Positions 1 through 64,000 of a DNA stretch of 64,000 nt are shown here, in pieces; position 1 is the stretch's first letter, and each line of letters begins with the position of its first letter. Source of the stretch: Clostridiales bacterium (GTDB lineage: Bacteria; Bacillota; Clostridia; Christensenellales; Borkfalkiaceae). Below the pieces are notes generated by a model. That model worked only from the letters and a program-made list of their open reading frames with translations, did not search any database and was not told the DNA's origin. The stretch spans positions 1 to 64,000 of the forward strand of contig SVHT01000008.1 in assembly GCA_015055615.1 (NCBI GenBank). Reading direction: 5' to 3'. The translations under genes were made by a program, and so were the position numbers.

Positions 1-120
1 GACCATCTACGGCTTCGGACTACGTGGAAACAGTGCGAACGAGAGCATCGGAAAGCATCGTTTTTGGACTAAAAAGCATCAAAAAGTCAACAAAAGTAGT
101 CAAAAAACGATGGCGTATTT
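1..120. other. Sequence abutting a tRNA-Pro half; possible end of an integrated element
   Basis: No gene can be recognised here. All three forward frames are open over parts of the stretch, but none gives a familiar protein end. The frame beginning at base 1 closes with TAA at 70-72 and could be the C-terminal tail of a gene lying to the left. Because the DNA to the right is the 3' half of a tRNA (from base 121), this stretch may be the terminal part of a mobile element that recombined into the tRNA. That reading is an inference; no integrase is visible in the window. Confidence 0.3.
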
Positions 121-166
121 GTTCGGGTCGCTGAGGTCGTGGGTTCGATCCCCGTCGCCTCGACCA
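121..166 (+). tRNA. 3' half of tRNA-Pro(CGG), 5' half missing
   Basis: Reading back from an encoded CCA (164-166), the canonical tRNA parts fit. Discriminator A is at 163, the acceptor 3' strand at 156-162, the T arm at 139-155 with loop TTCGATC, a five-base variable loop at 134-138, the 3' strand of the anticodon stem at 129-133 and the anticodon loop at 122-128 with anticodon CGG (124-126). An A73 discriminator with a C1-G72 type acceptor end is typical of bacterial tRNA-Pro. The bases before 121 do not pair with the 3' anticodon-stem strand beyond position 31 and one wobble pair. No D arm or 5' acceptor strand lies upstream. The gene is therefore broken within the anticodon stem, a usual crossover site for tyrosine recombinases. 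It is probably not a functional tRNA. Confidence 0.6.
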
Positions 167-200
167 AATGAGTGTTTAAATTGTCGTTTAAACACTCATT
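167..200 (+). terminator. Perfect 14-bp hairpin after the tRNA remnant
   Basis: Bases 167-180 and 187-200 are exact inverted repeats around a six-base loop, directly after the tRNA CCA end. The position fits the intrinsic terminator of the original tRNA gene, although the T tract that follows is short (aaattt). Confidence 0.6.
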
Positions 201-327
201 AAATTTACTTCTAATCTCTTTTATGGTGCTGAATATAGAAAGTTTGAGCCTTGCAGATGTTCTCTCCTTGTCTTTCAGTATACTGGAATTCGTAATATCA
301 CTTTTAGGTTTTACAGGAGGAGTTAAT

Positions 328-429
328 ATGGCTATGTTTTTTATTGTGGTGGGAATCGGCTTTAATGGAGGGCAACCAAGCGATAAAGCTCAGCAAGTAT
401 ATAGGACGTATACCATTAAAAGAGTGTGA
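328..429 (+). CDS. Possible 33-residue hydrophobic peptide
   Basis: An ATG at 328 follows an ideal AGGAGG (315-320) at good spacing and opens a 33-codon frame ending in TGA at 427-429. The N-terminal half is hydrophobic (MAMFFIVVGIG) and the C-terminal half is polar and basic. It could be a small membrane peptide, or the leftover start of a longer gene cut when the downstream tRNA-like remnant was created, because the stop codon falls inside that remnant. I recognise no family. The ribosome binding site is the main support; the frame also stays open upstream to base 172, so a decayed gene is equally possible. Confidence 0.3.
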   Translation: MAMFFIVVGIGFNGGQPSDKAQQVYRTYTIKRV

Positions 430-467
430 AGATTAGCCGAGCGGGTTCGACCCCCGCACCTTCACCA
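426..467 (+). pseudogene. tRNA-like remnant lacking the anticodon arm
   Basis: Bases 441-457 form a perfect T arm (5-bp stem, loop TTCGACC). GTGAAG at 426-431 pairs with CTTCAC at 460-465, like an acceptor stem, and CCA follows at 465-467. The sequence AGCCGAGC between them resembles the start of a D arm, but there is no room for an anticodon arm. I read it as a tRNA gene with its middle deleted, or a second attachment-site scar. The amino-acid identity cannot be told. Confidence 0.35.
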
Positions 468-469
468 TT

Positions 470-505
470 AAGGACTTTGAGAAATTTTTCAAAGTCCTTT
501 TCTTT
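470..505 (+). terminator. Hairpin with T-rich tail after the tRNA-like remnant
   Basis: An 11-bp inverted repeat (470-480 with 489-499) is followed by TTCTTTGTTT on the plus strand. It is a standard intrinsic terminator directly behind the tRNA-like remnant and supports a former RNA gene there. Confidence 0.65.
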
Positions 506-560
506 GTTTACTGCGTAGCAAAATTTGAAGGGGTGACGATTGATTTCGTCACCCCTTCTT
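502..560. repeat. Copy 1 of a roughly 57-bp palindromic intergenic repeat
   Basis: This stretch is nearly the same as 3110-3168. It begins CTTTGTTTACTGCGTAG and ends in a hairpin built on GGGGTGACG...CGTCACCCC (531-555). Both copies sit just past the 3' ends of minus-strand operons, so the hairpin probably also ends transcription of the MmcQ operon. Confidence 0.65.
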
Positions 561-564
561 CACG

Positions 565-942
565 TCATTTATTTTGTACACGCTTTTTCTTTTGCTCTGT
601 AAGCTCAAAACTAACGCTCACAAGGAAACGCACAACGTCTTCGGGCGCATCAGGCAATAAAACCGAAACCCAATGCAGCTTGTTCATATGATACGCAGGA
701 TACACTCCGTCCTCTACGCCAAAGGAACAGGACAATTCCATCGGCACTTTCACATTGACCACGTCTATCACTTCATCGCTGTCAACGCCAAACTTTCTCC
801 GCGATAATTTCATCAATAAAGCATACCACTTGCGATTGTCCTTATGCCGAAGCACCGCCGTTTCAAAATCATCGCTAAACGGACAGTCGGGTGTCGTACC
901 GTACGTATTCAAACAATGTTCAAGAAATTCTCGTTTTGTCAT
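565..942 (-). CDS. MmcQ/YjbR family protein
   Basis: This 125-residue protein matches the small MmcQ/YjbR (DUF419) fold. An N-terminal 'TPDCPFSDDFETAV' stretch is followed by a middle 'VPMELSCSFG' and a C-terminal 'HMNKLHWVSVLL' segment, the order seen in this family. The family is often described as double-wing DNA-binding, but the role of most members is unproven. It is the last gene of a three-gene minus-strand run with the VOC protein (31 bp upstream) and the CoA-disulfide reductase. A GGGGAA ribosome binding site precedes the start. Length is typical (about 120 residues). Family call is firm, function is not. Confidence 0.85.
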   Translation of the reverse strand: MTKREFLEHCLNTYGTTPDCPFSDDFETAVLRHKDNRKWYALLMKLSRRKFGVDSDEVIDVVNVKVPMELSCSFGVEDGVYPAYHMNKLHWVSVLLPDAPEDVVRFLVSVSFELTEQKKKRVQNK

Positions 943-973
943 TACATATTCCCCGCAAATTGGAATTTGCTGA

Positions 974-1336
974 TTACATCGGTGTTCCTACTTCAATTAA
1001 GTTACCGTCTAAATCGTAAAATCGAATTACTTGTTGCCCCCAACTATGTGTCATAAGACGATTTACATATTCAATCGAGGGATATAATCTTTCTAATTTT
1101 TCTATAAAAGACTCGATATCCTGCTCCTCAAAATACAATTCGCAAGAGTTGCTTTTTGGGATAATATCTCTATCTAAAAACGATTTCCATATTTTCTCGT
1201 CTTGCAGAACAAGACCTTCCGTTAAAATCATATTGCCGTCATTGTCAAGCACCAAATCTATACCAAACAAGTCGTGATAGAATTTTCTCGATTTTTCTAT
1301 GTCTTTAACAACAATCAGAACGCTCTTCAATTTCAT
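974..1336 (-). CDS. VOC (glyoxalase/bleomycin-resistance fold) protein
   Basis: At 120 residues this is a single-domain vicinal-oxygen-chelate protein. It opens 'KSVLIVVKDIEKSRKFYHDLFGIDLVLD', the classic beta-alpha start of the fold, here quoted only to show the FYHDLFG motif. It closes with 'GQQVIRFYDLDGNLIEVG', where the Glu near the end is the usual metal ligand. Members include glyoxalase-like enzymes, isomerases and antibiotic-binding proteins; nothing in the sequence picks one. It lies 20 bp after the CoA-disulfide reductase and before MmcQ/YjbR, so a role in thiol or small-molecule stress is possible but only inferred. Confidence 0.85.
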   Translation of the reverse strand: MKLKSVLIVVKDIEKSRKFYHDLFGIDLVLDNDGNMILTEGLVLQDEKIWKSFLDRDIIPKSNSCELYFEEQDIESFIEKLERLYPSIEYVNRLMTHSWGQQVIRFYDLDGNLIEVGTPM

Positions 1337-1356
1337 ATCGTTTCTCCGTCAAATTC

Positions 1357-3045
1357 TTACTTCTCCATACCGCACGAATAGCATTGTTTGGATAACATTT
1401 CTTCGTTGTTGATACTGCCGTACAATCTAAATCCGCCTGCAAAGTTGTACGCGTCAAAACCATTTTGCATTAAAATTCGCGTTGCCAAGTAACTGCGAAG
1501 TCCACTTTGGCACATTACGTAGATTTTCTTGGTTTTATCAAGCTCGTCCAAACGCTCTCTTAAATCGTCCAACGGAATATTGATAAATCCGTCCGCGTGT
1601 CCGCGCATATATTCAAACGCCGTGCGCGTATCCAGCAAAACTACGTCATTCCTTTCTCTCAAAGCAGGAATATCTTCAAAATAAAACTGCTTTACGACGC
1701 CGTTTTTGATATTGTCCGCAACAAAACCTGCCATATTTACGGGGTCTTTCGCGGAAGAATACGGCGGAGCGTATGCAAGGTCTAAATCTTTTAGTTCATC
1801 GGCTTTCATACCTGCCCGAATTGCCGTTGCAATCACGTCAATACGCTTATCAACTCCGTCATAGCCGACGATTTGCGCGCCCAAAATCTTATAGGTTCCT
1901 TTTTCAAAAAGAAGCTTCACCGTCATTGCCGTTGCATTCGGATAGTATCCTGCGTGCGAATTTTGCGTTAAAATCACCTTTTCGTATTCGATGCCGTTTG
2001 CTTTGGCTTGCTGTTCGTTAATTCCAGTCGTCGCCACCGTCATATCGAACAATTTAATCACGGACGAGCCTTGCGAGCCTTTATATTCGCTATTCAATCC
2101 ACAAATATTATCTGCCACGATACGCCCTTGCTTGTTGGCTGGCCCTGCAAGTGAAATCACCGAATCTTGCTCGGTTACAAAATGCTTGACCTGTACCGCA
2201 TCCCCCACCGCATAAATATTAGGAACGGAAGTTTCCATTTTTGCGTTTACCTTGATTGCGCCTTTCACGCCAAGCTCTAAACCTGCTTTTTTCGCAAGCG
2301 TGTTTTCGGGCGTAACACCTACGGAAACCACTACCATGTCCGCGTTGAGTTTATTTCCGCCCGCAAGTTCCAGCGATATTTTCTCGCCGTTTGCCGTCAA
2401 TTTTTCCGTATTGGCGTTGAGCAAGATTTGTACGCCGTGATAGCGGAAATTGGCGTGAATAAAGGACGCCATATCGCAATCAACCGTCGGTAAAAGATGA
2501 TTACCACGTTGAATTATCGTCGTTTTAACGCCAAGTTCTGCAAGGTTTTCCGCCGTTTCCAAACCGATAAACCCACCGCCGATAATAACGGCTGTTTTGG
2601 GCTGTTTTTGCTCTACAAACGCGCGGATTTTGAGCGTATCTTCTACGGTGCGGAGCGTGAATACTCTTTCGTTTTCGGCGTAAAAATCGGGTAAAATCGG
2701 CTTTGCGCCAGGCGATAAAATCAGCTTATCGTAGCTTTCCGTAAAGCTCGTTCCCGTCTTCAAATCGGTGACGGAAACGGTCTTGTTTTGCACGTCGATA
2801 TCCGTTACTTCGTGATGCACTTTTGCAATGATTTTGAAACGGCGGTAAAAGCTTTCGGGCGTTTGCAAGGTCAAATCTGCCTTGTCCGCGATAACACCGC
2901 CGATATAATACGGCAAACCGCAGTTTGCATACGAAATAAAACCCGAACGCTCGAAAATAATAATTTCAGCGTGTTCGTCTAATCTTCTTATTCTTGCCGC
3001 CGCAGTTGCACCGCCTGCAACTCCGCCAACGATTACGATTTTCAT
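1357..3045 (-). CDS. CoA-disulfide reductase with C-terminal rhodanese domain
   Basis: This 562-residue flavoprotein starts with the FAD-binding motif VIVGGVAGGATAAAR. Cys42 in 'YANCGLPYYIGG' is the single redox cysteine of the CoA-disulfide reductase/NADH-oxidase group. A second dinucleotide motif (IIGGGFIGLETAE) around residue 155 binds NAD(P)H. The last 100 residues form a rhodanese domain with active cysteine in 'YVMCQSGLRS', and the chain ends in an extra Cys pair (CYSCG). The family reduces CoA disulfides or persulfides and supports redox or sulfur balance in the cytosol. The frame is open to 3162, but the ATG at 3045 has an AGGGGG site and lies just downstream of a sigma-A promoter (3068-3096), so the longer start is unlikely. 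It is the first gene of the operon. Confidence 0.9.
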   Translation of the reverse strand: MKIVIVGGVAGGATAAARIRRLDEHAEIIIFERSGFISYANCGLPYYIGGVIADKADLTLQTPESFYRRFKIIAKVHHEVTDIDVQNKTVSVTDLKTGTSFTESYDKLILSPGAKPILPDFYAENERVFTLRTVEDTLKIRAFVEQKQPKTAVIIGGGFIGLETAENLAELGVKTTIIQRGNHLLPTVDCDMASFIHANFRYHGVQILLNANTEKLTANGEKISLELAGGNKLNADMVVVSVGVTPENTLAKKAGLELGVKGAIKVNAKMETSVPNIYAVGDAVQVKHFVTEQDSVISLAGPANKQGRIVADNICGLNSEYKGSQGSSVIKLFDMTVATTGINEQQAKANGIEYEKVILTQNSHAGYYPNATAMTVKLLFEKGTYKILGAQIVGYDGVDKRIDVIATAIRAGMKADELKDLDLAYAPPYSSAKDPVNMAGFVADNIKNGVVKQFYFEDIPALRERNDVVLLDTRTAFEYMRGHADGFINIPLDDLRERLDELDKTKKIYVMCQSGLRSYLATRILMQNGFDAYNFAGGFRLYGSINNEEMLSKQCYSCGMEK

Positions 3046-3067
3046 ATAAAAATCCCCCTTTTCAAAT

Positions 3068-3096
3068 ATTATAGCATATCTCTTTACAGATTTCAA
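3068..3096 (-). promoter_or_regulatory. Sigma-A promoter of the CoA-disulfide reductase operon
   Basis: On the minus strand TTGAAA (3091-3096) and TATAAT (3068-3073) are separated by exactly 17 bases. They lie about 23 bases before the chosen start codon, which fixes that start. Confidence 0.75.
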
Positions 3097-3109
3097 TCGT
3101 TTTTCTTTT

Positions 3110-3170
3110 CTTTGTTTCCTGCGTAGTAAATTTTGAGGGGTGACGGTTGATTTTTCCGTCACCCCCTTTT
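3110..3170 (-). repeat. Copy 2 of the palindromic repeat; terminator of the chromate-transporter pair
   Basis: This copy is near-identical to 502-560. Its hairpin, GGGGTGACGG...CCGTCACCCC (about 3135-3165), lies just after the stop of the downstream chromate-transporter gene and is T-rich on both sides. It probably serves as terminator while being a member of a dispersed repeat. Confidence 0.65.
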
Positions 3171-3194
3171 CAATGCTATTCTAAAATTAAATAA

Positions 3195-3767
3195 CTATAT
3201 TCCGTACATCAACACACCCAAAATGCCCGAAATTATGATAAGCAAAATGGGTGAAAACGCTTTCTTTTTCCACTTGAAATAAGCAAGCGCCACCGCCAGC
3301 AATACTCCGAATATCACCAAGCCTTTCCAATCAAAGCTCACCGTACTTTTCACAGCCCTGATATTCAAAATCACGCTCAAAAACATCGTAAGCGCCGTTG
3401 CTAAAATCATTCCGACAATCGCAGGTTTAATTCCGCCAAGCACCGCCTTTACACCTGCATATTTCAGCAATTTCGTGAGCAAGGTTGCCACCAACAAAAT
3501 GATAATAAACGACGGCAATACCACGCCGAGCGTAGCGAGCATTGCTCCCCAAAATCCGCCCTGCGACGAACCTACGAAAGTTGCCATATTCACGGCAATC
3601 GGACCAGGCGTGGATTCTGCTACGGCAATAAAGTTCAAGAGTTCCTCTTCCGTCAGCCAACCGTATCCCAAACAGTCTTCACGGATAAGCGAAATCATAC
3701 CGTAACCACCGCCAAAGGACACCGCTCCGATTTTTAAGAAGGTCAAAAACAACTTCAAATAAATCAT
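3195..3767 (-). CDS. ChrA-family chromate transporter subunit
   Basis: This 190-residue membrane protein is a 'short-chain' member of the CHR (chromate ion transporter) superfamily. It carries the family marks 'GAVSFGGGYGMI' near residue 15 and 'AESTPGPIAVN' near residue 50, followed by four to five hydrophobic helices. Short-chain CHR proteins work as pairs of two homologous halves, and its partner overlaps it by four bases (ATGA), a sign of translational coupling. Known members export chromate in exchange for sulfate; many clostridial pairs have untested substrates. A terminator hairpin follows. Confidence 0.88.
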   Translation of the reverse strand: MIYLKLFLTFLKIGAVSFGGGYGMISLIREDCLGYGWLTEEELLNFIAVAESTPGPIAVNMATFVGSSQGGFWGAMLATLGVVLPSFIIILLVATLLTKLLKYAGVKAVLGGIKPAIVGMILATALTMFLSVILNIRAVKSTVSFDWKGLVIFGVLLAVALAYFKWKKKAFSPILLIIISGILGVLMYGI

Positions 3768-4387
3768 TGTTCACCCTCCTTTTGTTCGGGTGATTTTTTT
3801 GACTTGAAATACCCGATTAAGTAAATCAAAAGCCCGACAAGACCGCTGATTAAGATGTAAAAAATAGAAGAAAAGCTGACGGCGAACACGCCAAACGCTA
3901 CCATACAAAGAAAAGTAGCCGACATAACGATGAGATTGAACGGTTTTTTCTTCATTTTCTTCAGCATTTTTACGCCCGCGGAAAGAATGAGAAACACAAC
4001 GCAAACTTGAATCCCCTTAAATGCCGACGCAACCCAGCCAATCGACAAAAATTGATTGAAAAACAACGAAATTAAAAAGATAATGGTAAACGACGGAATG
4101 CACATCCCAAGCGTTGCCAAAACCGCCCCTAAAATCTTTTCTTTTTTATAGCCGATATAGGTGGAGCAGTTGATAGCAATCGGACCTGGCGTAGATTCCG
4201 CAATTGCAACCAAATCCATGAACTCGTCTTCCTCAATCCACTTCTTTTTGGATACGAACTCGTTTTCCAAAAGGTGAATCATGGCATATCCGCCACCGAA
4301 GGTGAACAGACCTACTTTCAGCATATTGATAAATAACAGCCACAGCGATTTTAATCGTCCCGTAGCGTTTCGTTTTTCATCCTTCAT
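3764..4387 (-). CDS. ChrA-family chromate transporter subunit (partner)
   Basis: This is the first gene of the CHR pair, 207 residues from the ATG at 4387, which follows a GGGGGCAGG site. A TTG start nine codons earlier is possible but has no good site. The marks 'VGLFTFGGGYAMI' and 'AESTPGPIAIN' match the second subunit position for position, showing the two arose by duplication. The C-terminal tail is charged (KSKKSPEQKEGEQ) and absent from the partner. Both halves are expected to form one antiparallel permease in the cytoplasmic membrane. Confidence 0.87.
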   Translation of the reverse strand: MKDEKRNATGRLKSLWLLFINMLKVGLFTFGGGYAMIHLLENEFVSKKKWIEEDEFMDLVAIAESTPGPIAINCSTYIGYKKEKILGAVLATLGMCIPSFTIIFLISLFFNQFLSIGWVASAFKGIQVCVVFLILSAGVKMLKKMKKKPFNLIVMSATFLCMVAFGVFAVSFSSIFYILISGLVGLLIYLIGYFKSKKSPEQKEGEQ

Positions 4388-4567
4388 CGCATACCTGCCC
4401 CCACAATTAAGCAATTCTTACGTCAATTTTTATTTAAACCGAATTGCCTTGTCATTAACACTTCTTTCCAATGTGTTTCTCTTGAAATTATGTATTCATT
4501 GCCCAAATACCGCGTCGCCCCAAAAGCCATAAAAACTTTTGAGGCTCTATTTTTATTGCAAAAAAAA

Positions 4568-5692
4568 CTATACGCTACCGCGTTTTGAGCGGAATTTCTC
4601 ATCGGCGCAAGCCTTACCAAAATACATCAGCTCCCATACGGCGGGATCGCTCACGCTTTCAACAACTTCGCCTTCCACCATTTTTTCAATCGTTGCCGTC
4701 CCCTCAAACCGCAAATATCCGCCGTCAAAACCGACCAGCTTGGCAAGCGTCCCCAGCGGTTTTGGAAGAACGTCCACAAAACAAGTTTTGTTGATATCTC
4801 CGTGCCGTTCGTAAGTGATTCGGTATAACTCGCCGTCCGTCGTGGTATATTCGTAAACGACCTTGTTATACACGGGTTTGCCCGTATACTCGTCGATATA
4901 TCTGCCCTCGGGTTTAAATTGCAACGTATGGTTAGCGTTATCTCCGATAATTTCGTTGCCTTTGGCAATCATAAACACGTCGTGGTCCTTATAACCGTAC
5001 TTTTTGCCTGCGGTAATCCACGAGGAAATGACCTTGTAATCGCCAATTTTCGCCCTGCCCCAATACCAATGGTGCATAAGCTTTAACATGGAAATATTCC
5101 CCCAATTATGGTCGTGATAACCAGAGCCTTCCAGATGTAGCGTTTTGCCCCCGTCGTAGGTTACGTCCGCAACGGCTTTCCCTTCGGGAATAGCAGGGAG
5201 CCACGCAAAATAATATTCTTCCTTGTCGCCAAAGAATATACTCCCCGTTTGCGAACGCCATGCGGGAATCGTACCGTCGAGGGTAAGGGTTGCGCTCATC
5301 GTCTTGCCCTTGAAAACCACGTCGTAGTGTTTGAGATCCCCTTTGCACCAACAATCGCCAACTTTAACGTCGCACTGCTCTTTCGCGTAATGGCTTTCCT
5401 CCACGCTTGCATACACCTCTTCCGAGAACTTCGTACCGTCGGGCAACGTCAATTCCATAGTGGACATCGGCTTTATCCCACCGCCAGCGCTGATCGGGTT
5501 TTTACAATACAAGAAGATAACGAGTATCGTCCCGTCGGGATAGTGGGAATCGTAATACCACCACTCGTACGTGCCCTTAGAACCGTCCACACGCGCGCCG
5601 TCTTCCCAGACCTCAACGTCGCCGCGTTTCAGCCCCATTTTTTCATAATGCAAATCATCGTCGGGATGAATAGATTTTTTGATTTTGCTCAT
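4568..5692 (-). CDS. CrtC/AttH lipocalin-like protein
   Basis: This 374-residue soluble protein has no signal peptide. Near the N-terminus it carries 'YEWWYYDSHYPDGT', the hallmark EWWY motif of the CrtC/AttH lipocalin-like superfamily, and later 'GSGYHDHNWG', typical of the second barrel. Members include hydroxyneurosporene synthase and uncharacterised proteins thought to bind or hydrate hydrophobic molecules such as polyisoprenoids. It is the last gene of a minus-strand run, 56 bases after a permease fused to a polyprenol-kinase-like domain, so a prenyl-lipid link is tempting but only inferred. ATG 5692 has a GAGG site; the GTG at 5707 overlaps that site and is rejected. Confidence 0.75.
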   Translation of the reverse strand: MSKIKKSIHPDDDLHYEKMGLKRGDVEVWEDGARVDGSKGTYEWWYYDSHYPDGTILVIFLYCKNPISAGGGIKPMSTMELTLPDGTKFSEEVYASVEESHYAKEQCDVKVGDCWCKGDLKHYDVVFKGKTMSATLTLDGTIPAWRSQTGSIFFGDKEEYYFAWLPAIPEGKAVADVTYDGGKTLHLEGSGYHDHNWGNISMLKLMHHWYWGRAKIGDYKVISSWITAGKKYGYKDHDVFMIAKGNEIIGDNANHTLQFKPEGRYIDEYTGKPVYNKVVYEYTTTDGELYRITYERHGDINKTCFVDVLPKPLGTLAKLVGFDGGYLRFEGTATIEKMVEGEVVESVSDPAVWELMYFGKACADEKFRSKRGSV

Positions 5693-5748
5693 ATATTTTG
5701 TCCTCACAAAGCTTTATGTGTTGAACGCTTTTTCTATTGTTCTTTCCT

Positions 5749-7272
5749 TTAAAACCAAATCATTGCCAAACTCAACAACAGCGCGGAAACTGCGGGCACC
5801 GTTACGGTATCCCAGCCCCCTTTCGTAAACAATTCCGTCAGCGAGGCAAACGGTGCGATTCCCAACGAAAACGCAACGCAAATATACCAAGGCATCGGCG
5901 ACATAAAGAGCAATACGGGCAATAGACACACAAACGAAGTGATTGCCATACCCACGCTACCTTCCACCGACTTTGTGCCCTCGATAAGCTTTCCTTGCAG
6001 TTTATGCTTGCCAAGATTTCTTCCCACGATTGCCGCCGCTGCGTCCCCAGGGCCCCAAGCCATAATTGCCCCAACGGCAATATACAGATGCTCAGCCCCA
6101 AAAATCCCCCAAAATACCGCAATTAGAGCGGTTATCAGCCCAAACAAGCCGATAAAGCTGAATATGACCTCGTGTTTTCCTTTCTCAACAAAGAGCCTCT
6201 TATAGAACGCGAATTTCTCAAAAAGCTGCAATACCACGAGAACGGCAAGCAGGAAAAAGCCTTCGACCGCCACCGCAATCCACCAAATATCCGTCAAGAA
6301 AACGAGGGGCAAAATGGAGGAAAACGCTACCAAATGGAGGAGTTTTCTAAATATATAATCGGGCACTTTCGTCGTACAGCGGATAAGCAACGCTATCAAT
6401 GCGCACACGACGATATACGCCACGTACAGTCCCAAGACACGCAAATATTCAAGAAGATAACCCACGTTGATTGCATCTAAATGGTTGATGACGAGCATCG
6501 AAAGACCGAGGACAAACAGAATTGCCCCCGTCACGTACCCAACCGTCTTTCCTTTGACTTTATTGGCAAACTTTGCGCTGACAAGCGAAAAAACGGTGGC
6601 TGTGACAACCGCAATTAAGAGAAAATCCCAGCACTCTAAAATGATTGTCGGCTCAATCAAGATATGGCTTACCGAGGCAATCAAAGCGGTAAAGGTCATG
6701 ATAAACGTGGACGTACCCACCGCCGTCTTGCGCTCGTAACCCAGCATCGCCGTAAACACAATCAGCATCATCATACCGCCGCCCGTACCGAAGAACCCCG
6801 TACCAAAACCAATCGTAAGCCCAAAAAAGAGGGACACGGCGATTTCCTTGACGGATAATTTTGCAGCTCCGTCCTTTTCGGGGCGGGGTTTAGAGTCCGG
6901 TTTCACAAGGAAACGGATACCAATGGCAACACACAAAACGAGCGAGAACGTACCAAGTACGGTCTGGTGAGTAAAGTACGCGGCAATCGAGCCTACCGTA
7001 CACATCCCGATAATGCAAACCGCTATCAACCACCCGTGTTTTAAATCGATTTTCTTATTTTTTGCGTATACCCCCGTCGTCACCGCCGAGCCGAGTATAT
7101 CGCTGGCAAGCGCAATCGCCGTCGCCATATACGCGCCGTGCTCCCCGCCGAACGTCGGGCACAAAACAATCATAAGCGGAACCATTGCCGTGGCCGCGCT
7201 GAGCCCGACAAGTCCTGTTCCTATGCCTGCGAGCACCGCCGCAAGCGCAACGACTACGTATTCGTATCCCAT
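5749..7272 (-). CDS. TauE/SafE permease fused to a polyprenol-kinase/CDP-transferase-like domain
   Basis: This 507-residue, very hydrophobic protein has two unrelated halves. Residues 1 to about 260 form a TSUP (TauE/SafE) permease with the repeats 'GTGLVGLSAATAMVPL' and 'GFGTGFFGTGGGMMML'. From about residue 275 come further helices typical of the Sec59/VTE5 (dolichol or phytol kinase) and CTP-transferase group: 'RKLLHL', then 'WGPGDAAAAIVGRNLGKHKL' and 'KSVEGSVGMAITSF'. TSUP proteins move small anions such as sulfite or sulfonates; VTE5-like enzymes phosphorylate prenyl alcohols. A start at 7272 has a GGGAG site and removes a charged 15-residue extension. Codon use is continuous over the junction, so I see no assembly break. 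The fused product's function is unknown. Confidence 0.8.
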   Translation of the reverse strand: MGYEYVVVALAAVLAGIGTGLVGLSAATAMVPLMIVLCPTFGGEHGAYMATAIALASDILGSAVTTGVYAKNKKIDLKHGWLIAVCIIGMCTVGSIAAYFTHQTVLGTFSLVLCVAIGIRFLVKPDSKPRPEKDGAAKLSVKEIAVSLFFGLTIGFGTGFFGTGGGMMMLIVFTAMLGYERKTAVGTSTFIMTFTALIASVSHILIEPTIILECWDFLLIAVVTATVFSLVSAKFANKVKGKTVGYVTGAILFVLGLSMLVINHLDAINVGYLLEYLRVLGLYVAYIVVCALIALLIRCTTKVPDYIFRKLLHLVAFSSILPLVFLTDIWWIAVAVEGFFLLAVLVVLQLFEKFAFYKRLFVEKGKHEVIFSFIGLFGLITALIAVFWGIFGAEHLYIAVGAIMAWGPGDAAAAIVGRNLGKHKLQGKLIEGTKSVEGSVGMAITSFVCLLPVLLFMSPMPWYICVAFSLGIAPFASLTELFTKGGWDTVTVPAVSALLLSLAMIWF

Positions 7273-7351
7273 ACTCTTCTCCCAATTTCTGCGTTTGTAA
7301 AAACGCCGTTCTTTCAAAAAATCTTAGGCGTATATCCCCCTAAATTCGCCT

Positions 7352-9361
7352 TTATAGCAACAACATAAAGCAAGCACCCTGCGTGGTCCGCGCCCTAAAT
7401 CCGTGGTATTCCCCCGTCTGTCCTTCGTACCAATCGCTGAAAGGCACTCTATCGGGCGAGGATTTTAAAAACTCGTCCAACGCGACGACAAATTTTTTCC
7501 GCATTTCAATATCATCCGTCAAACGCGCCACCCACGTCAGCCAATCGCTCTTAGTATACATTTTACGGCTGTCGAGCGGCGTGCCGTATTTTTCCGCTTT
7601 CGACAAATAACACTCGATTTCCTTTGCAAAAACCTTTTTGTCGAATAAGCCCAACCCAAGCACTCTGTCAAAGGCAAAGTTATATTTTAAACTAAACGTT
7701 TCTTCGCCTGTATCCCACGTCAAGGGCAGGTGCGCTTTATCCGCCCCGAAACGCGTGATTTCCGCCGCGAATTCCTCGGCAATTTTGCGGTATTTCGCGC
7801 TTTCTTTGTCGCCGTTTGCTTTGAGCAGCTCCGCGTACGCGCCGATCCCCACCGTTGCCTTGATTGCCAAATTGATATTGTTTTCTAAATGCCCCGCAAA
7901 ATCGTCCGTGCAGAGCTGATTGCCCGGTTTTAATCCGTATTGGACGAGATACTGTACCCACTTTTCGCACAAATCCTTGTTACCCGCAAAAAAGTCGATA
8001 TCGCCGTCTTTTTGATACACCGCCAAGAACATAATCAGCATATTGGCGCACTCTTCCACCGGCATCTGCATATTAAAATCGTATAAATCGAAACTTTCGG
8101 GCAAGATATAGAACGGATAATGGCTCTTAAACGTCGAGAACAAATGCCCTTCGTGCAGTCTTGCCAAGTACTTATTCTTTTCTTCGCTGACGCCGTAGAC
8201 CTGCCCGCCGCAAACGGGGTACGTACCCGCGTCGTGAGGCGCAAAATCATATTTCCATACGGGCATGCGCGCAAAATCCAAAATCGGGCGCATCATACCC
8301 TTGACAAGCTCGGGATTGTAGAGCAGATACAACGGCATGGACGGATAGGACACGTCCACCGTCGCAATACAGCCGTTAGAACCGCATTCCTTGGACAGCC
8401 ACAAAAGCTCGTCCTTGGTATCCCGCACGAGCTTATGCGCGCCGACGCTTTGGCGCAAGGACGCAAACAGAACGTTCTTGTACGCTTGTCCGTAAGGCTC
8501 TGCCTTTGCGAGCAAATCGCTTTCAAAGGCTTGCAATTTCTCTTCGATTTTCGCGCGATTGCGCCACGTATCCGTCAGCGCGTCGAAAATCGTATGCTTT
8601 TCGAGATAATATCCCTTGCGAAAATCACCGTAATAGTCAATGGAAACGCGGTCGTCATAGGCAACCACGATTGCGCCCTTGGTCCCCTTATTGATTGCGC
8701 CGATATATTTCTCGTCGCTATCCGCTACAAAGGCGCGATAGCCGTTCGCCAAATACCCTTTCAACTCGTTTTCGTCCAACACCCAAGCCTCTTCGCCCGC
8801 AAGGTAATAATATCCCCAATCAGCGCCACCAAAGTCTGCGCTGGGCGATAACGGCATTTGGCGGAGCAAGCCAAAGCTCGCCGTTTCAAACCCGTCCATA
8901 GGCACGACGATACCGCGCACCCGTTTATCAAAGGTTTCGGGTACGTTATTATAGCAAAGATTGCGGTTTACAAACAGCGAAATTTCCGCTGTTTTGTCCC
9001 CGACGATTTCGTATTCCATATAGCACGTAGGCATCGATAAGAGGTCGAGGTCGGTCAAAGGCAACGGCGAGACGAAACGGATTTTCAGCGTCGTTTTTCC
9101 ACAAGCAAACTCGTATTCGGTCGCAAACGCAGTGACGTTTAACTTGGTCTGTTCGGCTTTTTTTATGCCGAAGGGCGCAAACACTTTGCCGTCCCCCATA
9201 AAATAATAGGTTTCACCGTTCGTCTTTAAAAAACCGTAAATTTTTTTCTTTTCGCCGTACCACGTTTCCACGTCGTTATCGTTTAAAAGTTCCGTCCCCA
9301 TCCAAATGGAAAAATTGGGGTCCTTGATAAACAAGGGATACGAGGGCAATATACGTTCCAT
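7352..9361 (-). CDS. Glutaminase-A-like protein (DUF4965/DUF5127/DUF1793)
   Basis: At 669 residues this protein follows the layout of the fungal/bacterial glutaminase A group. An N-terminal beta-rich DUF5127 part (residues 1 to about 290) is followed by DUF4965 and an alpha/alpha-barrel DUF1793 part. The latter contains 'YDFAPHDAGTYP' near residue 385, a strongly conserved family stretch. There is no signal peptide, so it acts inside the cell. It is placed directly after a GH78 rhamnosidase (18-bp gap), and many relatives occur in polysaccharide loci, so a glycosidase-like activity is as likely as amide hydrolysis. The enzyme reaction cannot be decided from sequence. An AGGAG site precedes the ATG. 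Confidence 0.78.
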   Translation of the reverse strand: MERILPSYPLFIKDPNFSIWMGTELLNDNDVETWYGEKKKIYGFLKTNGETYYFMGDGKVFAPFGIKKAEQTKLNVTAFATEYEFACGKTTLKIRFVSPLPLTDLDLLSMPTCYMEYEIVGDKTAEISLFVNRNLCYNNVPETFDKRVRGIVVPMDGFETASFGLLRQMPLSPSADFGGADWGYYYLAGEEAWVLDENELKGYLANGYRAFVADSDEKYIGAINKGTKGAIVVAYDDRVSIDYYGDFRKGYYLEKHTIFDALTDTWRNRAKIEEKLQAFESDLLAKAEPYGQAYKNVLFASLRQSVGAHKLVRDTKDELLWLSKECGSNGCIATVDVSYPSMPLYLLYNPELVKGMMRPILDFARMPVWKYDFAPHDAGTYPVCGGQVYGVSEEKNKYLARLHEGHLFSTFKSHYPFYILPESFDLYDFNMQMPVEECANMLIMFLAVYQKDGDIDFFAGNKDLCEKWVQYLVQYGLKPGNQLCTDDFAGHLENNINLAIKATVGIGAYAELLKANGDKESAKYRKIAEEFAAEITRFGADKAHLPLTWDTGEETFSLKYNFAFDRVLGLGLFDKKVFAKEIECYLSKAEKYGTPLDSRKMYTKSDWLTWVARLTDDIEMRKKFVVALDEFLKSSPDRVPFSDWYEGQTGEYHGFRARTTQGACFMLLL

Positions 9362-9379
9362 ACTGTTACTCCTAATTTT

Positions 9380-11593
9380 TTATGCTTTTACGTAATAATT
9401 CGTTTTATTATCTTTCTTTTCTTCTCTGACGACGTTTTCAACGTCCAAAGTCACGGCAAAGCCGTCGTTTTCTACCGTGAGCGCGATTTCTTCGCCCTTT
9501 CTTTCCCAACGCACCGCGATTTTTTTGTCGCCGTTTTCAAAATCTGCCTCTACCCAAGAAAGCCCGCAATCGAACTTCGGCGCGATACGTACCCTATCCT
9601 TTGCCAAAATATGAAGCCCTGCGAGCGCCTTATAAAACCACGCCGACACCGTCCCAAGGAAATGATGATTTAAGGAAACGATAAACGACTGTCCGTCCTT
9701 TCTTCGCAAATGCTCCGTCGTGTCCTCGTATTCTTGGAACCCCTCTGGCAAGGTCGTCATACCGCATTTTTCCACCCAATAGCCATGGCTGGGGAAACGG
9801 GGATTGGCAATCAATTCCACCGCTTTGGCGGTATCGCCGCGCTCGGAAAGCTGGTCGAAAATATATTTCAACCCAAAGCACCCCACCTTGATACGGTCGT
9901 TGTCACGCTCGATAAGCGCTTTCAACACCTCGTACGCCGCCTCTTCTTCCTCCTCCGTAAACACGCCGTAGGCAAGCGCCAAGGTCTGCGCTGTCTGCAT
10001 TTTGCATGCCACCGTGGCATTTTCCACGTATTTTTTACGGAACGCCGCAATCATATCCGCGCGAAGCTTTTGCGCAACCTGCGCTCCGTCCGCCTTTCCG
10101 ACAACCTCAAACAAATACGCCGCCTTTGCCATAAAATCGATATAATTGAGGGAATTCGCCACCTCCGTCGGCGTTTGGCGAACCCAATTATCTCCGCCGA
10201 TTTCCACCCATTCGCCAAGCCCGTAATCAATCAAGCCCTCGTCCGTAAGCTTTGTCTTGATAAATTCCAAATAGCGTTCCAGCGCGGGAATATTCTCTTC
10301 TACGCACGTTTTATCGCCTGTAAAGCGGTACGTAAGATAAGGCAATTCCACAAGGATATTGTCCCAACCCATACCGCCGCCCCAAGCATACCCCCACGTA
10401 TCCGTGGGCACAATCCCCGGCAGCGCGCCGTCCTTTTGCGCCGCGCGGATATTGAAGAGCCACTCTCTAAACGAAGCCGTCGGCTCGATATTGTAATACA
10501 TATATTCGGCTGAAAGCACCACGTCCCCCGTCCAACCGTTCTTTTCACGGTGCGGACAATCGGTCGGGAAATGATGAAAATTAGACAAAACGCTCTGCAC
10601 GGCACACGCTTGCACCTTGTTAATCGTTTCGTTACTGCACGAAAAATGCCCACGGATAGGCGTATCGTTGTGGAAGGTCAAAAAGGTCAACAAATCTTCC
10701 GTAGCCTGCTCTTGGCTAACCCCCTCGACGTATACGTAGCGAAAACCGTGATAGACGAAAGACGGGGTATACGCTTGCTTTCCGTCCTTGCAGATATAGA
10801 CGTCCTTTTGCACGTATTCCTTTTGCTTTTCACCATGCCCGATATTCATCAGGTTCGACATATCCAGTTCGCCGTCGTTGACAATCTCGCCGTGCCAAAG
10901 GGTGATTTTTTGTCCTTCCTTTCCATCGATACAAAGTCGGCAAACGCCCGCATCATTTCGTCCGAAATCATAAATATAGCCGTTCTTGCTCGGCGTAATT
11001 TTCACCGCTTTCAACTCGTCAAAGGTTTTTATCGGTTGCGATTCGCATTTTTTATAAATGCCCGTGGGCGTATCCGCAAGTAAGGGCTTTCTGCCCTTTG
11101 TAAACATCTCCTTTTCCCTACGCGCGTCGTAATATTCGCCGTTTCTGTAATCGTCGAAAACAATCGGGGAATCGTACGCCGTCCATCTTTCGTCCGTTTC
11201 CAATACGTAATTTTCGCCGTCGAAAAGTCCCAAATAAAACTTGGGCGCGGCGCGGTAAGACGCCTTTTCAAACTCCCAACCGTCGTGACTGTTCGAGTTT
11301 GCAAAACCGTTGCCAAGCAAAACCACAATCGAATTGTCCTTTGCCTTTAAAAACTCCGTCACGTCGTATTCGTCAAAATATACGACTTGGTTGGGGTTGG
11401 AAAAATAGGGCGCAAGCCACCCTTTGGTGATTTCCGTCCCGTTTACCCAAAGACGATACACGCCCACAACGGAAATTTCCAAACGCGCCGTCTTTTTGTC
11501 GTAATCAAACGTCCTTTTAAACAAAGGCGCGCATACGTGTCTGCCCGATGCGATATCGGTATATTCTTTTGTTGCCGCTAAATACTGTTTCAT
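9380..11593 (-). CDS. GH78 alpha-L-rhamnosidase
   Basis: This 737-residue protein has the order of bacterial rhamnosidases. N-terminal beta-sandwich domains (from about residue 30, 'YRLWVNGTEITKGWLAPY') come first. Next is a central domain, then an (alpha/alpha)6 catalytic barrel starting near residue 320 with the family motif 'DCPHREKNGWTGD', and finally a C-terminal beta domain. The family cleaves terminal alpha-L-rhamnose from pectin rhamnogalacturonan, flavonoid glycosides or bacterial glycans. It lacks a signal peptide, so it works on imported oligosaccharides. It is co-transcribed with the SGNH hydrolase upstream and the DUF5127 protein downstream. A hairpin (11611-11640) before it may tune expression. 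Confidence 0.9.
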   Translation of the reverse strand: MKQYLAATKEYTDIASGRHVCAPLFKRTFDYDKKTARLEISVVGVYRLWVNGTEITKGWLAPYFSNPNQVVYFDEYDVTEFLKAKDNSIVVLLGNGFANSNSHDGWEFEKASYRAAPKFYLGLFDGENYVLETDERWTAYDSPIVFDDYRNGEYYDARREKEMFTKGRKPLLADTPTGIYKKCESQPIKTFDELKAVKITPSKNGYIYDFGRNDAGVCRLCIDGKEGQKITLWHGEIVNDGELDMSNLMNIGHGEKQKEYVQKDVYICKDGKQAYTPSFVYHGFRYVYVEGVSQEQATEDLLTFLTFHNDTPIRGHFSCSNETINKVQACAVQSVLSNFHHFPTDCPHREKNGWTGDVVLSAEYMYYNIEPTASFREWLFNIRAAQKDGALPGIVPTDTWGYAWGGGMGWDNILVELPYLTYRFTGDKTCVEENIPALERYLEFIKTKLTDEGLIDYGLGEWVEIGGDNWVRQTPTEVANSLNYIDFMAKAAYLFEVVGKADGAQVAQKLRADMIAAFRKKYVENATVACKMQTAQTLALAYGVFTEEEEEAAYEVLKALIERDNDRIKVGCFGLKYIFDQLSERGDTAKAVELIANPRFPSHGYWVEKCGMTTLPEGFQEYEDTTEHLRRKDGQSFIVSLNHHFLGTVSAWFYKALAGLHILAKDRVRIAPKFDCGLSWVEADFENGDKKIAVRWERKGEEIALTVENDGFAVTLDVENVVREEKKDNKTNYYVKA

Positions 11594-11610
11594 GCTTGCC
11601 CCCGTAAAGC

Positions 11611-11640
11611 AAAACAGAGCGTTTCAAAACGCTCTTTTCG
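11611..11640 (-). terminator. Short hairpin between SGNH and GH78 genes
   Basis: AGAGCGTTT (11616-11624) pairs with AAACGCTCT (11627-11635), and on the minus strand GTTTTGC follows. The weak T run suggests partial termination or mRNA protection rather than a full stop. Confidence 0.45.
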
Positions 11641-11645
11641 CCCTT

Positions 11646-12290
11646 TTACTGCATTTTTGCGCGAACGTACGCGCTGATTTTTTCAGCCAAAATACGGTGC
11701 CCTTTATCGTTTGGATGCAATCCGTCCACCGTCAACCCGTCGCTCCCGTCGTTGGTTGCGGGGATAGGGAATTCTTTTTCGAATTCCAAAGTTTCAATGC
11801 CGTATTTTTGTAAAATCTCTTTGAGCAAAGCCACGTACGTAGACAAGGGCGCAACCGCCTTTTTCTTGTTCCCTTCGCCGTAAGGATTATCCTCGCCATA
11901 GCGGTGTATAGGCAAAATAAAGCAAAGCTTTTCCTTGCCGTAACGCGCCGTCAATTTTTTAATCAGCGAATTGACCGCTCCGCAAAAGGTATATTCGTCC
12001 GCGCTTTCAATATCGCCAAGTTCCGCATCGCCGTGACCGTAGTCGTTCGTTCCGCCAAACACAAAAACCAAATCCGCATCGCCCGACATACCGTCGGCGC
12101 GCATCAAAAAATCACGGTCGTAAATATCCAATTCGGAAGGAACGGTCTGTTTTGCAATACGCGTGCCTCCCTCGCCGTAATTTCTCACTTCGCAACCCAA
12201 AATCTGCCCTACAACGTTGACGTATTTCGCCTCTTCACAGCTTGCGCCCGCGCCTTGCGTGATGCTATCGCCTAAAAAGTTGATTTTCAT
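11646..12290 (-). CDS. SGNH/GDSL hydrolase
   Basis: This 214-residue enzyme shows block I 'FLGDSITQGAG' (catalytic Ser), a Gly block 'NYGEGG', the Asn block 'VFGGTNDYGHGD' and block V 'VDGLHPND' (catalytic Asp/His). This is a complete SGNH set. No signal peptide is present. In this setting, ahead of a rhamnosidase, it probably removes acetyl or other ester groups from imported oligosaccharides. It is the first gene after a well-formed promoter (12322-12350) whose start region overlaps a palindrome (12306-12324). It is one of four SGNH proteins in the window. Confidence 0.87.
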   Translation of the reverse strand: MKINFLGDSITQGAGASCEEAKYVNVVGQILGCEVRNYGEGGTRIAKQTVPSELDIYDRDFLMRADGMSGDADLVFVFGGTNDYGHGDAELGDIESADEYTFCGAVNSLIKKLTARYGKEKLCFILPIHRYGEDNPYGEGNKKKAVAPLSTYVALLKEILQKYGIETLEFEKEFPIPATNDGSDGLTVDGLHPNDKGHRILAEKISAYVRAKMQ

Positions 12291-12305
12291 GTTTTTCCTA
12301 CCTTT

Positions 12306-12324
12306 ACTAAAACTTTGTTTTAGT
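12306..12324. promoter_or_regulatory. Palindromic operator candidate ACTAAAAC-N3-GTTTTAGT
   Basis: Two perfect 8-bp arms (12306-12313 and 12317-12324) overlap the -10 element of the SGNH/GH78 promoter. The placement suits a repressor of the LacI or GntR kind controlling the glycan genes. No regulator gene lies next to it. Confidence 0.5.
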
Positions 12325-12350
12325 ATATCATGGTTTTATACAATAGTCAA
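12322..12350 (-). promoter_or_regulatory. Sigma-A promoter of the SGNH-GH78-DUF5127 operon
   Basis: On the minus strand TTGACT (12345-12350) and TATACT (12322-12327) are 17 bases apart, about 32 bases before the SGNH start codon. Confidence 0.7.
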
Positions 12351-12378
12351 GGCTATGCGGAAAAATTTCCCCATAGCC
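12351..12378. terminator. Hairpin after the GH127 gene
   Basis: GGCTATG (12351-12357) pairs with CATAGCC (12372-12378), with a further inner stem. It lies between the GH127 stop and the next promoter. There is no T run on the minus strand, so it is only a likely end of the glyA-GH127 transcript. Confidence 0.4.
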
Positions 12379-12416
12379 TCGTTGACTTTTTTTATGAGCG
12401 GATTGACCGCGCTTTT

Positions 12417-14255
12417 TTAAATTTTTTCCTGCCAAACGGTAATGTTTGCATTTTCGTCGTCGTAATTTTTACCAGCCTGCGCGTAATCGCAAAGGGTAAT
12501 CTTACCGTCTTTGGTCGTAATTTCATACGCAACGTTGCTGTTAAAGACACCGTTTTTGATACGCTTTGCACGTACGTTTTTACCGTTTCTCGCCGTGATA
12601 GCCACGGGTTTGGTAATATCCTCAAAACGACAGTCGCGCGCGAGCGTGATCGGTCCTTGCGTGAACGCGATTTTCTTGTTCAGAACCCACATCTTCACGG
12701 ACGTTTTAAAGCGCACCGCTACTTTGTCCTTACCCCAAGCGCGAGTAATAACAAGATAGCCGTTCTTTTCTGCGCCGTCCACCTTTTCGCCGTTGACGTA
12801 CACCGCAAAATCTTCCGCCCACGCAGGGATACGCAATCCCAAAGCAAAGGTTTGCCCCTTGCCGTTTACGTTGATTTTCGCGCCGTTATAGCGATAAGGG
12901 TTTGCGTATATGTCTACGCTGATTTTTTCGCCGAAATCTTCCGTCTTAAAACGGCAGTCGTTGTAGAGGTTGACGTACACGCCGTCCTCGCCTTTCATCA
13001 CCGCAAACAAGCCCATAATCGCCGTACCCGCCGCGCCGATACACACGCAACAGCCGTACGATTTGCCCTCTTGCATAATTTGACAACCGCCTACTCTAAG
13101 CCCGCGTCTGTCGTGGAACAAAGGACTGTAACTGTCAAACGGGAACGGTTCGAGCAAAGTTACGATGTGCATCGTGCCGTTGCTGTCCCAAGTGCGGGCT
13201 TGCGTTCTCGTCATCTGTTGTTCTTCGTTGTTCACCGCACCGTACAGCGCGTTCAATCCCGATTTTTCCACGTACGCCGCATATTTTGCGTTGCCCGTCA
13301 AAGCAAGCAATTTTGCGCACAGTTTCAAGAACGTAACCGTTACGCACGTTTCCTGCATAACCGTTTCTGCGGCGGGCTCGGTTTGCGTTTTGGACGAATT
13401 GTCCAACAACTCGTGCCAACAGCCCGAACCACCGATAATGGTATAGTCCGTTTCCACCAACATATCGACGAAATTTTCCACAGCCTGCAAATGGTCGGGG
13501 TTGCCCGTCACCTTATAATATTCCACCAAGCCCTCGAAACAACTCATCATCTCGTACGCCTTCGTAGTCGGGAACTGATAGGGATACATCGTTTTATGCA
13601 GACAGGTTTCAATCAAGTTAAACTGTTCGTTAAAGCCCGTACCTACCAAATACGTGGCAAAATCAAGGTATTTCTTTTCGCCCGTCAAAACGTGCAATTT
13701 TACGAACGGCTCCAAAATCGAGCAGGAATTCGTCGAACCCCAAATGCCCGACGTTTCAAAAATCGTCTTTTGCTTTCTGCCGTTGCCGATATGCTTGATA
13801 ATGTAATTCGCGTGGCGTTTCATGGCGTTGACGATTTTCTTTGCAAAAGCTTTGCTCTTGCAGATATCCAAGAAATAGAACATACCGAGCATGATATATT
13901 TTCTTGCCCAAATATCCCAACATCTGAATTCGGTATCTACCGAATACGCAGAGATACGTCCAAGTTCGTCCTGCGTGGAAAGCAAATCGTTGACGGTATC
14001 CACCAAAACGGCGTACAGCTTTTCATTTTTGGTCGCGCGATAGGTAAGCGACGCGCCACGCATCATTTTGCCCCAATATTCGCCACGCCAACCGCCGTTT
14101 TCACCGTCCCAACGGATACGGAACTGCTCCACGAACAACGTCCATTTTTCCGCGTCCAAAAGCTGTTTGTTAATGGTAAAATCGATCAACTTACCGCCGT
14201 AGCCACCAAACTTACTCTCCCCTGCTTTGGGGAAACTCAACGCCAAAGTTTTCAT
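12417..14255 (-). CDS. GH127-type beta-L-arabinofuranosidase (DUF1680)
   Basis: This 612-residue protein matches the beta-L-arabinofuranosidase/DUF1680 family. It has an N-terminal (alpha/alpha)6 barrel with 'EYWGKMMRGASLTYRATKNEKL' (quoted in part: MMRGASLTYRAT), a middle 'CWHELLDNSSKTQTEPAAE', then 'ETCVTVTFLKLCAKLL' carrying a conserved cysteine, and C-terminal beta-sandwiches. Founding members use a zinc-held cysteine and a glutamate to release L-arabinofuranose from arabinan or hydroxyproline-linked chains; relatives in GH142/GH146 have similar folds. No signal peptide, so it is cytosolic. It follows glyA by 26 bases, which is unusual company and suggests read-through from the glyA promoter. 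Confidence 0.82.
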   Translation of the reverse strand: MKTLALSFPKAGESKFGGYGGKLIDFTINKQLLDAEKWTLFVEQFRIRWDGENGGWRGEYWGKMMRGASLTYRATKNEKLYAVLVDTVNDLLSTQDELGRISAYSVDTEFRCWDIWARKYIMLGMFYFLDICKSKAFAKKIVNAMKRHANYIIKHIGNGRKQKTIFETSGIWGSTNSCSILEPFVKLHVLTGEKKYLDFATYLVGTGFNEQFNLIETCLHKTMYPYQFPTTKAYEMMSCFEGLVEYYKVTGNPDHLQAVENFVDMLVETDYTIIGGSGCWHELLDNSSKTQTEPAAETVMQETCVTVTFLKLCAKLLALTGNAKYAAYVEKSGLNALYGAVNNEEQQMTRTQARTWDSNGTMHIVTLLEPFPFDSYSPLFHDRRGLRVGGCQIMQEGKSYGCCVCIGAAGTAIMGLFAVMKGEDGVYVNLYNDCRFKTEDFGEKISVDIYANPYRYNGAKINVNGKGQTFALGLRIPAWAEDFAVYVNGEKVDGAEKNGYLVITRAWGKDKVAVRFKTSVKMWVLNKKIAFTQGPITLARDCRFEDITKPVAITARNGKNVRAKRIKNGVFNSNVAYEITTKDGKITLCDYAQAGKNYDDENANITVWQEKI

Positions 14256-14281
14256 GTTTTGTTCGTTCCTTAAAAAATATA

Positions 14282-15532
14282 TTATTGAATATCGTTTGCG
14301 TAGACGGGGAACTGTTCGCAGATTGCTTTTACTTCCGCGCGGACTTCGTCAAAACAGTTTTCCTTTTCTTTGATAACACGCGCCACCAAACGCGCCACCT
14401 TGCGACACTCTTCTTCCTTAAACCCGCGCGAGGTTACCGCAGGCGTACCTACACGAAGACCGCTGGTGATAAACGGCGAAGTCGTTTCAAAGGGAATCGT
14501 GTTCTTGTTCGCCGTGATATGCACTTCGTCGAGCATCTTTTCGAGTTCCTTACCCGTAACCCCCGTTTCGCGAAGGTCTAAGAGCATCAAATGGTTGTCC
14601 GTACCGCCCGACACCAAACGAATCCCGCTTTTTGTAAATTCGTCCGCCATCGCCTGCGCGTTGCGGATAATCTGTCTTTGATACGCCTTAAATTCGGGGG
14701 AAAGCGCCTCTTTAAACGCCACCGCTTTCGCTGCAATTACGTGCATTAAAGGACCGCCTTGCGTGCCGGGGAATACCGCTTTGTCAATCTGCTTTGCATA
14801 CTGTTCCTTGCACATGATTACGCCGCCGCGCGGACCGCGCAAGGTCTTGTGCGTAGTCGTCGTAACGAAATCCGCGTAAGGCACGGGGGACGGGTGTTCG
14901 CCTGCCACCACAAGCCCTGCGATATGGGCAATATCCACCATCATATACGCCCCCACTTTGTCGCAGATTTCACGGATACGCTTAAAATCAAGGATACGGG
15001 GATACGCACTCGCCCCCGATACAATCATCTTGGGTTGACACTCGATTGCAATTCTTTCCATTTCGTCGTAATCAAGTACTTCGGTTTCCTTGGAAACGCT
15101 GTACGAAACGAAGTTGAAATAGCTCCCCGAAACGTTGACGGGCGAGCCGTGCGTCAAATGTCCACCGTGCGAAAGGTCCATACCCATTACCGTATCACCG
15201 GGTTTGAGCATCGCAAAATACACCGCAAAGTTCGCTTGCGCACCGCTGTGAGGCTGTACGTTGCAATGGTCACAACCGAACAGCTCTTTCAATCTATCCC
15301 GCGCAAGATTTTCCGCCACGTCCACGTACTGGCAACCGCCGTAGTAGCGTTTGGAGGGCAACCCTTCCGCGTATTTATTGGTCAAATGCGAACCCATCGC
15401 CGCCATAACCGCGGGGGAAACGATATTTTCGCTGGCAATCAACTCGATATTCTCGCGCTGACGGCAAAGTTCGTCCTGCATCGCTGCATAAATTTCGGGG
15501 TCTGCGTTTTTAAGTAACGTCATATCAATCAT
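14282..15532 (-). CDS. glyA: Serine hydroxymethyltransferase
   Basis: This 416-residue PLP enzyme interconverts serine and glycine with tetrahydrofolate and supplies one-carbon units. It contains '[18 protein letters not shown]', '[11 protein letters not shown]', the PLP-lysine stretch '[13 protein letters not shown]' and a full-length C-terminal domain. Length is standard for the family. The ATG at 15532 has an AAGGAG site, and a good promoter (15576-15605) lies just upstream. The downstream neighbour is a glycoside hydrolase rather than another one-carbon gene. Confidence 0.96.
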
Positions 15533-15575
15533 ACTGTTTTCTCCTTGTTTTTACGAGCAAGTTTTTATTGTTCTT

Positions 15576-15605
15576 ATTATATCATATCCTTTTCTATGCT
15601 GTCAA
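15576..15605 (-). promoter_or_regulatory. Sigma-A promoter of glyA
   Basis: On the minus strand TTGACA (15600-15605) and TATAAT (15576-15581) are separated by 18 bases, with an extended -10 TGA just before TATAAT. Confidence 0.75.
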
Positions 15606-15646
15606 ATAAATAGAGAAAATTGTTTTTATGAAACGCAAAAGAGCGT

Positions 15647-15687
15647 AAAAAAAGACGACCGCACATGTCGGCCGTCCGTTTTTTTGC
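15647..15687 (-). terminator. Terminator after the YccF gene
   Basis: An 8-bp stem (15654-15661 with 15669-15676) is followed on the minus strand by TTTTTTT. The plus-strand side also has a T run, but no plus-strand gene ends here. Confidence 0.75.
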
Positions 15688-15695
15688 AATTCCTA

Positions 15696-16094
15696 TTAGT
15701 TGATTTCTGCGCCAAAGGGTGCCACGGACAGTTTTGCAAACTTGAAACACTGCAAACCGAAGGGAATACCGATAATGGTAACACACCAAACAAGTCCCAA
15801 AACCAAGAAGAAAATAGCTTCTGCAAAACCACCGAAAATGAACCAAATAATGTTCGCAATCGGGTGTTTTCCAAAATTCCCGTCTACCTTCGAGCCGAAC
15901 GGCCAAATGCAAAGACGCGCAAATTTAAACGCCTGCAAACCGAAGGGGATACCGATAATGGTAACGCACCAAATAAGGCCCAACATAAAGTAGAGAATCG
16001 CACTCCACAAACCGGTGAAAATAATCCACAAAAGATTCGCAATAAATTTCATATATACCCCCATAAATATATTTTTTGTTTTTTTATTATACAA
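15696..16094 (-). CDS. YccF-domain inner-membrane protein (tandem domain)
   Basis: This 132-residue membrane protein is made of two YccF domains. Each carries 'WCVTIIGIPFGLQ' followed by 'FKFA' and 'PFG' (near residues 35-60 and 93-120). Four hydrophobic segments are expected. The two halves are so alike that the DNA itself repeats (15748-15786 resembles 15930-15967). The function of YccF proteins is unknown. It is a single-gene unit with its own consensus promoter (16086-16114) and terminator. Confidence 0.88.
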   Translation of the reverse strand: MYNKKTKNIFMGVYMKFIANLLWIIFTGLWSAILYFMLGLIWCVTIIGIPFGLQAFKFARLCIWPFGSKVDGNFGKHPIANIIWFIFGGFAEAIFFLVLGLVWCVTIIGIPFGLQCFKFAKLSVAPFGAEIN

Positions 16095-16114
16095 TATAGT
16101 TGGAAGTTTGTCAA
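16086..16114 (-). promoter_or_regulatory. Consensus sigma-A promoter of the YccF gene
   Basis: On the minus strand TTGACA (16109-16114) and TATAAT (16086-16091) are separated by 17 bases, a full match to the sigma-A consensus. Confidence 0.8.
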
Positions 16115-16156
16115 GTGCATCAACATATTTTGTATATCATAGCATATTGTCGCTAT

Positions 16157-16192
16157 AAAAAACCCGCGGTTGCGTATAAGCAACCGCGGTTG
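16157..16192 (-). terminator. Terminator of the nine-gene lipid operon
   Basis: CCGCGGTTGC (16164-16173) pairs with GCAACCGCGG (16180-16189), a 10-bp GC-rich stem, and on the minus strand GTTTTTTAT follows. It lies about 20 bases after the zinc-ribbon gene. Confidence 0.85.
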
Positions 16193-16209
16193 TTTATGTA
16201 GTGTTCTTG

Positions 16210-16746
16210 TTATAATGCCAAACACATCAACAAAATCAAGCCAAGGAAGAGAACCAATGCCGCAAGCACAAGACCTACGATACCCAAAATCAAGGTCGGA
16301 ATCGGTTTTACCCTGCCTGCGTTCTTCTCGCGCTTAAAGCACACGATAGACAAAATGCCCATTATCAAAGCCGGAATCGACATGCCAATCGGAGCCAACA
16401 AGAAAAACAGCGTTATTTCGTACATTTCGATATATTCCAAAAACTCTATCATCGACGAGAATTCGTAATAATATCCATATTCCTCGCATTCTTCCAATGC
16501 GCCGAGAATTAAACCTGCCGCGAACATAATCAAAAAGTAAGAAATTGCGCTCAAAATGGTGGCGGTCAACGCCTTACCCAATCCCGTTTTTCTGCTACCT
16601 TCTACCGCATGCCCTACGCTCGTCCCTCTTGCAACGGAAGACGGTTCTTCGCTCGGTTCTTCCGAGAAAAAATCGTTCGTTTCCTTGCAGTCTACGCAAA
16701 GTTCCGCATCATCATCGATCCATTTGCCACAGTTTCTACAATACAT
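16210..16746 (-). CDS. Zinc-ribbon membrane protein
   Basis: This 178-residue protein starts with a zinc ribbon, 'MYCRNCGKWIDDDAELCVDC', whose four cysteines sit at positions 3, 6, 17 and 20. A Ser/Glu linker follows, then three hydrophobic segments resembling DUF4190-type proteins, with 'FLLAPIGMSIPALIMGILS' and a final helix. The role is unknown. It lies 25 bases after the alpha/beta hydrolase and before the operon's terminator, so it is the last gene of the lipid operon, though it may be a bystander. Confidence 0.7.
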   Translation of the reverse strand: MYCRNCGKWIDDDAELCVDCKETNDFFSEEPSEEPSSVARGTSVGHAVEGSRKTGLGKALTATILSAISYFLIMFAAGLILGALEECEEYGYYYEFSSMIEFLEYIEMYEITLFFLLAPIGMSIPALIMGILSIVCFKREKNAGRVKPIPTLILGIVGLVLAALVLFLGLILLMCLAL

Positions 16747-16771
16747 ACTTTTATCTCCTTATATTTTATTT

Positions 16772-17881
16772 TCAAAGTTGCTTATCAAACATTTCGATGA
16801 TTTTTGAAAGCAACTTTTCATTTACTTCGCTATACAGACGGTGGTCCACGTTCCGATAATACGCCGCCTTTTCATCGATAGTCAATTTTTTCCCTTTCGC
16901 CTTTTTTAAGGCTTTCAGCTCCTCTGCGACCTTGTTTTGATACTCCGCCGCCTCAAAGGAATGCCAAATATTATTATGGTCACCTTGCAAGCCGTAGCCG
17001 TCGTAATAAACCACGTTGGGATTGGTTATTTCCGCTTTGTGCGCCGTAATCGAATGCCCGTCATAGGTAATGACTTTATCCGTTTTACCCTGCGCAATCA
17101 ACACGGGGATATCCACGGAATTGATACCGCGCACACCGTTATATTCTACGTACTTGCCAAAGAGTATCTTTTGATAGGCGTCGAATACGGGCTTTGGCGC
17201 AACCGCAAGCTCGCCCGCATACCGACGCGCCGTTTCCATCATAATCTTCGACCCGTCGTTCATCGGCGCAATCCCCGCGCAAGCGCGTATGTCTTTGTGC
17301 AGTTCCAAAACTGAGGTCACCGCATAACCGCCCCAGCTATGTCCAATCAAAAACAACGGCTGGTTTTTAAATGCAGGTAAGCTCTTTAAATAGGTCAGCG
17401 TTCCGTCCAAATCGACGAGGGATTGGCACATACCCACCGTGGAATCGCCTTTGGACTCGTACGTGCCCGTAACGTTGTACGAAAACACGTTGTAGCCGTG
17501 GTTGACTACGTACTCAATCAATGGCAAATAATCGTCCCCGCCCGCGTGAATACCGTGTACGACCACTACCAAGCCCTTGCCTTGCGCCGAAGGGTAATAA
17601 TACCCTTTCAGTTCTGAAGTTTCCGTCTTGTAAAAAAACTCCGACCTCGTCAAGCGGTCCTTGATGCGCTCGTAACAATATTCCCCTGGGGTAATTCTGT
17701 AATCGGGGCGTTCGTAGCGTTTAAAGAATAAATCGTAACCGATAATGGACGAAGCAACCACAAATCCGCTAACGCCCGAAACCGACGCCAGTATCCCTGC
17801 AATCACTTTTTTTGTCTTCTCATTGGGAGTAAATTTCTTTTCATATTCCTTATTGTTGCCCATTCCGTCCGTTTTAATCAT
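16772..17881 (-). CDS. Membrane-anchored alpha/beta hydrolase
   Basis: This 369-residue protein has one N-terminal membrane segment (about residues 24-50). Its alpha/beta-hydrolase domain has an oxyanion-hole region 'VVHGIHAGGDDY', nucleophile elbow 'GHSWGG', acid 'AQGKTDKVI' and a late His in 'GLQGDHNNIW'. The catalytic Ser, Asp and His are therefore all present. It could be a lipase, an acyl-transferring enzyme or a type II thioesterase for carrier-bound acyl chains. It starts three bases after the LRAT-phosphopantetheinyl-transferase gene, which ties it to the acyl-carrier pathway. Confidence 0.82.
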   Translation of the reverse strand: MIKTDGMGNNKEYEKKFTPNEKTKKVIAGILASVSGVSGFVVASSIIGYDLFFKRYERPDYRITPGEYCYERIKDRLTRSEFFYKTETSELKGYYYPSAQGKGLVVVVHGIHAGGDDYLPLIEYVVNHGYNVFSYNVTGTYESKGDSTVGMCQSLVDLDGTLTYLKSLPAFKNQPLFLIGHSWGGYAVTSVLELHKDIRACAGIAPMNDGSKIMMETARRYAGELAVAPKPVFDAYQKILFGKYVEYNGVRGINSVDIPVLIAQGKTDKVITYDGHSITAHKAEITNPNVVYYDGYGLQGDHNNIWHSFEAAEYQNKVAEELKALKKAKGKKLTIDEKAAYYRNVDHRLYSEVNEKLLSKIIEMFDKQL

Positions 17882-17884
17882 CCC

Positions 17885-18898
17885 CTACTTGCTTAAATCT
17901 ACTTCGAGATAATAGCGCGCGTTGGCAAGGTTTTCCGTCGCTACCGACAGCATATATTCCTCTCCGTCCACGCACACCTTTTTCGTCGCCAAAGCATGCG
18001 CCGAAGTCTCTATTTTGCTCGGTCGAAAAGCCCCGCTATCCGCCGTCTTAAAAACGCTCTCTTTTTGCGTCCATTTGCCGACGAGATATTCTCTGCGTCT
18101 TGCGTTTTCGTCTACGCCTATCGCCGAAAATTCCTTGTTTTCCGACTTGGTCAGCACCTTTTGGATAACCCCTTCCTTCACGCCGTCTATTTTTTCAACG
18201 TCCACCCCGATTTCCCGTCTGGACACCGCGACCGCCACCGCGTTTTCACTATGCGAAATCGAGAAAAAACAAGAGGGAGTCGTCCATTTGCCACGCTTGG
18301 TTTTTTCAAAAACCAAATTCGACATTTTGTAGCCAAACGTACGATTGAGCGCGTATTCCAAGAGTTTCCAAGCGTAATATTTTTGGCGTTTTATCTTGTC
18401 GTTTGCGCAAGCGTCCACTTCGTCTTGACGAGCTTGCGGATAGAGCGTATCCTCGCCCGTTTCACTAGGGATTTTCGCCAAATACACGTCAGAAATCGGC
18501 ATATTTTTAAAAAGGTTGCGTACCGTATCCGCCTGTTCGCAACGCTTTTCACCCATGACGCACTCATAAGCGAAATGTTCGCAGTTGTTGTAGAGGATAT
18601 TATACCCCTTTTCCCCCAACCGCGCGCGAGCAAACGCCACCGTTTCTTTGGGCTTACGGCGTTTTTTATTCTCCTTTTTATCGAGCGTAGCCGTTTCCAA
18701 AAAACCGCCGATGAGGAAGTCGTCCACGTTAGAAACGCACACCTCAATCTCGCTGTCTTTGAGCATGGCGCGGGCAGAGGGAGCCAAGCCAAACTGAATA
18801 ATTTCGTCCTCGCTGACAAACACGCCGTAATGGTAAATGCCTCCCAATTTCACACGGACCATATCTCCCAACGACGGGTTTTTTAATTCCCACTTCAT
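17885..18898 (-). CDS. LRAT-like domain fused to 4'-phosphopantetheinyl transferase
   Basis: This 337-residue fusion has two enzymes. Residues 1 to about 130 are an LRAT/NlpC-P60-like (permuted papain) domain with His23 in 'YHYGVF' and the nucleophile Cys106 in 'NNCEHFAYEC'. The second His usual in this group is Gln35 here. Residues about 165-337 are a Sfp-like phosphopantetheinyl transferase with 'SISHS' near 214, 'GVDVEKI' at 231 and 'WTQKES' at 276, which hold the Mg2+ and CoA. The second half should convert the neighbouring apo-carrier proteins to their active form. LRAT-type domains move acyl chains from lipids or thioesters to amines or alcohols. It overlaps the ACP gene by four bases (ATGA). 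I know of no described protein with this pairing. Confidence 0.85.
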   Translation of the reverse strand: MKWELKNPSLGDMVRVKLGGIYHYGVFVSEDEIIQFGLAPSARAMLKDSEIEVCVSNVDDFLIGGFLETATLDKKENKKRRKPKETVAFARARLGEKGYNILYNNCEHFAYECVMGEKRCEQADTVRNLFKNMPISDVYLAKIPSETGEDTLYPQARQDEVDACANDKIKRQKYYAWKLLEYALNRTFGYKMSNLVFEKTKRGKWTTPSCFFSISHSENAVAVAVSRREIGVDVEKIDGVKEGVIQKVLTKSENKEFSAIGVDENARRREYLVGKWTQKESVFKTADSGAFRPSKIETSAHALATKKVCVDGEEYMLSVATENLANARYYLEVDLSK

Positions 18899-19152
18899 TG
18901 CGCCAATTTCTTCTCGATATAATCGAGAACGTCGCCAACGAGTCTAAAATCGCCAAACCCAACGTCGTCGAATTGAATCCCAAAGAATTCCTCTACGGCG
19001 ATAACGATATACAAAATCCCGACCGAGCTAAGCCCCAAATCGGTAACCAGATTGGCATCTTCCGTACATTTTTCTTCATCGTAGGCGCTGCCTACCGCCA
19101 TTTTAAATACGTCTTTCAGCTTTTCAGCAATCTCATTTCTTGTCATTTGCAT
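18895..19152 (-). CDS. Acyl carrier protein
   Basis: This 85-residue acidic helical protein has the carrier motif 'DLGLSSVG'; Ser43 is the expected phosphopantetheine site. It lacks the DSL triplet of housekeeping fatty-acid ACP, so it is a specialised pathway carrier. It overlaps the upstream AMP-ligase gene by 20 bases and the downstream LRAT-phosphopantetheinyl-transferase gene by four, so the three are translationally coupled. The simplest view is that the AMP ligase loads it and the fusion protein primes it. Confidence 0.9.
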   Translation of the reverse strand: MQMTRNEIAEKLKDVFKMAVGSAYDEEKCTEDANLVTDLGLSSVGILYIVIAVEEFFGIQFDDVGFGDFRLVGDVLDYIEKKLAQ

Positions 19153-20632
19153 TTTGGTTTCTCACTATTTTCATACTGGGCGAACGAACGAAATCGGTCG
19201 TTCTGATAATCACTTTATTTACGCGCATAAAGGCGGGCAACGTTTCGTTGATTTCGTTGACTTTCGCCTTAAAATGCCCTTCTACGTCTTCGATTGCAAG
19301 CGCCTTTACCACCGCCATACGGGGCAGAATTTCCACCGCCAACACGCCGTCGGTTTCATATACCAAGCAATCTTGTACGGTATCAATCATACCGAATTTG
19401 GTTTCAAGCTCCGCAGGAGAAACGTTTTCGCCGTTGGAAAGCACGATAATCTCTTTCTTTCTGCCCGTGATATACAAGAACCCTTCCTCGTCCATACGGA
19501 CAAGGTCGCCCGTCTTGAACCAACCGTCTTCGTACGCAATCGCGTTTTCTTCCGGTTCGCCAACGTATCCGTCCATCATATTCACACCTTTCAGCCACAG
19601 CTCGCCGTCTACTATCTTATATTCCATACCCTCGTAGATATACCCTACCGAATCGGCTTTTCGCAACGCCTCGGGGTTACCGCTAACGAGGTTTGCGCTC
19701 TCCGTCAAGCCGTATCCAGGCAAAAGAGCCACGCCGAATTTATCGTATTCTCTAACCAAATAGGGAGCAACCGCCGCCGCGCCGCAAATAATCGTTTTTA
19801 AGTCTGCGCCCAGCATATTTCTGCCGAACTGTTTGGAAAGGTTGAGCGCCATTTCCGCAAGCGCGGGTACGAGCACCATAATCGTGGGTTTAAACACCGC
19901 GATTTCCTTGAACATATCCTTCGTGTTACGGCAGATATAAATAGCGCTACCCGTATAAAAATTCGTCAGCAGGTTGCGCACCAAACCGAATACGTGCGTG
20001 AGCGGGAGCACCAAGAAGTATCTTTGCCCAAATACGTGCTGATAACCGTAGCAACCGTTTTTTACACCGCGCATCGTCGCGCTGTGGGACAACAGAACGC
20101 CTTTACTTCTGCCCGTCGTGCCGCCCGTGAACAGCACGCAACAAGGCGCGCTTCCGTCCACGTCTGCAATTTCCGAGGGTTTATCGCTGGAAATCGTTTC
20201 GTCCAACAAGATAAGCCTAGGGTTCTTTTCCGCCGCAAACGCCGTTTTTTCCTGCAATGCGGGCGCGTAAATCAAGGCTTTTAAGCCAAATTTCATCGAA
20301 CAGCCGAACACCGTCATCGCGTCGAGGTGCGCGGGCAACAAAACCGCCACCGCGCCGAGCGTCGTAATCGCCAAAAACGCCTTTGCAAACGCCGTGGAAT
20401 TGGGCATCAATATCCCCACGTTATCCCCTGCGACAATACCCTTTTCTTGCAACGCCGCGCGCATTTTGCAAACCTGTTCGTCCAACTGCTTATAGGTAAG
20501 CGCTTCCCCGTCCACAATCGCTACGTCGTCGGGATAGGACGCCACGCTGTTTTTCCACATTTCGCCGACGCTTTTATAATCGACGATTTTCGCAAAGGTA
20601 TTTTCGTCCGTGTATTTTCTGAAATCTACCAT
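19133..20632 (-). CDS. AMP-forming acyl-CoA/acyl-ACP ligase
   Basis: This 499-residue ANL-superfamily enzyme has all core motifs: P-loop 'LFTGGTTGRSKG' near 170, 'GYGLTES' near 310, 'KTGDLVRMDEEGFLYITGRKKE' (A8 hinge; shown only as GRKKE) and a C-terminal Lys in 'PSMKI'. It activates a carboxylic acid with ATP and passes it to CoA or to a carrier protein. Because its gene overlaps that of the free acyl carrier protein, loading of that ACP is the likely job. Substrate cannot be read from the sequence; fatty or other alkyl acids fit the nearby acyltransferases. Confidence 0.88.
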   Translation of the reverse strand: MVDFRKYTDENTFAKIVDYKSVGEMWKNSVASYPDDVAIVDGEALTYKQLDEQVCKMRAALQEKGIVAGDNVGILMPNSTAFAKAFLAITTLGAVAVLLPAHLDAMTVFGCSMKFGLKALIYAPALQEKTAFAAEKNPRLILLDETISSDKPSEIADVDGSAPCCVLFTGGTTGRSKGVLLSHSATMRGVKNGCYGYQHVFGQRYFLVLPLTHVFGLVRNLLTNFYTGSAIYICRNTKDMFKEIAVFKPTIMVLVPALAEMALNLSKQFGRNMLGADLKTIICGAAAVAPYLVREYDKFGVALLPGYGLTESANLVSGNPEALRKADSVGYIYEGMEYKIVDGELWLKGVNMMDGYVGEPEENAIAYEDGWFKTGDLVRMDEEGFLYITGRKKEIIVLSNGENVSPAELETKFGMIDTVQDCLVYETDGVLAVEILPRMAVVKALAIEDVEGHFKAKVNEINETLPAFMRVNKVIIRTTDFVRSPSMKIVRNQNANDKK

Positions 20633-20635
20633 AAA

Positions 20636-21334
20636 TTAGCTCTCCTTGTTTTTCTTCTTTTTGTCAAATCGGTCGTGATAATATTGCATCAATTCCAATT
20701 CTTTTTCGCGGATATAATTGCTTGCCTTTTCAATCTCTTCCATCGTAGGCACCGCCCCGCACAAAGCATTGACGTCAATCGGTTCGCCAACAATGGATAT
20801 ACGACGGCTGTACCAATGCTTTACGGGCGCAAAATATACGGGCACAACCGGTTTGTGGCTGATATGCGCCATCAAAATCACACCCGATTTATACGTTTTC
20901 AAACTCTCGTCATCCCGATTGACCGTCCCTTCGGGGAAGACCACCACCGCTTTTTCCTCTTTCAAACGTTCGCACACGCCGCGAAAGGACGACATATGAA
21001 AATTGTCTTTGTCAATCATAATACAGTTCATTTGATTGAAAAACCAATTTTTTAATTTCGTATCAAACAAGTTCTTTGTCGCCAAGCAATGCAACCGTCT
21101 ATACCAAAAAACGCAATGCACCCTGACAGGGTCCAAAAAACTCCCGTGATTGGGCGCAATCAATACGCCCTTTTTAAAACGTTTCGGCACGTTTTGATTG
21201 ACACGGACGGTTTTTGGACGAAACCAAATCAGCGTAGGCAATACACCCGTGACTTTCACAAAATCGTATACGAAATTACATTTTTTCTTTTTCTTTTTTA
21301 CCTTTTTGGGCTTTTTCTCTTCTACCAAGCTCAT
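20636..21334 (-). CDS. PlsC-type acyltransferase (1)
   Basis: This 232-residue protein has the glycerolipid acyltransferase motifs H63-X4-D68 in 'NHGSFLD' and 'VFPEGTVNRDDES'. Enzymes of this kind move acyl chains to lysophospholipids or related alcohols at the membrane. The first 18 residues are lysine-rich (KKKKKK) and are coded by bases that also encode the tail of the second acyltransferase, a 59-bp overlap. The start at 21334 therefore lies inside the upstream gene. A later Met would lose little, so the exact start is less sure than the family. It sits three bases before the AMP ligase. Confidence 0.87.
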   Translation of the reverse strand: MSLVEEKKPKKVKKKKKKCNFVYDFVKVTGVLPTLIWFRPKTVRVNQNVPKRFKKGVLIAPNHGSFLDPVRVHCVFWYRRLHCLATKNLFDTKLKNWFFNQMNCIMIDKDNFHMSSFRGVCERLKEEKAVVVFPEGTVNRDDESLKTYKSGVILMAHISHKPVVPVYFAPVKHWYSRRISIVGEPIDVNALCGAVPTMEEIEKASNYIREKELELMQYYHDRFDKKKKNKES

Positions 21335-21944
21335 CTTTTAATGCAATAACCTTTTCTCTTAACTTTTCGTTGACCAAAGCGACGTTTTCCGAATCGGATA
21401 AATTTGGATCACACCACTCTTTTACGTCAATCGGTTTCCCAATCATCACACTCGCTCTCTTCTTGCCAAAATAAGAGCCGTTGACCGCCACGGGAACGAT
21501 TGGCGCGTCGTTTTCAAGCGCGGTGTATACTGCGCTCGGTTTAAAGGGCAACGGCGTTTCTTCCCCCTCCCTCGGCAAGCGAGATTCTGGGAAAATCAGC
21601 AAAACACCCTTCTTTTTTAATATCTTATTACTCTTTTCCATAAAGGAAAAATCATGCGTTTCTCTATCGACCTTAACACCGCCAAGCCCTTTCAAAAGAC
21701 CCGTCAAAACAAAATTTTTGCGGTACATTACTTCCGCTATTTGACAACGTAACGAACGGCGGTGAAAGACGAACATCAACAAGGGATAATCCCAAATAGA
21801 ATAGTGGTTAGAAACCACAATCGCCTTTCCCCGAATCCCGCGCTTTTGCACTTTTTTGTCTTCGTAGTAAATCTTTTTGCGGAACGCAAAGACGTGCAGA
21901 AGCCACGCCGTCACTTTGACGAACCAGTTACAAAACCAAATCAT
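21276..21944 (-). CDS. PlsC-type acyltransferase (2)
   Basis: This 222-residue acyltransferase has H47-X4-D52 in 'NHYSIWD' and 'IFPESRLPREGEE'. The N-terminus is hydrophobic and amphipathic (MIWFCNWFVKVTAWLLHVF), fit for membrane binding. It differs clearly from the other PlsC protein, so two different acylations are likely rather than a plain copy. The start overlaps the permease stop by four bases, and its lysine-rich 3' end overlaps the next gene by 59 bases. Confidence 0.87.
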   Translation of the reverse strand: MIWFCNWFVKVTAWLLHVFAFRKKIYYEDKKVQKRGIRGKAIVVSNHYSIWDYPLLMFVFHRRSLRCQIAEVMYRKNFVLTGLLKGLGGVKVDRETHDFSFMEKSNKILKKKGVLLIFPESRLPREGEETPLPFKPSAVYTALENDAPIVPVAVNGSYFGKKRASVMIGKPIDVKEWCDPNLSDSENVALVNEKLREKVIALKDELGRREKAQKGKKEKEKM

Positions 21945-23878
21945 GCTTGCTCAGTAGCCCCTTCTACGGACGCCGTTTCTTCCACGCCATTCTCCGCGTT
22001 TTCTTCCGCTTTGTAAATATTGTTCATATTCTTCTGCAACAGCGAAAGGCTGACTACGTTAATGGGCAAAATCGGGAACATAATACCGAAAATGATAAAC
22101 AAAGCGGGGTTTCCAACCGTTTTTGCGCCGACCTCGTTCGCTTTTGCCTTGATTGCCTTGAACGCTTTCAGCGTGAAGATAATAGAGGCGAACGGGATCA
22201 GACACGAACATACCCACGCCAAGCCCGAAGAGAATTTCTTCGCAATTTTCTTAATCGAGTTGAACAAGAACGCCAACCAAACGAAACCGAAGATAAAGCC
22301 CGAAAGTACGGAAAGACCAATCTGTACGAACAAGATTTCGCCCTTTTCTTCTTTGTGGTTGTATTCTTCGCTGATTTCAAGCTTGGACAAATCAACGCTC
22401 GGGTCAAGCTTTTTGAGTTCTCTGCCCACGCACTCTGCGGTGTAGTCTTTCGGCATCTTTCTTGCCAAGAACGCGCCCAAAACACAGCAAATCGCTACGA
22501 TAAAGGGAACGAGCAAAAGCCCGAGGTTAAACACCTGCGACGCGTCCGCACCGAATTTCAATGCGGCAATATCCAAGGCGTATTTACCCGTCGCCCATTT
22601 TACGCCCCACGTGCCTTTGCAAATGAACAGGTTTTTAATAAGTTCATAAATCAGCGAACCGGAAATTGCGCTGACGATAGACGTACAAACGGCGTTGCCC
22701 GCAAAGTACATTGCGGAGTGGTTTTTACCCGTCAATTTTTCTTCCACGCTGGAAATCTGCGCAGGAACAAGGTAGGGCATCATAAAGAACGCGCCGATTG
22801 CCCAGCTACCGCAAACACCGCCAAGACAGCCGATAACGTATTGAATCCCTACGTTGTTTGTGCCCAGCATAAACGTGGACGCAAAGAAGAAGGACAAAAT
22901 GGATACCGCAAAGGATATCAAACAGCTTTGATAGGTAAAGCGGGTACCCTTTTTCGCTTTCAGTTTATTAAACAGATACAGCATTACGGGCACGGGAGCA
23001 AACGCGCAGGTATTCAAAATCGCCATTTGCGCGCCGTCCATACCCATACCGCCCGTGATGAGCGCGTTCATGCTGACAAGGAACATCTGCAAACCGAAGA
23101 AGGTACAGCAGTTTACAACCTGCCATCTCATAAAGATTTTGTTTTTAAAGGTCAAGCGAATACTTTCGCCAAGGGTAACTTTTTCTTCCTTTAACCCCTC
23201 GTTTTCGGGATAGCCGTATTTTGCCCCTTCCTTAATCATAAACAGAGGAATTACCAGCGTCAACATCAAGGGCGAACAAATATATACGAAATTGTTGATA
23301 TAAACGTTCATACCGTCCAAAACCAGGGGTACAAGCGCGTATACCAAGCAATAGGAAATGGTATCGAAGAAGGATTTATACCCCGATACGCGCAGACGTT
23401 GCGGTTCGTTTACGCACGTCGTCGAAAGGGAGCCGTAGTACGCAATCATACCCATCGTATAGGTCGCGAAGAAAATCAACGCCCATACCAAAATCCAAGC
23501 GGTATTAATTGCCTGATGCCCAGCACCGCCAATCGGTAACCAACACATGACGTACGCCAACATCATAGGCAACAAGCAAACCAAAATGGCAGGTCTGCGT
23601 CTGCCCCATTTCGTTGACAGCGTATCCGTGATATGCGCAAAAGGAATATCGATAATGCCGTCAAAGGCCTTTGCAATCGCATACAAAATCGGAAAAACTG
23701 CGGGCATAATAAAGCAAGCGCCACTTGCAAACCGCATGTATTTCCCGGCTTCGCCAAGCGCCGACGGATTGATAGCGTCCGTAAAGTACGCCCCCATCAA
23801 AACCATTAAAAAGTTGGGACCGAACCCCGAAAAGCCGTATAAAAACTCTTTCCACTTTTTATTTAACGAGTTAACCAT
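21941..23878 (-). CDS. MFS/GPH-family permease
   Basis: This 645-residue membrane protein is of the MFS_2 or glycoside-pentoside-hexuronide:cation symporter type. It has 'FDGIIDIPFAHITDTLSTKWGRRRP' (core: GRRRP) near residue 90 and twelve predicted helices. It is longer than usual for the family because of an extra cytosolic part and more C-terminal helices. GPH relatives also include lipid transporters (LplT-like and MFSD2A-like flippases). Placed inside an acyl-lipid operon, overlapping an acyltransferase gene, it may move the lipid product or a precursor across the membrane; that is inference. A GGAGGTG site precedes the ATG. Confidence 0.82.
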   Translation of the reverse strand: MVNSLNKKWKEFLYGFSGFGPNFLMVLMGAYFTDAINPSALGEAGKYMRFASGACFIMPAVFPILYAIAKAFDGIIDIPFAHITDTLSTKWGRRRPAILVCLLPMMLAYVMCWLPIGGAGHQAINTAWILVWALIFFATYTMGMIAYYGSLSTTCVNEPQRLRVSGYKSFFDTISYCLVYALVPLVLDGMNVYINNFVYICSPLMLTLVIPLFMIKEGAKYGYPENEGLKEEKVTLGESIRLTFKNKIFMRWQVVNCCTFFGLQMFLVSMNALITGGMGMDGAQMAILNTCAFAPVPVMLYLFNKLKAKKGTRFTYQSCLISFAVSILSFFFASTFMLGTNNVGIQYVIGCLGGVCGSWAIGAFFMMPYLVPAQISSVEEKLTGKNHSAMYFAGNAVCTSIVSAISGSLIYELIKNLFICKGTWGVKWATGKYALDIAALKFGADASQVFNLGLLLVPFIVAICCVLGAFLARKMPKDYTAECVGRELKKLDPSVDLSKLEISEEYNHKEEKGEILFVQIGLSVLSGFIFGFVWLAFLFNSIKKIAKKFSSGLAWVCSCLIPFASIIFTLKAFKAIKAKANEVGAKTVGNPALFIIFGIMFPILPINVVSLSLLQKNMNNIYKAEENAENGVEETASVEGATEQA

Positions 23879-23905
23879 TACACACCTCCAAAAGTTAACC
23901 TTTTT

Positions 23906-25828
23906 CTATTTCTTGATGAATTGATAAAATTCCTGCACGGAAGACAGCTTTCTATTTTCCGAAGTCGCCACTTCCACGCCGTATTTATCCTTAATCATAT
24001 CAAGCAACGTAAAATAATCCAAGCTGCTACCGCCAAGGTCTGTGAAGAAATCTGCCGTTACCGCAATTTCCTCCTCCTTCTTTTGCAACACCTGCGCAAA
24101 GCAAGCGCACAGTTCCTTTTCCAAAACCGAGAGTAAGAATTGCGTATGGCTTTCCGCGTTTTCGCGTTCAATCAGCATGAGCTGTCCCGCGTTGTAACGT
24201 TTGGCAATCTTCTTTCTGCTCACCTTAAAATCGCTTGCGCCGAGGAGTTTATCCGTCGTCAACGCCACCACGGGTACCTCGTCTTTAATCTGCGCCCTTT
24301 CCAATTCCGCAACGGCGCTGTCGTACGTTTCGCGGAACCCCTCCGCCGAGAAACAACCCGTCACGCTGACGAGCAACGTCGGCGTGCCTTTGCCGTCCGT
24401 AAACAGACATACCTCGTCCGCATTTTTAATCTGCAACTTGCCTTCCAATAGCTCGGGATTGATTTTTTCGCCGTTTTTACAAACGATTAAATCGTCCTCT
24501 CTGCCCTGCAAGTAATATTTACCGCTTTCTTCCTTAGCGAGGTCACGCGTGTTAAACCACTCGTCAAAGTCGGTGATTTTCACTTCGCCTTTCTGCATGA
24601 TACGGCTTGCCATCGTCTTGCCTTTTACCAGCAATTCTCCGTCCTTGGAAACGCTGTACTGCGTGCCCCCGAACGGCGCGCCGACCGAGCCTTTGTTCAA
24701 CTCCTTCCGTTTCATGGAAATATCCACGGACGTAATGCCGATTTCGCTCATGCCGTAGCCGTTTGCCATGTGATACCCAATGCCGTTAAAGAACGCAAGC
24801 GCCTCTTGCGAGATACCGCTACCCCCCGTAATCAAGAAACAGATACTGTCCCCAAAGAGCCCCTCACGCACCTCTTTAAACGCCATTTTGGATAAAAGCG
24901 AGCCGAGCTTTTCGTGCTTGCTGACAAACGCCATCGCTTTTTGGAATTTTTTATACGTTTTCGCCTCGCGTGAACGGATTTTTTGCAACGCCTTCTTATA
25001 CACCGTTTCCCATACCAAAGGCACGGCGAAAATATGCGTCACCTTGTGCTTTTGCACCGTATTGAGCAAGGTCTGCGGTGTCAAATCTTTCAAAAATACC
25101 AACGTCCGCGAAAAGAACCCGAACCACATATACACCGCAATAAAACCGAACACATGGTAAAAGGGCAACAAGGCAAGAATTTTCAACTCGCCCTCGTAAT
25201 GCTTTTTCATCTGCGGGCATTTGGTAATAATATTTACGCTGTCGCAAATCTGATAATAGAAATTCTCGCCCGTATACGCGCAAAGTTTTATATTGTCGGA
25301 CGTGCCCGAGGTCATAAACAGCACTTCCGTCCCCCACACTGCATTTTCCGTTTTGGTTTCGGCTTGCCCCTTAAAAGCGTCCGCGGCGTTTACCGTCGGC
25401 ACGCAAAAGGTTTTGCCGTCCGATACCACGGCGGCAACGCCGTATTCCTGCAACACGTTTTCCAACACGTCGGCGTTCAAGCGGGAATTCATCAAAAGCG
25501 GATTGTACCCCGCCCGCAAAATCGCCCAAAAAAGCTCAATCCACTCGATGCTGTTTGCCATATACAAGCCCACAATCGAGCCCTTAGGCGCAACGGAGAG
25601 CATTTTTTCTACGGCGGGAACGATACTTGCGATTTTATCCGCGCATTCCCCGTACGTAATCTTTTGAATACGGTAGCCGTCGGAAATCTCCGCCATGATA
25701 TTTTCCCTTTCAGAAAACATATACGAAAACAGCGTTTCAAAGTTCTTTTCCTGACGGCCATAGCGCGCCAGCTTGTCGCGCGCATAGTCGTCTATGCTAT
25801 GAAACCCTGCAATATTCTTTAATTTCAA
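23906..25828 (-). CDS. AMP-ligase with C-terminal carrier domain
   Basis: This 640-residue protein is a loading module. An ANL adenylation domain (about 1-550) has 'LFMTSGTSDNIK', 'NGYGMSEIG' and 'GREDDLIVCKNGEKINPE'. It is followed by a carrier domain ending the chain, with phosphopantetheine site Ser602 in 'DLGGSSLD'. Such didomains start polyketide, peptide or lipid assembly by activating an acid and holding it on their own arm. It begins with TTG, supported by a GAGGTG site at proper distance. It is the first gene of the operon, behind promoter 25898-25926, and its carrier should be activated by the phosphopantetheinyl transferase seven genes on. Confidence 0.87.
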   Translation of the reverse strand: MKLKNIAGFHSIDDYARDKLARYGRQEKNFETLFSYMFSERENIMAEISDGYRIQKITYGECADKIASIVPAVEKMLSVAPKGSIVGLYMANSIEWIELFWAILRAGYNPLLMNSRLNADVLENVLQEYGVAAVVSDGKTFCVPTVNAADAFKGQAETKTENAVWGTEVLFMTSGTSDNIKLCAYTGENFYYQICDSVNIITKCPQMKKHYEGELKILALLPFYHVFGFIAVYMWFGFFSRTLVFLKDLTPQTLLNTVQKHKVTHIFAVPLVWETVYKKALQKIRSREAKTYKKFQKAMAFVSKHEKLGSLLSKMAFKEVREGLFGDSICFLITGGSGISQEALAFFNGIGYHMANGYGMSEIGITSVDISMKRKELNKGSVGAPFGGTQYSVSKDGELLVKGKTMASRIMQKGEVKITDFDEWFNTRDLAKEESGKYYLQGREDDLIVCKNGEKINPELLEGKLQIKNADEVCLFTDGKGTPTLLVSVTGCFSAEGFRETYDSAVAELERAQIKDEVPVVALTTDKLLGASDFKVSRKKIAKRYNAGQLMLIERENAESHTQFLLSVLEKELCACFAQVLQKKEEEIAVTADFFTDLGGSSLDYFTLLDMIKDKYGVEVATSENRKLSSVQEFYQFIKK

Positions 25829-25897
25829 TTTAAAACACCTCTATTCTCTCTTCTTTTTTATCGACGTTTTTCGACAAAAAACAACACACCTCTTTTT

Positions 25898-25926
25898 ATT
25901 TTATCACATTTCTATCATATATGCAA
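25898..25926 (-). promoter_or_regulatory. Sigma-A promoter of the nine-gene lipid operon
   Basis: On the minus strand TTGCAT (25921-25926) and TAAAAT (25898-25903) are separated by 17 bases, about 70 bases before the TTG start. No other promoter is evident until the operon terminator at 16157, as most gaps are absent or under 30 bases. Confidence 0.6.
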
Positions 25927-26038
25927 GTCTTTGCGGAAAAATTTTTCTTTGCCATAATATAAAAAATTTTTCCACTTCGTCCTTGCCTTTCCTCAATAAA
26001 AAAATATCAGATTTTGCCAACTTTTTTCGCTTTCCCCC

Positions 26039-26067
26039 TTGAAATTGTGAAAAAAGTGTGATAGAAT
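26039..26067 (+). promoter_or_regulatory. Sigma-A promoter of the purine permease gene
   Basis: TTGAAA (26039-26044) and TAGAAT (26062-26067) are 17 bases apart, 46 bases before the start codon. The rest of the roughly 285-bp gap to the lipid operon holds an AT-rich inverted repeat (about 25933-25973) and nothing else I can name. Confidence 0.7.
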
Positions 26068-26078
26068 AAAAGAAAATA

Positions 26079-26094
26079 TGTGCATATATGCACA
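26079..26094. promoter_or_regulatory. 16-bp perfect palindrome between promoter and start codon
   Basis: TGTGCATATATGCACA lies just after the expected transcription start and before the AGGAGG site of the permease gene. It could be an operator for a dimeric regulator. I saw no purine-riboswitch core in the leader. Confidence 0.45.
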
Positions 26095-26113
26095 AATAGG
26101 AGGTTTGTTTCAT

Positions 26114-27651
26114 ATGAACAAGTTTGGTAAACTCTTGGGCTACGACGGCAAAGAGAAACAGACGAGCGTCAAAACGGAACTCGTTGCAGGTGTTGTTACC
26201 TTCCTTGCAATGGCGTACATTTTGACGGTTAATCCCGACCAAATTTTTGGTAGAGGCAGTGCGTATTGGGCATCGGCGTTTATGGCGACGGCGTTCGGCG
26301 CGGTCATCGGTACTTTGCTAATGGCGTTCCTTGCAAAAATGCCTTTGGCGCAGGCGTCTGGTATGGGTCTGAACTCCATGCTCGGCGGTATCATCGGCGG
26401 TTGGGGCGGCTACGGCAAGTTCACCCCTGGTCAAGCTTTTATGCTCGTATTAATTTCGGGCTTGGCTTTCTTACTGTTATCCCTTATTAAGATTAAAGGT
26501 AAGACCTTCCGCGAACTCGTCTTTGACGGTATGCCCGTTGCGGTTAGAAGCGCAATTTCCGTTGGTATCGGTTTGTTTATCGCATACATCGGTCTGCAAA
26601 ATGCGGGCGTCATCGTTACCAACCATTTCACACAAGTCGGCTTTGTTAAGTTTACCAATTGGGGACAACAGCTTGTCAACGTAGGTACTGTTGTTGATCA
26701 TCATATGATTGAACCTATCTACAAGGTAGCTGCAAAAATGGCAATCGTTGCTCTTTCGGGCTTGTTCTTGATTACTATTTTGGATAAATTTAAAGTTAAG
26801 GGTTCCATTATTTTTGGTATTATCGGCGCAACGATTATCGGTATCCCTTTCGGCGTTACCGACCTTAGTATTTTGAAAGGCGACGGCGCTATTTCTTGGA
26901 AATTCTGGGAAAACTATAAAACTTCTTCGCTGGCGGTGAAAACTCCGTATTCGGTTCGTTCACGAGCGTATTTAAGAGCGGTAGTGGCGGTCTTATCCCC
27001 GCAGGCGTTTCCATCTTCACGATTATCATGATTATCATCACGATGTGTATGATTGATATGTTCGACACCATGGGTACAATCGTTGGTTGCTGCGGCGGCA
27101 ACAGAATTCTGTCCGACGAAAACAACAAACCCCATAACTACGGCAAACTTATGATCAGCGACGCAGTTGCTACTTGTACGGGCGCAATGCTCGGTACGTC
27201 CACCGTTACGACCTTCGTCGAATCGGGCGCAGGCGTATCCGCAGGCGGTAGAACGGGTCTTACGGCATTGACAACGGCTTGCTTGTTCTTCCTTGCAACC
27301 TTCGCGCTTCCCTTGTTTGCGGCAATTCCCCCGGCAGCGGCAGCATCTGCGCTTATCTACGTAGGCGTTTTGATGATGAAAAACAATATCAAGAGTGTTG
27401 ATTTCAGCAACGCTATCAACGCTACTTCCGCTTTCCTTACCATGGTAATCATGGTTCTCTCCTACTCGATTACGACGGGTATTGGTGTGGGTCTTATCTC
27501 CTTCACCCTTATGTCGATTATCGCTTACTTCGTAGAACTTATCAAGTATGCTATCACGAAGAAGGAAAAACCCGTTTGGAACGTTTCTATCGTTGCAATC
27601 ATAGTATCCCTTCTCTTTGCTGTATACTTCTTCGTTCCTGCAACGATTTAA
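26114..27651 (+). pseudogene. NCS2 (AzgA/PbuG-like) purine permease with a frameshift
   Basis: The start (ATG 26114 with AGGAGG) opens a frame clearly of the hypoxanthine/guanine/adenine NCS2 permease family: 'GVVTFLAMAYILTVNP' and 'ASGMGLNSMLGG'. Around 26917-26921 the reading moves to another frame, which continues with 'GGENSVFGSF', 'MFDTMGTIVG' and the conserved 'ESGAGVSAGGRTGL' to the stop at 27651. Adding one A to the run of four A (26918-26921) would restore a single chain of about 512 residues with fitting sequence. Either the gene is a recent pseudogene or the run is a sequencing or assembly error. The strong promoter, ribosome site and terminator all favour a gene that was active until very recently. 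Confidence 0.85.
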
Positions 27652-27677
27652 ACGAAGTACAATTTACTTAAAAAGGC

Positions 27678-27715
27678 AAAAGCCGAAACCTTTCACGGTT
27701 TCGGCTTTTCGTTTT
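27678..27715 (+). terminator. Terminator of the purine permease gene
   Basis: A 13-bp stem (27678-27690 with 27697-27709) is followed by a T-rich run (CGTTTTTATAT). Confidence 0.9.
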
Positions 27716-27792
27716 TATATATGAGCTTGTAGCAATACTTTTGGTCTCGCTGTTCGTTTGGTTGAATCAATCAAACACCTTTTCTATTTCCG

Positions 27793-28464
27793 TTATAAAT
27801 CTAATAGCCTCTTTTTCTTTACCTCAAATTCCTCTTGCGTAATCACTCCGCTGTCGAGCAACTCTTTATATTTTTTTAATTCGTCCGCATTGCTGTATGT
27901 AGTCTGGAAATTTATTGACGATTCCCCTTTCGTTTTTGATTCTGTTTCAGTATTTTTTTGTCTTTTGTTTAACAAGTCTTTTAAAACCTCACCTATCTCG
28001 CGATAATTGTCTAACATATAAAACTTAATAACCCCTGATGGCGTAGAGACTACCATCTTCGCCATTATTGCCGAGGTAGAATATCCCGACACCATATGTA
28101 AAGGCAAAACCACTTCTTTGCCAAAACGCGTAGCACCCCTTATATTCATTTCCGTTATTGACAATTTACTTCTAATATAGCCAAGATACATCACAAGAGC
28201 AATCAGAGCTAATCCCAAAAAAGTAAATACGAATATTGACAATACTAATGTGCTATCCCAAAATGGTCTATCAAAATAATACGTCCAAAAACTCATAGAG
28301 TGAGGATAATAGACTGCCTTCTCCACGGAATATTCCACATACATTTCCGCAATTTGCAGCCCCCAAAACAAGAACATGATTGCAAATATTCCAATAACAA
28401 TCAACAAGAAAATGATTCTCCACACTTTACTCGGTCTGCTTTCTATTAAAACCTTTTCTTCCAT
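27793..28464 (-). CDS. Membrane protein with C-terminal SHOCT domain
   Basis: This 223-residue protein has two membrane segments (about 15-35 and 75-98). A PH-like soluble part follows, with 'GATRFGKEVVLPLHMVSGYS', and then a SHOCT motif at the end, 'KYKELLDSGVITQEEFEVKK'. SHOCT pieces are short oligomerisation segments common at the ends of membrane proteins; the whole protein's role is unknown. It is transcribed away from a small XRE regulator, and the palindromes recognised by that kind of regulator lie inside its promoter. Control by that neighbour is therefore likely. Confidence 0.72.
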   Translation of the reverse strand: MEEKVLIESRPSKVWRIIFLLIVIGIFAIMFLFWGLQIAEMYVEYSVEKAVYYPHSMSFWTYYFDRPFWDSTLVLSIFVFTFLGLALIALVMYLGYIRSKLSITEMNIRGATRFGKEVVLPLHMVSGYSTSAIMAKMVVSTPSGVIKFYMLDNYREIGEVLKDLLNKRQKNTETESKTKGESSINFQTTYSNADELKKYKELLDSGVITQEEFEVKKKRLLDL

Positions 28465-28500
28465 TTTTATCTATTACCTCCAACTTTGTTTTGTGATAAA

Positions 28501-28530
28501 ATTGTATCACACCATTTGGTGTAATGTCAA
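28501..28530 (-). promoter_or_regulatory. Promoter of the SHOCT gene, with an operator in its spacer
   Basis: On the minus strand TTGACA (28525-28530) and TACAAT (28501-28506) flank an 18-bp spacer that is almost wholly filled by the palindrome at 28509-28522. Confidence 0.75.
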
Positions 28531-28551
28531 GTAAAATACACCATCTGGTGT
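28509..28551. promoter_or_regulatory. Two operators ACACCANNTGGTGT, centres 29 bp apart
   Basis: The palindromes 28509-28522 and 28538-28551 differ only in the two central bases. One blocks the spacer of the SHOCT promoter; the other lies next to the start of the XRE gene. This is the pattern of an autoregulated repressor controlling a divergent pair. Confidence 0.7.
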
Positions 28552-28562
28552 AAAATAATATT

Positions 28563-28775
28563 ATGGACAACAAGTTGATGTTTTCATTTGCACAAAATTT
28601 AAAATTGTTAATTGGGGAAATGAGCATTTCCGAATTTGCCCGAAAGGTAGATATACCACAGCAAACGATTTCACGGTATCTACTCTGCCAACGTGAAATA
28701 TCATTGACGAATCTCTGCAAAATCGCCGATTATTTTGGTGAAGATATTGATTATTTAATTGGACGAAAAGATTAA
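28563..28775 (+). CDS. Small XRE-family (Cro/CI-type) regulator
   Basis: This 70-residue protein is one helix-turn-helix domain: 'SISEFARKVDIPQQTISRYL' is the HTH core, followed by 'ISLTNLCKIADYFGEDIDYL'. It has no sensor part, so it binds DNA as a simple dimer. The two palindromes directly upstream are the natural targets, giving control of itself and of the divergent SHOCT gene. A terminator hairpin follows at once. Confidence 0.9.
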   Translation: MDNKLMFSFAQNLKLLIGEMSISEFARKVDIPQQTISRYLLCQREISLTNLCKIADYFGEDIDYLIGRKD

Positions 28776-28806
28776 ACCGCAGCTGCATATTTGCAACTGC
28801 GGTTTT
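28774..28806. terminator. Two-way terminator between the XRE and DUF1295 genes
   Basis: ACCGCAG...CTGCGGT with an inner TGCA/TGCA pairing is flanked by A-rich and T-rich ends. It stops the plus-strand XRE transcript and, on the other strand, the DUF1295 transcript. Confidence 0.8.
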
Positions 28807-28810
28807 TACT

Positions 28811-29668
28811 TTAAAACTTTTTAATGGGGAAGAGCATACGCGTTTGTTCTTTGTACTCCGCAAAGCCCTCTTTTTTCGATTGTCTGCCGTCGGCAAGCGG
28901 AATGCTCACGCAAAGGAACAGCACCGTATTAGACACCGCGCCAAGCAGATAATACCACTCGAATCCCAACGCGCATATGGTAAACATTGCTACGCCCCAC
29001 CACATACAGATTTCCGCCAAATAATTGGGGTGCCTCGAATATTTCCAAACGCCCGTACGGATAAACGGCGTCGCGCGGTGACGGCGGTATTTGTGCATTT
29101 GAATATCCGCCACGCCCTGCAACAAAACCGCCAGCAAGCATACGGCAAACCCAATCAAACAAAGGGGCGAGAACGCCTCTGCGCTCTGCATAACGTACAC
29201 CGCAGGCAACGTGCATGCGTACACAATCAACGTCGGGACAAAATGAATTCCAAAGAAATTGACGAAGGGATACAACGCCCCCGTCTTTTCCTTCAACGCC
29301 GTATATCGCCAATCTTGATGCGCCAAGCCGTGAAACGTATACGCCCAATTCGCCGTCAAGCGTACCCCCCACAGCCCAATGGCTACGCACACCAAAACCT
29401 TCGCCAACGTGATTTTGTTGACGAATAAAAACGCAAACACAATTACAATCGGTTGTACGCTCCAATAGGGGTCGTACACGGACGCATTACGGCAAACTAC
29501 GCTGAACACAAAAGTTACCGCCGTTGCGATACAATCGGCAAGCAAAAGCCTCAACCAAACCTCGCCAGGTATCATCAAATAACTGACAACGCCCGCCGCG
29601 CCAGCCAAAACGTAAATTGCTCCCACAACAATAAAACTCGCCAAACGGTTCATTTTCATAAAAGTCAT
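28811..29668 (-). CDS. DUF1295 (steroid-5-alpha-reductase-like) membrane protein
   Basis: This 285-residue protein has about seven hydrophobic segments and the family end signature 'GVWKYSRHPNYLAEICMWW'. It also shows 'DPYWSVQPI' near residue 67 and 'TANWAYTFHGLAHQDWRY' near 110. DUF1295 proteins share a fold with methyltransferases and reductases that act on lipids (ICMT, steroid 5-alpha-reductase), but have no settled reaction. The start overlaps the upstream acyltransferase stop by four bases, so the two are co-translated and may act on the same lipid or glycan. Confidence 0.88.
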   Translation of the reverse strand: MTFMKMNRLASFIVVGAIYVLAGAAGVVSYLMIPGEVWLRLLLADCIATAVTFVFSVVCRNASVYDPYWSVQPIVIVFAFLFVNKITLAKVLVCVAIGLWGVRLTANWAYTFHGLAHQDWRYTALKEKTGALYPFVNFFGIHFVPTLIVYACTLPAVYVMQSAEAFSPLCLIGFAVCLLAVLLQGVADIQMHKYRRHRATPFIRTGVWKYSRHPNYLAEICMWWGVAMFTICALGFEWYYLLGAVSNTVLFLCVSIPLADGRQSKKEGFAEYKEQTRMLFPIKKF

Positions 29669-30825
29669 CTTTCCTTTTCTTCATTATTTTGCGCCAAGTT
29701 TTCACCTTGCTCGCCGAAGAAGAACTTTTTCAGCGCCCTGCCAAGCCTGCCAAAGGGCGTTATTTTTTTGTTCGACACGTACCTTGCGAGCAACATAAAC
29801 GGTTTTTCCACCGCCATTTGCCTTATCAAATCAATACCCGCGCCTATGACAAACACAATAGCCACCGCCATAATCGAGTACGGAATCAACAGCCAGCTAC
29901 CTTGATATAAGGCATTTTTAAACACGCTCTCCCATAAGAACGCACGCGTAACGTCGTGGTCATGCAACAAATATATCCCAAAGGTCGTGGACGCGATAAC
30001 GTTTATCCACCTATGGTGTTTCATCTTCATCGTCGCAAACACCATAAACAGCGACAGCGATATCGCCAGCGTCGTTATTTTTTCTTGTCCATATAAATAC
30101 GGGCTGTTTGAGGCAACCCCACCCCTTGTCACGCTGACTACGGCAATAACGGAAGTCGCGCCGTAGGATATCAGAACGGAAATCAGCAAGAACAACACGT
30201 AGTGTTTCGTGGTAAATTTCTCGTTCAAACCGTGCAAGCGGATATACCCCGCTATGGTATAAAGGGTTATAAACCACAACAGCGCGTTGCCCTCATACGC
30301 CGACGTCGTAACCGTGGGTATGATACACCAACACACCACCAATAACAAAATCAGTTTTTGATACAAGGCTTTGTCCAAACTGCGCAACAGCTTGTTTAAG
30401 AACGGGTGCAGTAGGTACAGAACGAAATAACCGCTCGCAAACCACCACTCTGAAAAAGTAATCGGGAGCAAAGCCTCTACTAACGCTTTGCCTTTCAGCT
30501 CGCTAACGCCCGTCAACCCGAAAACCAAATAAATCGCTATGGAATAGAAAAATACCTGTCCCCAAAACTTTGCAATCCTCGTTAGGTCGAATATCCTCTT
30601 ATCGTTGCTAATGAGGTGATACCCCGAAATAATAATGAATACGTTGACGCCGATTTTCCCACCGATAACGATAAAATTATACCAAAAGAGGTTTACGCTC
30701 ACGGACGAAAACTCGAACCCGCCGTGCAGAGAAAAATGATGGAATATAATCATTACCATCGTGATAATTCTCAGCAATTCTATGGCAGAATTACGCTCTT
30801 TTACTTGTTTTTGCTTTTGTATCAT
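29665..30825 (-). CDS. Acyltransferase-3 family membrane protein
   Basis: This 386-residue protein has ten or so membrane helices and the opening 'RNSAIELLRIITMVMIIFHHFSLHGG' (core: ELLRIITMVMIIFHH), typical of OafA/NodX-like acyltransferases that add acetyl or other acyl groups to extracellular glycans. The His-rich first helix and a later 'GIYLLHDHDV' segment fit the family. It follows promoter 30909-30937 and leads a two-gene unit with the DUF1295 protein. Confidence 0.88.
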   Translation of the reverse strand: MIQKQKQVKERNSAIELLRIITMVMIIFHHFSLHGGFEFSSVSVNLFWYNFIVIGGKIGVNVFIIISGYHLISNDKRIFDLTRIAKFWGQVFFYSIAIYLVFGLTGVSELKGKALVEALLPITFSEWWFASGYFVLYLLHPFLNKLLRSLDKALYQKLILLLVVCWCIIPTVTTSAYEGNALLWFITLYTIAGYIRLHGLNEKFTTKHYVLFLLISVLISYGATSVIAVVSVTRGGVASNSPYLYGQEKITTLAISLSLFMVFATMKMKHHRWINVIASTTFGIYLLHDHDVTRAFLWESVFKNALYQGSWLLIPYSIMAVAIVFVIGAGIDLIRQMAVEKPFMLLARYVSNKKITPFGRLGRALKKFFFGEQGENLAQNNEEKER

Positions 30826-30908
30826 ATACGTTCTCCAAAAAATTCGCGCCGCCGTTTGGCACCTTTTTTGTACTTTTTGATGTTTGCAATTTTTTGTTTT
30901 GCCGATTT

Positions 30909-30937
30909 ATTATATCATACTAAAATAAAAAAATCAA
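30909..30937 (-). promoter_or_regulatory. Sigma-A promoter of the acyltransferase-DUF1295 unit
   Basis: On the minus strand TTGATT (30932-30937) and TATAAT (30909-30914) are 17 bases apart. The surrounding roughly 60 bases are close to those at the XRE promoter 32361-32390. Confidence 0.7.
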
Positions 30938-31058
30938 CGGCATTGCGGTTAGATATTGTTTTTTATAACGGAATTGAAACGTAAAAGGTTGTAACGCTAA
31001 GCCCAAACCCCTACCAAATGGAAACGCTTTGAGATAGTAAACGGCGATTTATCAGACG

Positions 31059-31089
31059 TAAAAAACTAACCGCTCCTTTCGGAACGGTT
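31059..31089 (-). terminator. Terminator after the membrane-anchored XRE gene
   Basis: On the minus strand AACCGTTCC-GAAA-GGAGCGGTT forms a 9-bp stem with a GNRA-like loop, followed by AGTTTTTTACG. Confidence 0.85.
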
Positions 31090-31159
31090 ATAGGCAAAAT
31101 TAAAAATATCCCCTTAATAATTTTTGTTCTTACTTACTATAAATACAACGAAAACGCTT

Positions 31160-32251
31160 TTACAGATGCTTGAGCGCTACACCGATCAATATAACAGCGC
31201 CTATTACGAGCGAGCCAAGGAAAAGGCCGACAATACTCTGTTTAATATCACTACGGCGATTGTCTGTAATCGCCGCGTTTTCAATGGTGCGCAAATATTC
31301 TTCATACGTCGCGTTGGTTTTTTCGTTGCAAACTGCGTACAAATTGTAATCCACCTCTTTCGGCTCTACCAAACCCTCCGTTATTTTTTGAGCAACCTGC
31401 ATAAGTGCGCTTATACGCACGCGCAATTCTTTTAAGGTCGTGATGATAGCGGTTTTGAGGGCGTTTTGCAACACCATCTTCTCTTCGTCGTTCGTGCGTT
31501 TATCAAAATAACACTTGCAATCCACGCTAAAATCCAATGGAAATTTCTTTACTATCATCCCCTCTCTATACGCAATAAACGACGTAATCAGGGTATCGAT
31601 TTCAACGCCTACTGATGGCACACGCGCCATACCGACGGAATTGATGCCTTTGCCATTAAAACCAGCCATAGGCATACGTTTTTTAGTATTATACGTGATA
31701 TTATCACCGCTGTTAAAATCAAACCCAGCCAAATTTTCTATCGGGCATACGAATTGAATCGCGCCACCGAAATAAACACCGCAAACCATTTTATTCTCAT
31801 CGTAAAAAAACGCCGTCGCCGAATAGGTCTGCAAATAATAAATTTCCGTTGCGCCCACCGCTCGCATTGCTTTTTCCGCAGCCGCTCTTCTACTATTATA
31901 ATAAGAATCAGATACTTCTTCCTTCAACCACCCTTGATGCGTATCATGATATCCACTGTCGATATCAGGTTGGTTTTGTTTAAGCGTTGCATCGGTTGTA
32001 AACACCTTGCGAGGTTCTACGTTTACCCGCACCTTTTCTTCTTCTATCTCCTCGACTTCGTCGTTCATCAAATAATTAAAGGTGACGTTGAATATCTTCG
32101 CAATTCCTTTAATATTGGCAATTTCGGGGAAAGATACCTCCGTTTCCCATTTGTATATTGCCTGCCTGGATACGTCCAACTGATTGGCAAGGTCCTCTTG
32201 AGACAATCCGGCTCTTTTGCGCAGATATAAAATCTTTTCACTTAATTTCAT
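31160..32251 (-). CDS. XRE-family regulator with C-terminal membrane anchor
   Basis: The protein has 363 residues from ATG 32251, which has an AAGGAG site; an upstream extension of 18 codons lacks one. Residues 1-65 are an HTH domain ('LSQEDLANQLDVSRQAIYKWE') of the type that precedes 'FNVTFNYLMNDE'. The middle 230 residues are unlike any family I recognise and include 'GVYFGGAIQFVCPIENLAGF'. The chain ends in a single membrane helix ('IVGLFLGSLVIGAVILIGVAL'). A DNA-binding domain tethered to the membrane suggests a one-component sensor. The promoter is at 32361-32390. Confidence 0.82.
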   Translation of the reverse strand: MKLSEKILYLRKRAGLSQEDLANQLDVSRQAIYKWETEVSFPEIANIKGIAKIFNVTFNYLMNDEVEEIEEEKVRVNVEPRKVFTTDATLKQNQPDIDSGYHDTHQGWLKEEVSDSYYNSRRAAAEKAMRAVGATEIYYLQTYSATAFFYDENKMVCGVYFGGAIQFVCPIENLAGFDFNSGDNITYNTKKRMPMAGFNGKGINSVGMARVPSVGVEIDTLITSFIAYREGMIVKKFPLDFSVDCKCYFDKRTNDEEKMVLQNALKTAIITTLKELRVRISALMQVAQKITEGLVEPKEVDYNLYAVCNEKTNATYEEYLRTIENAAITDNRRSDIKQSIVGLFLGSLVIGAVILIGVALKHL

Positions 32252-32360
32252 AGTAAAACTCCTTTTTTTTGCTTGCATTATACCATTATCCAAGAAAAAT
32301 TGCAAGAACTTGTCGGTTTACAATGTGTCAACCAACGGTTGCATTTTTGTTTACCAATCC

Positions 32361-32390
32361 ATTATATCATACTAAAACAAAAAAAACCAA
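32361..32390 (-). promoter_or_regulatory. Promoter of the membrane-anchored XRE gene
   Basis: On the minus strand TTGGTT (32385-32390) and TATAAT (32361-32366) are 18 bases apart. The element resembles the promoter at 30909-30937 over its full length. Confidence 0.6.
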
Positions 32391-32416
32391 CGACATTGCC
32401 CCGTTAAAACCCAAAA

Positions 32417-32470
32417 AGAAAACGCCTACCGCGTTTCAACCCCGTCGGTTTAAAATGCAATAGGCGCTTT
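32417..32470 (-). terminator. Terminator after an SGNH hydrolase gene
   Basis: On the minus strand GCGCCTATTGC near the stop codon pairs with GCGGTAGGCG further on, and TTTTCTTTTT follows. The loop is long (about 25 bases). Confidence 0.6.
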
Positions 32471-32473
32471 TAT

Positions 32474-33259
32474 TTATTTAATATAATACAAGTCTGTCCC
32501 TATAAAACCCGCGTCTGAGAAGTCGGCTGGATACTTGCGTATGATAAAATCTATATAGCTTTCGATGATTCGAGCCGTTACGATATAACCCGTAGGCGTC
32601 ATATGACCAAGGAAATACTTTTCCTTAAACGTCTCGTCATAAACGGGCGCATAGGTATATAAATCTACCAAATACGTATTATCGAAGAATTTTGTAAATT
32701 CTTCCAATAACTCTCTATGCCCCTTTCTTTTTATATCGTTATCATCAGCTTCCCGTGGCATGGACACTAAAAAGAATTTTGCTCTCGGCTGTAAAAGCTT
32801 TAACCGTTGGATAATTTGCGCGTAATATCCCGCGAAGGTTTTAGCGTTTTGGGTGTAATCCTCTTTGTTGACATCCTTTAACGAACCAAGCTCCATATTT
32901 TTACATACGATATCGTTTACCCCAAGCGCAATGATATAGGCTTGACAAAGCTTGTCTTTATCGAAAAATCCCATATCGTCGGCAAACGATTCCATATATT
33001 CCTTCGCGGTCATACCGCCTCTGGAAAAGTTATAAACCGTCGAGCCCGTACTTCTTGCAATATGTTGTCCCCAACTATACTCGTAAAAATCGTGAAAGTT
33101 CCGCGCTCCGTCCGCCGTTCTCGACTCAAATTCACCCGAGGAAAGACTGTCGCCAATACACCCGATTTTTCTAAAAATACCCGTAAAGCCACCGTCCGTA
33201 ACGATTCTGTCCAATGGTTTTTCGTTTTCGCCTATACTTAAATATTCGTAAATATTCAT
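32474..33259 (-). CDS. SGNH/GDSL hydrolase
   Basis: This 261-residue protein has block I 'IGCIGDSLSSGEF' near residue 32, Gly block 'NFSRGGMTA', Asn block 'IALGVNDIVC' and a final block near 'LGHMTPTGY' that carries the catalytic His. The closing Asp is less clear than in the other copies. No signal peptide is seen. It sits between two hairpins, after the surface-protein genes, so it may be transcribed alone. A carbohydrate esterase is likely; substrate unknown. Confidence 0.82.
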   Translation of the reverse strand: MNIYEYLSIGENEKPLDRIVTDGGFTGIFRKIGCIGDSLSSGEFESRTADGARNFHDFYEYSWGQHIARSTGSTVYNFSRGGMTAKEYMESFADDMGFFDKDKLCQAYIIALGVNDIVCKNMELGSLKDVNKEDYTQNAKTFAGYYAQIIQRLKLLQPRAKFFLVSMPREADDNDIKRKGHRELLEEFTKFFDNTYLVDLYTYAPVYDETFKEKYFLGHMTPTGYIVTARIIESYIDFIIRKYPADFSDAGFIGTDLYYIK

Positions 33260-33294
33260 ATTTTTCCTTTATTCAAAAACACTTATTAAGAGTT

Positions 33295-33342
33295 TTACGC
33301 CTTCCCGTAAACGATAAAACCTACCGCTTACAGAAGGCGTAA
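33295..33342 (-). terminator. Hairpin at the end of the surface-protein operon
   Basis: TTACGCCTTC (33295-33304) pairs exactly with GAAGGCGTAA (33333-33342). It lies just after the stop of the Ig-like lipoprotein gene. The T run after it on the minus strand is weak (AAAACTCTT). Confidence 0.6.
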
Positions 33343-33354
33343 CGCACTGTTGAT

Positions 33355-35205
33355 TTAGTTGGAGGTAATCAATTCCACGCCAGCAGGCGCCGTCGTCATA
33401 TCGTACTCGTATTGCGTTACACTGCTCGCGTAAATCTTAACGTTCTCGTATACGGACGTATTTTTTTCGTTACCCATACCGCCGAAGACTTTCTGAAGAC
33501 TTCTGCCTTCTGCGTGAATGGTAATATTCCTAAACGTGCAACGTCTCATTTCATGCGAAATCAAAATACCGCAAGATTTTATATCGGCAGCCACATTAAA
33601 CGCCGAATCTTCCGTCGTCGTAATTTCGATATTTTCAATCGTTGCGCCTACGACACCGCGCCCAAAAATCGTCGTTTCTCCGCCGTTATAACGAACGTTG
33701 GGGAACTTAATATTTTTGAACACCGCGCCTTCGCCCGACTGCGCCGTAAGACCGTAGTTGACCGTTTTGAAATTCAAAATCGAATGGCCCCTACCGTCAA
33801 GCGTCCCTCTAAAACCGTGCATCCAATTCCAATCGGTTGCATAACAACTGATTTCATACCAGTTGAAATCCATATCCGAAGCCAACGTGTAGTAGCCGTA
33901 AATGGTATCCCCTTTCCATTGGATTGAAATGGCAGTTTTGAAATCGGTTAAGTTTGTTAATTCCTTTGTAACGATTACCGTATTCAACGCATATTCGTAG
34001 ATTGTATCCGACGTTTCCACCGAGATACGCATTACTTTTTCGCCGTAAATATCCAAACCAAACGCTTTCGTTTGAACGGTCACAACGCCGTCTGCGTACG
34101 AGAAACAGCTTTCGTCAAGCTGGACGTTATCCGCCCAAGCCTCAACGATTTCCCCTTCCGTTACCGTTTCGCTCAACGAGAAGGACGCCGTGTTGCTCTC
34201 ATTGATTTCATACTTTCTTTCCCCTTCCGTCGGGTAAACGATTTGCGTTGCCGTAATAAGGGTATCCAAGTTAATGAATTCTGCTTCTTCTTGTTCTACG
34301 GAAACAGCCACACGGTCCTTGATTACGCGTACTGCCACGGAAATATCTACGCCTTGATAAGACAGCGTAAGGTTGGTCACGCCTTCCTTTCCTGCAAGCA
34401 ATTTTCCGCCTTCCCCAATGGTAACGATTGCTTCGTTAGAAACGGTCCAATCTAAGCTGTCGCTGGGAACTTTTTCCCCTTTATAATAAAGGCTAATATC
34501 CGAAGTGTATACGTCGTGCGCGCTGGTAAGACAAAGCTGATTATCCACCGCGCCTTCAAGCGCGTAAACCAAATCGGTATTTTTTACCGTCACGTTCACG
34601 CTTTCGGCAAGCAACTGCCCGTATACCGTCGTATATACCGTAAATTCCGTTTTGCCAAGCGCGTTCCCCGTAAAGAGAACCTCGTTGCCCGACACCGTTG
34701 CGGATACCGCTTCTTGCGTTTCATCCACAGCGTCGCAGGCAAACGTCACGTAGTCGGTAATATCTTGCCCGCCATAATACATATACAGGGAAAGCGCATA
34801 GCTATCGCCCTCAGAAATCGTAATATCGTTTTCTACGACGAACGTAGGCAAACTCTGTTTTCTCACAACGGTTACTTCGCACGTATCGGAAAGGTTTCCA
34901 CTCTTAGCCGTAACCGTTACCTTGCCTTCCTTAATGTTCGTCGTGGCCTTGCCGTTTGCATCCACGGAAAGCAGGGACGGGTCGGAACTCGTCCAAGTCA
35001 CTTCCCCCACGTTTTCCGTTTTCAGCTCAAACGTATACGAGTCAAAGCAATCCAACGCCAAAGACGAATCGGTAATATTGATACTAGCTTCGGTCTTAGG
35101 GACGTTCACAGGACCAGACGGATTTGCATTTCCGTTGTCACAACCCGTGAAAAGGAATGCGCTCGCCGACAAAATACTGATAAGTCCAACAACTATCTTC
35201 TTCAT
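33355..35205 (-). CDS. Lipoprotein with Ig-like domain and C-terminal beta-helix module
   Basis: This 616-residue surface protein starts at ATG 35205, eight bases after AAGGAGG; the GTG two codons earlier is too close to that site. The signal peptide ends in a lipobox with Cys22 ('FLFTGC'). A BIG2-like domain follows ('VTWTSSDPSLLSVDANGKA' and 'GKVTVTAKSGNLSDTCEVTV'), then two or three further Ig-like parts. From about residue 420 comes the module also found in the 2442- and 975-residue proteins: 'YGYYTLASDMD', 'GFRGTLDGRGHSI' and repeated 'FKNI', 'IENIEI', 'FRNITI' strands of a right-handed beta-helix. Such modules often bind or cleave glycans; no catalytic residues are evident. Confidence 0.78.
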   Translation of the reverse strand: MKKIVVGLISILSASAFLFTGCDNGNANPSGPVNVPKTEASINITDSSLALDCFDSYTFELKTENVGEVTWTSSDPSLLSVDANGKATTNIKEGKVTVTAKSGNLSDTCEVTVVRKQSLPTFVVENDITISEGDSYALSLYMYYGGQDITDYVTFACDAVDETQEAVSATVSGNEVLFTGNALGKTEFTVYTTVYGQLLAESVNVTVKNTDLVYALEGAVDNQLCLTSAHDVYTSDISLYYKGEKVPSDSLDWTVSNEAIVTIGEGGKLLAGKEGVTNLTLSYQGVDISVAVRVIKDRVAVSVEQEEAEFINLDTLITATQIVYPTEGERKYEINESNTASFSLSETVTEGEIVEAWADNVQLDESCFSYADGVVTVQTKAFGLDIYGEKVMRISVETSDTIYEYALNTVIVTKELTNLTDFKTAISIQWKGDTIYGYYTLASDMDFNWYEISCYATDWNWMHGFRGTLDGRGHSILNFKTVNYGLTAQSGEGAVFKNIKFPNVRYNGGETTIFGRGVVGATIENIEITTTEDSAFNVAADIKSCGILISHEMRRCTFRNITIHAEGRSLQKVFGGMGNEKNTSVYENVKIYASSVTQYEYDMTTAPAGVELITSN

Positions 35206-35218
35206 CCTCACGTCCTCC

Positions 35219-37240
35219 TTACATTAAGCCCCATTGCTTATACACGTCCGTAATATAGCCGTGCTCCATTTGCTGTATCAAACCGAGCTCATCGCCGTCT
35301 TCCTTAAATTCCTGACGCATGGTCAGCATTTGCGTAGGCGTATAGCTCGCTTCATGCAACGTGCAAAGCGCATATCTGGGGAACAACGTTTCAATCTTGA
35401 TATGCTTTACGAGTTTTGCATACTCTTGCGGACGCTCAAACTCTAAATAAGCAACGGCTTTATAGGCTTGGTCCATAAGCTCTAACCAACCCTCTAACAT
35501 CTCTTTCGGCCAGAAACGCTTATCGCTGCCGATTTCTTGGTAAATACCGCCACCCAAGCCGTAGTCCTGCACCGATTCAAGATAGGTTTCCCATTGACGG
35601 AGTTCGTTATAGTATTGTTCCATAATATCCGCCGCCGCGCCGTAATAGTTCTTGAAGAACTTGTTTTTATATTCTTCATAAGAAATGGTTACGTCCATTT
35701 GCGCTTTCGAATCGAGATACTCCTTCAATTTACCAAAGCACGTAACGTTTTCACTCATACGCTGACCTTCGTTATAGATAATGTTCGCACCTTGTTGTTT
35801 GAAGAAGTAATAGGTATCAACCATAGAAGAATAGGTATTATACGGGAACATATAGTGATGGTAGTCCGTTTCGTATACCCAAGCCATAATATTGTCGGTA
35901 TATTCGCTCCACGCTTTAACAGCCTCTGCAAATACTCGGTTTTCTTCATGGTAGAAGGAATAGATATATTTTGCGTCCAAAGGCGCGATAAATACCGTGA
36001 TATTCGGACTGCATTTTAAGGTAGGGTCTTCTTCTACGGGCGTTGTAGGGGGCGCATACGACGTATGATACGCAAAGAAAGCAATCTGCACGTATCTGCG
36101 CTCCGTCCCCGTTTCTTCCGCGTATGCTTCAAGCGCCGCCTGGAACTTCACGTCCAAATCGTTCATATAACGAATAATCGTTGCGGAAATAGACCCGTCT
36201 TTCTTCAATACCGCGTTACAAGTTTCGCAGTCACAGCAATACGGTGCGTCTTCCTGCGTAATTGTAATAACGTTTTGCATCGGCTGTGAAATAACGCTTT
36301 CCATCATTACTTCCAACATGGCTTCCTGCATCGCTTCATATTCCACAGGGTCGCCGTGGGCCGTATAGCAAAGCTGACGATGCTTGGAATTGCTAGAATA
36401 CCATTCTTCATGGTCTTCCAAATATTTCTCTACGGGAAGATATGCAAAAATGTTATGTACTCTTGCTTGATTTTCCCCTACTGCAACGAAAATAGGGTCC
36501 ACTTCATAGCCCATACCGTACAAACCGGAAGCTTCCATCCAGTTGGTATAGTTACGATAATCATAATCTGGACGTTCAACGATATCGATATCGGGCAACG
36601 TTTCACCGTTATTTTCGTAAACGACCGTATCATGCGCAATCATATCGTAACCAACAATCGCCTTTAACAATGCAATGGCGCCCATCTGATAGCCGTTCGT
36701 CATCTTCACTTCTAAAAACAACGAATCGCCGTACGATTTAATATAATACCCCGCAGGACCAAGGTCTTCTTTCGGCATCTCCAATCCGCAAGCGGTAAAC
36801 AAATCCTTACAGCCGATGATAATGTATTTAGAATCCAAATTTATCTCTAATTCTTCCCCGGGCGTGTGCGTCTCTACCTTAAACGTAGCGTAAGAGGCAT
36901 TGCTTAAATGTTGCGAAATAAAGGTCGCTGCGCGCAACGTATAGCTATTGCTCGTATCTACAATAATCTTGTACTCCGTAGTCGCCAAAGCCGTACCCGC
37001 GTTCGATACCAACGTTCTATTGGAAGGGGTTACGTTTACGTTGTGCAGAGTATTCGTCAACGGACCTCTGTTCAACGCGTCGCTAATCGGATCCTGCGGA
37101 GTAGGTACTTCCACTACGCCGCCCATGCCGTTATTAGCAGAGGACGAAGAATCGCAAGACGCCACAAACAGCGTACTGCAAACCGTCAGACATGCTAATG
37201 CCAACGATAAAATTTTAGACAATTTTTTCTTTAATCTCAT
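35219..37240 (-). CDS. DUF4838 lipoprotein (glycan-associated)
   Basis: This 673-residue secreted protein has a signal peptide and lipobox Cys29 ('LFVASC'). It opens with a GH67/GH20-like N-terminal alpha/beta domain ('TEYKIIVDTSNSYTLRAATF' and 'KYIIIGCKDLF'), then DUF4838 with 'QEDAPYCCDCETCNAVLKKDG', where four cysteines in CCDCETC likely hold a metal, and a helical end. DUF4838 proteins occur in polysaccharide loci and resemble TIM-barrel glycosidases; the reaction is not settled. The C-terminal end ('VYKQWGLM') matches that of the 2442-residue protein, so the two are paralogues. It follows the 1000-residue surface protein by 21 bases, in the ABC importer operon. Confidence 0.82.
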   Translation of the reverse strand: MRLKKKLSKILSLALACLTVCSTLFVASCDSSSSANNGMGGVVEVPTPQDPISDALNRGPLTNTLHNVNVTPSNRTLVSNAGTALATTEYKIIVDTSNSYTLRAATFISQHLSNASYATFKVETHTPGEELEINLDSKYIIIGCKDLFTACGLEMPKEDLGPAGYYIKSYGDSLFLEVKMTNGYQMGAIALLKAIVGYDMIAHDTVVYENNGETLPDIDIVERPDYDYRNYTNWMEASGLYGMGYEVDPIFVAVGENQARVHNIFAYLPVEKYLEDHEEWYSSNSKHRQLCYTAHGDPVEYEAMQEAMLEVMMESVISQPMQNVITITQEDAPYCCDCETCNAVLKKDGSISATIIRYMNDLDVKFQAALEAYAEETGTERRYVQIAFFAYHTSYAPPTTPVEEDPTLKCSPNITVFIAPLDAKYIYSFYHEENRVFAEAVKAWSEYTDNIMAWVYETDYHHYMFPYNTYSSMVDTYYFFKQQGANIIYNEGQRMSENVTCFGKLKEYLDSKAQMDVTISYEEYKNKFFKNYYGAAADIMEQYYNELRQWETYLESVQDYGLGGGIYQEIGSDKRFWPKEMLEGWLELMDQAYKAVAYLEFERPQEYAKLVKHIKIETLFPRYALCTLHEASYTPTQMLTMRQEFKEDGDELGLIQQMEHGYITDVYKQWGLM

Positions 37241-37261
37241 CTCAATTCACCTCTGCATCCT

Positions 37262-40200
37262 TTACTCTGCGCTCTTTACGTTGACGTAATACGTTTCGTT
37301 CGTGATATTGCCTGCTCCGTCTACCACCATGACGCGAATCTTGTAGTTCCCCACGTGATTTACCACAATGGCGTTACCAGGCAACATAAATACTTCGCTT
37401 GTAGGCGCTTCCACAAAGACTCTTACAATGATATCTTTTTCCGCGGTATAATTATCCGATACCGTATAATTGGGAACGACGAGCATATCGCCGACCTTTG
37501 CCTCCGTAACAAACGAACCTTTCCACGTGATAACGGGTTTCTCTTCGTCGGAAACGTTCAACGTGTAAATAAGCGCCGAAGAGTTTACTCTCTTTACAAA
37601 TTCCTTATCTTCCGTTGCCGAATAGGAAACGAGATATTGTCCAATCTTATCTAATTTAATTACGTAATCCTTTGACGGGTCTACGTTTTCCAAAAGAACC
37701 CCGTTGACGTCCACTACGGCATCGCCGTTAGAATCGGTAACCGTCAGCGAATAGTCCATATTCGGCGAATATACGTCGTATGCAACCGGAGCGTAAATGG
37801 TATAGAACGAGCCAGGTTTCCACGTACCGCCTATTTCGTGTTGCGCCAAAATAACGGGCGCAATTCTATCCGTTTGTACCGTATTGAAACGCACGTTGCC
37901 CAATTCCGCAAACGTAAAACCTCCGTTTTCCGCGCCATTTTCAAACGAAACGTTGATAAACATTTTATCGCTTTCAAACGCAACGAAATCCTTTACCGCA
38001 AGGGTTTCTTTCCCTATCGAAAAGCTACCGTTTTCATACGTAATTTCAAACGCTGCGTCACTGTTAAACGACACGCCTGCAAACGTCTTGCGAACGCCGT
38101 CTACTTCCATATAAGCATTCTTGCCATCATAACCCAAAACCATCGAAACGGCCAAATCATGATTAAATGCGTCCACCAACGAAACGCGGATAAGCGTATC
38201 TGCCGTTGCACCGTTCACGTTTGTAAATTTCATAACGGCATATTTAGAGGATTGTGCGTTGGCAAACGTAAAGCCAAAACCGCTATCCGTCGCCGTCAAA
38301 ACCATACCGTCGCTCGTCTTTTCACACGCAAAGCCTTCGCCGTAAAGGTAGTTTTCCGCGTGCAAACGCAACCCAACTTCTTCTTGTACCCAAGCCAATA
38401 CGCCGTTCGCCGTGTGACTTGCCAGCGTTACGCCTTGGCTCTTAATCTCAAACTGTACGGGATCGCCTTGGTTTGCAATGGTAATCTTAGCGGTCTCCCC
38501 TGCCTTATACGTCGTAGCGCCGTTCGCGTCCGTAATGACAACGTCACAAAGTTCCCTTTGCAACTTATCACCGCTCATAGAATACGCATAATACGAAGGC
38601 AATACGTAGTTTACGTCCGAAATATACGTAGGATATACGTCAAAATCTCTTTCGAGTATCGGCGTGTCGCCTGCCGTGACGGAAACGTCATAGCCCTTTT
38701 CCGTCTTTTGACCTACGTAGTCCGTTATTTCATAAATTACCTTATACGTACCAAGCTCTAACGCGCGGAAACCTGCTTGAATTTCCTCACGCTTGCCGTT
38801 AATCTCAATATAAGTTTTTACCGTCTTTTTACCGCTACCGCCCGTAATACTGTCAACGTTGACCATGGGAACGTTTACCCATTCCCCTGCGTTCGCGCTC
38901 GTCTGTTTGTCTACGGGAAGTTCAAAATCAGCCGTTTCCAAATTTTCATAAGCCGTTACGTATTTTACTACGCTACTGCTATTGCCGATTTTATCCACAG
39001 CTTCATAGACGATACCGTACGTGCCCGCTTTTTTAATGGCAATCTTTCCATCTTTTACAGGCACTTTCGTCGTACTTTCCATGCCGTAGTTAAACCATAC
39101 GGATGCCGTTACTTCACAATCTCTTGCATAGGCGTCGTATGCCGTTGCCGTAGGAAGCACGTAATCGTGTCCAACCAACGCTTTCGGCATTTCGTTTGCA
39201 AACGCTTCGTCAACGGTTATCGTCGGCTTATCCGTATCGAGATAAACGCTATTCGACAAATCGTCAATGCCGTACACGTTCGTAATACAAACGTTCGCCG
39301 TAGTGCCGTTATAACCATATGCGCTGACGGAAAGACGCGCCTTACCGCTAGGGAACCCCGTCCATACGTTTTGTACGTATTCCGAGTTATCCAAGTCCGC
39401 ATACATCGAAATGTTACCGGGGAAACCCAATGAATACATTTCCATCGTTTGATAATTCATGGAAACGAAAAACTGTGTGGTATCAGGGGCAACAATGCCT
39501 GTCTGCCCCACCGAGTTGAAGGGAACGTAGCTCCAAAGTCCGTACCCGTTATTCGTTTTCAAGCCTTCGCTTTGGTGCATACCGACGGGCACTTGATTCT
39601 GTCCGTGCGCCGCAACGTACGTATTGTACGTCCAATCATAACCGTAATGATGCACCTTCAAATACACGGAAGGATCTTCCGCGTCAGTAAAGGTAAAAAT
39701 AAGTTCGCTAAAATCCGCCGACCCTGCAACGTCGGGCGTTACGTACCCCGTTACAAGCTGATCGTCCGCCTTAATTTTCGTAAAGTCGATATACTGCGTA
39801 AATACGAGCGAATCGTTCTGCGCAATACGCGCTTGCACCCCGGCTGTGGTCGCCCCTTTCGGTGTTCCGTAAGAAACGGAGGATTTTTCGCTAGATATGT
39901 CGTACGCAGGATAATTTACGAGGAATTCTTCACTATCCGCGTATACCTTATCCCCTGCCTGTACCGAATATTTTACCGTATAGACGCCCGCCTGGTCCAG
40001 TACGATTTCCTTTGCATCGGAAATGGAACCGTCTGGGAAGCAAACGATTACGCTTGCCTCATGCGTTGCCCCGTTTTTCGTATAACTTCTCGGCGTTACA
40101 GCCAGCGTTTCTTTGTAGTCGTACTCCGCATCAAGGAAGCTTTGCGACCAACCTTCCACCGCATTTGCATTTGCGGAAGTATAAGCAACTACGCCCGCCG

Positions 40201-40264
40201 TTGCAGATGCAACGCATACCGTAAGCAAACCAAGCAAGCAAAATATATTTCTTCTTTTTTTCAT
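37262..40264 (-). CDS. Secreted 1000-residue modular surface protein
   Basis: The N-terminus is a signal peptide ('MKKRRNIFCLLGLLTVCVAS', cut near residue 36). The rest is beta-rich with at least five Ig- or cadherin-like segments that share 'YDAYARDCEV'-, 'YPTYISDVNY'- and 'APVAYDVYSPNMDYSLTV'-type turns followed by 'GTYGIVYEA' or 'GQYLVSYSA'. Between them are lectin-like jelly-roll stretches. No LPXTG, SLH or lipobox is seen, so attachment to the cell is unclear. It lies between the importer permeases and a DUF4838 lipoprotein and probably binds the glycan that the operon consumes. I do not recognise a named family for the whole protein. Confidence 0.75.
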   Translation of the reverse strand: MKKRRNIFCLLGLLTVCVASATAGVVAYTSANANAVEGWSQSFLDAEYDYKETLAVTPRSYTKNGATHEASVIVCFPDGSISDAKEIVLDQAGVYTVKYSVQAGDKVYADSEEFLVNYPAYDISSEKSSVSYGTPKGATTAGVQARIAQNDSLVFTQYIDFTKIKADDQLVTGYVTPDVAGSADFSELIFTFTDAEDPSVYLKVHHYGYDWTYNTYVAAHGQNQVPVGMHQSEGLKTNNGYGLWSYVPFNSVGQTGIVAPDTTQFFVSMNYQTMEMYSLGFPGNISMYADLDNSEYVQNVWTGFPSGKARLSVSAYGYNGTTANVCITNVYGIDDLSNSVYLDTDKPTITVDEAFANEMPKALVGHDYVLPTATAYDAYARDCEVTASVWFNYGMESTTKVPVKDGKIAIKKAGTYGIVYEAVDKIGNSSSVVKYVTAYENLETADFELPVDKQTSANAGEWVNVPMVNVDSITGGSGKKTVKTYIEINGKREEIQAGFRALELGTYKVIYEITDYVGQKTEKGYDVSVTAGDTPILERDFDVYPTYISDVNYVLPSYYAYSMSGDKLQRELCDVVITDANGATTYKAGETAKITIANQGDPVQFEIKSQGVTLASHTANGVLAWVQEEVGLRLHAENYLYGEGFACEKTSDGMVLTATDSGFGFTFANAQSSKYAVMKFTNVNGATADTLIRVSLVDAFNHDLAVSMVLGYDGKNAYMEVDGVRKTFAGVSFNSDAAFEITYENGSFSIGKETLAVKDFVAFESDKMFINVSFENGAENGGFTFAELGNVRFNTVQTDRIAPVILAQHEIGGTWKPGSFYTIYAPVAYDVYSPNMDYSLTVTDSNGDAVVDVNGVLLENVDPSKDYVIKLDKIGQYLVSYSATEDKEFVKRVNSSALIYTLNVSDEEKPVITWKGSFVTEAKVGDMLVVPNYTVSDNYTAEKDIIVRVFVEAPTSEVFMLPGNAIVVNHVGNYKIRVMVVDGAGNITNETYYVNVKSAE

Positions 40265-40285
40265 GGTTTATTGCTCCTAAATAAT

Positions 40286-41164
40286 TTAACCTTTCAATCC
40301 GCCCAACGTCAAGTTCCCCATCAATTTTTCTTGGAAAATCAAGAAAAGGAGAAGCACGGGCGAGAATACGATGATTGCCAACGCAATGAGCTGCGGGGTT
40401 TCCGAGAAATTGCCGTTTGACTTCATTTGGAAAAACAAAGTATACCCGAGCGTAGGATGACTAGGCAAATATACCTGCGGGGACTGATAATTGTTCCAAA
40501 ATTCTACAAAATTGATTAAGAAAACGGTAAAGAACAAGTTTTTAATCAGGGGCATACCGATTCTTAACAAAACCTGTAAATTGCTCGCCCCGTCAATCTT
40601 CGCCGCCTCCGAATATCCCATCGGCATTGCCTTGAAGGCGCTGTACATAACAAAGAAATACATCCCCAGCATGTTGGCGCTCATAATCCACAAGCCCCAA
40701 ATATGGTCGTGAAACCTCAACCTATATGCCATATCCAATTCCGACGGTAAGCTACCGACAATCGGAACAATCATTGCTATAAGAACAATCGAATGTACAA
40801 CCTTAGAAGATTTGAAATTAAACCGTGCGCAGCTGTATGCCGTAAGACAGGGAACCAACGTTTTAAAGAACGCGCATCCCATCGCATACAACAAGGAATT
40901 CAACAAGATATTTCCAAATTCCGCATCAGGTTTCCCCGCGCCCACTTCCATTCTCAAAACGTTAAACGCGTCAATAATGTTACAATACCATAACTTGGGT
41001 AATTTGTAGGTGTTCGGGTCATCGAAATGCTTAAATTCCGACGGTTTTTTAAATGCCGTAATAGTTCCCCAATAAAAGATTCCCAGCATCGATAAAACGT
41101 ATAAGCAAAGAACCGCGCATAAGACAATCGTCAAAGGAGAAAATTTATTTTTTCGTTTCGCCAT
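40286..41164 (-). CDS. Carbohydrate ABC permease (MalG-like)
   Basis: This 292-residue protein has six helices and the EAA-loop 'YSEAAKIDGASNLQVLLRIGMPL' (core: EAAKIDGAS), which docks to the ATPase. It forms the inner-membrane channel with the next permease. No ATPase gene is near; clostridial importers of this CUT1 type commonly share one MsmX-like ATPase coded elsewhere. It is 12 bases after the partner permease. Confidence 0.93.
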   Translation of the reverse strand: MAKRKNKFSPLTIVLCAVLCLYVLSMLGIFYWGTITAFKKPSEFKHFDDPNTYKLPKLWYCNIIDAFNVLRMEVGAGKPDAEFGNILLNSLLYAMGCAFFKTLVPCLTAYSCARFNFKSSKVVHSIVLIAMIVPIVGSLPSELDMAYRLRFHDHIWGLWIMSANMLGMYFFVMYSAFKAMPMGYSEAAKIDGASNLQVLLRIGMPLIKNLFFTVFLINFVEFWNNYQSPQVYLPSHPTLGYTLFFQMKSNGNFSETPQLIALAIIVFSPVLLLFLIFQEKLMGNLTLGGLKG

Positions 41165-41176
41165 AGCTATTCCTCC

Positions 41177-42097
41177 TTATTCCTGCGGTCCAAACTTATC
41201 CAGCGCCCAACGCAAACCCAAGGTAAGCGGTACAAGCACAGCCGTAACTACAAGGCTCAACGCCGCATATTGATTAAATACGGTCGCATCATACGAGCCT
41301 TTCCCCGCCGCGTCTTGTACGGCGTTGAAGATATAATACCCCATCGTCCCCGTATCGAAGCCGAGCCCCGAACCAAAGAACGAGAACAGATTATATTGGT
41401 TGGTGAAAATCGTTGCAAATCCAGTTACCAAGAACACCGATAAAGTAGGATAGGTAAACGGAATCACGATATGGAAAAATTCCTGCCACGACGTTGCGCC
41501 GTCTAATTGCGCCGCCTCTAACGTTTCGGGGGATATTTCCGCCATCTTATTAGAGTAAATCAAGGTTGTCGTCCCGAAATTCGTCCAAATATAAAACAGC
41601 ATAACGGATATGTAGGAATCGGGGTTTGAGGGCGATATCAAAAGCGGTTTGTTGGAAGAATGGAACAAGTCTTCCCAAATCGTCCCTAACGCCTTATCTA
41701 CAAACTGATGGAAAAGAACAACCATTACCATACTAGATACAATGGAGGGCAGGAACAAGAACAACCGGAAGAGTTTTCCGCCCCACAATTTTTTAGAGAT
41801 ATAGTAGGCAAACAGCAGTGCCAAAGGCACGCTAACCACCATCGAAATCACGTAAAAAATTGCTGATGTTTTTACTGCTCCCCACACGTCGAGCCACATA
41901 TAGTCAGCATCGAATATATTTTGGAAATAGTAAAAGATTGATTTTCCCGGAACCCTCTCAAATGCCATCTTAAAGGAGTTGAAATTGACGGCTACGTAAA
42001 AAACCGCAAATTGCGCCAACGGCCAAATCAACAGCGCCCAATGGAAAATTAAATCCCCTCTCCGTCCAATACCTTTCTTTTTGGTTGTTGTTTTCAT
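41177..42097 (-). CDS. Carbohydrate ABC permease (MalF-like)
   Basis: This 306-residue protein of the CUT1 type has six helices and the EAA-loop 'ETLEAAQLDGATSWQEFFHI' (core: EAAQLDGA). It pairs with the MalG-like subunit. A strong hairpin (42147-42185) in the 150-base gap to the binding-protein gene may set different amounts of binding protein and channel. Confidence 0.93.
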   Translation of the reverse strand: MKTTTKKKGIGRRGDLIFHWALLIWPLAQFAVFYVAVNFNSFKMAFERVPGKSIFYYFQNIFDADYMWLDVWGAVKTSAIFYVISMVVSVPLALLFAYYISKKLWGGKLFRLFLFLPSIVSSMVMVVLFHQFVDKALGTIWEDLFHSSNKPLLISPSNPDSYISVMLFYIWTNFGTTTLIYSNKMAEISPETLEAAQLDGATSWQEFFHIVIPFTYPTLSVFLVTGFATIFTNQYNLFSFFGSGLGFDTGTMGYYIFNAVQDAAGKGSYDATVFNQYAALSLVVTAVLVPLTLGLRWALDKFGPQE

Positions 42098-42146
42098 AGT
42101 AAATTTCCTAAACTTATAAAATTTGTTTGCCTAAACGTTTTGTCAG

Positions 42147-42185
42147 CACCGCCTATATTTCCTTCATCTTGCAATATAGGCGGTG
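42147..42185 (-). promoter_or_regulatory. 13-bp perfect hairpin between binding-protein and permease genes
   Basis: CACCGCCTATATT (42147-42159) and AATATAGGCGGTG (42173-42185) are exact inverted repeats around a 13-base loop, with no T run. It fits an mRNA 3'-end protection or partial-termination element that gives more binding protein than permease. A smaller hairpin (42221-42236) lies beside the stop codon. Confidence 0.6.
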
Positions 42186-42247
42186 TGTAACACATTTTCA
42201 AACGTTATAGCGACGTTTTCAATGGCGCTTGCCATTAAAATTGATTA

Positions 42248-43981
42248 TTAATTCCAACGCGCGTTGCTCTTTCTAACGTAGCTGAGCGTCTTGACAAAAT
42301 AAACTTCCGGCGTCATCGCAGCGTTTGCGGCAAAGACAAGGCTCGGGAAGGTATCCGTCGTAGAAATACCATATCTTCTGGATGCCGACGTCATATACGT
42401 CGTTTCATAATACTGCGGGTTGTTATGGTTGAAGGAAACGATATCGTAGGAAACCCAATCCTTATACATTTCCTGTCCGAAAGGCGAAAGCTTTGCAACC
42501 GTCTCTTCATCGATAGAATACTTGAAATCTTTATACGCGTTCGTTTGTACCGTGAAATCAACAAACGCTTCGTCCGTGTGCATCAACTGTACAAATTCCA
42601 TAGCGAGCTCTTCTTTCCAATCTGCAATGCCTTCCTTTACAAAGCAGAGCGCGTCAATCGTGTTAAGCATGGTGTTTTTAATCTTCTTTTCTACCTGCGC
42701 GGCATTTGCTTTCGGAAGAGGCAACCAGCCGTATCTGCAATTTTCTTTCTTTGCCTTTTCACCATAGGTTGTAACCATATCGTTGAAGGTATCCGTCGTT
42801 TCGCTATCCCACCAGCTACCCTCAATCAACATCGCCATTCTCTTCGCTTTCGTGGCGTGTCTGGATTGTACGTAATCGTCCTGCGCGTCGAATGCGGTAT
42901 AAGAAGTCGTATCCGTCTTCGTCGCATCAGAATATCTATACATATTTCTAATCAACTTATGAACAAACCCTAACGCGTAGTAATAGCTTGCGTTTCTAAA
43001 CGTTTCGTAACCGTTATTCTTTTCGGGATCAAGTTCTACGCTTTCCATTACGGGATTGCCGTCTTCATCAAACACGATTGCGCCGTTTTCAATCTTAATC
43101 ATGTCGTTCATAACGCCTTCGAGCGTTGAGTTCATCATAAACTGGTCTTTACCTTGATAATCCGCCATAAGCTGCGTCATCAATGCGGTAATATAGAATT
43201 CACCGCCTTTACCGCCCCAGTTTAACGGCGTGTAACCGTCTTGATAAATATATTCGCAAAGATCCCAGAAATCATCGTACGTTGCGGGCAAACCATCGTC
43301 ATCCGTTTCGTACGTACCGTCGGGACCAGCGCTCTTTTTATCGCCTTCGTCATAGATAAACTTATTGGGAAGGTCGGTCTGCGTTTCATAGCCGTCTATG
43401 AAGTAATACCCTCTTTCATCAAACAAGTCCATATCGTAAACGATACCTTGCATTGCAACGTAATGAGGCAACGCGTAATATCTCGTTTCGCCGTCCTTCT
43501 GTATGCCGTAAAACGCCTTTTGTTCGTCCGTGAGCTTGCTTTCAATCGTTTTGCCCGTTTCAAACGCATTTTCTTTTGTTACGGCGTCCGTCATATCCGC
43601 TACAACGCCTTGGTTTACGAGATAGAGATATTGAATTTTTTCCACGAAATAGACTTCGTAAATATCGTTTTTAATGTTTGCGATATTCGGCGTTTCTTTT
43701 TTATCGGTAATCAAAACCTGCAAACCCGTTTTACCCGGTTCCAAAGAAATACCCTCGTATTTCTTTTCAAATTTTTCCTTACCGTTATGCAACCACTTAT
43801 TACCGAAACCGCCTTGATAGTTTCTAACGTAGAGCTGTGTTCTGCTCGTGTCAATCGTTTCCGTTGGACCGTTATTGCCACCGCCCGTGCTATCTCCGTG
43901 CGCGCAGCCCGTCACGGCGCCTACCGAACCAATCGACAGCAATGCCGCCAATGCCAACGACAAAATTTTTGTCTTTTTCAT
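42248..43981 (-). CDS. Sugar-binding lipoprotein of ABC importer
   Basis: This 577-residue extracellular solute-binding protein has a lipobox at Cys26 ('AVTGCAHGDS') and a type-1 binding-protein body: 'YVRNYQGGFGNKWLHNGKEKFEKKYEGISLE' (core: GGFGNKWL) and 'MLIEGSWWDSETTDTF', a stretch usual at the sugar site. It is longer than the common 420-450 residues, which often goes with binding of longer oligosaccharides. It leads the permease pair and follows two intracellular glycosidases, marking the operon as an oligosaccharide uptake and breakdown unit. Confidence 0.92.
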   Translation of the reverse strand: MKKTKILSLALAALLSIGSVGAVTGCAHGDSTGGGNNGPTETIDTSRTQLYVRNYQGGFGNKWLHNGKEKFEKKYEGISLEPGKTGLQVLITDKKETPNIANIKNDIYEVYFVEKIQYLYLVNQGVVADMTDAVTKENAFETGKTIESKLTDEQKAFYGIQKDGETRYYALPHYVAMQGIVYDMDLFDERGYYFIDGYETQTDLPNKFIYDEGDKKSAGPDGTYETDDDGLPATYDDFWDLCEYIYQDGYTPLNWGGKGGEFYITALMTQLMADYQGKDQFMMNSTLEGVMNDMIKIENGAIVFDEDGNPVMESVELDPEKNNGYETFRNASYYYALGFVHKLIRNMYRYSDATKTDTTSYTAFDAQDDYVQSRHATKAKRMAMLIEGSWWDSETTDTFNDMVTTYGEKAKKENCRYGWLPLPKANAAQVEKKIKNTMLNTIDALCFVKEGIADWKEELAMEFVQLMHTDEAFVDFTVQTNAYKDFKYSIDEETVAKLSPFGQEMYKDWVSYDIVSFNHNNPQYYETTYMTSASRRYGISTTDTFPSLVFAANAAMTPEVYFVKTLSYVRKSNARWN

Positions 43982-44018
43982 CTTTTTATCCTCCTATGGA
44001 TATATATATTTTTTTCTT

Positions 44019-45251
44019 TTACTGATTTTTTAACCAATCCGCCATATTGTAGGTAAGCAAATTCCAGCTCTGGAAGCCTTGGTTATTAACGCCTTCTCCC
44101 GTTTCGGGATGATAATATTCATGGAACTCGCCACATTTTTCTACGTCTTGACCAAAAAGACGTATCGTTTTTTCCGCGAGCTCTTTCGCCAATGCCGTAT
44201 AGCCGTAACGCAACAAACCCTCAAATACCATATAGTTGCAATTCCCCCAAATCGGTCCTAACCAGCAGGATGGATTGCCCGTCTTCTTAATTGTATACAT
44301 ACGGCTTTCCGCTTTTGACAAGCATCTTACGCCGTACGGAGCGTTGAACGTTTTCTCGTTTAGATAATGCTCTTCGACCATCCGTTTGGCTTGTTCTTCC
44401 GTGGCGATACCGTTCCACATCGTTAAAAAGCCCGTCCACACGCCAATACGCATCGGTATGGATTTCCAATGTCTCGGTCCCCCGCAATGCAACCATTGAT
44501 TGGGATCTATCGGCTCTAAATTGATATCTACGCTGTAAAAAAAGCCGTCTCTATCATCCCAGCATTCCGCTTGGATAGAATTTTTCAAAGCTTCCGCTTT
44601 TGCCGTATAATATTCTTCCTCGTCCCTCTTTTCTAAAAAGTTGCACAGCTTTGCCATAGCGCGCAATTCGCTATACATCAAGCAATTCAAATAAATGGAA
44701 GCCGTACTCTTATTGGGGCGGTAAAAAACGCAAGGGTCGTTGTCTACGCCGATTGCAAAATCGTTAATCCAAAAATACAAGCCCGTTTCTTGGTGATAGC
44801 AATTTTCATCATACCAAGCCAAAAAACGCATCAAAACGCTGAATTTCTCGCTCAACCAGCTTGCGTCATTTCCGTCTTTTTCCGAAACAAACAACGCGTG
44901 TTGCGCAAGGCAGGGTTTATGAATATTCACTTCCGTATTCGGTTTCAAATCGAATATAGATTCCCTATCCGCTTTTATATTGATGGGAATACGGCCTTCC
45001 TCGTCCGCGTGGTCTAAGAAATTCAGCACGCATCCCTTCTCGTACTCTACAATATCTTCGTCGCCCGCAATTTTGGCAAGCGCGATATCCGTCAGCCAGC
45101 TGTCCCAATCCCATAACTCATAAGCATAGGAAGCACCTGGTACAAAATACGGATATACAAATTTTCCACCGCTTTCTCGAAAACATTTGCGATAATTTGC
45201 TTTCGCGTAAGATTGAACAAGCTCAATGTATTTTTTCATTTTTGCATCCAT
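44019..45251 (-). CDS. GH63/MGH1-like glycoside hydrolase
   Basis: This 410-residue soluble enzyme has an (alpha/alpha)6 toroid with 'YELWDWDSWLTDIAL' near residue 45, 'APYGVRCLSKAESRMY' and 'CWLGPIWGNCNYMVFEGL', all landmarks of GH63 and mannosylglycerate-hydrolase-like enzymes (relatives act on alpha-glucosides or glucosyl- and mannosylglycerate). No signal peptide, so it works on imported sugars. It is 12 bases after the GH36-like gene and 37 before the binding protein. Exact linkage unknown. Confidence 0.8.
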   Translation of the reverse strand: MDAKMKKYIELVQSYAKANYRKCFRESGGKFVYPYFVPGASYAYELWDWDSWLTDIALAKIAGDEDIVEYEKGCVLNFLDHADEEGRIPINIKADRESIFDLKPNTEVNIHKPCLAQHALFVSEKDGNDASWLSEKFSVLMRFLAWYDENCYHQETGLYFWINDFAIGVDNDPCVFYRPNKSTASIYLNCLMYSELRAMAKLCNFLEKRDEEEYYTAKAEALKNSIQAECWDDRDGFFYSVDINLEPIDPNQWLHCGGPRHWKSIPMRIGVWTGFLTMWNGIATEEQAKRMVEEHYLNEKTFNAPYGVRCLSKAESRMYTIKKTGNPSCWLGPIWGNCNYMVFEGLLRYGYTALAKELAEKTIRLFGQDVEKCGEFHEYYHPETGEGVNNQGFQSWNLLTYNMADWLKNQ

Positions 45252-45263
45252 ACGATTTCCTCG

Positions 45264-46880
45264 TTAGTCATACCAGGTCAAGACAACCCTTGAACCGTTG
45301 TAAATTCTATTCCAATTATACCGTTTTTCCGTCTTTCCGTCTGCGGAAATAAATCGTTCGGGAAAAGCGTTTTTGTCAAAGTCCAAAATACCGTAGCGTT
45401 CGCAATCTTGGTCCGCAAGGAGGAATACCTCATTGACCCTTTGCATTTCTTCTGCTGATAAAAGCCCTGGCTTGATAGACGCCAAAGTCGTCATGCCCGT
45501 CAAAGCGCACATTTCAAGGAAGTCGATATTCGCCTCGAATTTTACCCTTTCCGTAAACGGAGCGCAATCGGGGTCGGCGTTGTAGAAAACGTTATTGAGC
45601 GGTAAACGCATAATACTGTTTATGCCGTCCCTTCTCGTCCATTCAAACGCACGCCCGCTGGTGTCGTTGCCGATACGGTACGTCGAGTGAATTCCCGCCG
45701 TTAAATGGCTGACGGTATTACACCCGATGACTTCACTATCCCCCGCACCCTTTTGAATCGCCTTATACAAGTTCTTCAAAATGGTTGCCGTGGTTTTCGT
45801 TCTATCATAATAATGTCTGTTTGGCTTGCAAATGCCGTAATCAATCTGCTCGGAAGAAAGGGTAACCATCCCCGTCGCTTCGATTGTCGTAAAATCGTGT
45901 TTAATGAGTTCAAATCCCCAGTCTACAAATTTTCTTGCGTCCTTTTCCACTTGCGCAAGGGTAAACGGATGGGAAGGATCTAAAACGGTACCCCCCGACT
46001 CTTGACAAAGCTTTGCTTCCTCGGGAACGTCTGCCCTTGTAAGCAACGGTCGAAACCAAAGACCGGGTTTAGCGCCTTTTGCGCGAATCCCCTCCGCCGT
46101 TTTTCGCATATCGCCAAAACGTTCGTTAGGTTCCCACTCGCCGCCGATATACACGCCGTTTTCTCCTGTAATACCTACGACACGATTCTTCTCCCAACCA
46201 TCATCGATAATCATATACGGACGGTGTTTACAGCCTTTTGTAAGCTGTATCAACTGATCCGTTTCTTCCATTACGATTTCATGGGAAATATTGCCATACG
46301 CCCAATACCAGTTGTTTACGCCAAAAATGGGTTGCTTGGGCAAAACGGGATTTTCGCACATACGCTTTGCAAATCTGCAAGCGACTTGATAGCAATCTTC
46401 TCCCTTTTCCCCGAAAAGTTCTACAACTTCACAAGCCACCAATGGTGCTTGTAAATCCGTACCGTCTGCGCCACAGCAAAGGTCTAAAAACAACGTAATG
46501 CCATCGGTATCCACTTGGAAAAAGGCAAAACAATCAGCGCCCGTTTTTACACCGTAGCAGGACATTTTTCCCTCTTCTATCAGATAGCAATACCACGGCA
46601 AAATGCGGGAAGACATCATCGAACGCCATTCCAAATACGCGCGAATACCCACTCGTTCCCATTGATCGCCAAATACCTTGTCCACCTTTTGAAAATCGCC
46701 GTTAAAACGCAATTTCAGATATTTTACGGGACTACCGCTAGGATATACGACAACCTTTGCCGAATTCCCTTCTACGATATATTCGTATTTTACGTCGTTG
46801 GTCAAATCCTCTTCAAAACGGAAAGGACTTGCCTCCGTTGCCCCATATGCAAAGTTGGGCTGACGCAATAAAGATACCAT
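45264..46880 (-). CDS. GH36-like (clan GH-D) glycosidase
   Basis: This 538-residue cytosolic enzyme has a beta-sandwich N-terminus and a TIM barrel with 'YMIIDDGWEKN', 'KPGLWFRPLL', nucleophile-type 'LIKHDFTTIE' and acid-type 'RIGNDTSGRAFEWTR'. These match alpha-galactosidases and other clan GH-D members. It is shorter than classical GH36 (about 700), so a related group is possible. Together with the GH63-like enzyme it leads the importer operon, pointing to an alpha-linked galactose or similar residue in the substrate. Confidence 0.78.
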   Translation of the reverse strand: MVSLLRQPNFAYGATEASPFRFEEDLTNDVKYEYIVEGNSAKVVVYPSGSPVKYLKLRFNGDFQKVDKVFGDQWERVGIRAYLEWRSMMSSRILPWYCYLIEEGKMSCYGVKTGADCFAFFQVDTDGITLFLDLCCGADGTDLQAPLVACEVVELFGEKGEDCYQVACRFAKRMCENPVLPKQPIFGVNNWYWAYGNISHEIVMEETDQLIQLTKGCKHRPYMIIDDGWEKNRVVGITGENGVYIGGEWEPNERFGDMRKTAEGIRAKGAKPGLWFRPLLTRADVPEEAKLCQESGGTVLDPSHPFTLAQVEKDARKFVDWGFELIKHDFTTIEATGMVTLSSEQIDYGICKPNRHYYDRTKTTATILKNLYKAIQKGAGDSEVIGCNTVSHLTAGIHSTYRIGNDTSGRAFEWTRRDGINSIMRLPLNNVFYNADPDCAPFTERVKFEANIDFLEMCALTGMTTLASIKPGLLSAEEMQRVNEVFLLADQDCERYGILDFDKNAFPERFISADGKTEKRYNWNRIYNGSRVVLTWYD

Positions 46881-46904
46881 TTTCTTCTCCTTACAGCTTT
46901 GTTT

Positions 46905-46935
46905 ACGATACTGCCACTTTTCGTGGCAGTATCGT
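46905..46935. terminator. 13-bp perfect hairpin between the giant gene and the importer operon
   Basis: ACGATACTGCCAC (46905-46917) pairs exactly with GTGGCAGTATCGT (46923-46935) over a five-base loop. It sits in the 66-bp gap after the 2442-residue gene. No T run follows on the minus strand, so attenuation is more likely than full termination. Confidence 0.6.
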
Positions 46936-46946
46936 TGCCTTATCCG

Positions 46947-49900
46947 TTAGATTCCCCAATTCGTATACAAGTCGTCAAACTTATAATGTTCGCCGTAATA
47001 CGTCATACCGAGCGCCGTCAAATCGGCTTTCAAGTTCGTACGCAAGGTTGTAATATTCGTTCCGTTGTAACCATCTGCAAAGCCGTAATTCGACTTATCC
47101 GAACCGCCCGCTACGCAAATCATAAATCTGGGCGAGAGCGATTCTACCAAAATATGCTGGCTATACAGCGTCTTCATGCTACCCGTGTAGCTGTTAATTG
47201 CGTTTTGCGCCGTTTCTACGTAGCCCATATATCTGGTAATCATCTCCGAGGTGTAATTGCCCCAATAGCCGTCCGTCTTACCTTTTGCAATGTAGTCGTT
47301 CAATCTATTCGCTTCAGCGGTGAAAATCCAGTTGCTGTATTTAATGGTGTCGATATCCTCGTATATAGTACCGTCGTTATTACCCTCGATGCCAGCGTAA
47401 TCGGACTTCATCTGCGTATACATATTATACATAGCTTCGTTCGCCGCCGCAGGGCCGTAATAACCGCCGTCTTTGAAGGTCTTCGTCGAGCCGTTTACCG
47501 TAAAGCCAAAGAATTCGCTTTCAAGTTCAAGCAAGTACGCCTTGATTTGCGCCGAGTAATTTGCATCGGATCCGTCCACGGTCACCTTGTTCAAAATTTC
47601 TACTTGCGCTTTCGAAACTACGTAATGCTTGAAGTCTTCAAACGCCGTTGCCGCCATTTGTCGGTTTTGACCGTTTTGGTAAACCCAAGTAATCTCTCCG
47701 CCCGCATTCTTGACCGTACGCGCTGCGAATTCCCACCACGTCAACATACTCTCGTAGGTATCGGTGAAAATCATGTAGTTATGATACAACGTGCCGTAGA
47801 ACCAGAAACCGATATTCTTCGTCTTCTGCAACCACGCCTGAATATCTTCTCTTATGCCATCGTTTGCGCTGTCGTAAATCGACTTAGCCTCATAAGAGTT
47901 CATACGAACGGGTGCGTAAATAACACCGAGATGCTCGTTCATATCCACCGTAGGCGCATCGATAAGATAGTAGTACGCCAAGATGAAAATTCTAAACGCT
48001 CTATCCGCATGACCGTCTTGTTCTTGAATCTTCGCAACTACGTCGTTCAAGAAGGTAATCGCCGCGTTGGTGCGGTTTGCCGCGCATACGCTGCACGTAC
48101 AACCCGTCATATCGTTATCCATCAACGAGAAGCTGATATCCGTCTTCCCAGGATTTGCGTTAAGGATTGCGCGCATATTCGTTGCCGCCGTAGCAACCAT
48201 TGCCACGTATTCTGCGTTGGACTCGTTCTGCTGACCGCCTGCTGCATAGCAAACGTCTACAACCCCGCTACTCGTTCTAAACCACGCCGCGTGCGTAGAA
48301 GAATTCGTTTCGTAATCCAACCAATAAATGCTGTTGTGGAACGCCGCCACGTTGCCGTATTCGTTTATAGGACCGATAGAGAAATGATATCTGCCGTTCA
48401 AGCCCATTTGGTCGTTCTTCCACGTGTAGTACGCGTTCGTCGAGTTACGAACGTTAAATGCGGAATCATAATCCACGTCGATTTCCGGCATCGCAACCGC
48501 ACTGCCATTTACCTTATCGTAGTAAACGGTATCGTCGGAAAGAGCCTTATAGCCAATCGCTTCTTCCAAGAACGCCATTGCCGCCGTGATATATTCCTCG
48601 TCGATATCCGCATGGATAAACGCCGTGTTACCGTTCGTCTTAATGATATACTGACCAGCCGCAGCCTTAGGCGCGCCCGTCACGTCCACGTCGCCGATTA
48701 CGATATATGCGGAGCTTTCCGACCAATCCGCAGGGATTGCCGTCGTCATCGTCAAACGAATACCGCCCGTAACCGTTTCCATGATTTGCCCTTTGTTCGT
48801 ATCGCTTACCGCATACGTAACCGTACCCGTAGCGCGTTGAATATGCTCTGCGATAAACGTCGCCGCATTCAAGGCCTCTGCGTTGCCGCCTTCATAAACA
48901 ATCGTATAATCGGAAGTCGTTTTATCGGCAGAAATCAAGATATTACCCGTAAAGTCTTGCTCGCTAGCCACGCCTTCCCACAAATAGGTACCGTTGAACA
49001 CCAAACCGTTTGCGTCCACGTCGAAGTAGTCGCCCCAACTGCAAATTTCATTTTCGTGTTCTGCAAGGCAGTCTGCCATCGAAGTGTAATACCCGAAGTT
49101 ATCGTCTCCGAGAGGATAAAGATAATTTCTCGAATCCAACGTCGAATCGTTCCAGTATTCGATAACCTTCGTATTTTCAGGACCGATAACGTACACGTTT
49201 TGATAAGCGTTTGCGCTCACGGGTACTTTACCGAGAATTTGTCCTTGCGTCCATGCCGTATCATAATAGACGATACAATTACGCATGGTTACCGGAGAAA
49301 CGCCCGTTGCTCTCATTTCGTTTACCGTCGAATTCCAGCCGTTTGCAAGTTCGCCTGTATAACCAACGTAAACGTTTTCGATAACGCCTTCGCCCCACGA
49401 TGCAAGATAACTACAAAATTGTACCTGCGCGTTCGTGAACGCTACGTTTTTGATTTTACCTTCTTTATGCAAAATACTGATAAACGCCGTGGAACGGTAT
49501 ACGTCGCTTGTTCCATATATGCTCGTTTCGTAATTGCTGTTAATGACCTTCATTCCTTCAATGGTATGCCCCATACCGTCGAATACACCCTTGAACCCGA
49601 TAGTCTTATCCCCTTTACTTGCCATGGGAACAACCATCTTAGGCGTGTACGTACCGTTATAAGCAATATCATTTGCAAGCGCGTAATATCCGTCGTAGAT
49701 ATTATCACCCGTTGCGCCGTTGTAGGCGTCTGCCCACGTAAGGAAGTTTATTACGTCGTTCGCCGACTTCAACATCTTCGTAACAAGCAATACGGGAACG
49801 CTATGCGTTCTTACTTCCTCGCCGTAATAATACTCGATATCGAGTGTTCCTTCGCCATAGCTCTTACCGAAATCTGCAACGTTCAGGTTCATACCCGTTG

Positions 49901-52900
49901 CGCTGATTGGATTGCCGTTATAGCTTGCCGAAATAAAGTTTGCCGCCGTTAAGCCTTCCACGTTAAGCGCATACGTTTGCGTGGAATTTACGTTGCCGTC
50001 CGTGATACCAAGGTCGATGACTTGCGTCGTTTCATCCGTCAAAATCACGTCTTTGCCCAACTCGTTAAACGTCCAACCTGCAACGTCTTTCGTCGTGCCG
50101 TTGATACCGTTATAACCAAGCGCGTTCAACGTACAGTTTTCAAACGTTGCGGAATTGTTTGCCGCGGGGAACAGGAAGTTGATCTCCGTGTCCACGACAA
50201 CCGTTACGTTTCTCCATACGTTCTTCGCGTTGCTATACATTGCGGATTCTACCATCGCGCCAATCGTCTGATTTTTATAGGCGCGCGCCGCATCCGAAGT
50301 AGCCATCGCGTAGATATTAAACGCTACGTTTTCTACCGTACCGCAAGATACTCTTGCGATAATCGATTTACTGTAATTGTTCGCGTTCATCGCGTTGATG
50401 GTTACGTTCTTCAATACGCCGTTAAACGTACCAAACAAGCCGTAACCAAAATTGTTATCGTTCGTGGTTAAGGTAATCGTATGGTTTCTGCCGTCCAACG
50501 TACCGATAAAGCCGTTCGTCGCGCTCCAAGCCGCCGACGCCGCCTTATCCCAAGCAAAACCAGTTTCCTCGTAGGAAACGTCGTTTGCAAGGATATAATA
50601 CCCGTTCTTATCCGTGCCGTAATAACGAACCGCCTCTTCCAATTCTTCCATCGTGGAAATGGCTTTCGTTGCAACCGTTACAGGCACGCTGATTTCATAT
50701 AAGTTTATGCCTTTTTTACCTTCTACAAGTACGGTGTTTTCACCGAGGGGAAGGTTAGATACATTCGCCAAATCGCTGACGTCCGTACCCAAGTCTACGC
50801 TACCGCTGGTAATGGCAGTAACCGTAATATCGCTGTATGCGCCAAGGTCAAGCGCGAACGTTGACTCCGTCAACAACAAATCTTGATTGCCCGCCAACGT
50901 CACTTCTTCTACTTGCGGTGCTAAATACGTCCAGCCTGCAACGTCCTTCGTCGTGCCGTTGATACCGTTGTAACCAGGTGCGCTCAGCGTACAGTTTTCA
51001 AACGTTGCGGAATTGTTTGCCGCAGGGAACAGGAAGTTGAGTTCCGTGTCCACGATAACCGTTACGTTTCTCCATACGTTCTTCGCGCTGCTATACATTG
51101 CGGATTCTACCATCGCGCCAATCGTCTGATTTTGATATGCGCGCGCCGCGTCCGAAGTTGCCATAGCGTAGATATTAAACGTTACGTTTTCTACCGTACC
51201 GCAAGATACTCTTGCGATAATCGATTTACTGTAATTGTTCGCGTTCATCGCGTTGATGGTTACGTTCTTAAATACGCCGTTAAACGTACCGAACAAGCCG
51301 TAACCAAAATTGTTATCGTTCGTGGTTAAGGTAATCGTATGGTTTCTGCCGTCCAACGTACCGATAAAGCCGTTCGTCGCGCTCCAAGCCGCCGACGCCG
51401 CCTTATCCCAAGCAAAACCAGTTTCCTCGTAGGAAACGTCGTTTGCAAGGATATAATACCCGTTCTTATCCGTGCCGTAATAACGAACTGCCTCTTCCAA
51501 TTCTTCCATCGTGGAAATGGCTTTCGTAATAAAGGTTACGGGGATAATCAGCTTCGTGGTCATGATACCATTTTCAATGAACGCCGTCAAAGTTTGCGTC
51601 GTTCCGTGCAAGCTGTAATCCGACTTCAAGCTATCGGGAATAGACGAAGTGATATCCGTGCCATTGTATTCAATCTTAGAAAGCGTCGCGCCTTCGTACC
51701 CTTCGCCAAGCGCAAGCTTGCCTGCGTTCGTACCGTCAAGAACGAACTCGTACGTGTTGGTAAGGGTTACCACGTCGCCAATCGTAACGCCGTCTGGCGT
51801 ACCTTGGTCGGAGAACTGCGTAAGAGCAGGAACCTTAACGATTACGTTTTCAAACGTATCCGTATTGCCACCTTTATGGATGGTTTTGAACAACGTACCT
51901 TGCGCCTGGTCAACGTTAATGGTTACGTCCGTCCAAGTACAACCGCCCATTTCCGCGCCGACTATTGCGCCTACACTCGACGATATATCGCTGACCGTAT
52001 TGCCATTGATAGTAATTTGAACGTTTTCAAACGTCGTGTTATAAACCGTATAACCAAGGGTAGATGCGCCCCAACCGTTGTACCAAGCATTGATGATATG
52101 TACGTTCTTTACCGTTGCGCCGTTCAGCGTACCGAAAAGACCGTGCTGAGAATTGTTGCCCGCCATGGTAATCGTATACCCTCTGCCGTCTAACGTACCT
52201 TTAAAGCCCGTACCAGCGTTCCAAGCATACGACGCATTTTGGCCTACGTAACCTTCTTCCGTATACGCAACGTTGTTGGTGAGAACGTAATACCCATAAA
52301 GGTTCGTACCCGTATGTTTTACAGCCGTTTGCAAATCCGCCATCGTCGAAATCTCTTTCGTGATAACGGTTACGGGAACGGTCACAATCGCTTTGTTACC
52401 GTCTGCCTTTAATACGGTTACGTAGAAATTCTGTTCGCCGTGCTTGGTCAAATCCGTCAACTTCAATTTCGCGGAGAAAGGAGAGATACTGCTCAACGTT
52501 TCCCCGTTAGAGGTGGTTACGCTCAAAATTTCCAAGCCGTTATATGCGTCGAGGTCGAGAATTTTCCAATCGCCGTCCAAAACAAAATCTTGTCTTTCTG
52601 CAAGCGTTACTTCTTCCACGCTTGCCTGCGGCGCGTCGTTAACCGTCGCAAATCCGCCGGCAAACTGCGTAATCGTGCCGTTTACCGTCACGTTTTCAAA
52701 CGTATCCGTCTTACCGTCTTTGTTGATGGTTTTGAACATCGTACCGATAGACGCAGAAGCCGTCATGCTGCAATTCTTCCACGTACAACCGCCCATTTCT
52801 TCGATAACGGGAGGATTGTCTACCGTCGTTTGCGTACCGGAAGCAATGGTAATCGTTACGTTTTCAAACGTCGAGTAGTAAGCCGTACAAGCAATCAAGG

Positions 52901-54275
52901 TAGCGCCCCAACCGCCGTTATACCACGATTGTGCCAACGTCACGTTTTTCACGGTTGCATTATACAACGTACCGAACAAACCGTGCGAATAGCTACTGCC
53001 GTTCCAGGTAATCTTCTTGCCCTGCCCGTCAAGCGTGCCCTTGAAGCCCGCCGCTTCACCTATCCACTTATACGTAGCCGCCGCCGTTGTGGTAAAGCCC
53101 GTTTCCGTATAGGCGATATCGTTTGCCAACGTATAATAGCCGTAGATATCCGTACCGTAATAACGGCAGGTATCTGCGAATTGTTTCATTGACGAAATTT
53201 CTTTCGTGACGAACAGCACGGGCATCGTAACCGTGAAGTTCTTTCCGTCTTTTGTAAGCGTTACAGTGATATTCTGCTCGCCGTGGTTTTGCGTATCCGC
53301 TTTCAAAGCGTCGCTAAACGTCAAGCTTGCAGGGTTCGTACCCAAATCATACGAGCCGTACTTAATCGAAACAACGCTGTCGTAGTCGTAATTCACAAGA
53401 GAAATAGACTGCGCGTTTGCAGAAGAGAGCACGAGGCTCTTTCTGTACATAGCGTAGAAATCTTGATGATTTTTAATAATCGTAGACGTGATATTCTTTT
53501 GAATCTTACCGCTCTTGGTTGCCCAACCTACAAACGTAGAACCGTCCGAAAGCGTTGCCTCGGGCGTAGGCGTTTCCAACGTCGTGTTTTCAAAATATAC
53601 CTCTTCCGTCGTTACGTTCCCGTTTATATGGTAGTTTATAGTTTTATCAAGATACGTCTCTTTCAACGATTCTTTTTGCTCCGCGTTCAAGTTGGAGTTC
53701 TTGTTGTTGTACTCCGACTCTGCAACGAAGGACATGGAAATCCCGTCCACCTGCTCGGTGTATACGTAATTTCCACCTACCGAAACGTAGCCTCTTACGG
53801 ACATAGCCGTACCGAAATCCGTTTCGGGAATATTATACAGGTAGACGATGGTCTGCATGTATTCCGTCCCGCCCAACGTCTTTTTATGCCATACGTTTGA
53901 AGTGTTGGAATCGGAAACCGCCGCGCCATAACCCGTTCCGCCTACGACCAGCTCTTGACCGTTCGTTAAGTGGTACGGCAAAAGCAACGTACCCGTCGTT
54001 ACGCCGTCGTCCAAAACACCGGTACCGTCCGAATTGATTGTACCGTACGTATCAAATTTGCTAGGCGTCATTACGACGTGGAATTTCACCCCGGGTCCAC
54101 GCGTTGCGTCCGAAACACGCACTGCGCCGCCGTATACGGAATATTCCGCTTCGTTTGCTACCGTAACCGTAGACGCGGACACCTCTTGGGGGGAAATCGC
54201 TTTGCCTGCTACCGCAACGCACCCAAGCATCATTACGCCACATATACCAATTAAAATCTTTTTAAACGTTTTCAT
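46947..54275 (-). CDS. Giant 2442-residue secreted DUF4838 protein with beta-helix repeats
   Basis: A signal peptide (1 to about 34) leads to an N-terminal beta domain (35-280). Five copies of a beta-helix-like module follow, starting near residues 358, 640, 918, 1204 and 1500. Each begins 'ISTMEELEEA'-like, then 'YGYYILANDV', 'FKGTLDGRGYTI', 'HGLFGTL' and strands such as 'VKNVTI' and 'FENVTI'. Copies 3 and 4 are almost identical in DNA too. From about 1775 the chain is a DUF4838 glycosidase-like region with 'SLMDNDMTGCTCSVCAANR' (metal-type CTCSVC) and 'GFWFYGTLYHNYM', ending 'LYTNWGI' like the 673-residue paralogue. No cell-wall anchor is seen. The likely role is binding and perhaps cutting host or plant glycans outside the cell. 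The promoter is not evident. Confidence 0.82.
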   Translation of the reverse strand: MKTFKKILIGICGVMMLGCVAVAGKAISPQEVSASTVTVANEAEYSVYGGAVRVSDATRGPGVKFHVVMTPSKFDTYGTINSDGTGVLDDGVTTGTLLLPYHLTNGQELVVGGTGYGAAVSDSNTSNVWHKKTLGGTEYMQTIVYLYNIPETDFGTAMSVRGYVSVGGNYVYTEQVDGISMSFVAESEYNNKNSNLNAEQKESLKETYLDKTINYHINGNVTTEEVYFENTTLETPTPEATLSDGSTFVGWATKSGKIQKNITSTIIKNHQDFYAMYRKSLVLSSANAQSISLVNYDYDSVVSIKYGSYDLGTNPASLTFSDALKADTQNHGEQNITVTLTKDGKNFTVTMPVLFVTKEISSMKQFADTCRYYGTDIYGYYTLANDIAYTETGFTTTAAATYKWIGEAAGFKGTLDGQGKKITWNGSSYSHGLFGTLYNATVKNVTLAQSWYNGGWGATLIACTAYYSTFENVTITIASGTQTTVDNPPVIEEMGGCTWKNCSMTASASIGTMFKTINKDGKTDTFENVTVNGTITQFAGGFATVNDAPQASVEEVTLAERQDFVLDGDWKILDLDAYNGLEILSVTTSNGETLSSISPFSAKLKLTDLTKHGEQNFYVTVLKADGNKAIVTVPVTVITKEISTMADLQTAVKHTGTNLYGYYVLTNNVAYTEEGYVGQNASYAWNAGTGFKGTLDGRGYTITMAGNNSQHGLFGTLNGATVKNVHIINAWYNGWGASTLGYTVYNTTFENVQITINGNTVSDISSSVGAIVGAEMGGCTWTDVTINVDQAQGTLFKTIHKGGNTDTFENVIVKVPALTQFSDQGTPDGVTIGDVVTLTNTYEFVLDGTNAGKLALGEGYEGATLSKIEYNGTDITSSIPDSLKSDYSLHGTTQTLTAFIENGIMTTKLIIPVTFITKAISTMEELEEAVRYYGTDKNGYYILANDVSYEETGFAWDKAASAAWSATNGFIGTLDGRNHTITLTTNDNNFGYGLFGTFNGVFKNVTINAMNANNYSKSIIARVSCGTVENVTFNIYAMATSDAARAYQNQTIGAMVESAMYSSAKNVWRNVTVIVDTELNFLFPAANNSATFENCTLSAPGYNGINGTTKDVAGWTYLAPQVEEVTLAGNQDLLLTESTFALDLGAYSDITVTAITSGSVDLGTDVSDLANVSNLPLGENTVLVEGKKGINLYEISVPVTVATKAISTMEELEEAVRYYGTDKNGYYILANDVSYEETGFAWDKAASAAWSATNGFIGTLDGRNHTITLTTNDNNFGYGLFGTFNGVLKNVTINAMNANNYSKSIIARVSCGTVENVAFNIYAMATSDAARAYKNQTIGAMVESAMYSNAKNVWRNVTVVVDTEINFLFPAANNSATFENCTLNALGYNGINGTTKDVAGWTFNELGKDVILTDETTQVIDLGITDGNVNSTQTYALNVEGLTAANFISASYNGNPISATGMNLNVADFGKSYGEGTLDIEYYYGEEVRTHSVPVLLVTKMLKSANDVINFLTWADAYNGATGDNIYDGYYALANDIAYNGTYTPKMVVPMASKGDKTIGFKGVFDGMGHTIEGMKVINSNYETSIYGTSDVYRSTAFISILHKEGKIKNVAFTNAQVQFCSYLASWGEGVIENVYVGYTGELANGWNSTVNEMRATGVSPVTMRNCIVYYDTAWTQGQILGKVPVSANAYQNVYVIGPENTKVIEYWNDSTLDSRNYLYPLGDDNFGYYTSMADCLAEHENEICSWGDYFDVDANGLVFNGTYLWEGVASEQDFTGNILISADKTTSDYTIVYEGGNAEALNAATFIAEHIQRATGTVTYAVSDTNKGQIMETVTGGIRLTMTTAIPADWSESSAYIVIGDVDVTGAPKAAAGQYIIKTNGNTAFIHADIDEEYITAAMAFLEEAIGYKALSDDTVYYDKVNGSAVAMPEIDVDYDSAFNVRNSTNAYYTWKNDQMGLNGRYHFSIGPINEYGNVAAFHNSIYWLDYETNSSTHAAWFRTSSGVVDVCYAAGGQQNESNAEYVAMVATAATNMRAILNANPGKTDISFSLMDNDMTGCTCSVCAANRTNAAITFLNDVVAKIQEQDGHADRAFRIFILAYYYLIDAPTVDMNEHLGVIYAPVRMNSYEAKSIYDSANDGIREDIQAWLQKTKNIGFWFYGTLYHNYMIFTDTYESMLTWWEFAARTVKNAGGEITWVYQNGQNRQMAATAFEDFKHYVVSKAQVEILNKVTVDGSDANYSAQIKAYLLELESEFFGFTVNGSTKTFKDGGYYGPAAANEAMYNMYTQMKSDYAGIEGNNDGTIYEDIDTIKYSNWIFTAEANRLNDYIAKGKTDGYWGNYTSEMITRYMGYVETAQNAINSYTGSMKTLYSQHILVESLSPRFMICVAGGSDKSNYGFADGYNGTNITTLRTNLKADLTALGMTYYGEHYKFDDLYTNWGI
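50071..50669 (-). repeat. Near-identical 599-bp intragenic repeat, copy B
   Basis: This block matches 50929-51527 at a fixed offset of 858 bases (286 codons) with only scattered single-base changes. It codes for most of beta-helix module 4 of the giant protein. Stretches longer than 140 bases look the same in both copies, so the duplication is recent or kept alike by gene conversion. Confidence 0.85.
50929..51527 (-). repeat. Near-identical 599-bp intragenic repeat, copy A
   Basis: This is the partner of 50071-50669 and codes for most of module 3. It ends at the same codon position as its partner, after which the two linkers differ fully. Confidence 0.85.
52040..52370 (-). repeat. Beta-helix module shared with the 975-residue lipoprotein gene
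   Basis: This segment (module 2) is strongly alike at DNA level to 57363-57693, offset 5323; the run from 52153 to about 52241 is almost identical. It shows exchange of modules between the two surface-protein genes. Confidence 0.75.
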
Positions 54276-54289
54276 GCTTTTCCCTCCTT

Positions 54290-54418
54290 TTAATTATTAT
54301 TCCACCAGCCATCTTGGCTACCACCATCGACACCAACGTCCGGGCTAGACGTTATGATGTCTTCTCTTTCAAACAGCACAAACCAAACATTAGGTGATTC
54401 GTATCCATTTTTTACCAT
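54290..54418 (-). CDS. 42-residue peptide of the 'EDIITSSP' type
   Basis: An ATG at 54418 follows AAGGAG at eight bases and opens a 42-codon frame: 'MVKNGYESPNVWFVLFERED' then IITSSPDVGVDGG and a Trp/Asn-rich end (DGWWNNN). The layout is an N-terminal 'YESP' start, an amphipathic strand, 'EDIITSSP' and a glycine- and acid-rich tail. It matches my recollection of short unnamed proteins coded beside large surface proteins in gut Clostridia; I could not test this. It sits between an Asp/Ser-rich lipoprotein and the giant DUF4838 protein. It has no signal peptide or lipobox. It may be a precursor peptide or a small partner of the secreted proteins. Confidence 0.6.
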   Translation of the reverse strand: MVKNGYESPNVWFVLFEREDIITSSPDVGVDGGSQDGWWNNN

Positions 54419-54462
54419 TGTCATATCTCCTTAAATTTATGTTTCTTTTACACTTTTTTCGA

Positions 54463-54849
54463 TTATGGCTTATATATCCCCGTCCAAGTTTCCCCGGAAG
54501 AGTTTTCACTTGAACTATTTTCCGTTTCGTCGGAACTATCTTCCGTTTCGTCGGAGCTATCCACACTGCTGTCCGTTTCGTCCGAACCGTCCACACTGCT
54601 GTCCGTTTCGTCCGAAGTGTCCACACTGTCGTCCGTTTCGTCGGAGCTATCCACACTGCTGTCCGTTTCGTCCGAACCGTCCACGCTACTGTCCGTTTCG
54701 TTGAAATCATCGGAACTAATTTGATTGTCTACATTGCTTGAAGACTCTTGGCTGGTACCGCTATTCCCCGCGTTTCCCTCTGCGCAAGCACCCGCGCCTA
54801 GCACGAAGAAAAGCGCCATAACCAAAGCAAGCATAGTCTTTTTACTCAT
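54463..54849 (-). CDS. Small Asp/Ser/Glu/Thr-repeat lipoprotein
   Basis: This 128-residue protein has a signal peptide with lipobox Cys22 ('GAGACAEGN'). The rest is a low-complexity stalk of 10-residue repeats of the type 'ETDSSVDGSD' (about five copies), rich in acid and Ser/Thr. It lacks any folded domain and ends 'ETWTGIYKP'. Similar linkers occur in the N-terminus of the 975-residue lipoprotein, so it may be a stalk or a remnant of a larger lipoprotein whose modules were lost. The 30-bp DNA repeats make it prone to length change. Confidence 0.75.
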   Translation of the reverse strand: MSKKTMLALVMALFFVLGAGACAEGNAGNSGTSQESSSNVDNQISSDDFNETDSSVDGSDETDSSVDSSDETDDSVDTSDETDSSVDGSDETDSSVDSSDETEDSSDETENSSSENSSGETWTGIYKP

Positions 54850-54923
54850 ATTTTTTCACCTTCTGTCGATAAAACATCTTTCGTTCTTACTTATTCGCTT
54901 GTAGCTTATCTCATCGTTATTTT

Positions 54924-55604
54924 TTAGTCTAATTCCTCTAACCGATCGATAATGCGTTCCGCAATCCTTTCCATACCTAAATCGCCTGGATGCCCCGCAA
55001 CCCCTGCATGCTCAAACAAGCCCACAGCTTTGTTCTCATCCTTGTAACCAAGGTCGGAAATACTTACCAATTCCGCGTTTATTTCTTTCGCAACGGCTTT
55101 TAAGCTATCGCAAATATAACCGTGCTCCCAAAAGGTGTCCGTAATCACAACCTTCGTTTCATCCGTTATAAAATATTTAATAAATTCGCGTAAATATCCT
55201 TGCAATGGATATTCTTCAAAACGGTCTTTGCGTATATTTTCGCCAAGGCGCAAAACGACGATATCAGCACGAAAATCTCTTGCCTCTTTCCATTGTTGCA
55301 TGCGGTCTTCTTCCCAATAATTTCTTTCCCACTCTGCAACGTTTGCGATACAATAACCGATTTCTCCATATTTTTCGCGCAAATAACGAAGAACGATATG
55401 TACGTAGTCCTTTTCCTCACAGCTTGCCGCCATACCGCAGTTGCGATTCCAACCAATATGTGGCGCTTTCTCGTGCAAGGTGATTGAATTCCCTAAAAAG
55501 AGCACCCTCTTTTTGCAGTTCTCGCTTTCGTATATCTTGAACTTTTCACTGGTTTGATTCTCCGCTTTCACGTCATTTTTAAGAATCATGTCGTTTATTT
55601 TCAT
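54924..55604 (-). CDS. SGNH/GDSL hydrolase
   Basis: This 226-residue cytosolic protein has 'VLFLGNSITLHEKAP' (block I, Ser in GNSIT), 'VAEWERN' in place of the Gly block, 'VVLRLGENIRKD' (block III with Asn) and 'HPGDLGMERIAERI' (catalytic His). The 'GNSITLH...GW' start is typical of a distinct branch of carbohydrate-esterase-like SGNH proteins. It is between a GH109-like oxidoreductase and the surface lipoprotein genes, so de-esterification of a glycan is likely. Confidence 0.82.
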   Translation of the reverse strand: MKINDMILKNDVKAENQTSEKFKIYESENCKKRVLFLGNSITLHEKAPHIGWNRNCGMAASCEEKDYVHIVLRYLREKYGEIGYCIANVAEWERNYWEEDRMQQWKEARDFRADIVVLRLGENIRKDRFEEYPLQGYLREFIKYFITDETKVVITDTFWEHGYICDSLKAVAKEINAELVSISDLGYKDENKAVGLFEHAGVAGHPGDLGMERIAERIIDRLEELD

Positions 55605-55645
55605 ACCGAATAACTCCTGTACTCTCTTTTCCTTTCCAACTACTT

Positions 55646-56926
55646 TTACTTCACTACTTTGGGAAGCTCTATGACGTCCATAGGCGGTCTTGTTTTGTAC
55701 ATGCCGTGCGTGAAATCGGGGATTTCAACGGGCATACCCGTTTGCAAAGAACGCTCGGAAAGGTAGGTAATGCACATCCACGATACCGCGTCGTATACGT
55801 CAATCGGCATTTCCTTGCCGTTTACCAAACAATCGGCAAGCACTTCAAACTCAAAGTAGTCCATTCCGCCGTGCCCCTGCTTTAAAATCTCGGGGGTGAC
55901 CGATTTCCACATCTTAGGTAAATACTTTTCTTCGTACTGTTTTGCGCTGTCGTAGAAATAATGCAACCCTACGGATTCGATAAGCGCTTCCGTTTCGCTC
56001 CCGTCGGGCAACGTCAAGCGGTTGGTGTCATGGCTAAAATTGGGGTCGTCCACAAAAACCATATTGTTGTTTTGATTGTATAAGCCCTTCGTACCGCGCA
56101 CGATAAATTCACGGCAATACATTCTCGGCAAGGTCGTGTCCAAACGAATGGTAATCAGTTCCCCGTTTTCACAGGTAATCATCGTCTCTACGATGTCCGC
56201 TTGTTTAAATTCCACGTCTTTTAAATACGCCAACTCGGGCTTATCCTGTACGTAATCGTGCAAGCCCCTCGACGGCCCCGTACAACGCGATACCAACGAA
56301 ACCATACGGTTTCCGCGATTGATATTCAAAATTTTTGCAATGGGACCCAGCTCGTGCGTGGGATAGTTTTCACAATTTCTATGCATATAATTACGCAAGC
56401 GATAGTGACGATTGATATCCCCGTAAGAAATTTCTTTGCAAAGGTTATGTCCGTACGCGCCCGAACAATACATAATATCGCCAAGCACTCCGTTTCTAAC
56501 CAAACTCGTCGCCAACAGCTCGTCCCTGTTAAAACAACAATTTTCAAGGAAGAAGAAGGGCGCTTTGGTTTTTTCATACGTTTCCACGAGCTCGAAACAC
56601 TCTTCTTCGTCGTACGCACCGCCCACTTCCATCGCCACCGCAATACCGCGTTTCATAGCGTCAATGGAAATGCGTACGTGTACCTCCCAATTTGCCACGA
56701 CAACAGCCAAATCGGGGGTCAACTCTTCAAACATTTTTATATGATCTGTATATACAGCGGGTCTTTTGCCCGTCTTTTTTTCAAATTCATCTGCGAGCGA
56801 TATCGCTTTATCTTCATAGGGATCGCATACGCCTACCGTTTCATAAGCGTCAATGGTCATAACGGAATTCCCCGTTCCAAACGCTCTATGTCCACAACCA
56901 CAAAATACCGTGCGAATTTTTTTCAT
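55646..56926 (-). CDS. Gfo/Idh/MocA oxidoreductase, GH109-like
   Basis: This 426-residue protein starts with a Rossmann fold ('VFCGCGHRAFG'), followed by 'MEVGGAYDEEECFELVETYE' (core: EVGGAYDEEE) and 'NYPTHELGPIAKILNINRGNRM', stretches found in GH109 NAD-dependent alpha-N-acetylgalactosaminidases. Those enzymes oxidise and re-reduce the sugar at C3 during cleavage. The nearby nagA and nagB genes make an amino-sugar substrate attractive. It could instead be a sugar dehydrogenase. Forty-one bases separate it from the SGNH gene; no signal peptide. Confidence 0.82.
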   Translation of the reverse strand: MKKIRTVFCGCGHRAFGTGNSVMTIDAYETVGVCDPYEDKAISLADEFEKKTGKRPAVYTDHIKMFEELTPDLAVVVANWEVHVRISIDAMKRGIAVAMEVGGAYDEEECFELVETYEKTKAPFFFLENCCFNRDELLATSLVRNGVLGDIMYCSGAYGHNLCKEISYGDINRHYRLRNYMHRNCENYPTHELGPIAKILNINRGNRMVSLVSRCTGPSRGLHDYVQDKPELAYLKDVEFKQADIVETMITCENGELITIRLDTTLPRMYCREFIVRGTKGLYNQNNNMVFVDDPNFSHDTNRLTLPDGSETEALIESVGLHYFYDSAKQYEEKYLPKMWKSVTPEILKQGHGGMDYFEFEVLADCLVNGKEMPIDVYDAVSWMCITYLSERSLQTGMPVEIPDFTHGMYKTRPPMDVIELPKVVK

Positions 56927-57004
56927 ACTACTCTTTCACTCGTCCTTACATAAAGGTGTTTATCTTTTTACAGGAATTTTCTCTTTTGATTATACATAGC
57001 TGTG

Positions 57005-57032
57005 GGGAATACGGTTTTTACACCGTATTCCC
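57005..57032. other. 10-bp perfect hairpin after the 975-residue lipoprotein gene
   Basis: GGGAATACGG (57005-57014) and CCGTATTCCC (57023-57032) are exact inverted repeats. They lie 56 bases past the stop. No T run follows on the minus strand, so it may protect mRNA ends or act as an attenuator. Confidence 0.5.
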
Positions 57033-57087
57033 TATTGCTCTGTCTATCGTTTACGGAATAATATTCCGCAAAACTCCTTTGCTTTGC

Positions 57088-60015
57088 TTATGCGTTCGGT
57101 GTAACGATGGTAACCCCGTCAGGCGTACCTTTGTCGCAGAACTGCGTAATCGTGCCGTTTACCGTCACGTTTTCAAACGTATCCATCTTGTTGTCCTTGT
57201 TGATAGTTTTGAACAACGTACCCTGCGCCTTATCAACGTTAATGGTTACGTCCTTCCAAGTACAACCGCCCGTTTCCGCGCCGACTACCGCGCCTACACT
57301 CGACCCTATATCGCTAATCGTATTGCCGTAAATCGTCATCGTTACGTTTTCAAACGTCGTGTTATAAGCCGTATAACCAAGGGTAGCTGCGCCGTAACCG
57401 TTGTACCACATATTAGTAATATGTACGTTCTTTATCGTTGCTCCATGCAAGGTACCGAAAATACCGTGCTGAGTATTGTTGCCCGCCATGGTAATCGTAT
57501 ACCCTCTGCCGTCTAACGTACCTTTAAAGCCCGTACCAGCGTTCCAAGCATACGACGCGTTTTTACCTACGTAACCTTCTTCCGTATAAGCAACGTTGTT
57601 GGCAAGGATATAATATCCGTAAAGGTCTGCACCCATATGTTTTACAGCCGTTTGCAAATCCGCCATCGTCGAAATCGCTTTCGTAATAACGGTTACGGGA
57701 ACGGTAACCTCCAACAGCTTACCGTCTGCGGTTTTTACCGTAACGATAATATTCTGTTCGCCGTGGAATTCTTTGGCAGCTTTGAACGTAGACGTTGCTA
57801 CGTCGGAAGAAAGACCGTACAATTCATAGCCCGTACTCGTCTTAATCGCAACAACCGTTGCGTCGTTATAATCGCCGAGGTCAAGCGTAGAAACCGCGCC
57901 TTCCAAAACAAAGTCTTGTCTCGTTTCCAAGGTTACCTTTTCCATTTCAACAGCTTCCGCTTTTGCAACTTCGTCGTACGTTACCGATTTAGCCGCTTCG
58001 ACTTCATTGCCTTCTTCATCTACTACGGGAGCAGTATGTCCCATTTCCTTATACGTACCGTTGATGGTTACGTTATCGAAAACGTTGTTATAGAACTTAT
58101 ACCCGAAAAGCGAACCGTAGCCTTGGGTATCGTTGACCGTAACGTTCTTTAAAAGGTTGCCGCTAAATTCTGAAATGCAGATCCAACCGTGCCCATTACC
58201 CAACGTTGCGCTCGTATTACCTGCTACGTACGTGAACGTCACGTTTTCCAACGTAGAATTAAAGCAAGCCTTTGCAAGCAACGAAGCGCCGCCACTTGCC
58301 CATGCAGATCTCCAAATATCTTTAACCGTCAAGTTTTTAATCGTTGCGCTACGCAAGATACCGAAAAGACCGCCAGCGCCGTTCGCCGCCGTCGAAATGG
58401 TATGACCTGCGCCGTCAAGCGTCCCAAAGAAACCGGTTGTTTCTTCCCAATCGCCCACATAAGAACTGCTCGCAAACGAGGTATCCGAAATATCTGCCGT
58501 CAAAACGTAATAACCCCAAACACCCTTTACCGCCGACGTAGGTTGAATCGATTTGAAATCAGCCGCCGAGGCAATCGTTTTCGTGATGAAGGTTACGGGC
58601 ACGGAAATTGCGTGTTCCGCTTCGTTTGCGTCCTTTGCCGTAATCACAACCGTCTGTTTGCCGTGATTTTTCGTGTCTGCCTTGAATTCTTCGGAAATCA
58701 CCAAAGCCGCAGGGTCCGTACCGAAATCGTAATCGCCGAGTTTAATGCTGACGATACTTGCGTATTCGACACCGCTGATATTAAGCGCGGGTGCGCTATC
58801 CGTCAAAAGCACTTCTTGGTTAATCAAGGAAACCGACTTATCGAACGCTTGCGTCGTGTCTATCGCACCGCATTCGCAAGCCTTATAATCATAGTTTGCG
58901 TTGGTCGTATCCCAAAGGTTGTAGTTATGTTCTACCGTTTCTACTTCGAAACCGCAACAAACGTTACTCTTCGTATGCGTATCGCCGTTATCCACGTAAG
59001 CATATTCGCCGCTGTGCGCCGTCTTTTCCAATTCCGCACCGCATACGCATTCCTTCCAATGGTTTTCCGCGTCTGCCATCCATTCCGCGTCCTCAGCCGC
59101 AGAATGCGCCGTTACGTCGGACGTTGCGCCACATACGCATTCGTTCCAATGGTTCGTTTCATCTTTGTTTTCGATTGCGTAATCGTGCGCCGTTACGTCG
59201 GACGTTGCACCGCATTCGCATTCCTTCCAATGGTTCGTTTCGTCTTTGTTTTCGATTGCGTAATCGTGCGCCGTTACGTCGGACGTTGCGCCGCATTCGC
59301 ATTCGTTCCAATGGTTCGTTTCGTCTTTCTTCGCTTCGCTGTACTCGTGCGCTACCTTCGAGCTTTCGTCAATCGCGCCACAAGCGCATTCGTTCCAATG
59401 ATACGTATCGTCTTTGTTAGGCACGTTGTAGATGTGGTCGCCTACGCTACCGTAAGGCTGGTTACATACCACGCAAACCGCCGCGCCGGTGCAAGCCGCT
59501 TCGCCGCCATTATGACCTTCTATGCCCGACACTTCGCCACATTCACATTCATACCAATGGTTTTCTGCGTCGTATTTCAGGTCATCGAATTCGTGATTTA
59601 CCTTTTCGCTGCTCCAACCGCAGACACATTCCGTCCAATGCTGTTCGGCATCCGATTTCGCGACGTCGAACGTGTGTTCCACCGCGCTCTCCGCTTCGCC
59701 GCATACGCATTCGTACCAATGCCCGTTTTCGTCGTTTTTCAACTCCGTATACTCGTGCGAGTGTTCCACACCGGAAGAGCTGTCTTCCGACGAAGAATCC
59801 GTATCGCTATCAACGGACCCCGACGAAGAATCTGCATCGCTATCAACAGCCCCCGACGAAGAATCTGCATCGCTATCAACGGACCCTGTTGACGACGATT
59901 CACTACTTGTACTTCCATTGCCAAAAGAATTATTATCCTTTCCGCAGGCAACGAAAAGAGTTGCTGACATTGTCATGGATAAAAGCACCAACAACGCCTT
60001 CTTCATTTTGCTCAT
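57088..60015 (-). CDS. 975-residue lipoprotein with CxCG repeats and beta-helix modules
   Basis: A lipobox (Cys24, 'LFVACGKDNN') and an acidic Ser/Asp stalk (30-90) are followed by about eleven 25-30-residue repeats (90-400). Eight carry 'HWxECxCG' preceded by 'HxY...KDE', giving each two cysteines and two histidines, as for a metal site. Two beta-helix modules follow, near 490-660 ('GFFGTLDGAGHTI') and 800-960 ('GFKGTLDGRGYTI'). The last is nearly the same as module 2 of the giant protein, down to 'GTPDGVTI'. The chain stops right after this, as if cut from a longer relative. GGAGGGG precedes the ATG. The role is probably surface binding; the metal-binding idea is inferred from spacing. Confidence 0.82.
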   Translation of the reverse strand: MSKMKKALLVLLSMTMSATLFVACGKDNNSFGNGSTSSESSSTGSVDSDADSSSGAVDSDADSSSGSVDSDTDSSSEDSSSGVEHSHEYTELKNDENGHWYECVCGEAESAVEHTFDVAKSDAEQHWTECVCGWSSEKVNHEFDDLKYDAENHWYECECGEVSGIEGHNGGEAACTGAAVCVVCNQPYGSVGDHIYNVPNKDDTYHWNECACGAIDESSKVAHEYSEAKKDETNHWNECECGATSDVTAHDYAIENKDETNHWKECECGATSDVTAHDYAIENKDETNHWNECVCGATSDVTAHSAAEDAEWMADAENHWKECVCGAELEKTAHSGEYAYVDNGDTHTKSNVCCGFEVETVEHNYNLWDTTNANYDYKACECGAIDTTQAFDKSVSLINQEVLLTDSAPALNISGVEYASIVSIKLGDYDFGTDPAALVISEEFKADTKNHGKQTVVITAKDANEAEHAISVPVTFITKTIASAADFKSIQPTSAVKGVWGYYVLTADISDTSFASSSYVGDWEETTGFFGTLDGAGHTISTAANGAGGLFGILRSATIKNLTVKDIWRSAWASGGASLLAKACFNSTLENVTFTYVAGNTSATLGNGHGWICISEFSGNLLKNVTVNDTQGYGSLFGYKFYNNVFDNVTINGTYKEMGHTAPVVDEEGNEVEAAKSVTYDEVAKAEAVEMEKVTLETRQDFVLEGAVSTLDLGDYNDATVVAIKTSTGYELYGLSSDVATSTFKAAKEFHGEQNIIVTVKTADGKLLEVTVPVTVITKAISTMADLQTAVKHMGADLYGYYILANNVAYTEEGYVGKNASYAWNAGTGFKGTLDGRGYTITMAGNNTQHGIFGTLHGATIKNVHITNMWYNGYGAATLGYTAYNTTFENVTMTIYGNTISDIGSSVGAVVGAETGGCTWKDVTINVDKAQGTLFKTINKDNKMDTFENVTVNGTITQFCDKGTPDGVTIVTPNA
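57363..57693 (-). repeat. Beta-helix module shared with the giant protein gene
   Basis: This is the DNA counterpart of 52040-52370. It codes for the last module of the 975-residue lipoprotein. Confidence 0.75.
59108..59345 (-). repeat. 81-bp in-frame tandem repeat, about three copies
   Basis: The unit beginning GCCGTTACGTCGGACGTTGC recurs at 59108, 59189 and 59270, exactly 81 bases (27 codons) apart. It codes for the most regular CxCG repeats. Differences are few, so the array is young and likely to change in length. Confidence 0.8.
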
Positions 60016-60059
60016 AAGTCCCCTCCAATTATTAATTTTTATAGTATAGTTTTCCTATA

Positions 60060-61556
60060 TTATTCGTTTAAAAAGATGACAGGCACATACGCTTGCGTAT
60101 ATCTTCCCAATGCGCCAATCTCTAACAACACCTTGTTAGTCGCTTGGAGATTTTCCCCTGCCTTCACGGTAATTTCCACTTTCTCCGAAATGCAATCGGT
60201 TGTAAACGGCGTCCAATGCGGAGCAAGCACGTCCACTTCCGTCTTGTCCGCCGTAAAACCTTCGGGCAACCAAACTTTGATACGTATCGTGTTCGGCTTG
60301 TTCCCATACGCCTTTACGTTGTTGATAATTCTGACGGAAATCTTCTTTTCTTCGTTCGGCTTAATATCCGTTCCGTTTTCGTAGGAAACAATCGCCGTTG
60401 CATACCCGAGTTTCGTCTGGAAGGTATTTTCCTTCATACTAAACAGCGAAGCGCGCATCGCATCCGTTTCTTCGTTCTTGCCGTAAGGAAGTCCCAATTT
60501 ATCGATTTCGTCCTGCGTGTACTCGTCTTCACCTTCGCCAATTTCCACTTTTACCGCGTTCATTTGATTGAAACGAAGTACGGACGGCGCTAACGATACA
60601 ACCTTTTCCGTCAACTGCGTACAGGTTGTAATTCTCGGCCACGAAAGGCAAGTATTAATCGTACCCGTCACGATGTCGTCGCCCATATACTCGCACCAAT
60701 CCTTGGGCAAGCCCTCCGTGCCGTACATAATCCCTAAAATCGAACCTATCGTACCCGCCGTGCAATCGGTATCGTCGCCACAGTTGATTGCCGTAAGCAT
60801 CGATTTTTTAAAATCGCCTTGCCCGTAAAGAATCCCAAGCACAACGTACGCTACGTTAGAGGGCGCCTGGAACCAACCGTCGCCAATGTCTGCGTTTGCT
60901 TCCAATATAGTATTTCTTGCTTCCAACCAAGTCTTACCCTCGTCGTAGCATTGCATTACCAAGCGCACGGATTTCGCCATTCTGCTTTCCGCAGGAATTT
61001 TAGAAAGCCCGATTTCAATCAGCTTTCTTACGTCGGAAACAACGAATGCCGCACTTTCTAATGCCGCTACAAACGCCGCAGCATACGTACCTTCCCCCAT
61101 GCCGTGGTCGACCTTAGCGTCCTCAATCGCATAACGAACCGCCAAGTCGGGATATGCAGGCGCAAGGGTTGCCCACACTTCCGTACGAATCCACGCGCCG
61201 TTGGAGTGTTTCCAATCGTTGCGCATATCCCCGCAAACGGGAGGCTTTACCCCCCTTTCCATATTCAGTCTTGCAATACCGTATTCGTTCCAATACCCTG
61301 TGATAAAGGAAATCCAGTATTCGCCCAAAACCTCCGCCGTGATATTTCTAGGGCCTTCAAACTCCATGGCATGCAACCAAATGAGCTGTAAATCGAGGTC
61401 GTCGTTGGGCAAAACCTCGTTTTGTTTCGTCTTAAACCCTTTGATGTCGAGCGTAGTACGAACCCCTTCGTAAGGACCGCCCATTGTACCGCCGATATTT
61501 TTACCGACCCAACAAGCGTATACCTTATCTTTATAAGAGTTAAAGTTCAATTTCAT
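60060..61556 (-). CDS. ADP-ribosylglycohydrolase-family protein
   Basis: This 498-residue protein has the metal-binding motifs of the DraG/ARH family: 'NDDLD' at 51-55 and 'GDDTDCTAGTIGSI' near 260, plus 'GEGTYAAAFVAALESAAF'. A C-terminal beta-sandwich of about 150 residues ('GTDIKPNEEKKISVRIINN') extends it beyond the usual 300-350. The family removes ADP-ribose or, in loci such as this, may cleave N- or O-glycosides of ribose-like sugars. No signal peptide, so it is cytosolic. It is the first gene of the unit leading to the 975-residue lipoprotein (44-base gap). Confidence 0.85.
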   Translation of the reverse strand: MKLNFNSYKDKVYACWVGKNIGGTMGGPYEGVRTTLDIKGFKTKQNEVLPNDDLDLQLIWLHAMEFEGPRNITAEVLGEYWISFITGYWNEYGIARLNMERGVKPPVCGDMRNDWKHSNGAWIRTEVWATLAPAYPDLAVRYAIEDAKVDHGMGEGTYAAAFVAALESAAFVVSDVRKLIEIGLSKIPAESRMAKSVRLVMQCYDEGKTWLEARNTILEANADIGDGWFQAPSNVAYVVLGILYGQGDFKKSMLTAINCGDDTDCTAGTIGSILGIMYGTEGLPKDWCEYMGDDIVTGTINTCLSWPRITTCTQLTEKVVSLAPSVLRFNQMNAVKVEIGEGEDEYTQDEIDKLGLPYGKNEETDAMRASLFSMKENTFQTKLGYATAIVSYENGTDIKPNEEKKISVRIINNVKAYGNKPNTIRIKVWLPEGFTADKTEVDVLAPHWTPFTTDCISEKVEITVKAGENLQATNKVLLEIGALGRYTQAYVPVIFLNE

Positions 61557-61618
61557 AATAACTTCCCCGCGCTTTCCTCTCGTCTTTATTGTTTGATATA
61601 ATTATCCGCCACGATTCT

Positions 61619-61627
61619 ATTATATCA
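61619..61627 (-). promoter_or_regulatory. Extended -10 element upstream of the ADP-ribosylglycohydrolase gene
   Basis: On the minus strand TGATATAAT (TG-N-TATAAT) lies about 63 bases before the start codon. No good -35 is seen at 17 bases, consistent with an extended -10 promoter. The rest of the 61557-61808 gap is AT-rich and holds nothing I can name. Confidence 0.5.
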
Positions 61628-61808
61628 TATTTTTTTCTTTCATACATTACAAGTTAGTTGGAAATTTATTACATTATATAATAAAGATTTCCCCCTAATG
61701 CAAAGTCCCGTATCTTGGTACGATGCCATTATAACATAATAATACTTTAAATACCATACCGTTTTTCGCTTATTTGTATTGCATTTTCCGCAAAAAGGGA
61801 CGAAGGAA

Positions 61809-62954
61809 TTATTCTGCCTTTTTCCCGCCTACAAATACGTCCGTAACAACAAAATCCCCGTCAAAAACAACAACGTCCGCATCATAGCCTTTCTCTAAAA
61901 CGCCCTTGTTGATCTTTAAGATTTTTGCAGGTGTTTCCGTCAGCATTTTTACCGCCGTAGGCACGTCGAAACCGCAAGCCTTTACCAACGTTTCTATTAG
62001 ACGGTTTGCCGTTGCGACGCTCCCTGCAAACGCGCTTCTATCTTTCAGCTTGCAAACGCCGTCCTCAACGATAAATTCCGTACCGCTCATCACGCCTTCC
62101 TTGACGTCCGTGCCTGCAATCTCTAAGCTATCCGTAATCAAAGCCACCTTATCCACGCCCTTGATTTTGATAATCATTTTGATAAGGTCGGAGGGCAGAT
62201 GTTTTCCGTCTGCAATAATTTCCACGTACAGCTCGTCGCGTAAAAACGCGCTTTCTATAACCCCTAACGAACGGAAACCATGGTCCCGCGTAACCGTAGA
62301 CGTACAGCTATACAAATGCGTAATCAAATTACAGCCGTTGTCAATAGCCACCGCCATATCGGGGTATTTTGCGTCCGTATGCCCCGCCGAAGCGATAATT
62401 CCGCGCTCTGTAAGATAACGGCAAAACGCCCCGTTCTCGTCGTTTTCGGGCGCATACGTCCAACGTACGATGCTCTCGCCGTACTCTTCCACCAAGCTCT
62501 CGTACTCCCCTTTTATCGGCGGAGTAATAAACGCAGGGCATTGCGCTCCCGCTTGCTTAGGGGATAAATACGGGCCCTCTAAATGCGCGCCTAAAATATT
62601 CCCCTTTGCTTTTCCGCTCTTTTTCGCCTCGTCGATATTGACGACGGCGTTTTTCATGGTTTGGAATTCCCCAGCGGAAATCGTAGGCACAATACTCGTC
62701 GTGCCGTGTCTTAAATGAAAATTACACCCTGCAATCACGTCCTCTACGCTACTATTCATAAACGCGTATCCGCCCGCGCCGTGCGTATGTATATCGATAA
62801 ACCCCGCCGACACGTATTTGCCCGTAAAATCGTAACTCTCGTCCGACGGCTTATCCTCTTTCGTGATTTCAGCTATTTTGCCGTTCAGCACGTACACGTA
62901 CCCGTCAAACAGCTCTTTCCCTACGACTATTTTATCGCTTTTAATCTTCATCAT
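61809..62954 (-). CDS. nagA: N-acetylglucosamine-6-phosphate deacetylase
   Basis: This 381-residue amidohydrolase shows 'FIDIHTHGAGGYAF', 'GAHLEGPYLSPKQAGAQCP' (core: HLEGPYLS), 'ASAGHTDA' and a C-terminal 'LEKGYDADVVVFD'. It turns GlcNAc-6-phosphate into glucosamine-6-phosphate and acetate in the cytosol. It overlaps nagB by four bases (ATGA), so the two enzymes that feed amino sugars into glycolysis are co-translated. Full length and complete. Confidence 0.94.
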   Translation of the reverse strand: MMKIKSDKIVVGKELFDGYVYVLNGKIAEITKEDKPSDESYDFTGKYVSAGFIDIHTHGAGGYAFMNSSVEDVIAGCNFHLRHGTTSIVPTISAGEFQTMKNAVVNIDEAKKSGKAKGNILGAHLEGPYLSPKQAGAQCPAFITPPIKGEYESLVEEYGESIVRWTYAPENDENGAFCRYLTERGIIASAGHTDAKYPDMAVAIDNGCNLITHLYSCTSTVTRDHGFRSLGVIESAFLRDELYVEIIADGKHLPSDLIKMIIKIKGVDKVALITDSLEIAGTDVKEGVMSGTEFIVEDGVCKLKDRSAFAGSVATANRLIETLVKACGFDVPTAVKMLTETPAKILKINKGVLEKGYDADVVVFDGDFVVTDVFVGGKKAE

Positions 62955-63718
62955 AATAATTTCGAGCTCTCGTTATCCAAATACAAAATTGCGTTTTCGT
63001 GCGTTCTTAAAATGCTGGCGGGGCAATGCTCGTCAATGCTCCCGTTCAAGGTTTCATACACCGCTTTCGCCTTGGTCGCAACGGGCACAATGCAGAACAG
63101 ATAAGGCGCTCTTACCAGCGTCGGCACCGTCAGCGTCATTGCGTGCGTCGGCACTTCGTCAATGCTTGCAAAACAACCGTCGTTTACCTGTTGCTGTCTG
63201 CAAACCTCGTCCAATTTTACGGGCTTGACCGTCTTTTTGTCCTTAAAATCCGCTACGGGAGGGTCGTTGAAAGCGATATGTCCGTTTTCCCCAATCCCCA
63301 TAACGACGATATCCGTCAAATTTTCGTCCAAAAGCTTGCCGTATCTTTCCGCTTCCGCGTCGGGATCCGTCGCCGTAATGTCAATATAATTCACGCTCTT
63401 AAAAGGCACCAGCCCGAAAATATGGGATTTCAAAAAGTTACCAAAGCCCTGCGGAGCGTCCTTATCCAAGCCGATATACTCGTCCATATGATAGGCGTTG
63501 ACACGGTTCCAAGCAATCTCTTTGTCTTCTACGAGCGCTTTTAACACGTCGTTTTGAGAGGGCGCCGCCGCGAAAATCATATTGATTTCCGCTTTTTGAG
63601 AGAGCAACTCGGCAATTTTCGCCTTGATATCCCTTGCCGCCGCCTCACCCATCAGGGTTCTGTTTTCATAAATTTGCACTTCCAATTTGTCCACTTTTAA
63701 AGCTGTCATATTCAGCAT
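62951..63718 (-). CDS. nagB: Glucosamine-6-phosphate deaminase
   Basis: This 255-residue enzyme has 'NAYHMDEYIGL', 'VVMGIGENGHIAFNDPP' and 'HAMTLTVPTL', all standard for NagB, which converts glucosamine-6-phosphate to fructose-6-phosphate and ammonia. Length is normal. It lies 10 bases after an SGNH hydrolase gene and overlaps nagA. Confidence 0.92.
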   Translation of the reverse strand: MLNMTALKVDKLEVQIYENRTLMGEAAARDIKAKIAELLSQKAEINMIFAAAPSQNDVLKALVEDKEIAWNRVNAYHMDEYIGLDKDAPQGFGNFLKSHIFGLVPFKSVNYIDITATDPDAEAERYGKLLDENLTDIVVMGIGENGHIAFNDPPVADFKDKKTVKPVKLDEVCRQQQVNDGCFASIDEVPTHAMTLTVPTLVRAPYLFCIVPVATKAKAVYETLNGSIDEHCPASILRTHENAILYLDNESSKLL

Positions 63719-63728
63719 CTCCTATCCC

Positions 63729-64000
63729 TTAAAAAGGGTTTTTTTCAATATTTTTCTGGAAATAGTCCACCCACGTATCCGCCAAAGCCTTTGCGCCAAC
63801 CACCGTGGGATGAATTCCGTCATAGAGCAAATGAGATTCCTTTTTGGTTTTCGTCAAATCGTCCAGTACGCGTTGGAAAGAAATAAAGTACGTACCGTAT
63901 TCCTTTGCCAATTTCTCTACGATTTTTGCATATTCGCCGACTTTTGCATACTTTTCAAAATGCTCGTCCACGCCATAGCCGTGCAGTACGAACGGCGCGC
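63729..64000 (-). CDS. SGNH hydrolase, C-terminal part (cut by the window edge)
   Basis: The frame is open to the right edge (in-frame from 63998) and ends at 63729, giving the last 90 or so residues. 'LLYDGIHPTVVGAKALADTW' contains block V (DGIHP: catalytic Asp and His). Upstream residues read 'PFVLHGYGVDEHFEKYAK'. The catalytic Ser block is outside the window. Ten bases separate it from nagB, so ester removal from an acylated amino sugar before NagA/NagB is a reasonable guess. Confidence 0.75.
   Translation of the reverse strand, partial: APFVLHGYGVDEHFEKYAKVGEYAKIVEKLAKEYGTYFISFQRVLDDLTKTKKESHLLYDGIHPTVVGAKALADTWVDYFQKNIEKNPF

Follow-up and report, generated by a model that had tools for sequence, protein, structure and literature searches.

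A portable nine-gene operon of gut bacteria with a GPH-family transporter, acyl ligases and acyl carriers, probably serving lipid salvage

Introduction

What is accomplished by an operon that joins two acid-activating systems, two PlsC-type acyltransferases and a transporter? The question arises from the window, a stretch of 64,000 nucleotides from a Clostridiales bacterium (contig SVHT01000008.1, positions 1 to 64,000), in which a sequence-only reading had described an acyl-carrier-dependent lipid operon without chain building, and proposed that it yields a new product, perhaps an acylated amine or amino acid or a glycerol-like lipid, which is then flipped across the membrane.

In Firmicutes, the FakA/FakB - PlsX/PlsY pathway leads from outside fatty acids to phospholipids. 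Some uncultured gut bacteria are without fatty-acid synthesis, a loss described for the order RF39 in the available extract of PMC6784871. Other organisms repair or complete lipids taken from outside: the pair formed by the transporter LplT and the enzyme Aas is presented, in the excerpted text of PMC11416262 (2024), as identified only in Gram-negatives, with other MFS proteins suggested for the job elsewhere, and mitis-group streptococci combine glycerophosphocholine and lysoPC uptake with a two-step acylation, their transporters being given as unidentified and their acyltransferases as still to be found in the portion of PMC6805115 (2019) at hand.

In this work, we analyzed the operon of the window together with its relatives in other genomes, and we conclude that it is probably a portable system for lipid salvage and reacylation, equivalent in its working to the LplT-Aas pair of E. 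coli but assembled from different components. The cassette provides candidate genes for lipid salvage in bacteria that lack fatty-acid synthesis, which makes the proposal testable; if it is true, lipid provisioning would be a trait moving as a cassette between gut bacteria.

Results

Organization of the operon

Nine minus-strand genes, designated A to I, were all confirmed as open reading frames at the following positions:

25898..25926, minus strand: putative promoter (TTGCAT - 17 - TAAAAT), agreeing with the consensus at 8 of 12 bases on visual reading
23906..25828, minus strand: A, AMP-forming acyl ligase with C-terminal acyl-carrier domain, 640 aa, TTG start (Pfam AMP-binding 122.7 bits, PP-binding 39.9 bits)
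21941..23878, minus strand: B, GPH/MFS_2 transporter with a helical C-terminal extension of ~140 residues, 645 aa (Pfam MFS_2, PF13347, 115.2 bits, cut-off 27)
21276..21944, minus strand: C, PlsC-type acyltransferase 1, 222 aa (Pfam Acyltransferase 66.9 bits)
20636..21334, minus strand: D, PlsC-type acyltransferase 2, 232 aa (Pfam Acyltransferase 76.5 bits)
19133..20632, minus strand: E, AMP-forming acyl ligase, probable acyl-ACP synthetase, 499 aa (Pfam AMP-binding 209.9 bits)
18895..19152, minus strand: F, free acyl carrier protein, 85 aa (Pfam PP-binding 22.3 bits, cut-off 20.8)
17885..18898, minus strand: G, LRAT domain fused to an Sfp-type phosphopantetheinyl transferase (PPTase), 337 aa (Pfam LRAT 66.6 bits, ACPS 35.9 bits)
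16772..17881, minus strand: H, alpha/beta hydrolase with N-terminal hydrophobic anchor, 369 aa (Pfam Hydrolase_4 65.8 bits; anchor read by eye)
16210..16746, minus strand: I, zinc-ribbon membrane protein, accessory, 178 aa (DUF4190 match in Pfam, below cut-off only)
16164..16189, minus strand: intrinsic terminator, 10-pair stem with 8 G-C pairs, then a T run

From A to I, successive genes lie 27, -4, -59, 3, -20, -4, 3 and 25 bases apart, the overlap of 20 bases being that of E with the ACP gene F. The operon described in the sequence-only reading is thus borne out in its nine reading frames, its Pfam domains and its terminator, a strong one for which the stem (16189-16164) and T run were found; the span it gave, 16772..25828, covers eight genes, and the ninth lies just below the lower coordinate. 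The promoter that it placed upstream of A is present as a sequence but weak, and is absent from the output of our promoter scan, whose threshold was at least 9 consensus bases; promoter-like sites in the region numbered 27, against 17.7 (sd 3.3) in shuffles, which does not discriminate. Rfam gave no match at gathering scores in the whole window, and thus no sign of an RNA element, and PADLOC, run on six of the nine operon proteins, gave no match and no sign of a defence system. Base composition was considered as evidence of transfer and was uninformative, with a G+C content of 0.474 in the cassette near those of the flanks (0.481 and 0.433).

Recurrence of the cassette in other genomes

A scan seeded with two short peptide patterns of B provided 65 named loci. 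Because of this seed every one of them contains B, and the scan overlooks carriers that are more distant. At least three of the seven core genes A-G occur in 52 of these loci, hereafter cassettes, and gene order is conserved in 49 of the 52, which places the operon beyond chance. This recurrence in the same order amid differing surroundings identifies the operon as a portable cassette. C is found in 50 and D in 43 of the 52 cassettes, D being sometimes hidden by fusion, while the two genes at the end of the operon are less constant: H occurs in 11 cassettes and I in 20, in some as tandem copies.

The distribution is patchy (6 of 101 genomes), and the carriers, mostly gut-dwelling bacteria, are bins labelled Bacillota, Mycoplasmatota and Spirochaetota. 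In the tree of B, the two Spirochaetota rows fall inside Bacillota and the Mycoplasmatota rows appear in two places, one of them (locus L117) on a very long branch; as the bins may contain foreign contigs, transfer between phyla is likely but not established. Compared by family, no flanking gene occurs widely with the cassette, though a head-group maker could be present in single loci. The earlier reading had named two outcomes that would speak against it, scattered genes in relatives or agreement of the set with a cluster whose product is known, and neither was found; searches of an incomplete library of papers yielded no description of this gene set.

Enzymes and carriers

Catalytic residues are conserved in A, C, D, E, F, G and H. 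In A, five adenylation residues and the carrier Ser602 are present in 46/46 members, and its start position is matched by the starts of homologues. The HX4D motif of the acyltransferases occurs in all 51 members of C and all 45 of D, and the top NCBIfam model for both is 1-acylglycerol-3-phosphate acyltransferase, with a score below its cut-off. E retains the P-loop Lys, Glu, Asp and Arg in 37/37 members and the A10 Lys in 35/37 (two gaps), and F its attachment residue Ser43 in 40/40. Among 43 well-covered loci (window and L042 counted), both E and F are found in 25, E alone in one and F alone in three; these AMP-forming catalytic residues and the ACP gene partner make E a probable acyl-ACP synthetase. 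In the LRAT domain of G, His23 and Cys106 are present in all 41 members that reach the site. Among solved structures, G comes closest to Sfp (E 1.4e-5), with weak similarity to HRASLS/PLAAT enzymes (E of 0.014 or higher). The presumed triad of H (Ser182, Asp268, His302) is found in 11/11 members, and a CxxC near the N-terminus of I in 34/35.

Two routes for loading acids with dedicated acyl transfer had been proposed from the sequence, and this fits the domains: A with its own carrier, E with the free ACP F, and the PlsC enzymes C and D. The absence of chain building holds as well, as Pfam and NCBIfam detected no ketosynthase, dehydratase, reductase or condensation domain in the nine proteins. 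Judged by their Pfam domains, no head-group maker is among them either. FakA and FakB (Pfam, NCBIfam) and PlsX (Pfam) were likewise not found among the nine window genes, and Pfam detected no MBOAT domain, unlike the D-alanylation (Dlt) system, in which the MBOAT acyltransferase DltB stands alongside a ligase and a carrier.

The transporter B

Studied members of the transporter family of B import by symport; MelB is a melibiose symporter and MFSD2A a sodium-lysophosphatidylcholine symporter, that is, a lysolipid importer. B shares with both the MFS_2 family, the fold and the cation-site aspartates (Asp73 and Asp77, each in 64/65 members), and differs from both in its helical C-terminal part. 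The structure search (Foldseek) placed MFSD2A at ranks 1-3 and MelB at ranks 4-8, and a second structural aligner gave a tie among MFSD2A, MelB and another MFS protein; identity to MFSD2A and MelB in the structural alignments is 11 to 15 per cent. Against the NCBIfam model TIGR00792 (gph), B scored just 45 bits (cut-off 231). Sequence searches found no relative of B with a solved structure, the sole profile match being a designed ion channel aligned to the helical tail. A relationship between the C-terminal part of B and gene I was considered and rejected (hhalign E 0.087, probability 0.7 per cent).

The roles of the MelB residues, and its import by symport, are taken from the accessible part of PMC8329300. 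Of the MelB cation-site residues, Asp55, Asp59 and Thr121 have Asp, Asp and Thr as their equivalents in 35 of 36 rows each, but Lys377 is replaced by Ser, Thr or Ala in 36/36. The galactoside residues Lys18, Asp19, Asp124 and Arg149 are replaced in all 36 rows, by Pro, Asn, Leu/Met/Val and Ser/Ala, respectively, so that B, unlike MelB, has lost the sugar-binding residues.

Fusions and related operons

Several loci carry fused genes, including PPTase with H (L062), C with D (L112), A, C and D in one 1100-aa protein (L115), and D with E in a protein of 726 aa (L057) whose domain order is that of the 719-aa E. coli Aas. The D and C family profiles match the N-terminal part of Aas with 48 and 29 bits, and the E profile matches the C-terminal part with 123 bits; the D and E profiles align to Aas residues 22-139 and 233-653. 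The idea that a missing D means a single acylation is countered in L057, where D sits inside the D-E fusion.

Related operons place the same transporter and PlsC families beside genes of the Fak pathway. A genome of the same genus has the order FakB-like DegV - FakA-like kinase - B' - A' - C' - hydrolase (L145), and Acholeplasma has B' - small gene - PlsC - PlsC - PlsX - DegV (L117). Further, A-C-D-E-F-G of locus L042 lead directly into hydrolase - DegV - B', a trio also present in L079.

Fatty-acid synthesis in carriers

A ketoacyl synthase was detected in 3 of 50 carriers versus 146 of 196 genomes of the class; PF00109 was not found in the host genome, and the 11 ketoacyl-synthase-positive relatives include none from the host's family. 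Most carriers appear not to make fatty acids themselves. Of these 50 carriers, 44 have PlsX and 45 have PlsY, indicating that the bins are not grossly incomplete and leading us to reject the cassette as a general replacement for PlsX/PlsY. The search for PlsY gave nothing in 7 of 70 genome entries, which include both Spirochaetota bins, G058 and its duplicate G322.

Discussion

We infer the substrates, the direction of transport, the carrier used by E and the roles of LRAT and H from the parts described above. B would be a GPH transporter of the MelB/MFSD2A type, coupled to a cation, and would import an incomplete glycerolipid, most likely a lysophospholipid and possibly a glycerophosphodiester. 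E and A would activate exogenous or recycled fatty acids with ATP, E loading the free ACP and A its own carrier domain, and the PPTase half of G would keep the carriers in active form. C and D, as two distinct PlsC enzymes, would then acylate the imported acceptor twice, and the LRAT half of G and the anchored H would probably release or move acyl chains of surrounding lipids.

Salvage is favoured over a new product because the carriers mostly lack elongation and keep PlsX/PlsY, because fusions join PlsC to ligase in the architecture of E. coli Aas and ligase-carrier to both PlsCs, and because the same transporter family stands beside FakA/FakB or PlsX in related operons. As in the LplT-Aas system for lysophospholipid remodelling of E. 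coli and other Gram-negatives, in the excerpts of PMC11416262 at hand, a transporter gene adjoins genes for acyl transfer and acyl-ACP synthesis; D and E, adjacent here and fused in L057, are the counterparts of the two halves of Aas. Unlike that system, the operon has a GPH/MFS_2 transporter (the B family profile, from 36 sequences, did not match E. coli LplT at an E threshold of 10), its own ACP and PPTase, a second ligase-carrier, a second PlsC, an LRAT domain and a hydrolase, and its hosts are Bacillota, Mycoplasmatota and Spirochaetota bins. It also differs from the Fak pathway, with AMP-forming ligases and carriers in place of acyl-phosphate. Scavenging by mitis-group streptococci is a possible Gram-positive parallel, and the portion of PMC6805115 at hand assigns no gene to that pathway.

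A more specific proposal is offered tentatively: the operon may be an LplT-Aas counterpart beyond the Gram-negatives studied, in which an MFSD2A-like, cation-driven importer of lysophospholipid or glycerophosphodiester, two acyl-ACP synthetase systems and two PlsC enzymes rebuild phospholipid from scavenged parts, moving as a unit among bacteria unable to make fatty acids, with the LRAT-PPTase fusion coupling carrier activation to acyl release from surrounding lipids.

Of the earlier interpretation, the acyl-carrier lipid operon and its conservation in unrelated genomes are retained, and the flipped new product is less supported. Such specialised lipid biosynthesis, with A and E activating two different acids, C and D coupling these to a dedicated head group (an amine, an amino acid or a sugar), an N-acyl step by LRAT and export or flipping by B, is in our view unlikely. 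Natural-product clusters often combine two activating systems, each with its carriers, and a PPTase encoded in the same operon, some LRAT-family enzymes are N-acyltransferases, and the patchy distribution would also suit it; however, no head-group maker was recognised in the nine genes and no extra family widely accompanies them, B retains the cation site of a symporter family, and the Aas-type fusion and the FakA/FakB/PlsX neighbours also speak against it.

Somewhat less likely again is simple uptake of fatty acids, in which B would import free fatty acids or monoacylglycerols, A and E would trap them as acyl-carrier thioesters, and C and D would be extra phosphatidate-making acyltransferases, giving a second, acyl-ACP-based entry to the PlsY/PlsC route. 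The missing elongation with PlsX/PlsY mostly kept, neighbours that handle free fatty acids or acyl-phosphates, and the NCBIfam model of C and D are consistent with it, but a second entry is hard to justify alongside PlsX/PlsY, two distinct PlsC genes in most cassettes suggest a dedicated acceptor, and free fatty acids usually do not require a symporter.

A part in a polyene or lipopeptide-type cluster is very improbable: an acyl-ACP synthetase, free ACPs and a PlsC-like enzyme do stand together in the E. coli aryl polyene cluster (extract of PMC8253772), and in L152 to L155 distant homologues of E have a carrier and a condensation-type protein as neighbours (Pfam check in L152 only), but the operon lacks the chain-building domains of such clusters and 47 of 50 carrier genomes lack a ketoacyl synthase.

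The architecture of G varies across the 65 loci, a single-sequence search giving 28 fused, 10 LRAT only (one of them, L063, cut by a contig end), 5 PPTase only, 2 adjacent genes and 20 with neither, which rules out that G is always a fusion. As a search probe, G matched 36 of 101 genomes, many through the PPTase part alone, and is a poor probe for the cassette.

Organization of the operon

The window derives from contig 11 of a 1.69-Mb genome assembled in 12 contigs, and its operon consists of nine genes on the minus strand, designated A to I in order of transcription, running from 25828 down to 16210 with successive gaps of 27, -4, -59, 3, -20, -4, 3 and 25 bases.

Genes of the operon in order of transcription; domains from Pfam and NCBIfam.
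A, minus strand, first gene: AMP ligase with carrier domain
B, minus strand, second gene: GPH/MFS_2 transporter
C, minus strand, third gene: PlsC acyltransferase
D, minus strand, fourth gene: PlsC acyltransferase
E, minus strand, fifth gene: AMP ligase
F, minus strand, sixth gene: free acyl carrier
G, minus strand, seventh gene: LRAT plus phosphopantetheinyl transferase (PPTase)
H, minus strand, eighth gene: alpha/beta hydrolase with hydrophobic anchor
I, minus strand, ninth gene: zinc-ribbon membrane protein

The sequence-only reading had described these genes as one operon, and this observation is borne out by their tight spacing, by the domains recognized in both databases and by a strong terminator (16189-16164); the promoter is weak and absent from the promoter-scan listing. 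Upstream, on the opposite strand, a permease-like gene was recognized by eye in two overlapping frames (26078-27031 and 27028-27651, plus strand), so that either the gene itself or its assembly is frameshifted. Downstream, two perfect 12-of-12 sigma-70-type promoter matches (minus strand, 16114-16086 and 15605-15576) each precede one of the next two genes on the same strand.

Conservation and distribution of the cassette

Named bacterial and archaeal genomes were scanned with an alignment of B as probe, seeded by two short peptide patterns of B, so that B is present in every locus by construction and distant carriers are missed. The scan yielded 65 loci, nearly all from metagenome bins and many from ruminant guts, whose titles include Clostridia, Oscillospiraceae, Bacilli, Erysipelotrichaceae, Acholeplasmataceae and Spirochaetales. 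At least three of genes A-G were found in 52 loci, and 49 of these keep the gene order of the window; among the exceptions, L060 and L079 have an extra upstream match and L112 a truly different order. The individual genes occur in these 52 cassettes as follows: A 46, C 50, D 43, E 37, F 39, G 44, H 11 and I 20. The remaining 13 loci hold fewer than three of A-G as counted, are cut by a contig end, or conceal genes in a fusion (L115). Clustering of flanking genes (clusters in at least four loci) revealed no family widely accompanying the cassette: the largest cluster, an ABC-type ATPase from its sequence appearance, was found in 11 loci at varying distances, DegV proteins flank the cassette in 5, and close relatives such as L098, L099 and L101 have flanks in common. 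The operon is thus a conserved, portable cassette. It is also accessory, since B at 59 per cent identity or more is found in just 6 of 101 genomes of the host and its relatives, host counted. In the B tree, whose taxon labels are the submitters' own, both Spirochaetota rows fall within Bacillota, and the two Mycoplasmatota rows are separated from each other, one of them by a very long branch; transfer of the cassette between groups is likely.

The two bins labelled Spirochaetota (L059 and L061) hold B-C-D-E-F and lack A and G, and a search for PF02660 (PlsY) was negative in both genomes; L059 has an MMPL-family gene downstream of the cassette, and L061 a gene of the same length at that place. 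Tandem arrays of gene I were observed downstream of the cassette in L058, L062, L070, L072 and L118, with as many as seven copies in L070, of which the last matches weakly.

Catalytic residues and natural fusions

Among family members above score limits, five adenylation residues are intact in 46/46 A proteins, whereas E proteins keep four in 37/37 and the A10 lysine in 35/37 (two gaps). The carrier serine is intact in A (46/46) and F (40/40), HX4D in C (51/51) and D (45/45), and the presumed triad of H in 11/11. In G, the LRAT His and Cys are present in all 41 members reaching the site, and the PPTase half, nearest to Sfp (E-value 1.4e-5), has Lys-Glu in 33/33 members reaching it and the metal residues Asp in 32/34 and Glu in 30/34; the LRAT half weakly matches HRASLS/PLAAT phospholipase-acyltransferases (E-values 0.014 to 0.94). 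Judging from these residues, the cassette enzymes look active.

Natural fusions tell which cassette proteins probably work together. In L057, a single protein of 726 residues combines D and E, with PlsC preceding the AMP ligase, the same architecture as E. coli Aas (719 residues); compared directly with Aas, its ligase part is 32 per cent identical over 262 residues and its acyltransferase part 30 per cent over 128. The D and E family profiles score 48 and 123 bits against the respective parts of Aas, and the C profile scores 29 bits against its first part. Other fusions join A, C and D in one 1100-residue protein (L115), C to D (L112), and the PPTase to the hydrolase (L062).

The transporter

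B is an MFS_2 member (Pfam). In an alignment with MelB of E. coli, 35 of 36 proteins keep each of the cation-site residues Asp55, Asp59 and Thr121, and all 36 have lost the galactoside residues Lys18, Asp19, Asp124 and Arg149; Tyr120 is retained, and Lys377, lying between both MelB sites, is lost. According to PMC8329300, members of the family, phospholipid transporters included, share the cation site but not the sugar residues. A structure predicted for B (pLDDT 83.6) best matched MFSD2A (7mjs, 8d2t, 8d2s) and then MelB in Foldseek, and VIA-align gave near-equal scores to MelB (30.3), MFSD2A (30.3) and the drug antiporter SotB (30.0), so that the fold fits, without proving, a lysolipid substrate. 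Past the stretch that aligns with MelB or MFSD2A, B continues for about 140 residues (505-645; window 21941-22366) as a helical C-terminal tail, and comparison with gene I found no relation. A divergent B branch occurs without the cassette in L108, L111, L113, L114 and L120, each time followed by a gene of one family (188-194 residues) that, by eye, reads as a TetR-type regulator.

Fatty-acid elongation in carrier genomes

The ketoacyl synthase family PF00109 was detected in 3 of 50 carrier genomes (taken from 50 of the 65 loci) compared to 146 of 196 genomes from the host's class (Fisher p 1.2e-19, ignoring shared ancestry), in 11 of 101 genomes of the host and its relatives, and in none of about 60 from the host's family; each of the three runs gave a match in all 14 control genomes. 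Among the same 50 carriers, 44 have PlsX and 45 PlsY, and therefore the absence of PF00109 is not due to gross incompleteness of the bins. Across all 70 genome handles, which include four genomes reached twice (G023/G343, G027/G311, G054/G308 and G058/G322, with identical PlsX coordinates), 64 carry PlsX and 63 carry PlsY, and the host has both. The FabH-type family PF08545 was detected in 6 of the 70 and in none of the 20 known to belong to the host's family; the positives include the genome of L056, the locus nearest to the window, as well as G321 and G325, where the matches are double ketoacyl-synthase frames. These frames (G321 contig 93, G325 contig 196) have 769 residues with two ketoacyl-synthase stretches, and their genomes are two of the three PF00109-positive carriers. 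Most carriers are thus probably unable to elongate fatty acids. Since PF00109 is rare and PlsX and PlsY are common, carriers would mostly rely on outside acyl chains and mostly keep the ordinary glycerol-phosphate route, to which the cassette adds something.

Related operons and exogenous fatty acids

Several related operons tie the cassette families to exogenous fatty acids. G023, from the host's own genus, has a B-C-D-G-H cassette (L118), where G is the PPTase alone, and a second operon:

L145, G023 contig 41, 112981-120398 (locus 6981-14398): DegV/FakB-type gene, FakA-type kinase, B relative (GPH transporter), A relative (AMP ligase with carrier), PlsC, hydrolase

Its kinase scores 477 bits with the YloV profile, over the cut-off, and 362 bits with the FakA profile, under the cut-off of 975; this operon looks like an acyl-phosphate version of that in the window. 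In Acholeplasma (L117), a B relative is accompanied by a small gene, two PlsC genes, PlsX (307 bits, over the cut-off) and DegV. L042 represents a different family within the host's order; its A-C-D-E-F-G genes lead directly into a hydrolase gene, then DegV and a B relative, with no gap above 9 bases, and the same last three genes lie upstream of a full cassette in L079. The four DegV proteins score 80 to 135 bits against the FakB1 model (cut-off 350), and hence the FakB assignment holds at family level.

Proposed function

The gene set, its conservation, the fusions, the linkage to related operons and the absence of ketoacyl synthases are observed, and a salvage scheme is most likely how the cassette works. 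B would import a lysophospholipid or glycerophosphodiester; E would load fatty acids onto F, and A onto its own carrier domain, both carriers being activated by the PPTase half of G; D and C would perform the acylations, and the LRAT half of G together with H may supply or move acyl chains. Substrate, transport direction, the carrier used by E, the order of acylation and the roles of LRAT and H are assigned by inference. In this scheme the cassette would do the job of LplT-Aas (PMC11416262), with an additional way of loading acids and an additional acyltransferase. The presence of two acyltransferases is reminiscent of mitis-group streptococci, which acylate glycerophosphocholine in two steps and whose transporters still awaited identification in 2019 (PMC6805115).

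Against salvage, the host's family lives without elongation and mostly without the cassette, and simple reacylation accounts neither for a twofold loading system nor for an LRAT domain. That the cassette instead makes a new lipid product appears unlikely. A literature search, with most subscription journals outside its reach, found no description of this gene set.

Relatives of E were also observed in other settings. A related gene set on a 627-kb plasmid of the cultured species Lachnospira eligens (L035, 10852-17420) encodes PlsC, an AMP ligase 41 per cent identical to E, ACP, patatin, flavodoxin, SGNH hydrolase and PlsC. Four loci (L152-L155) hold, as a set of three genes, a distant E homologue, a carrier protein and a 461-463-residue protein with a condensation domain in L152 (Pfam) and similar-looking in L153-L155, perhaps a minimal lipid-amide pathway.
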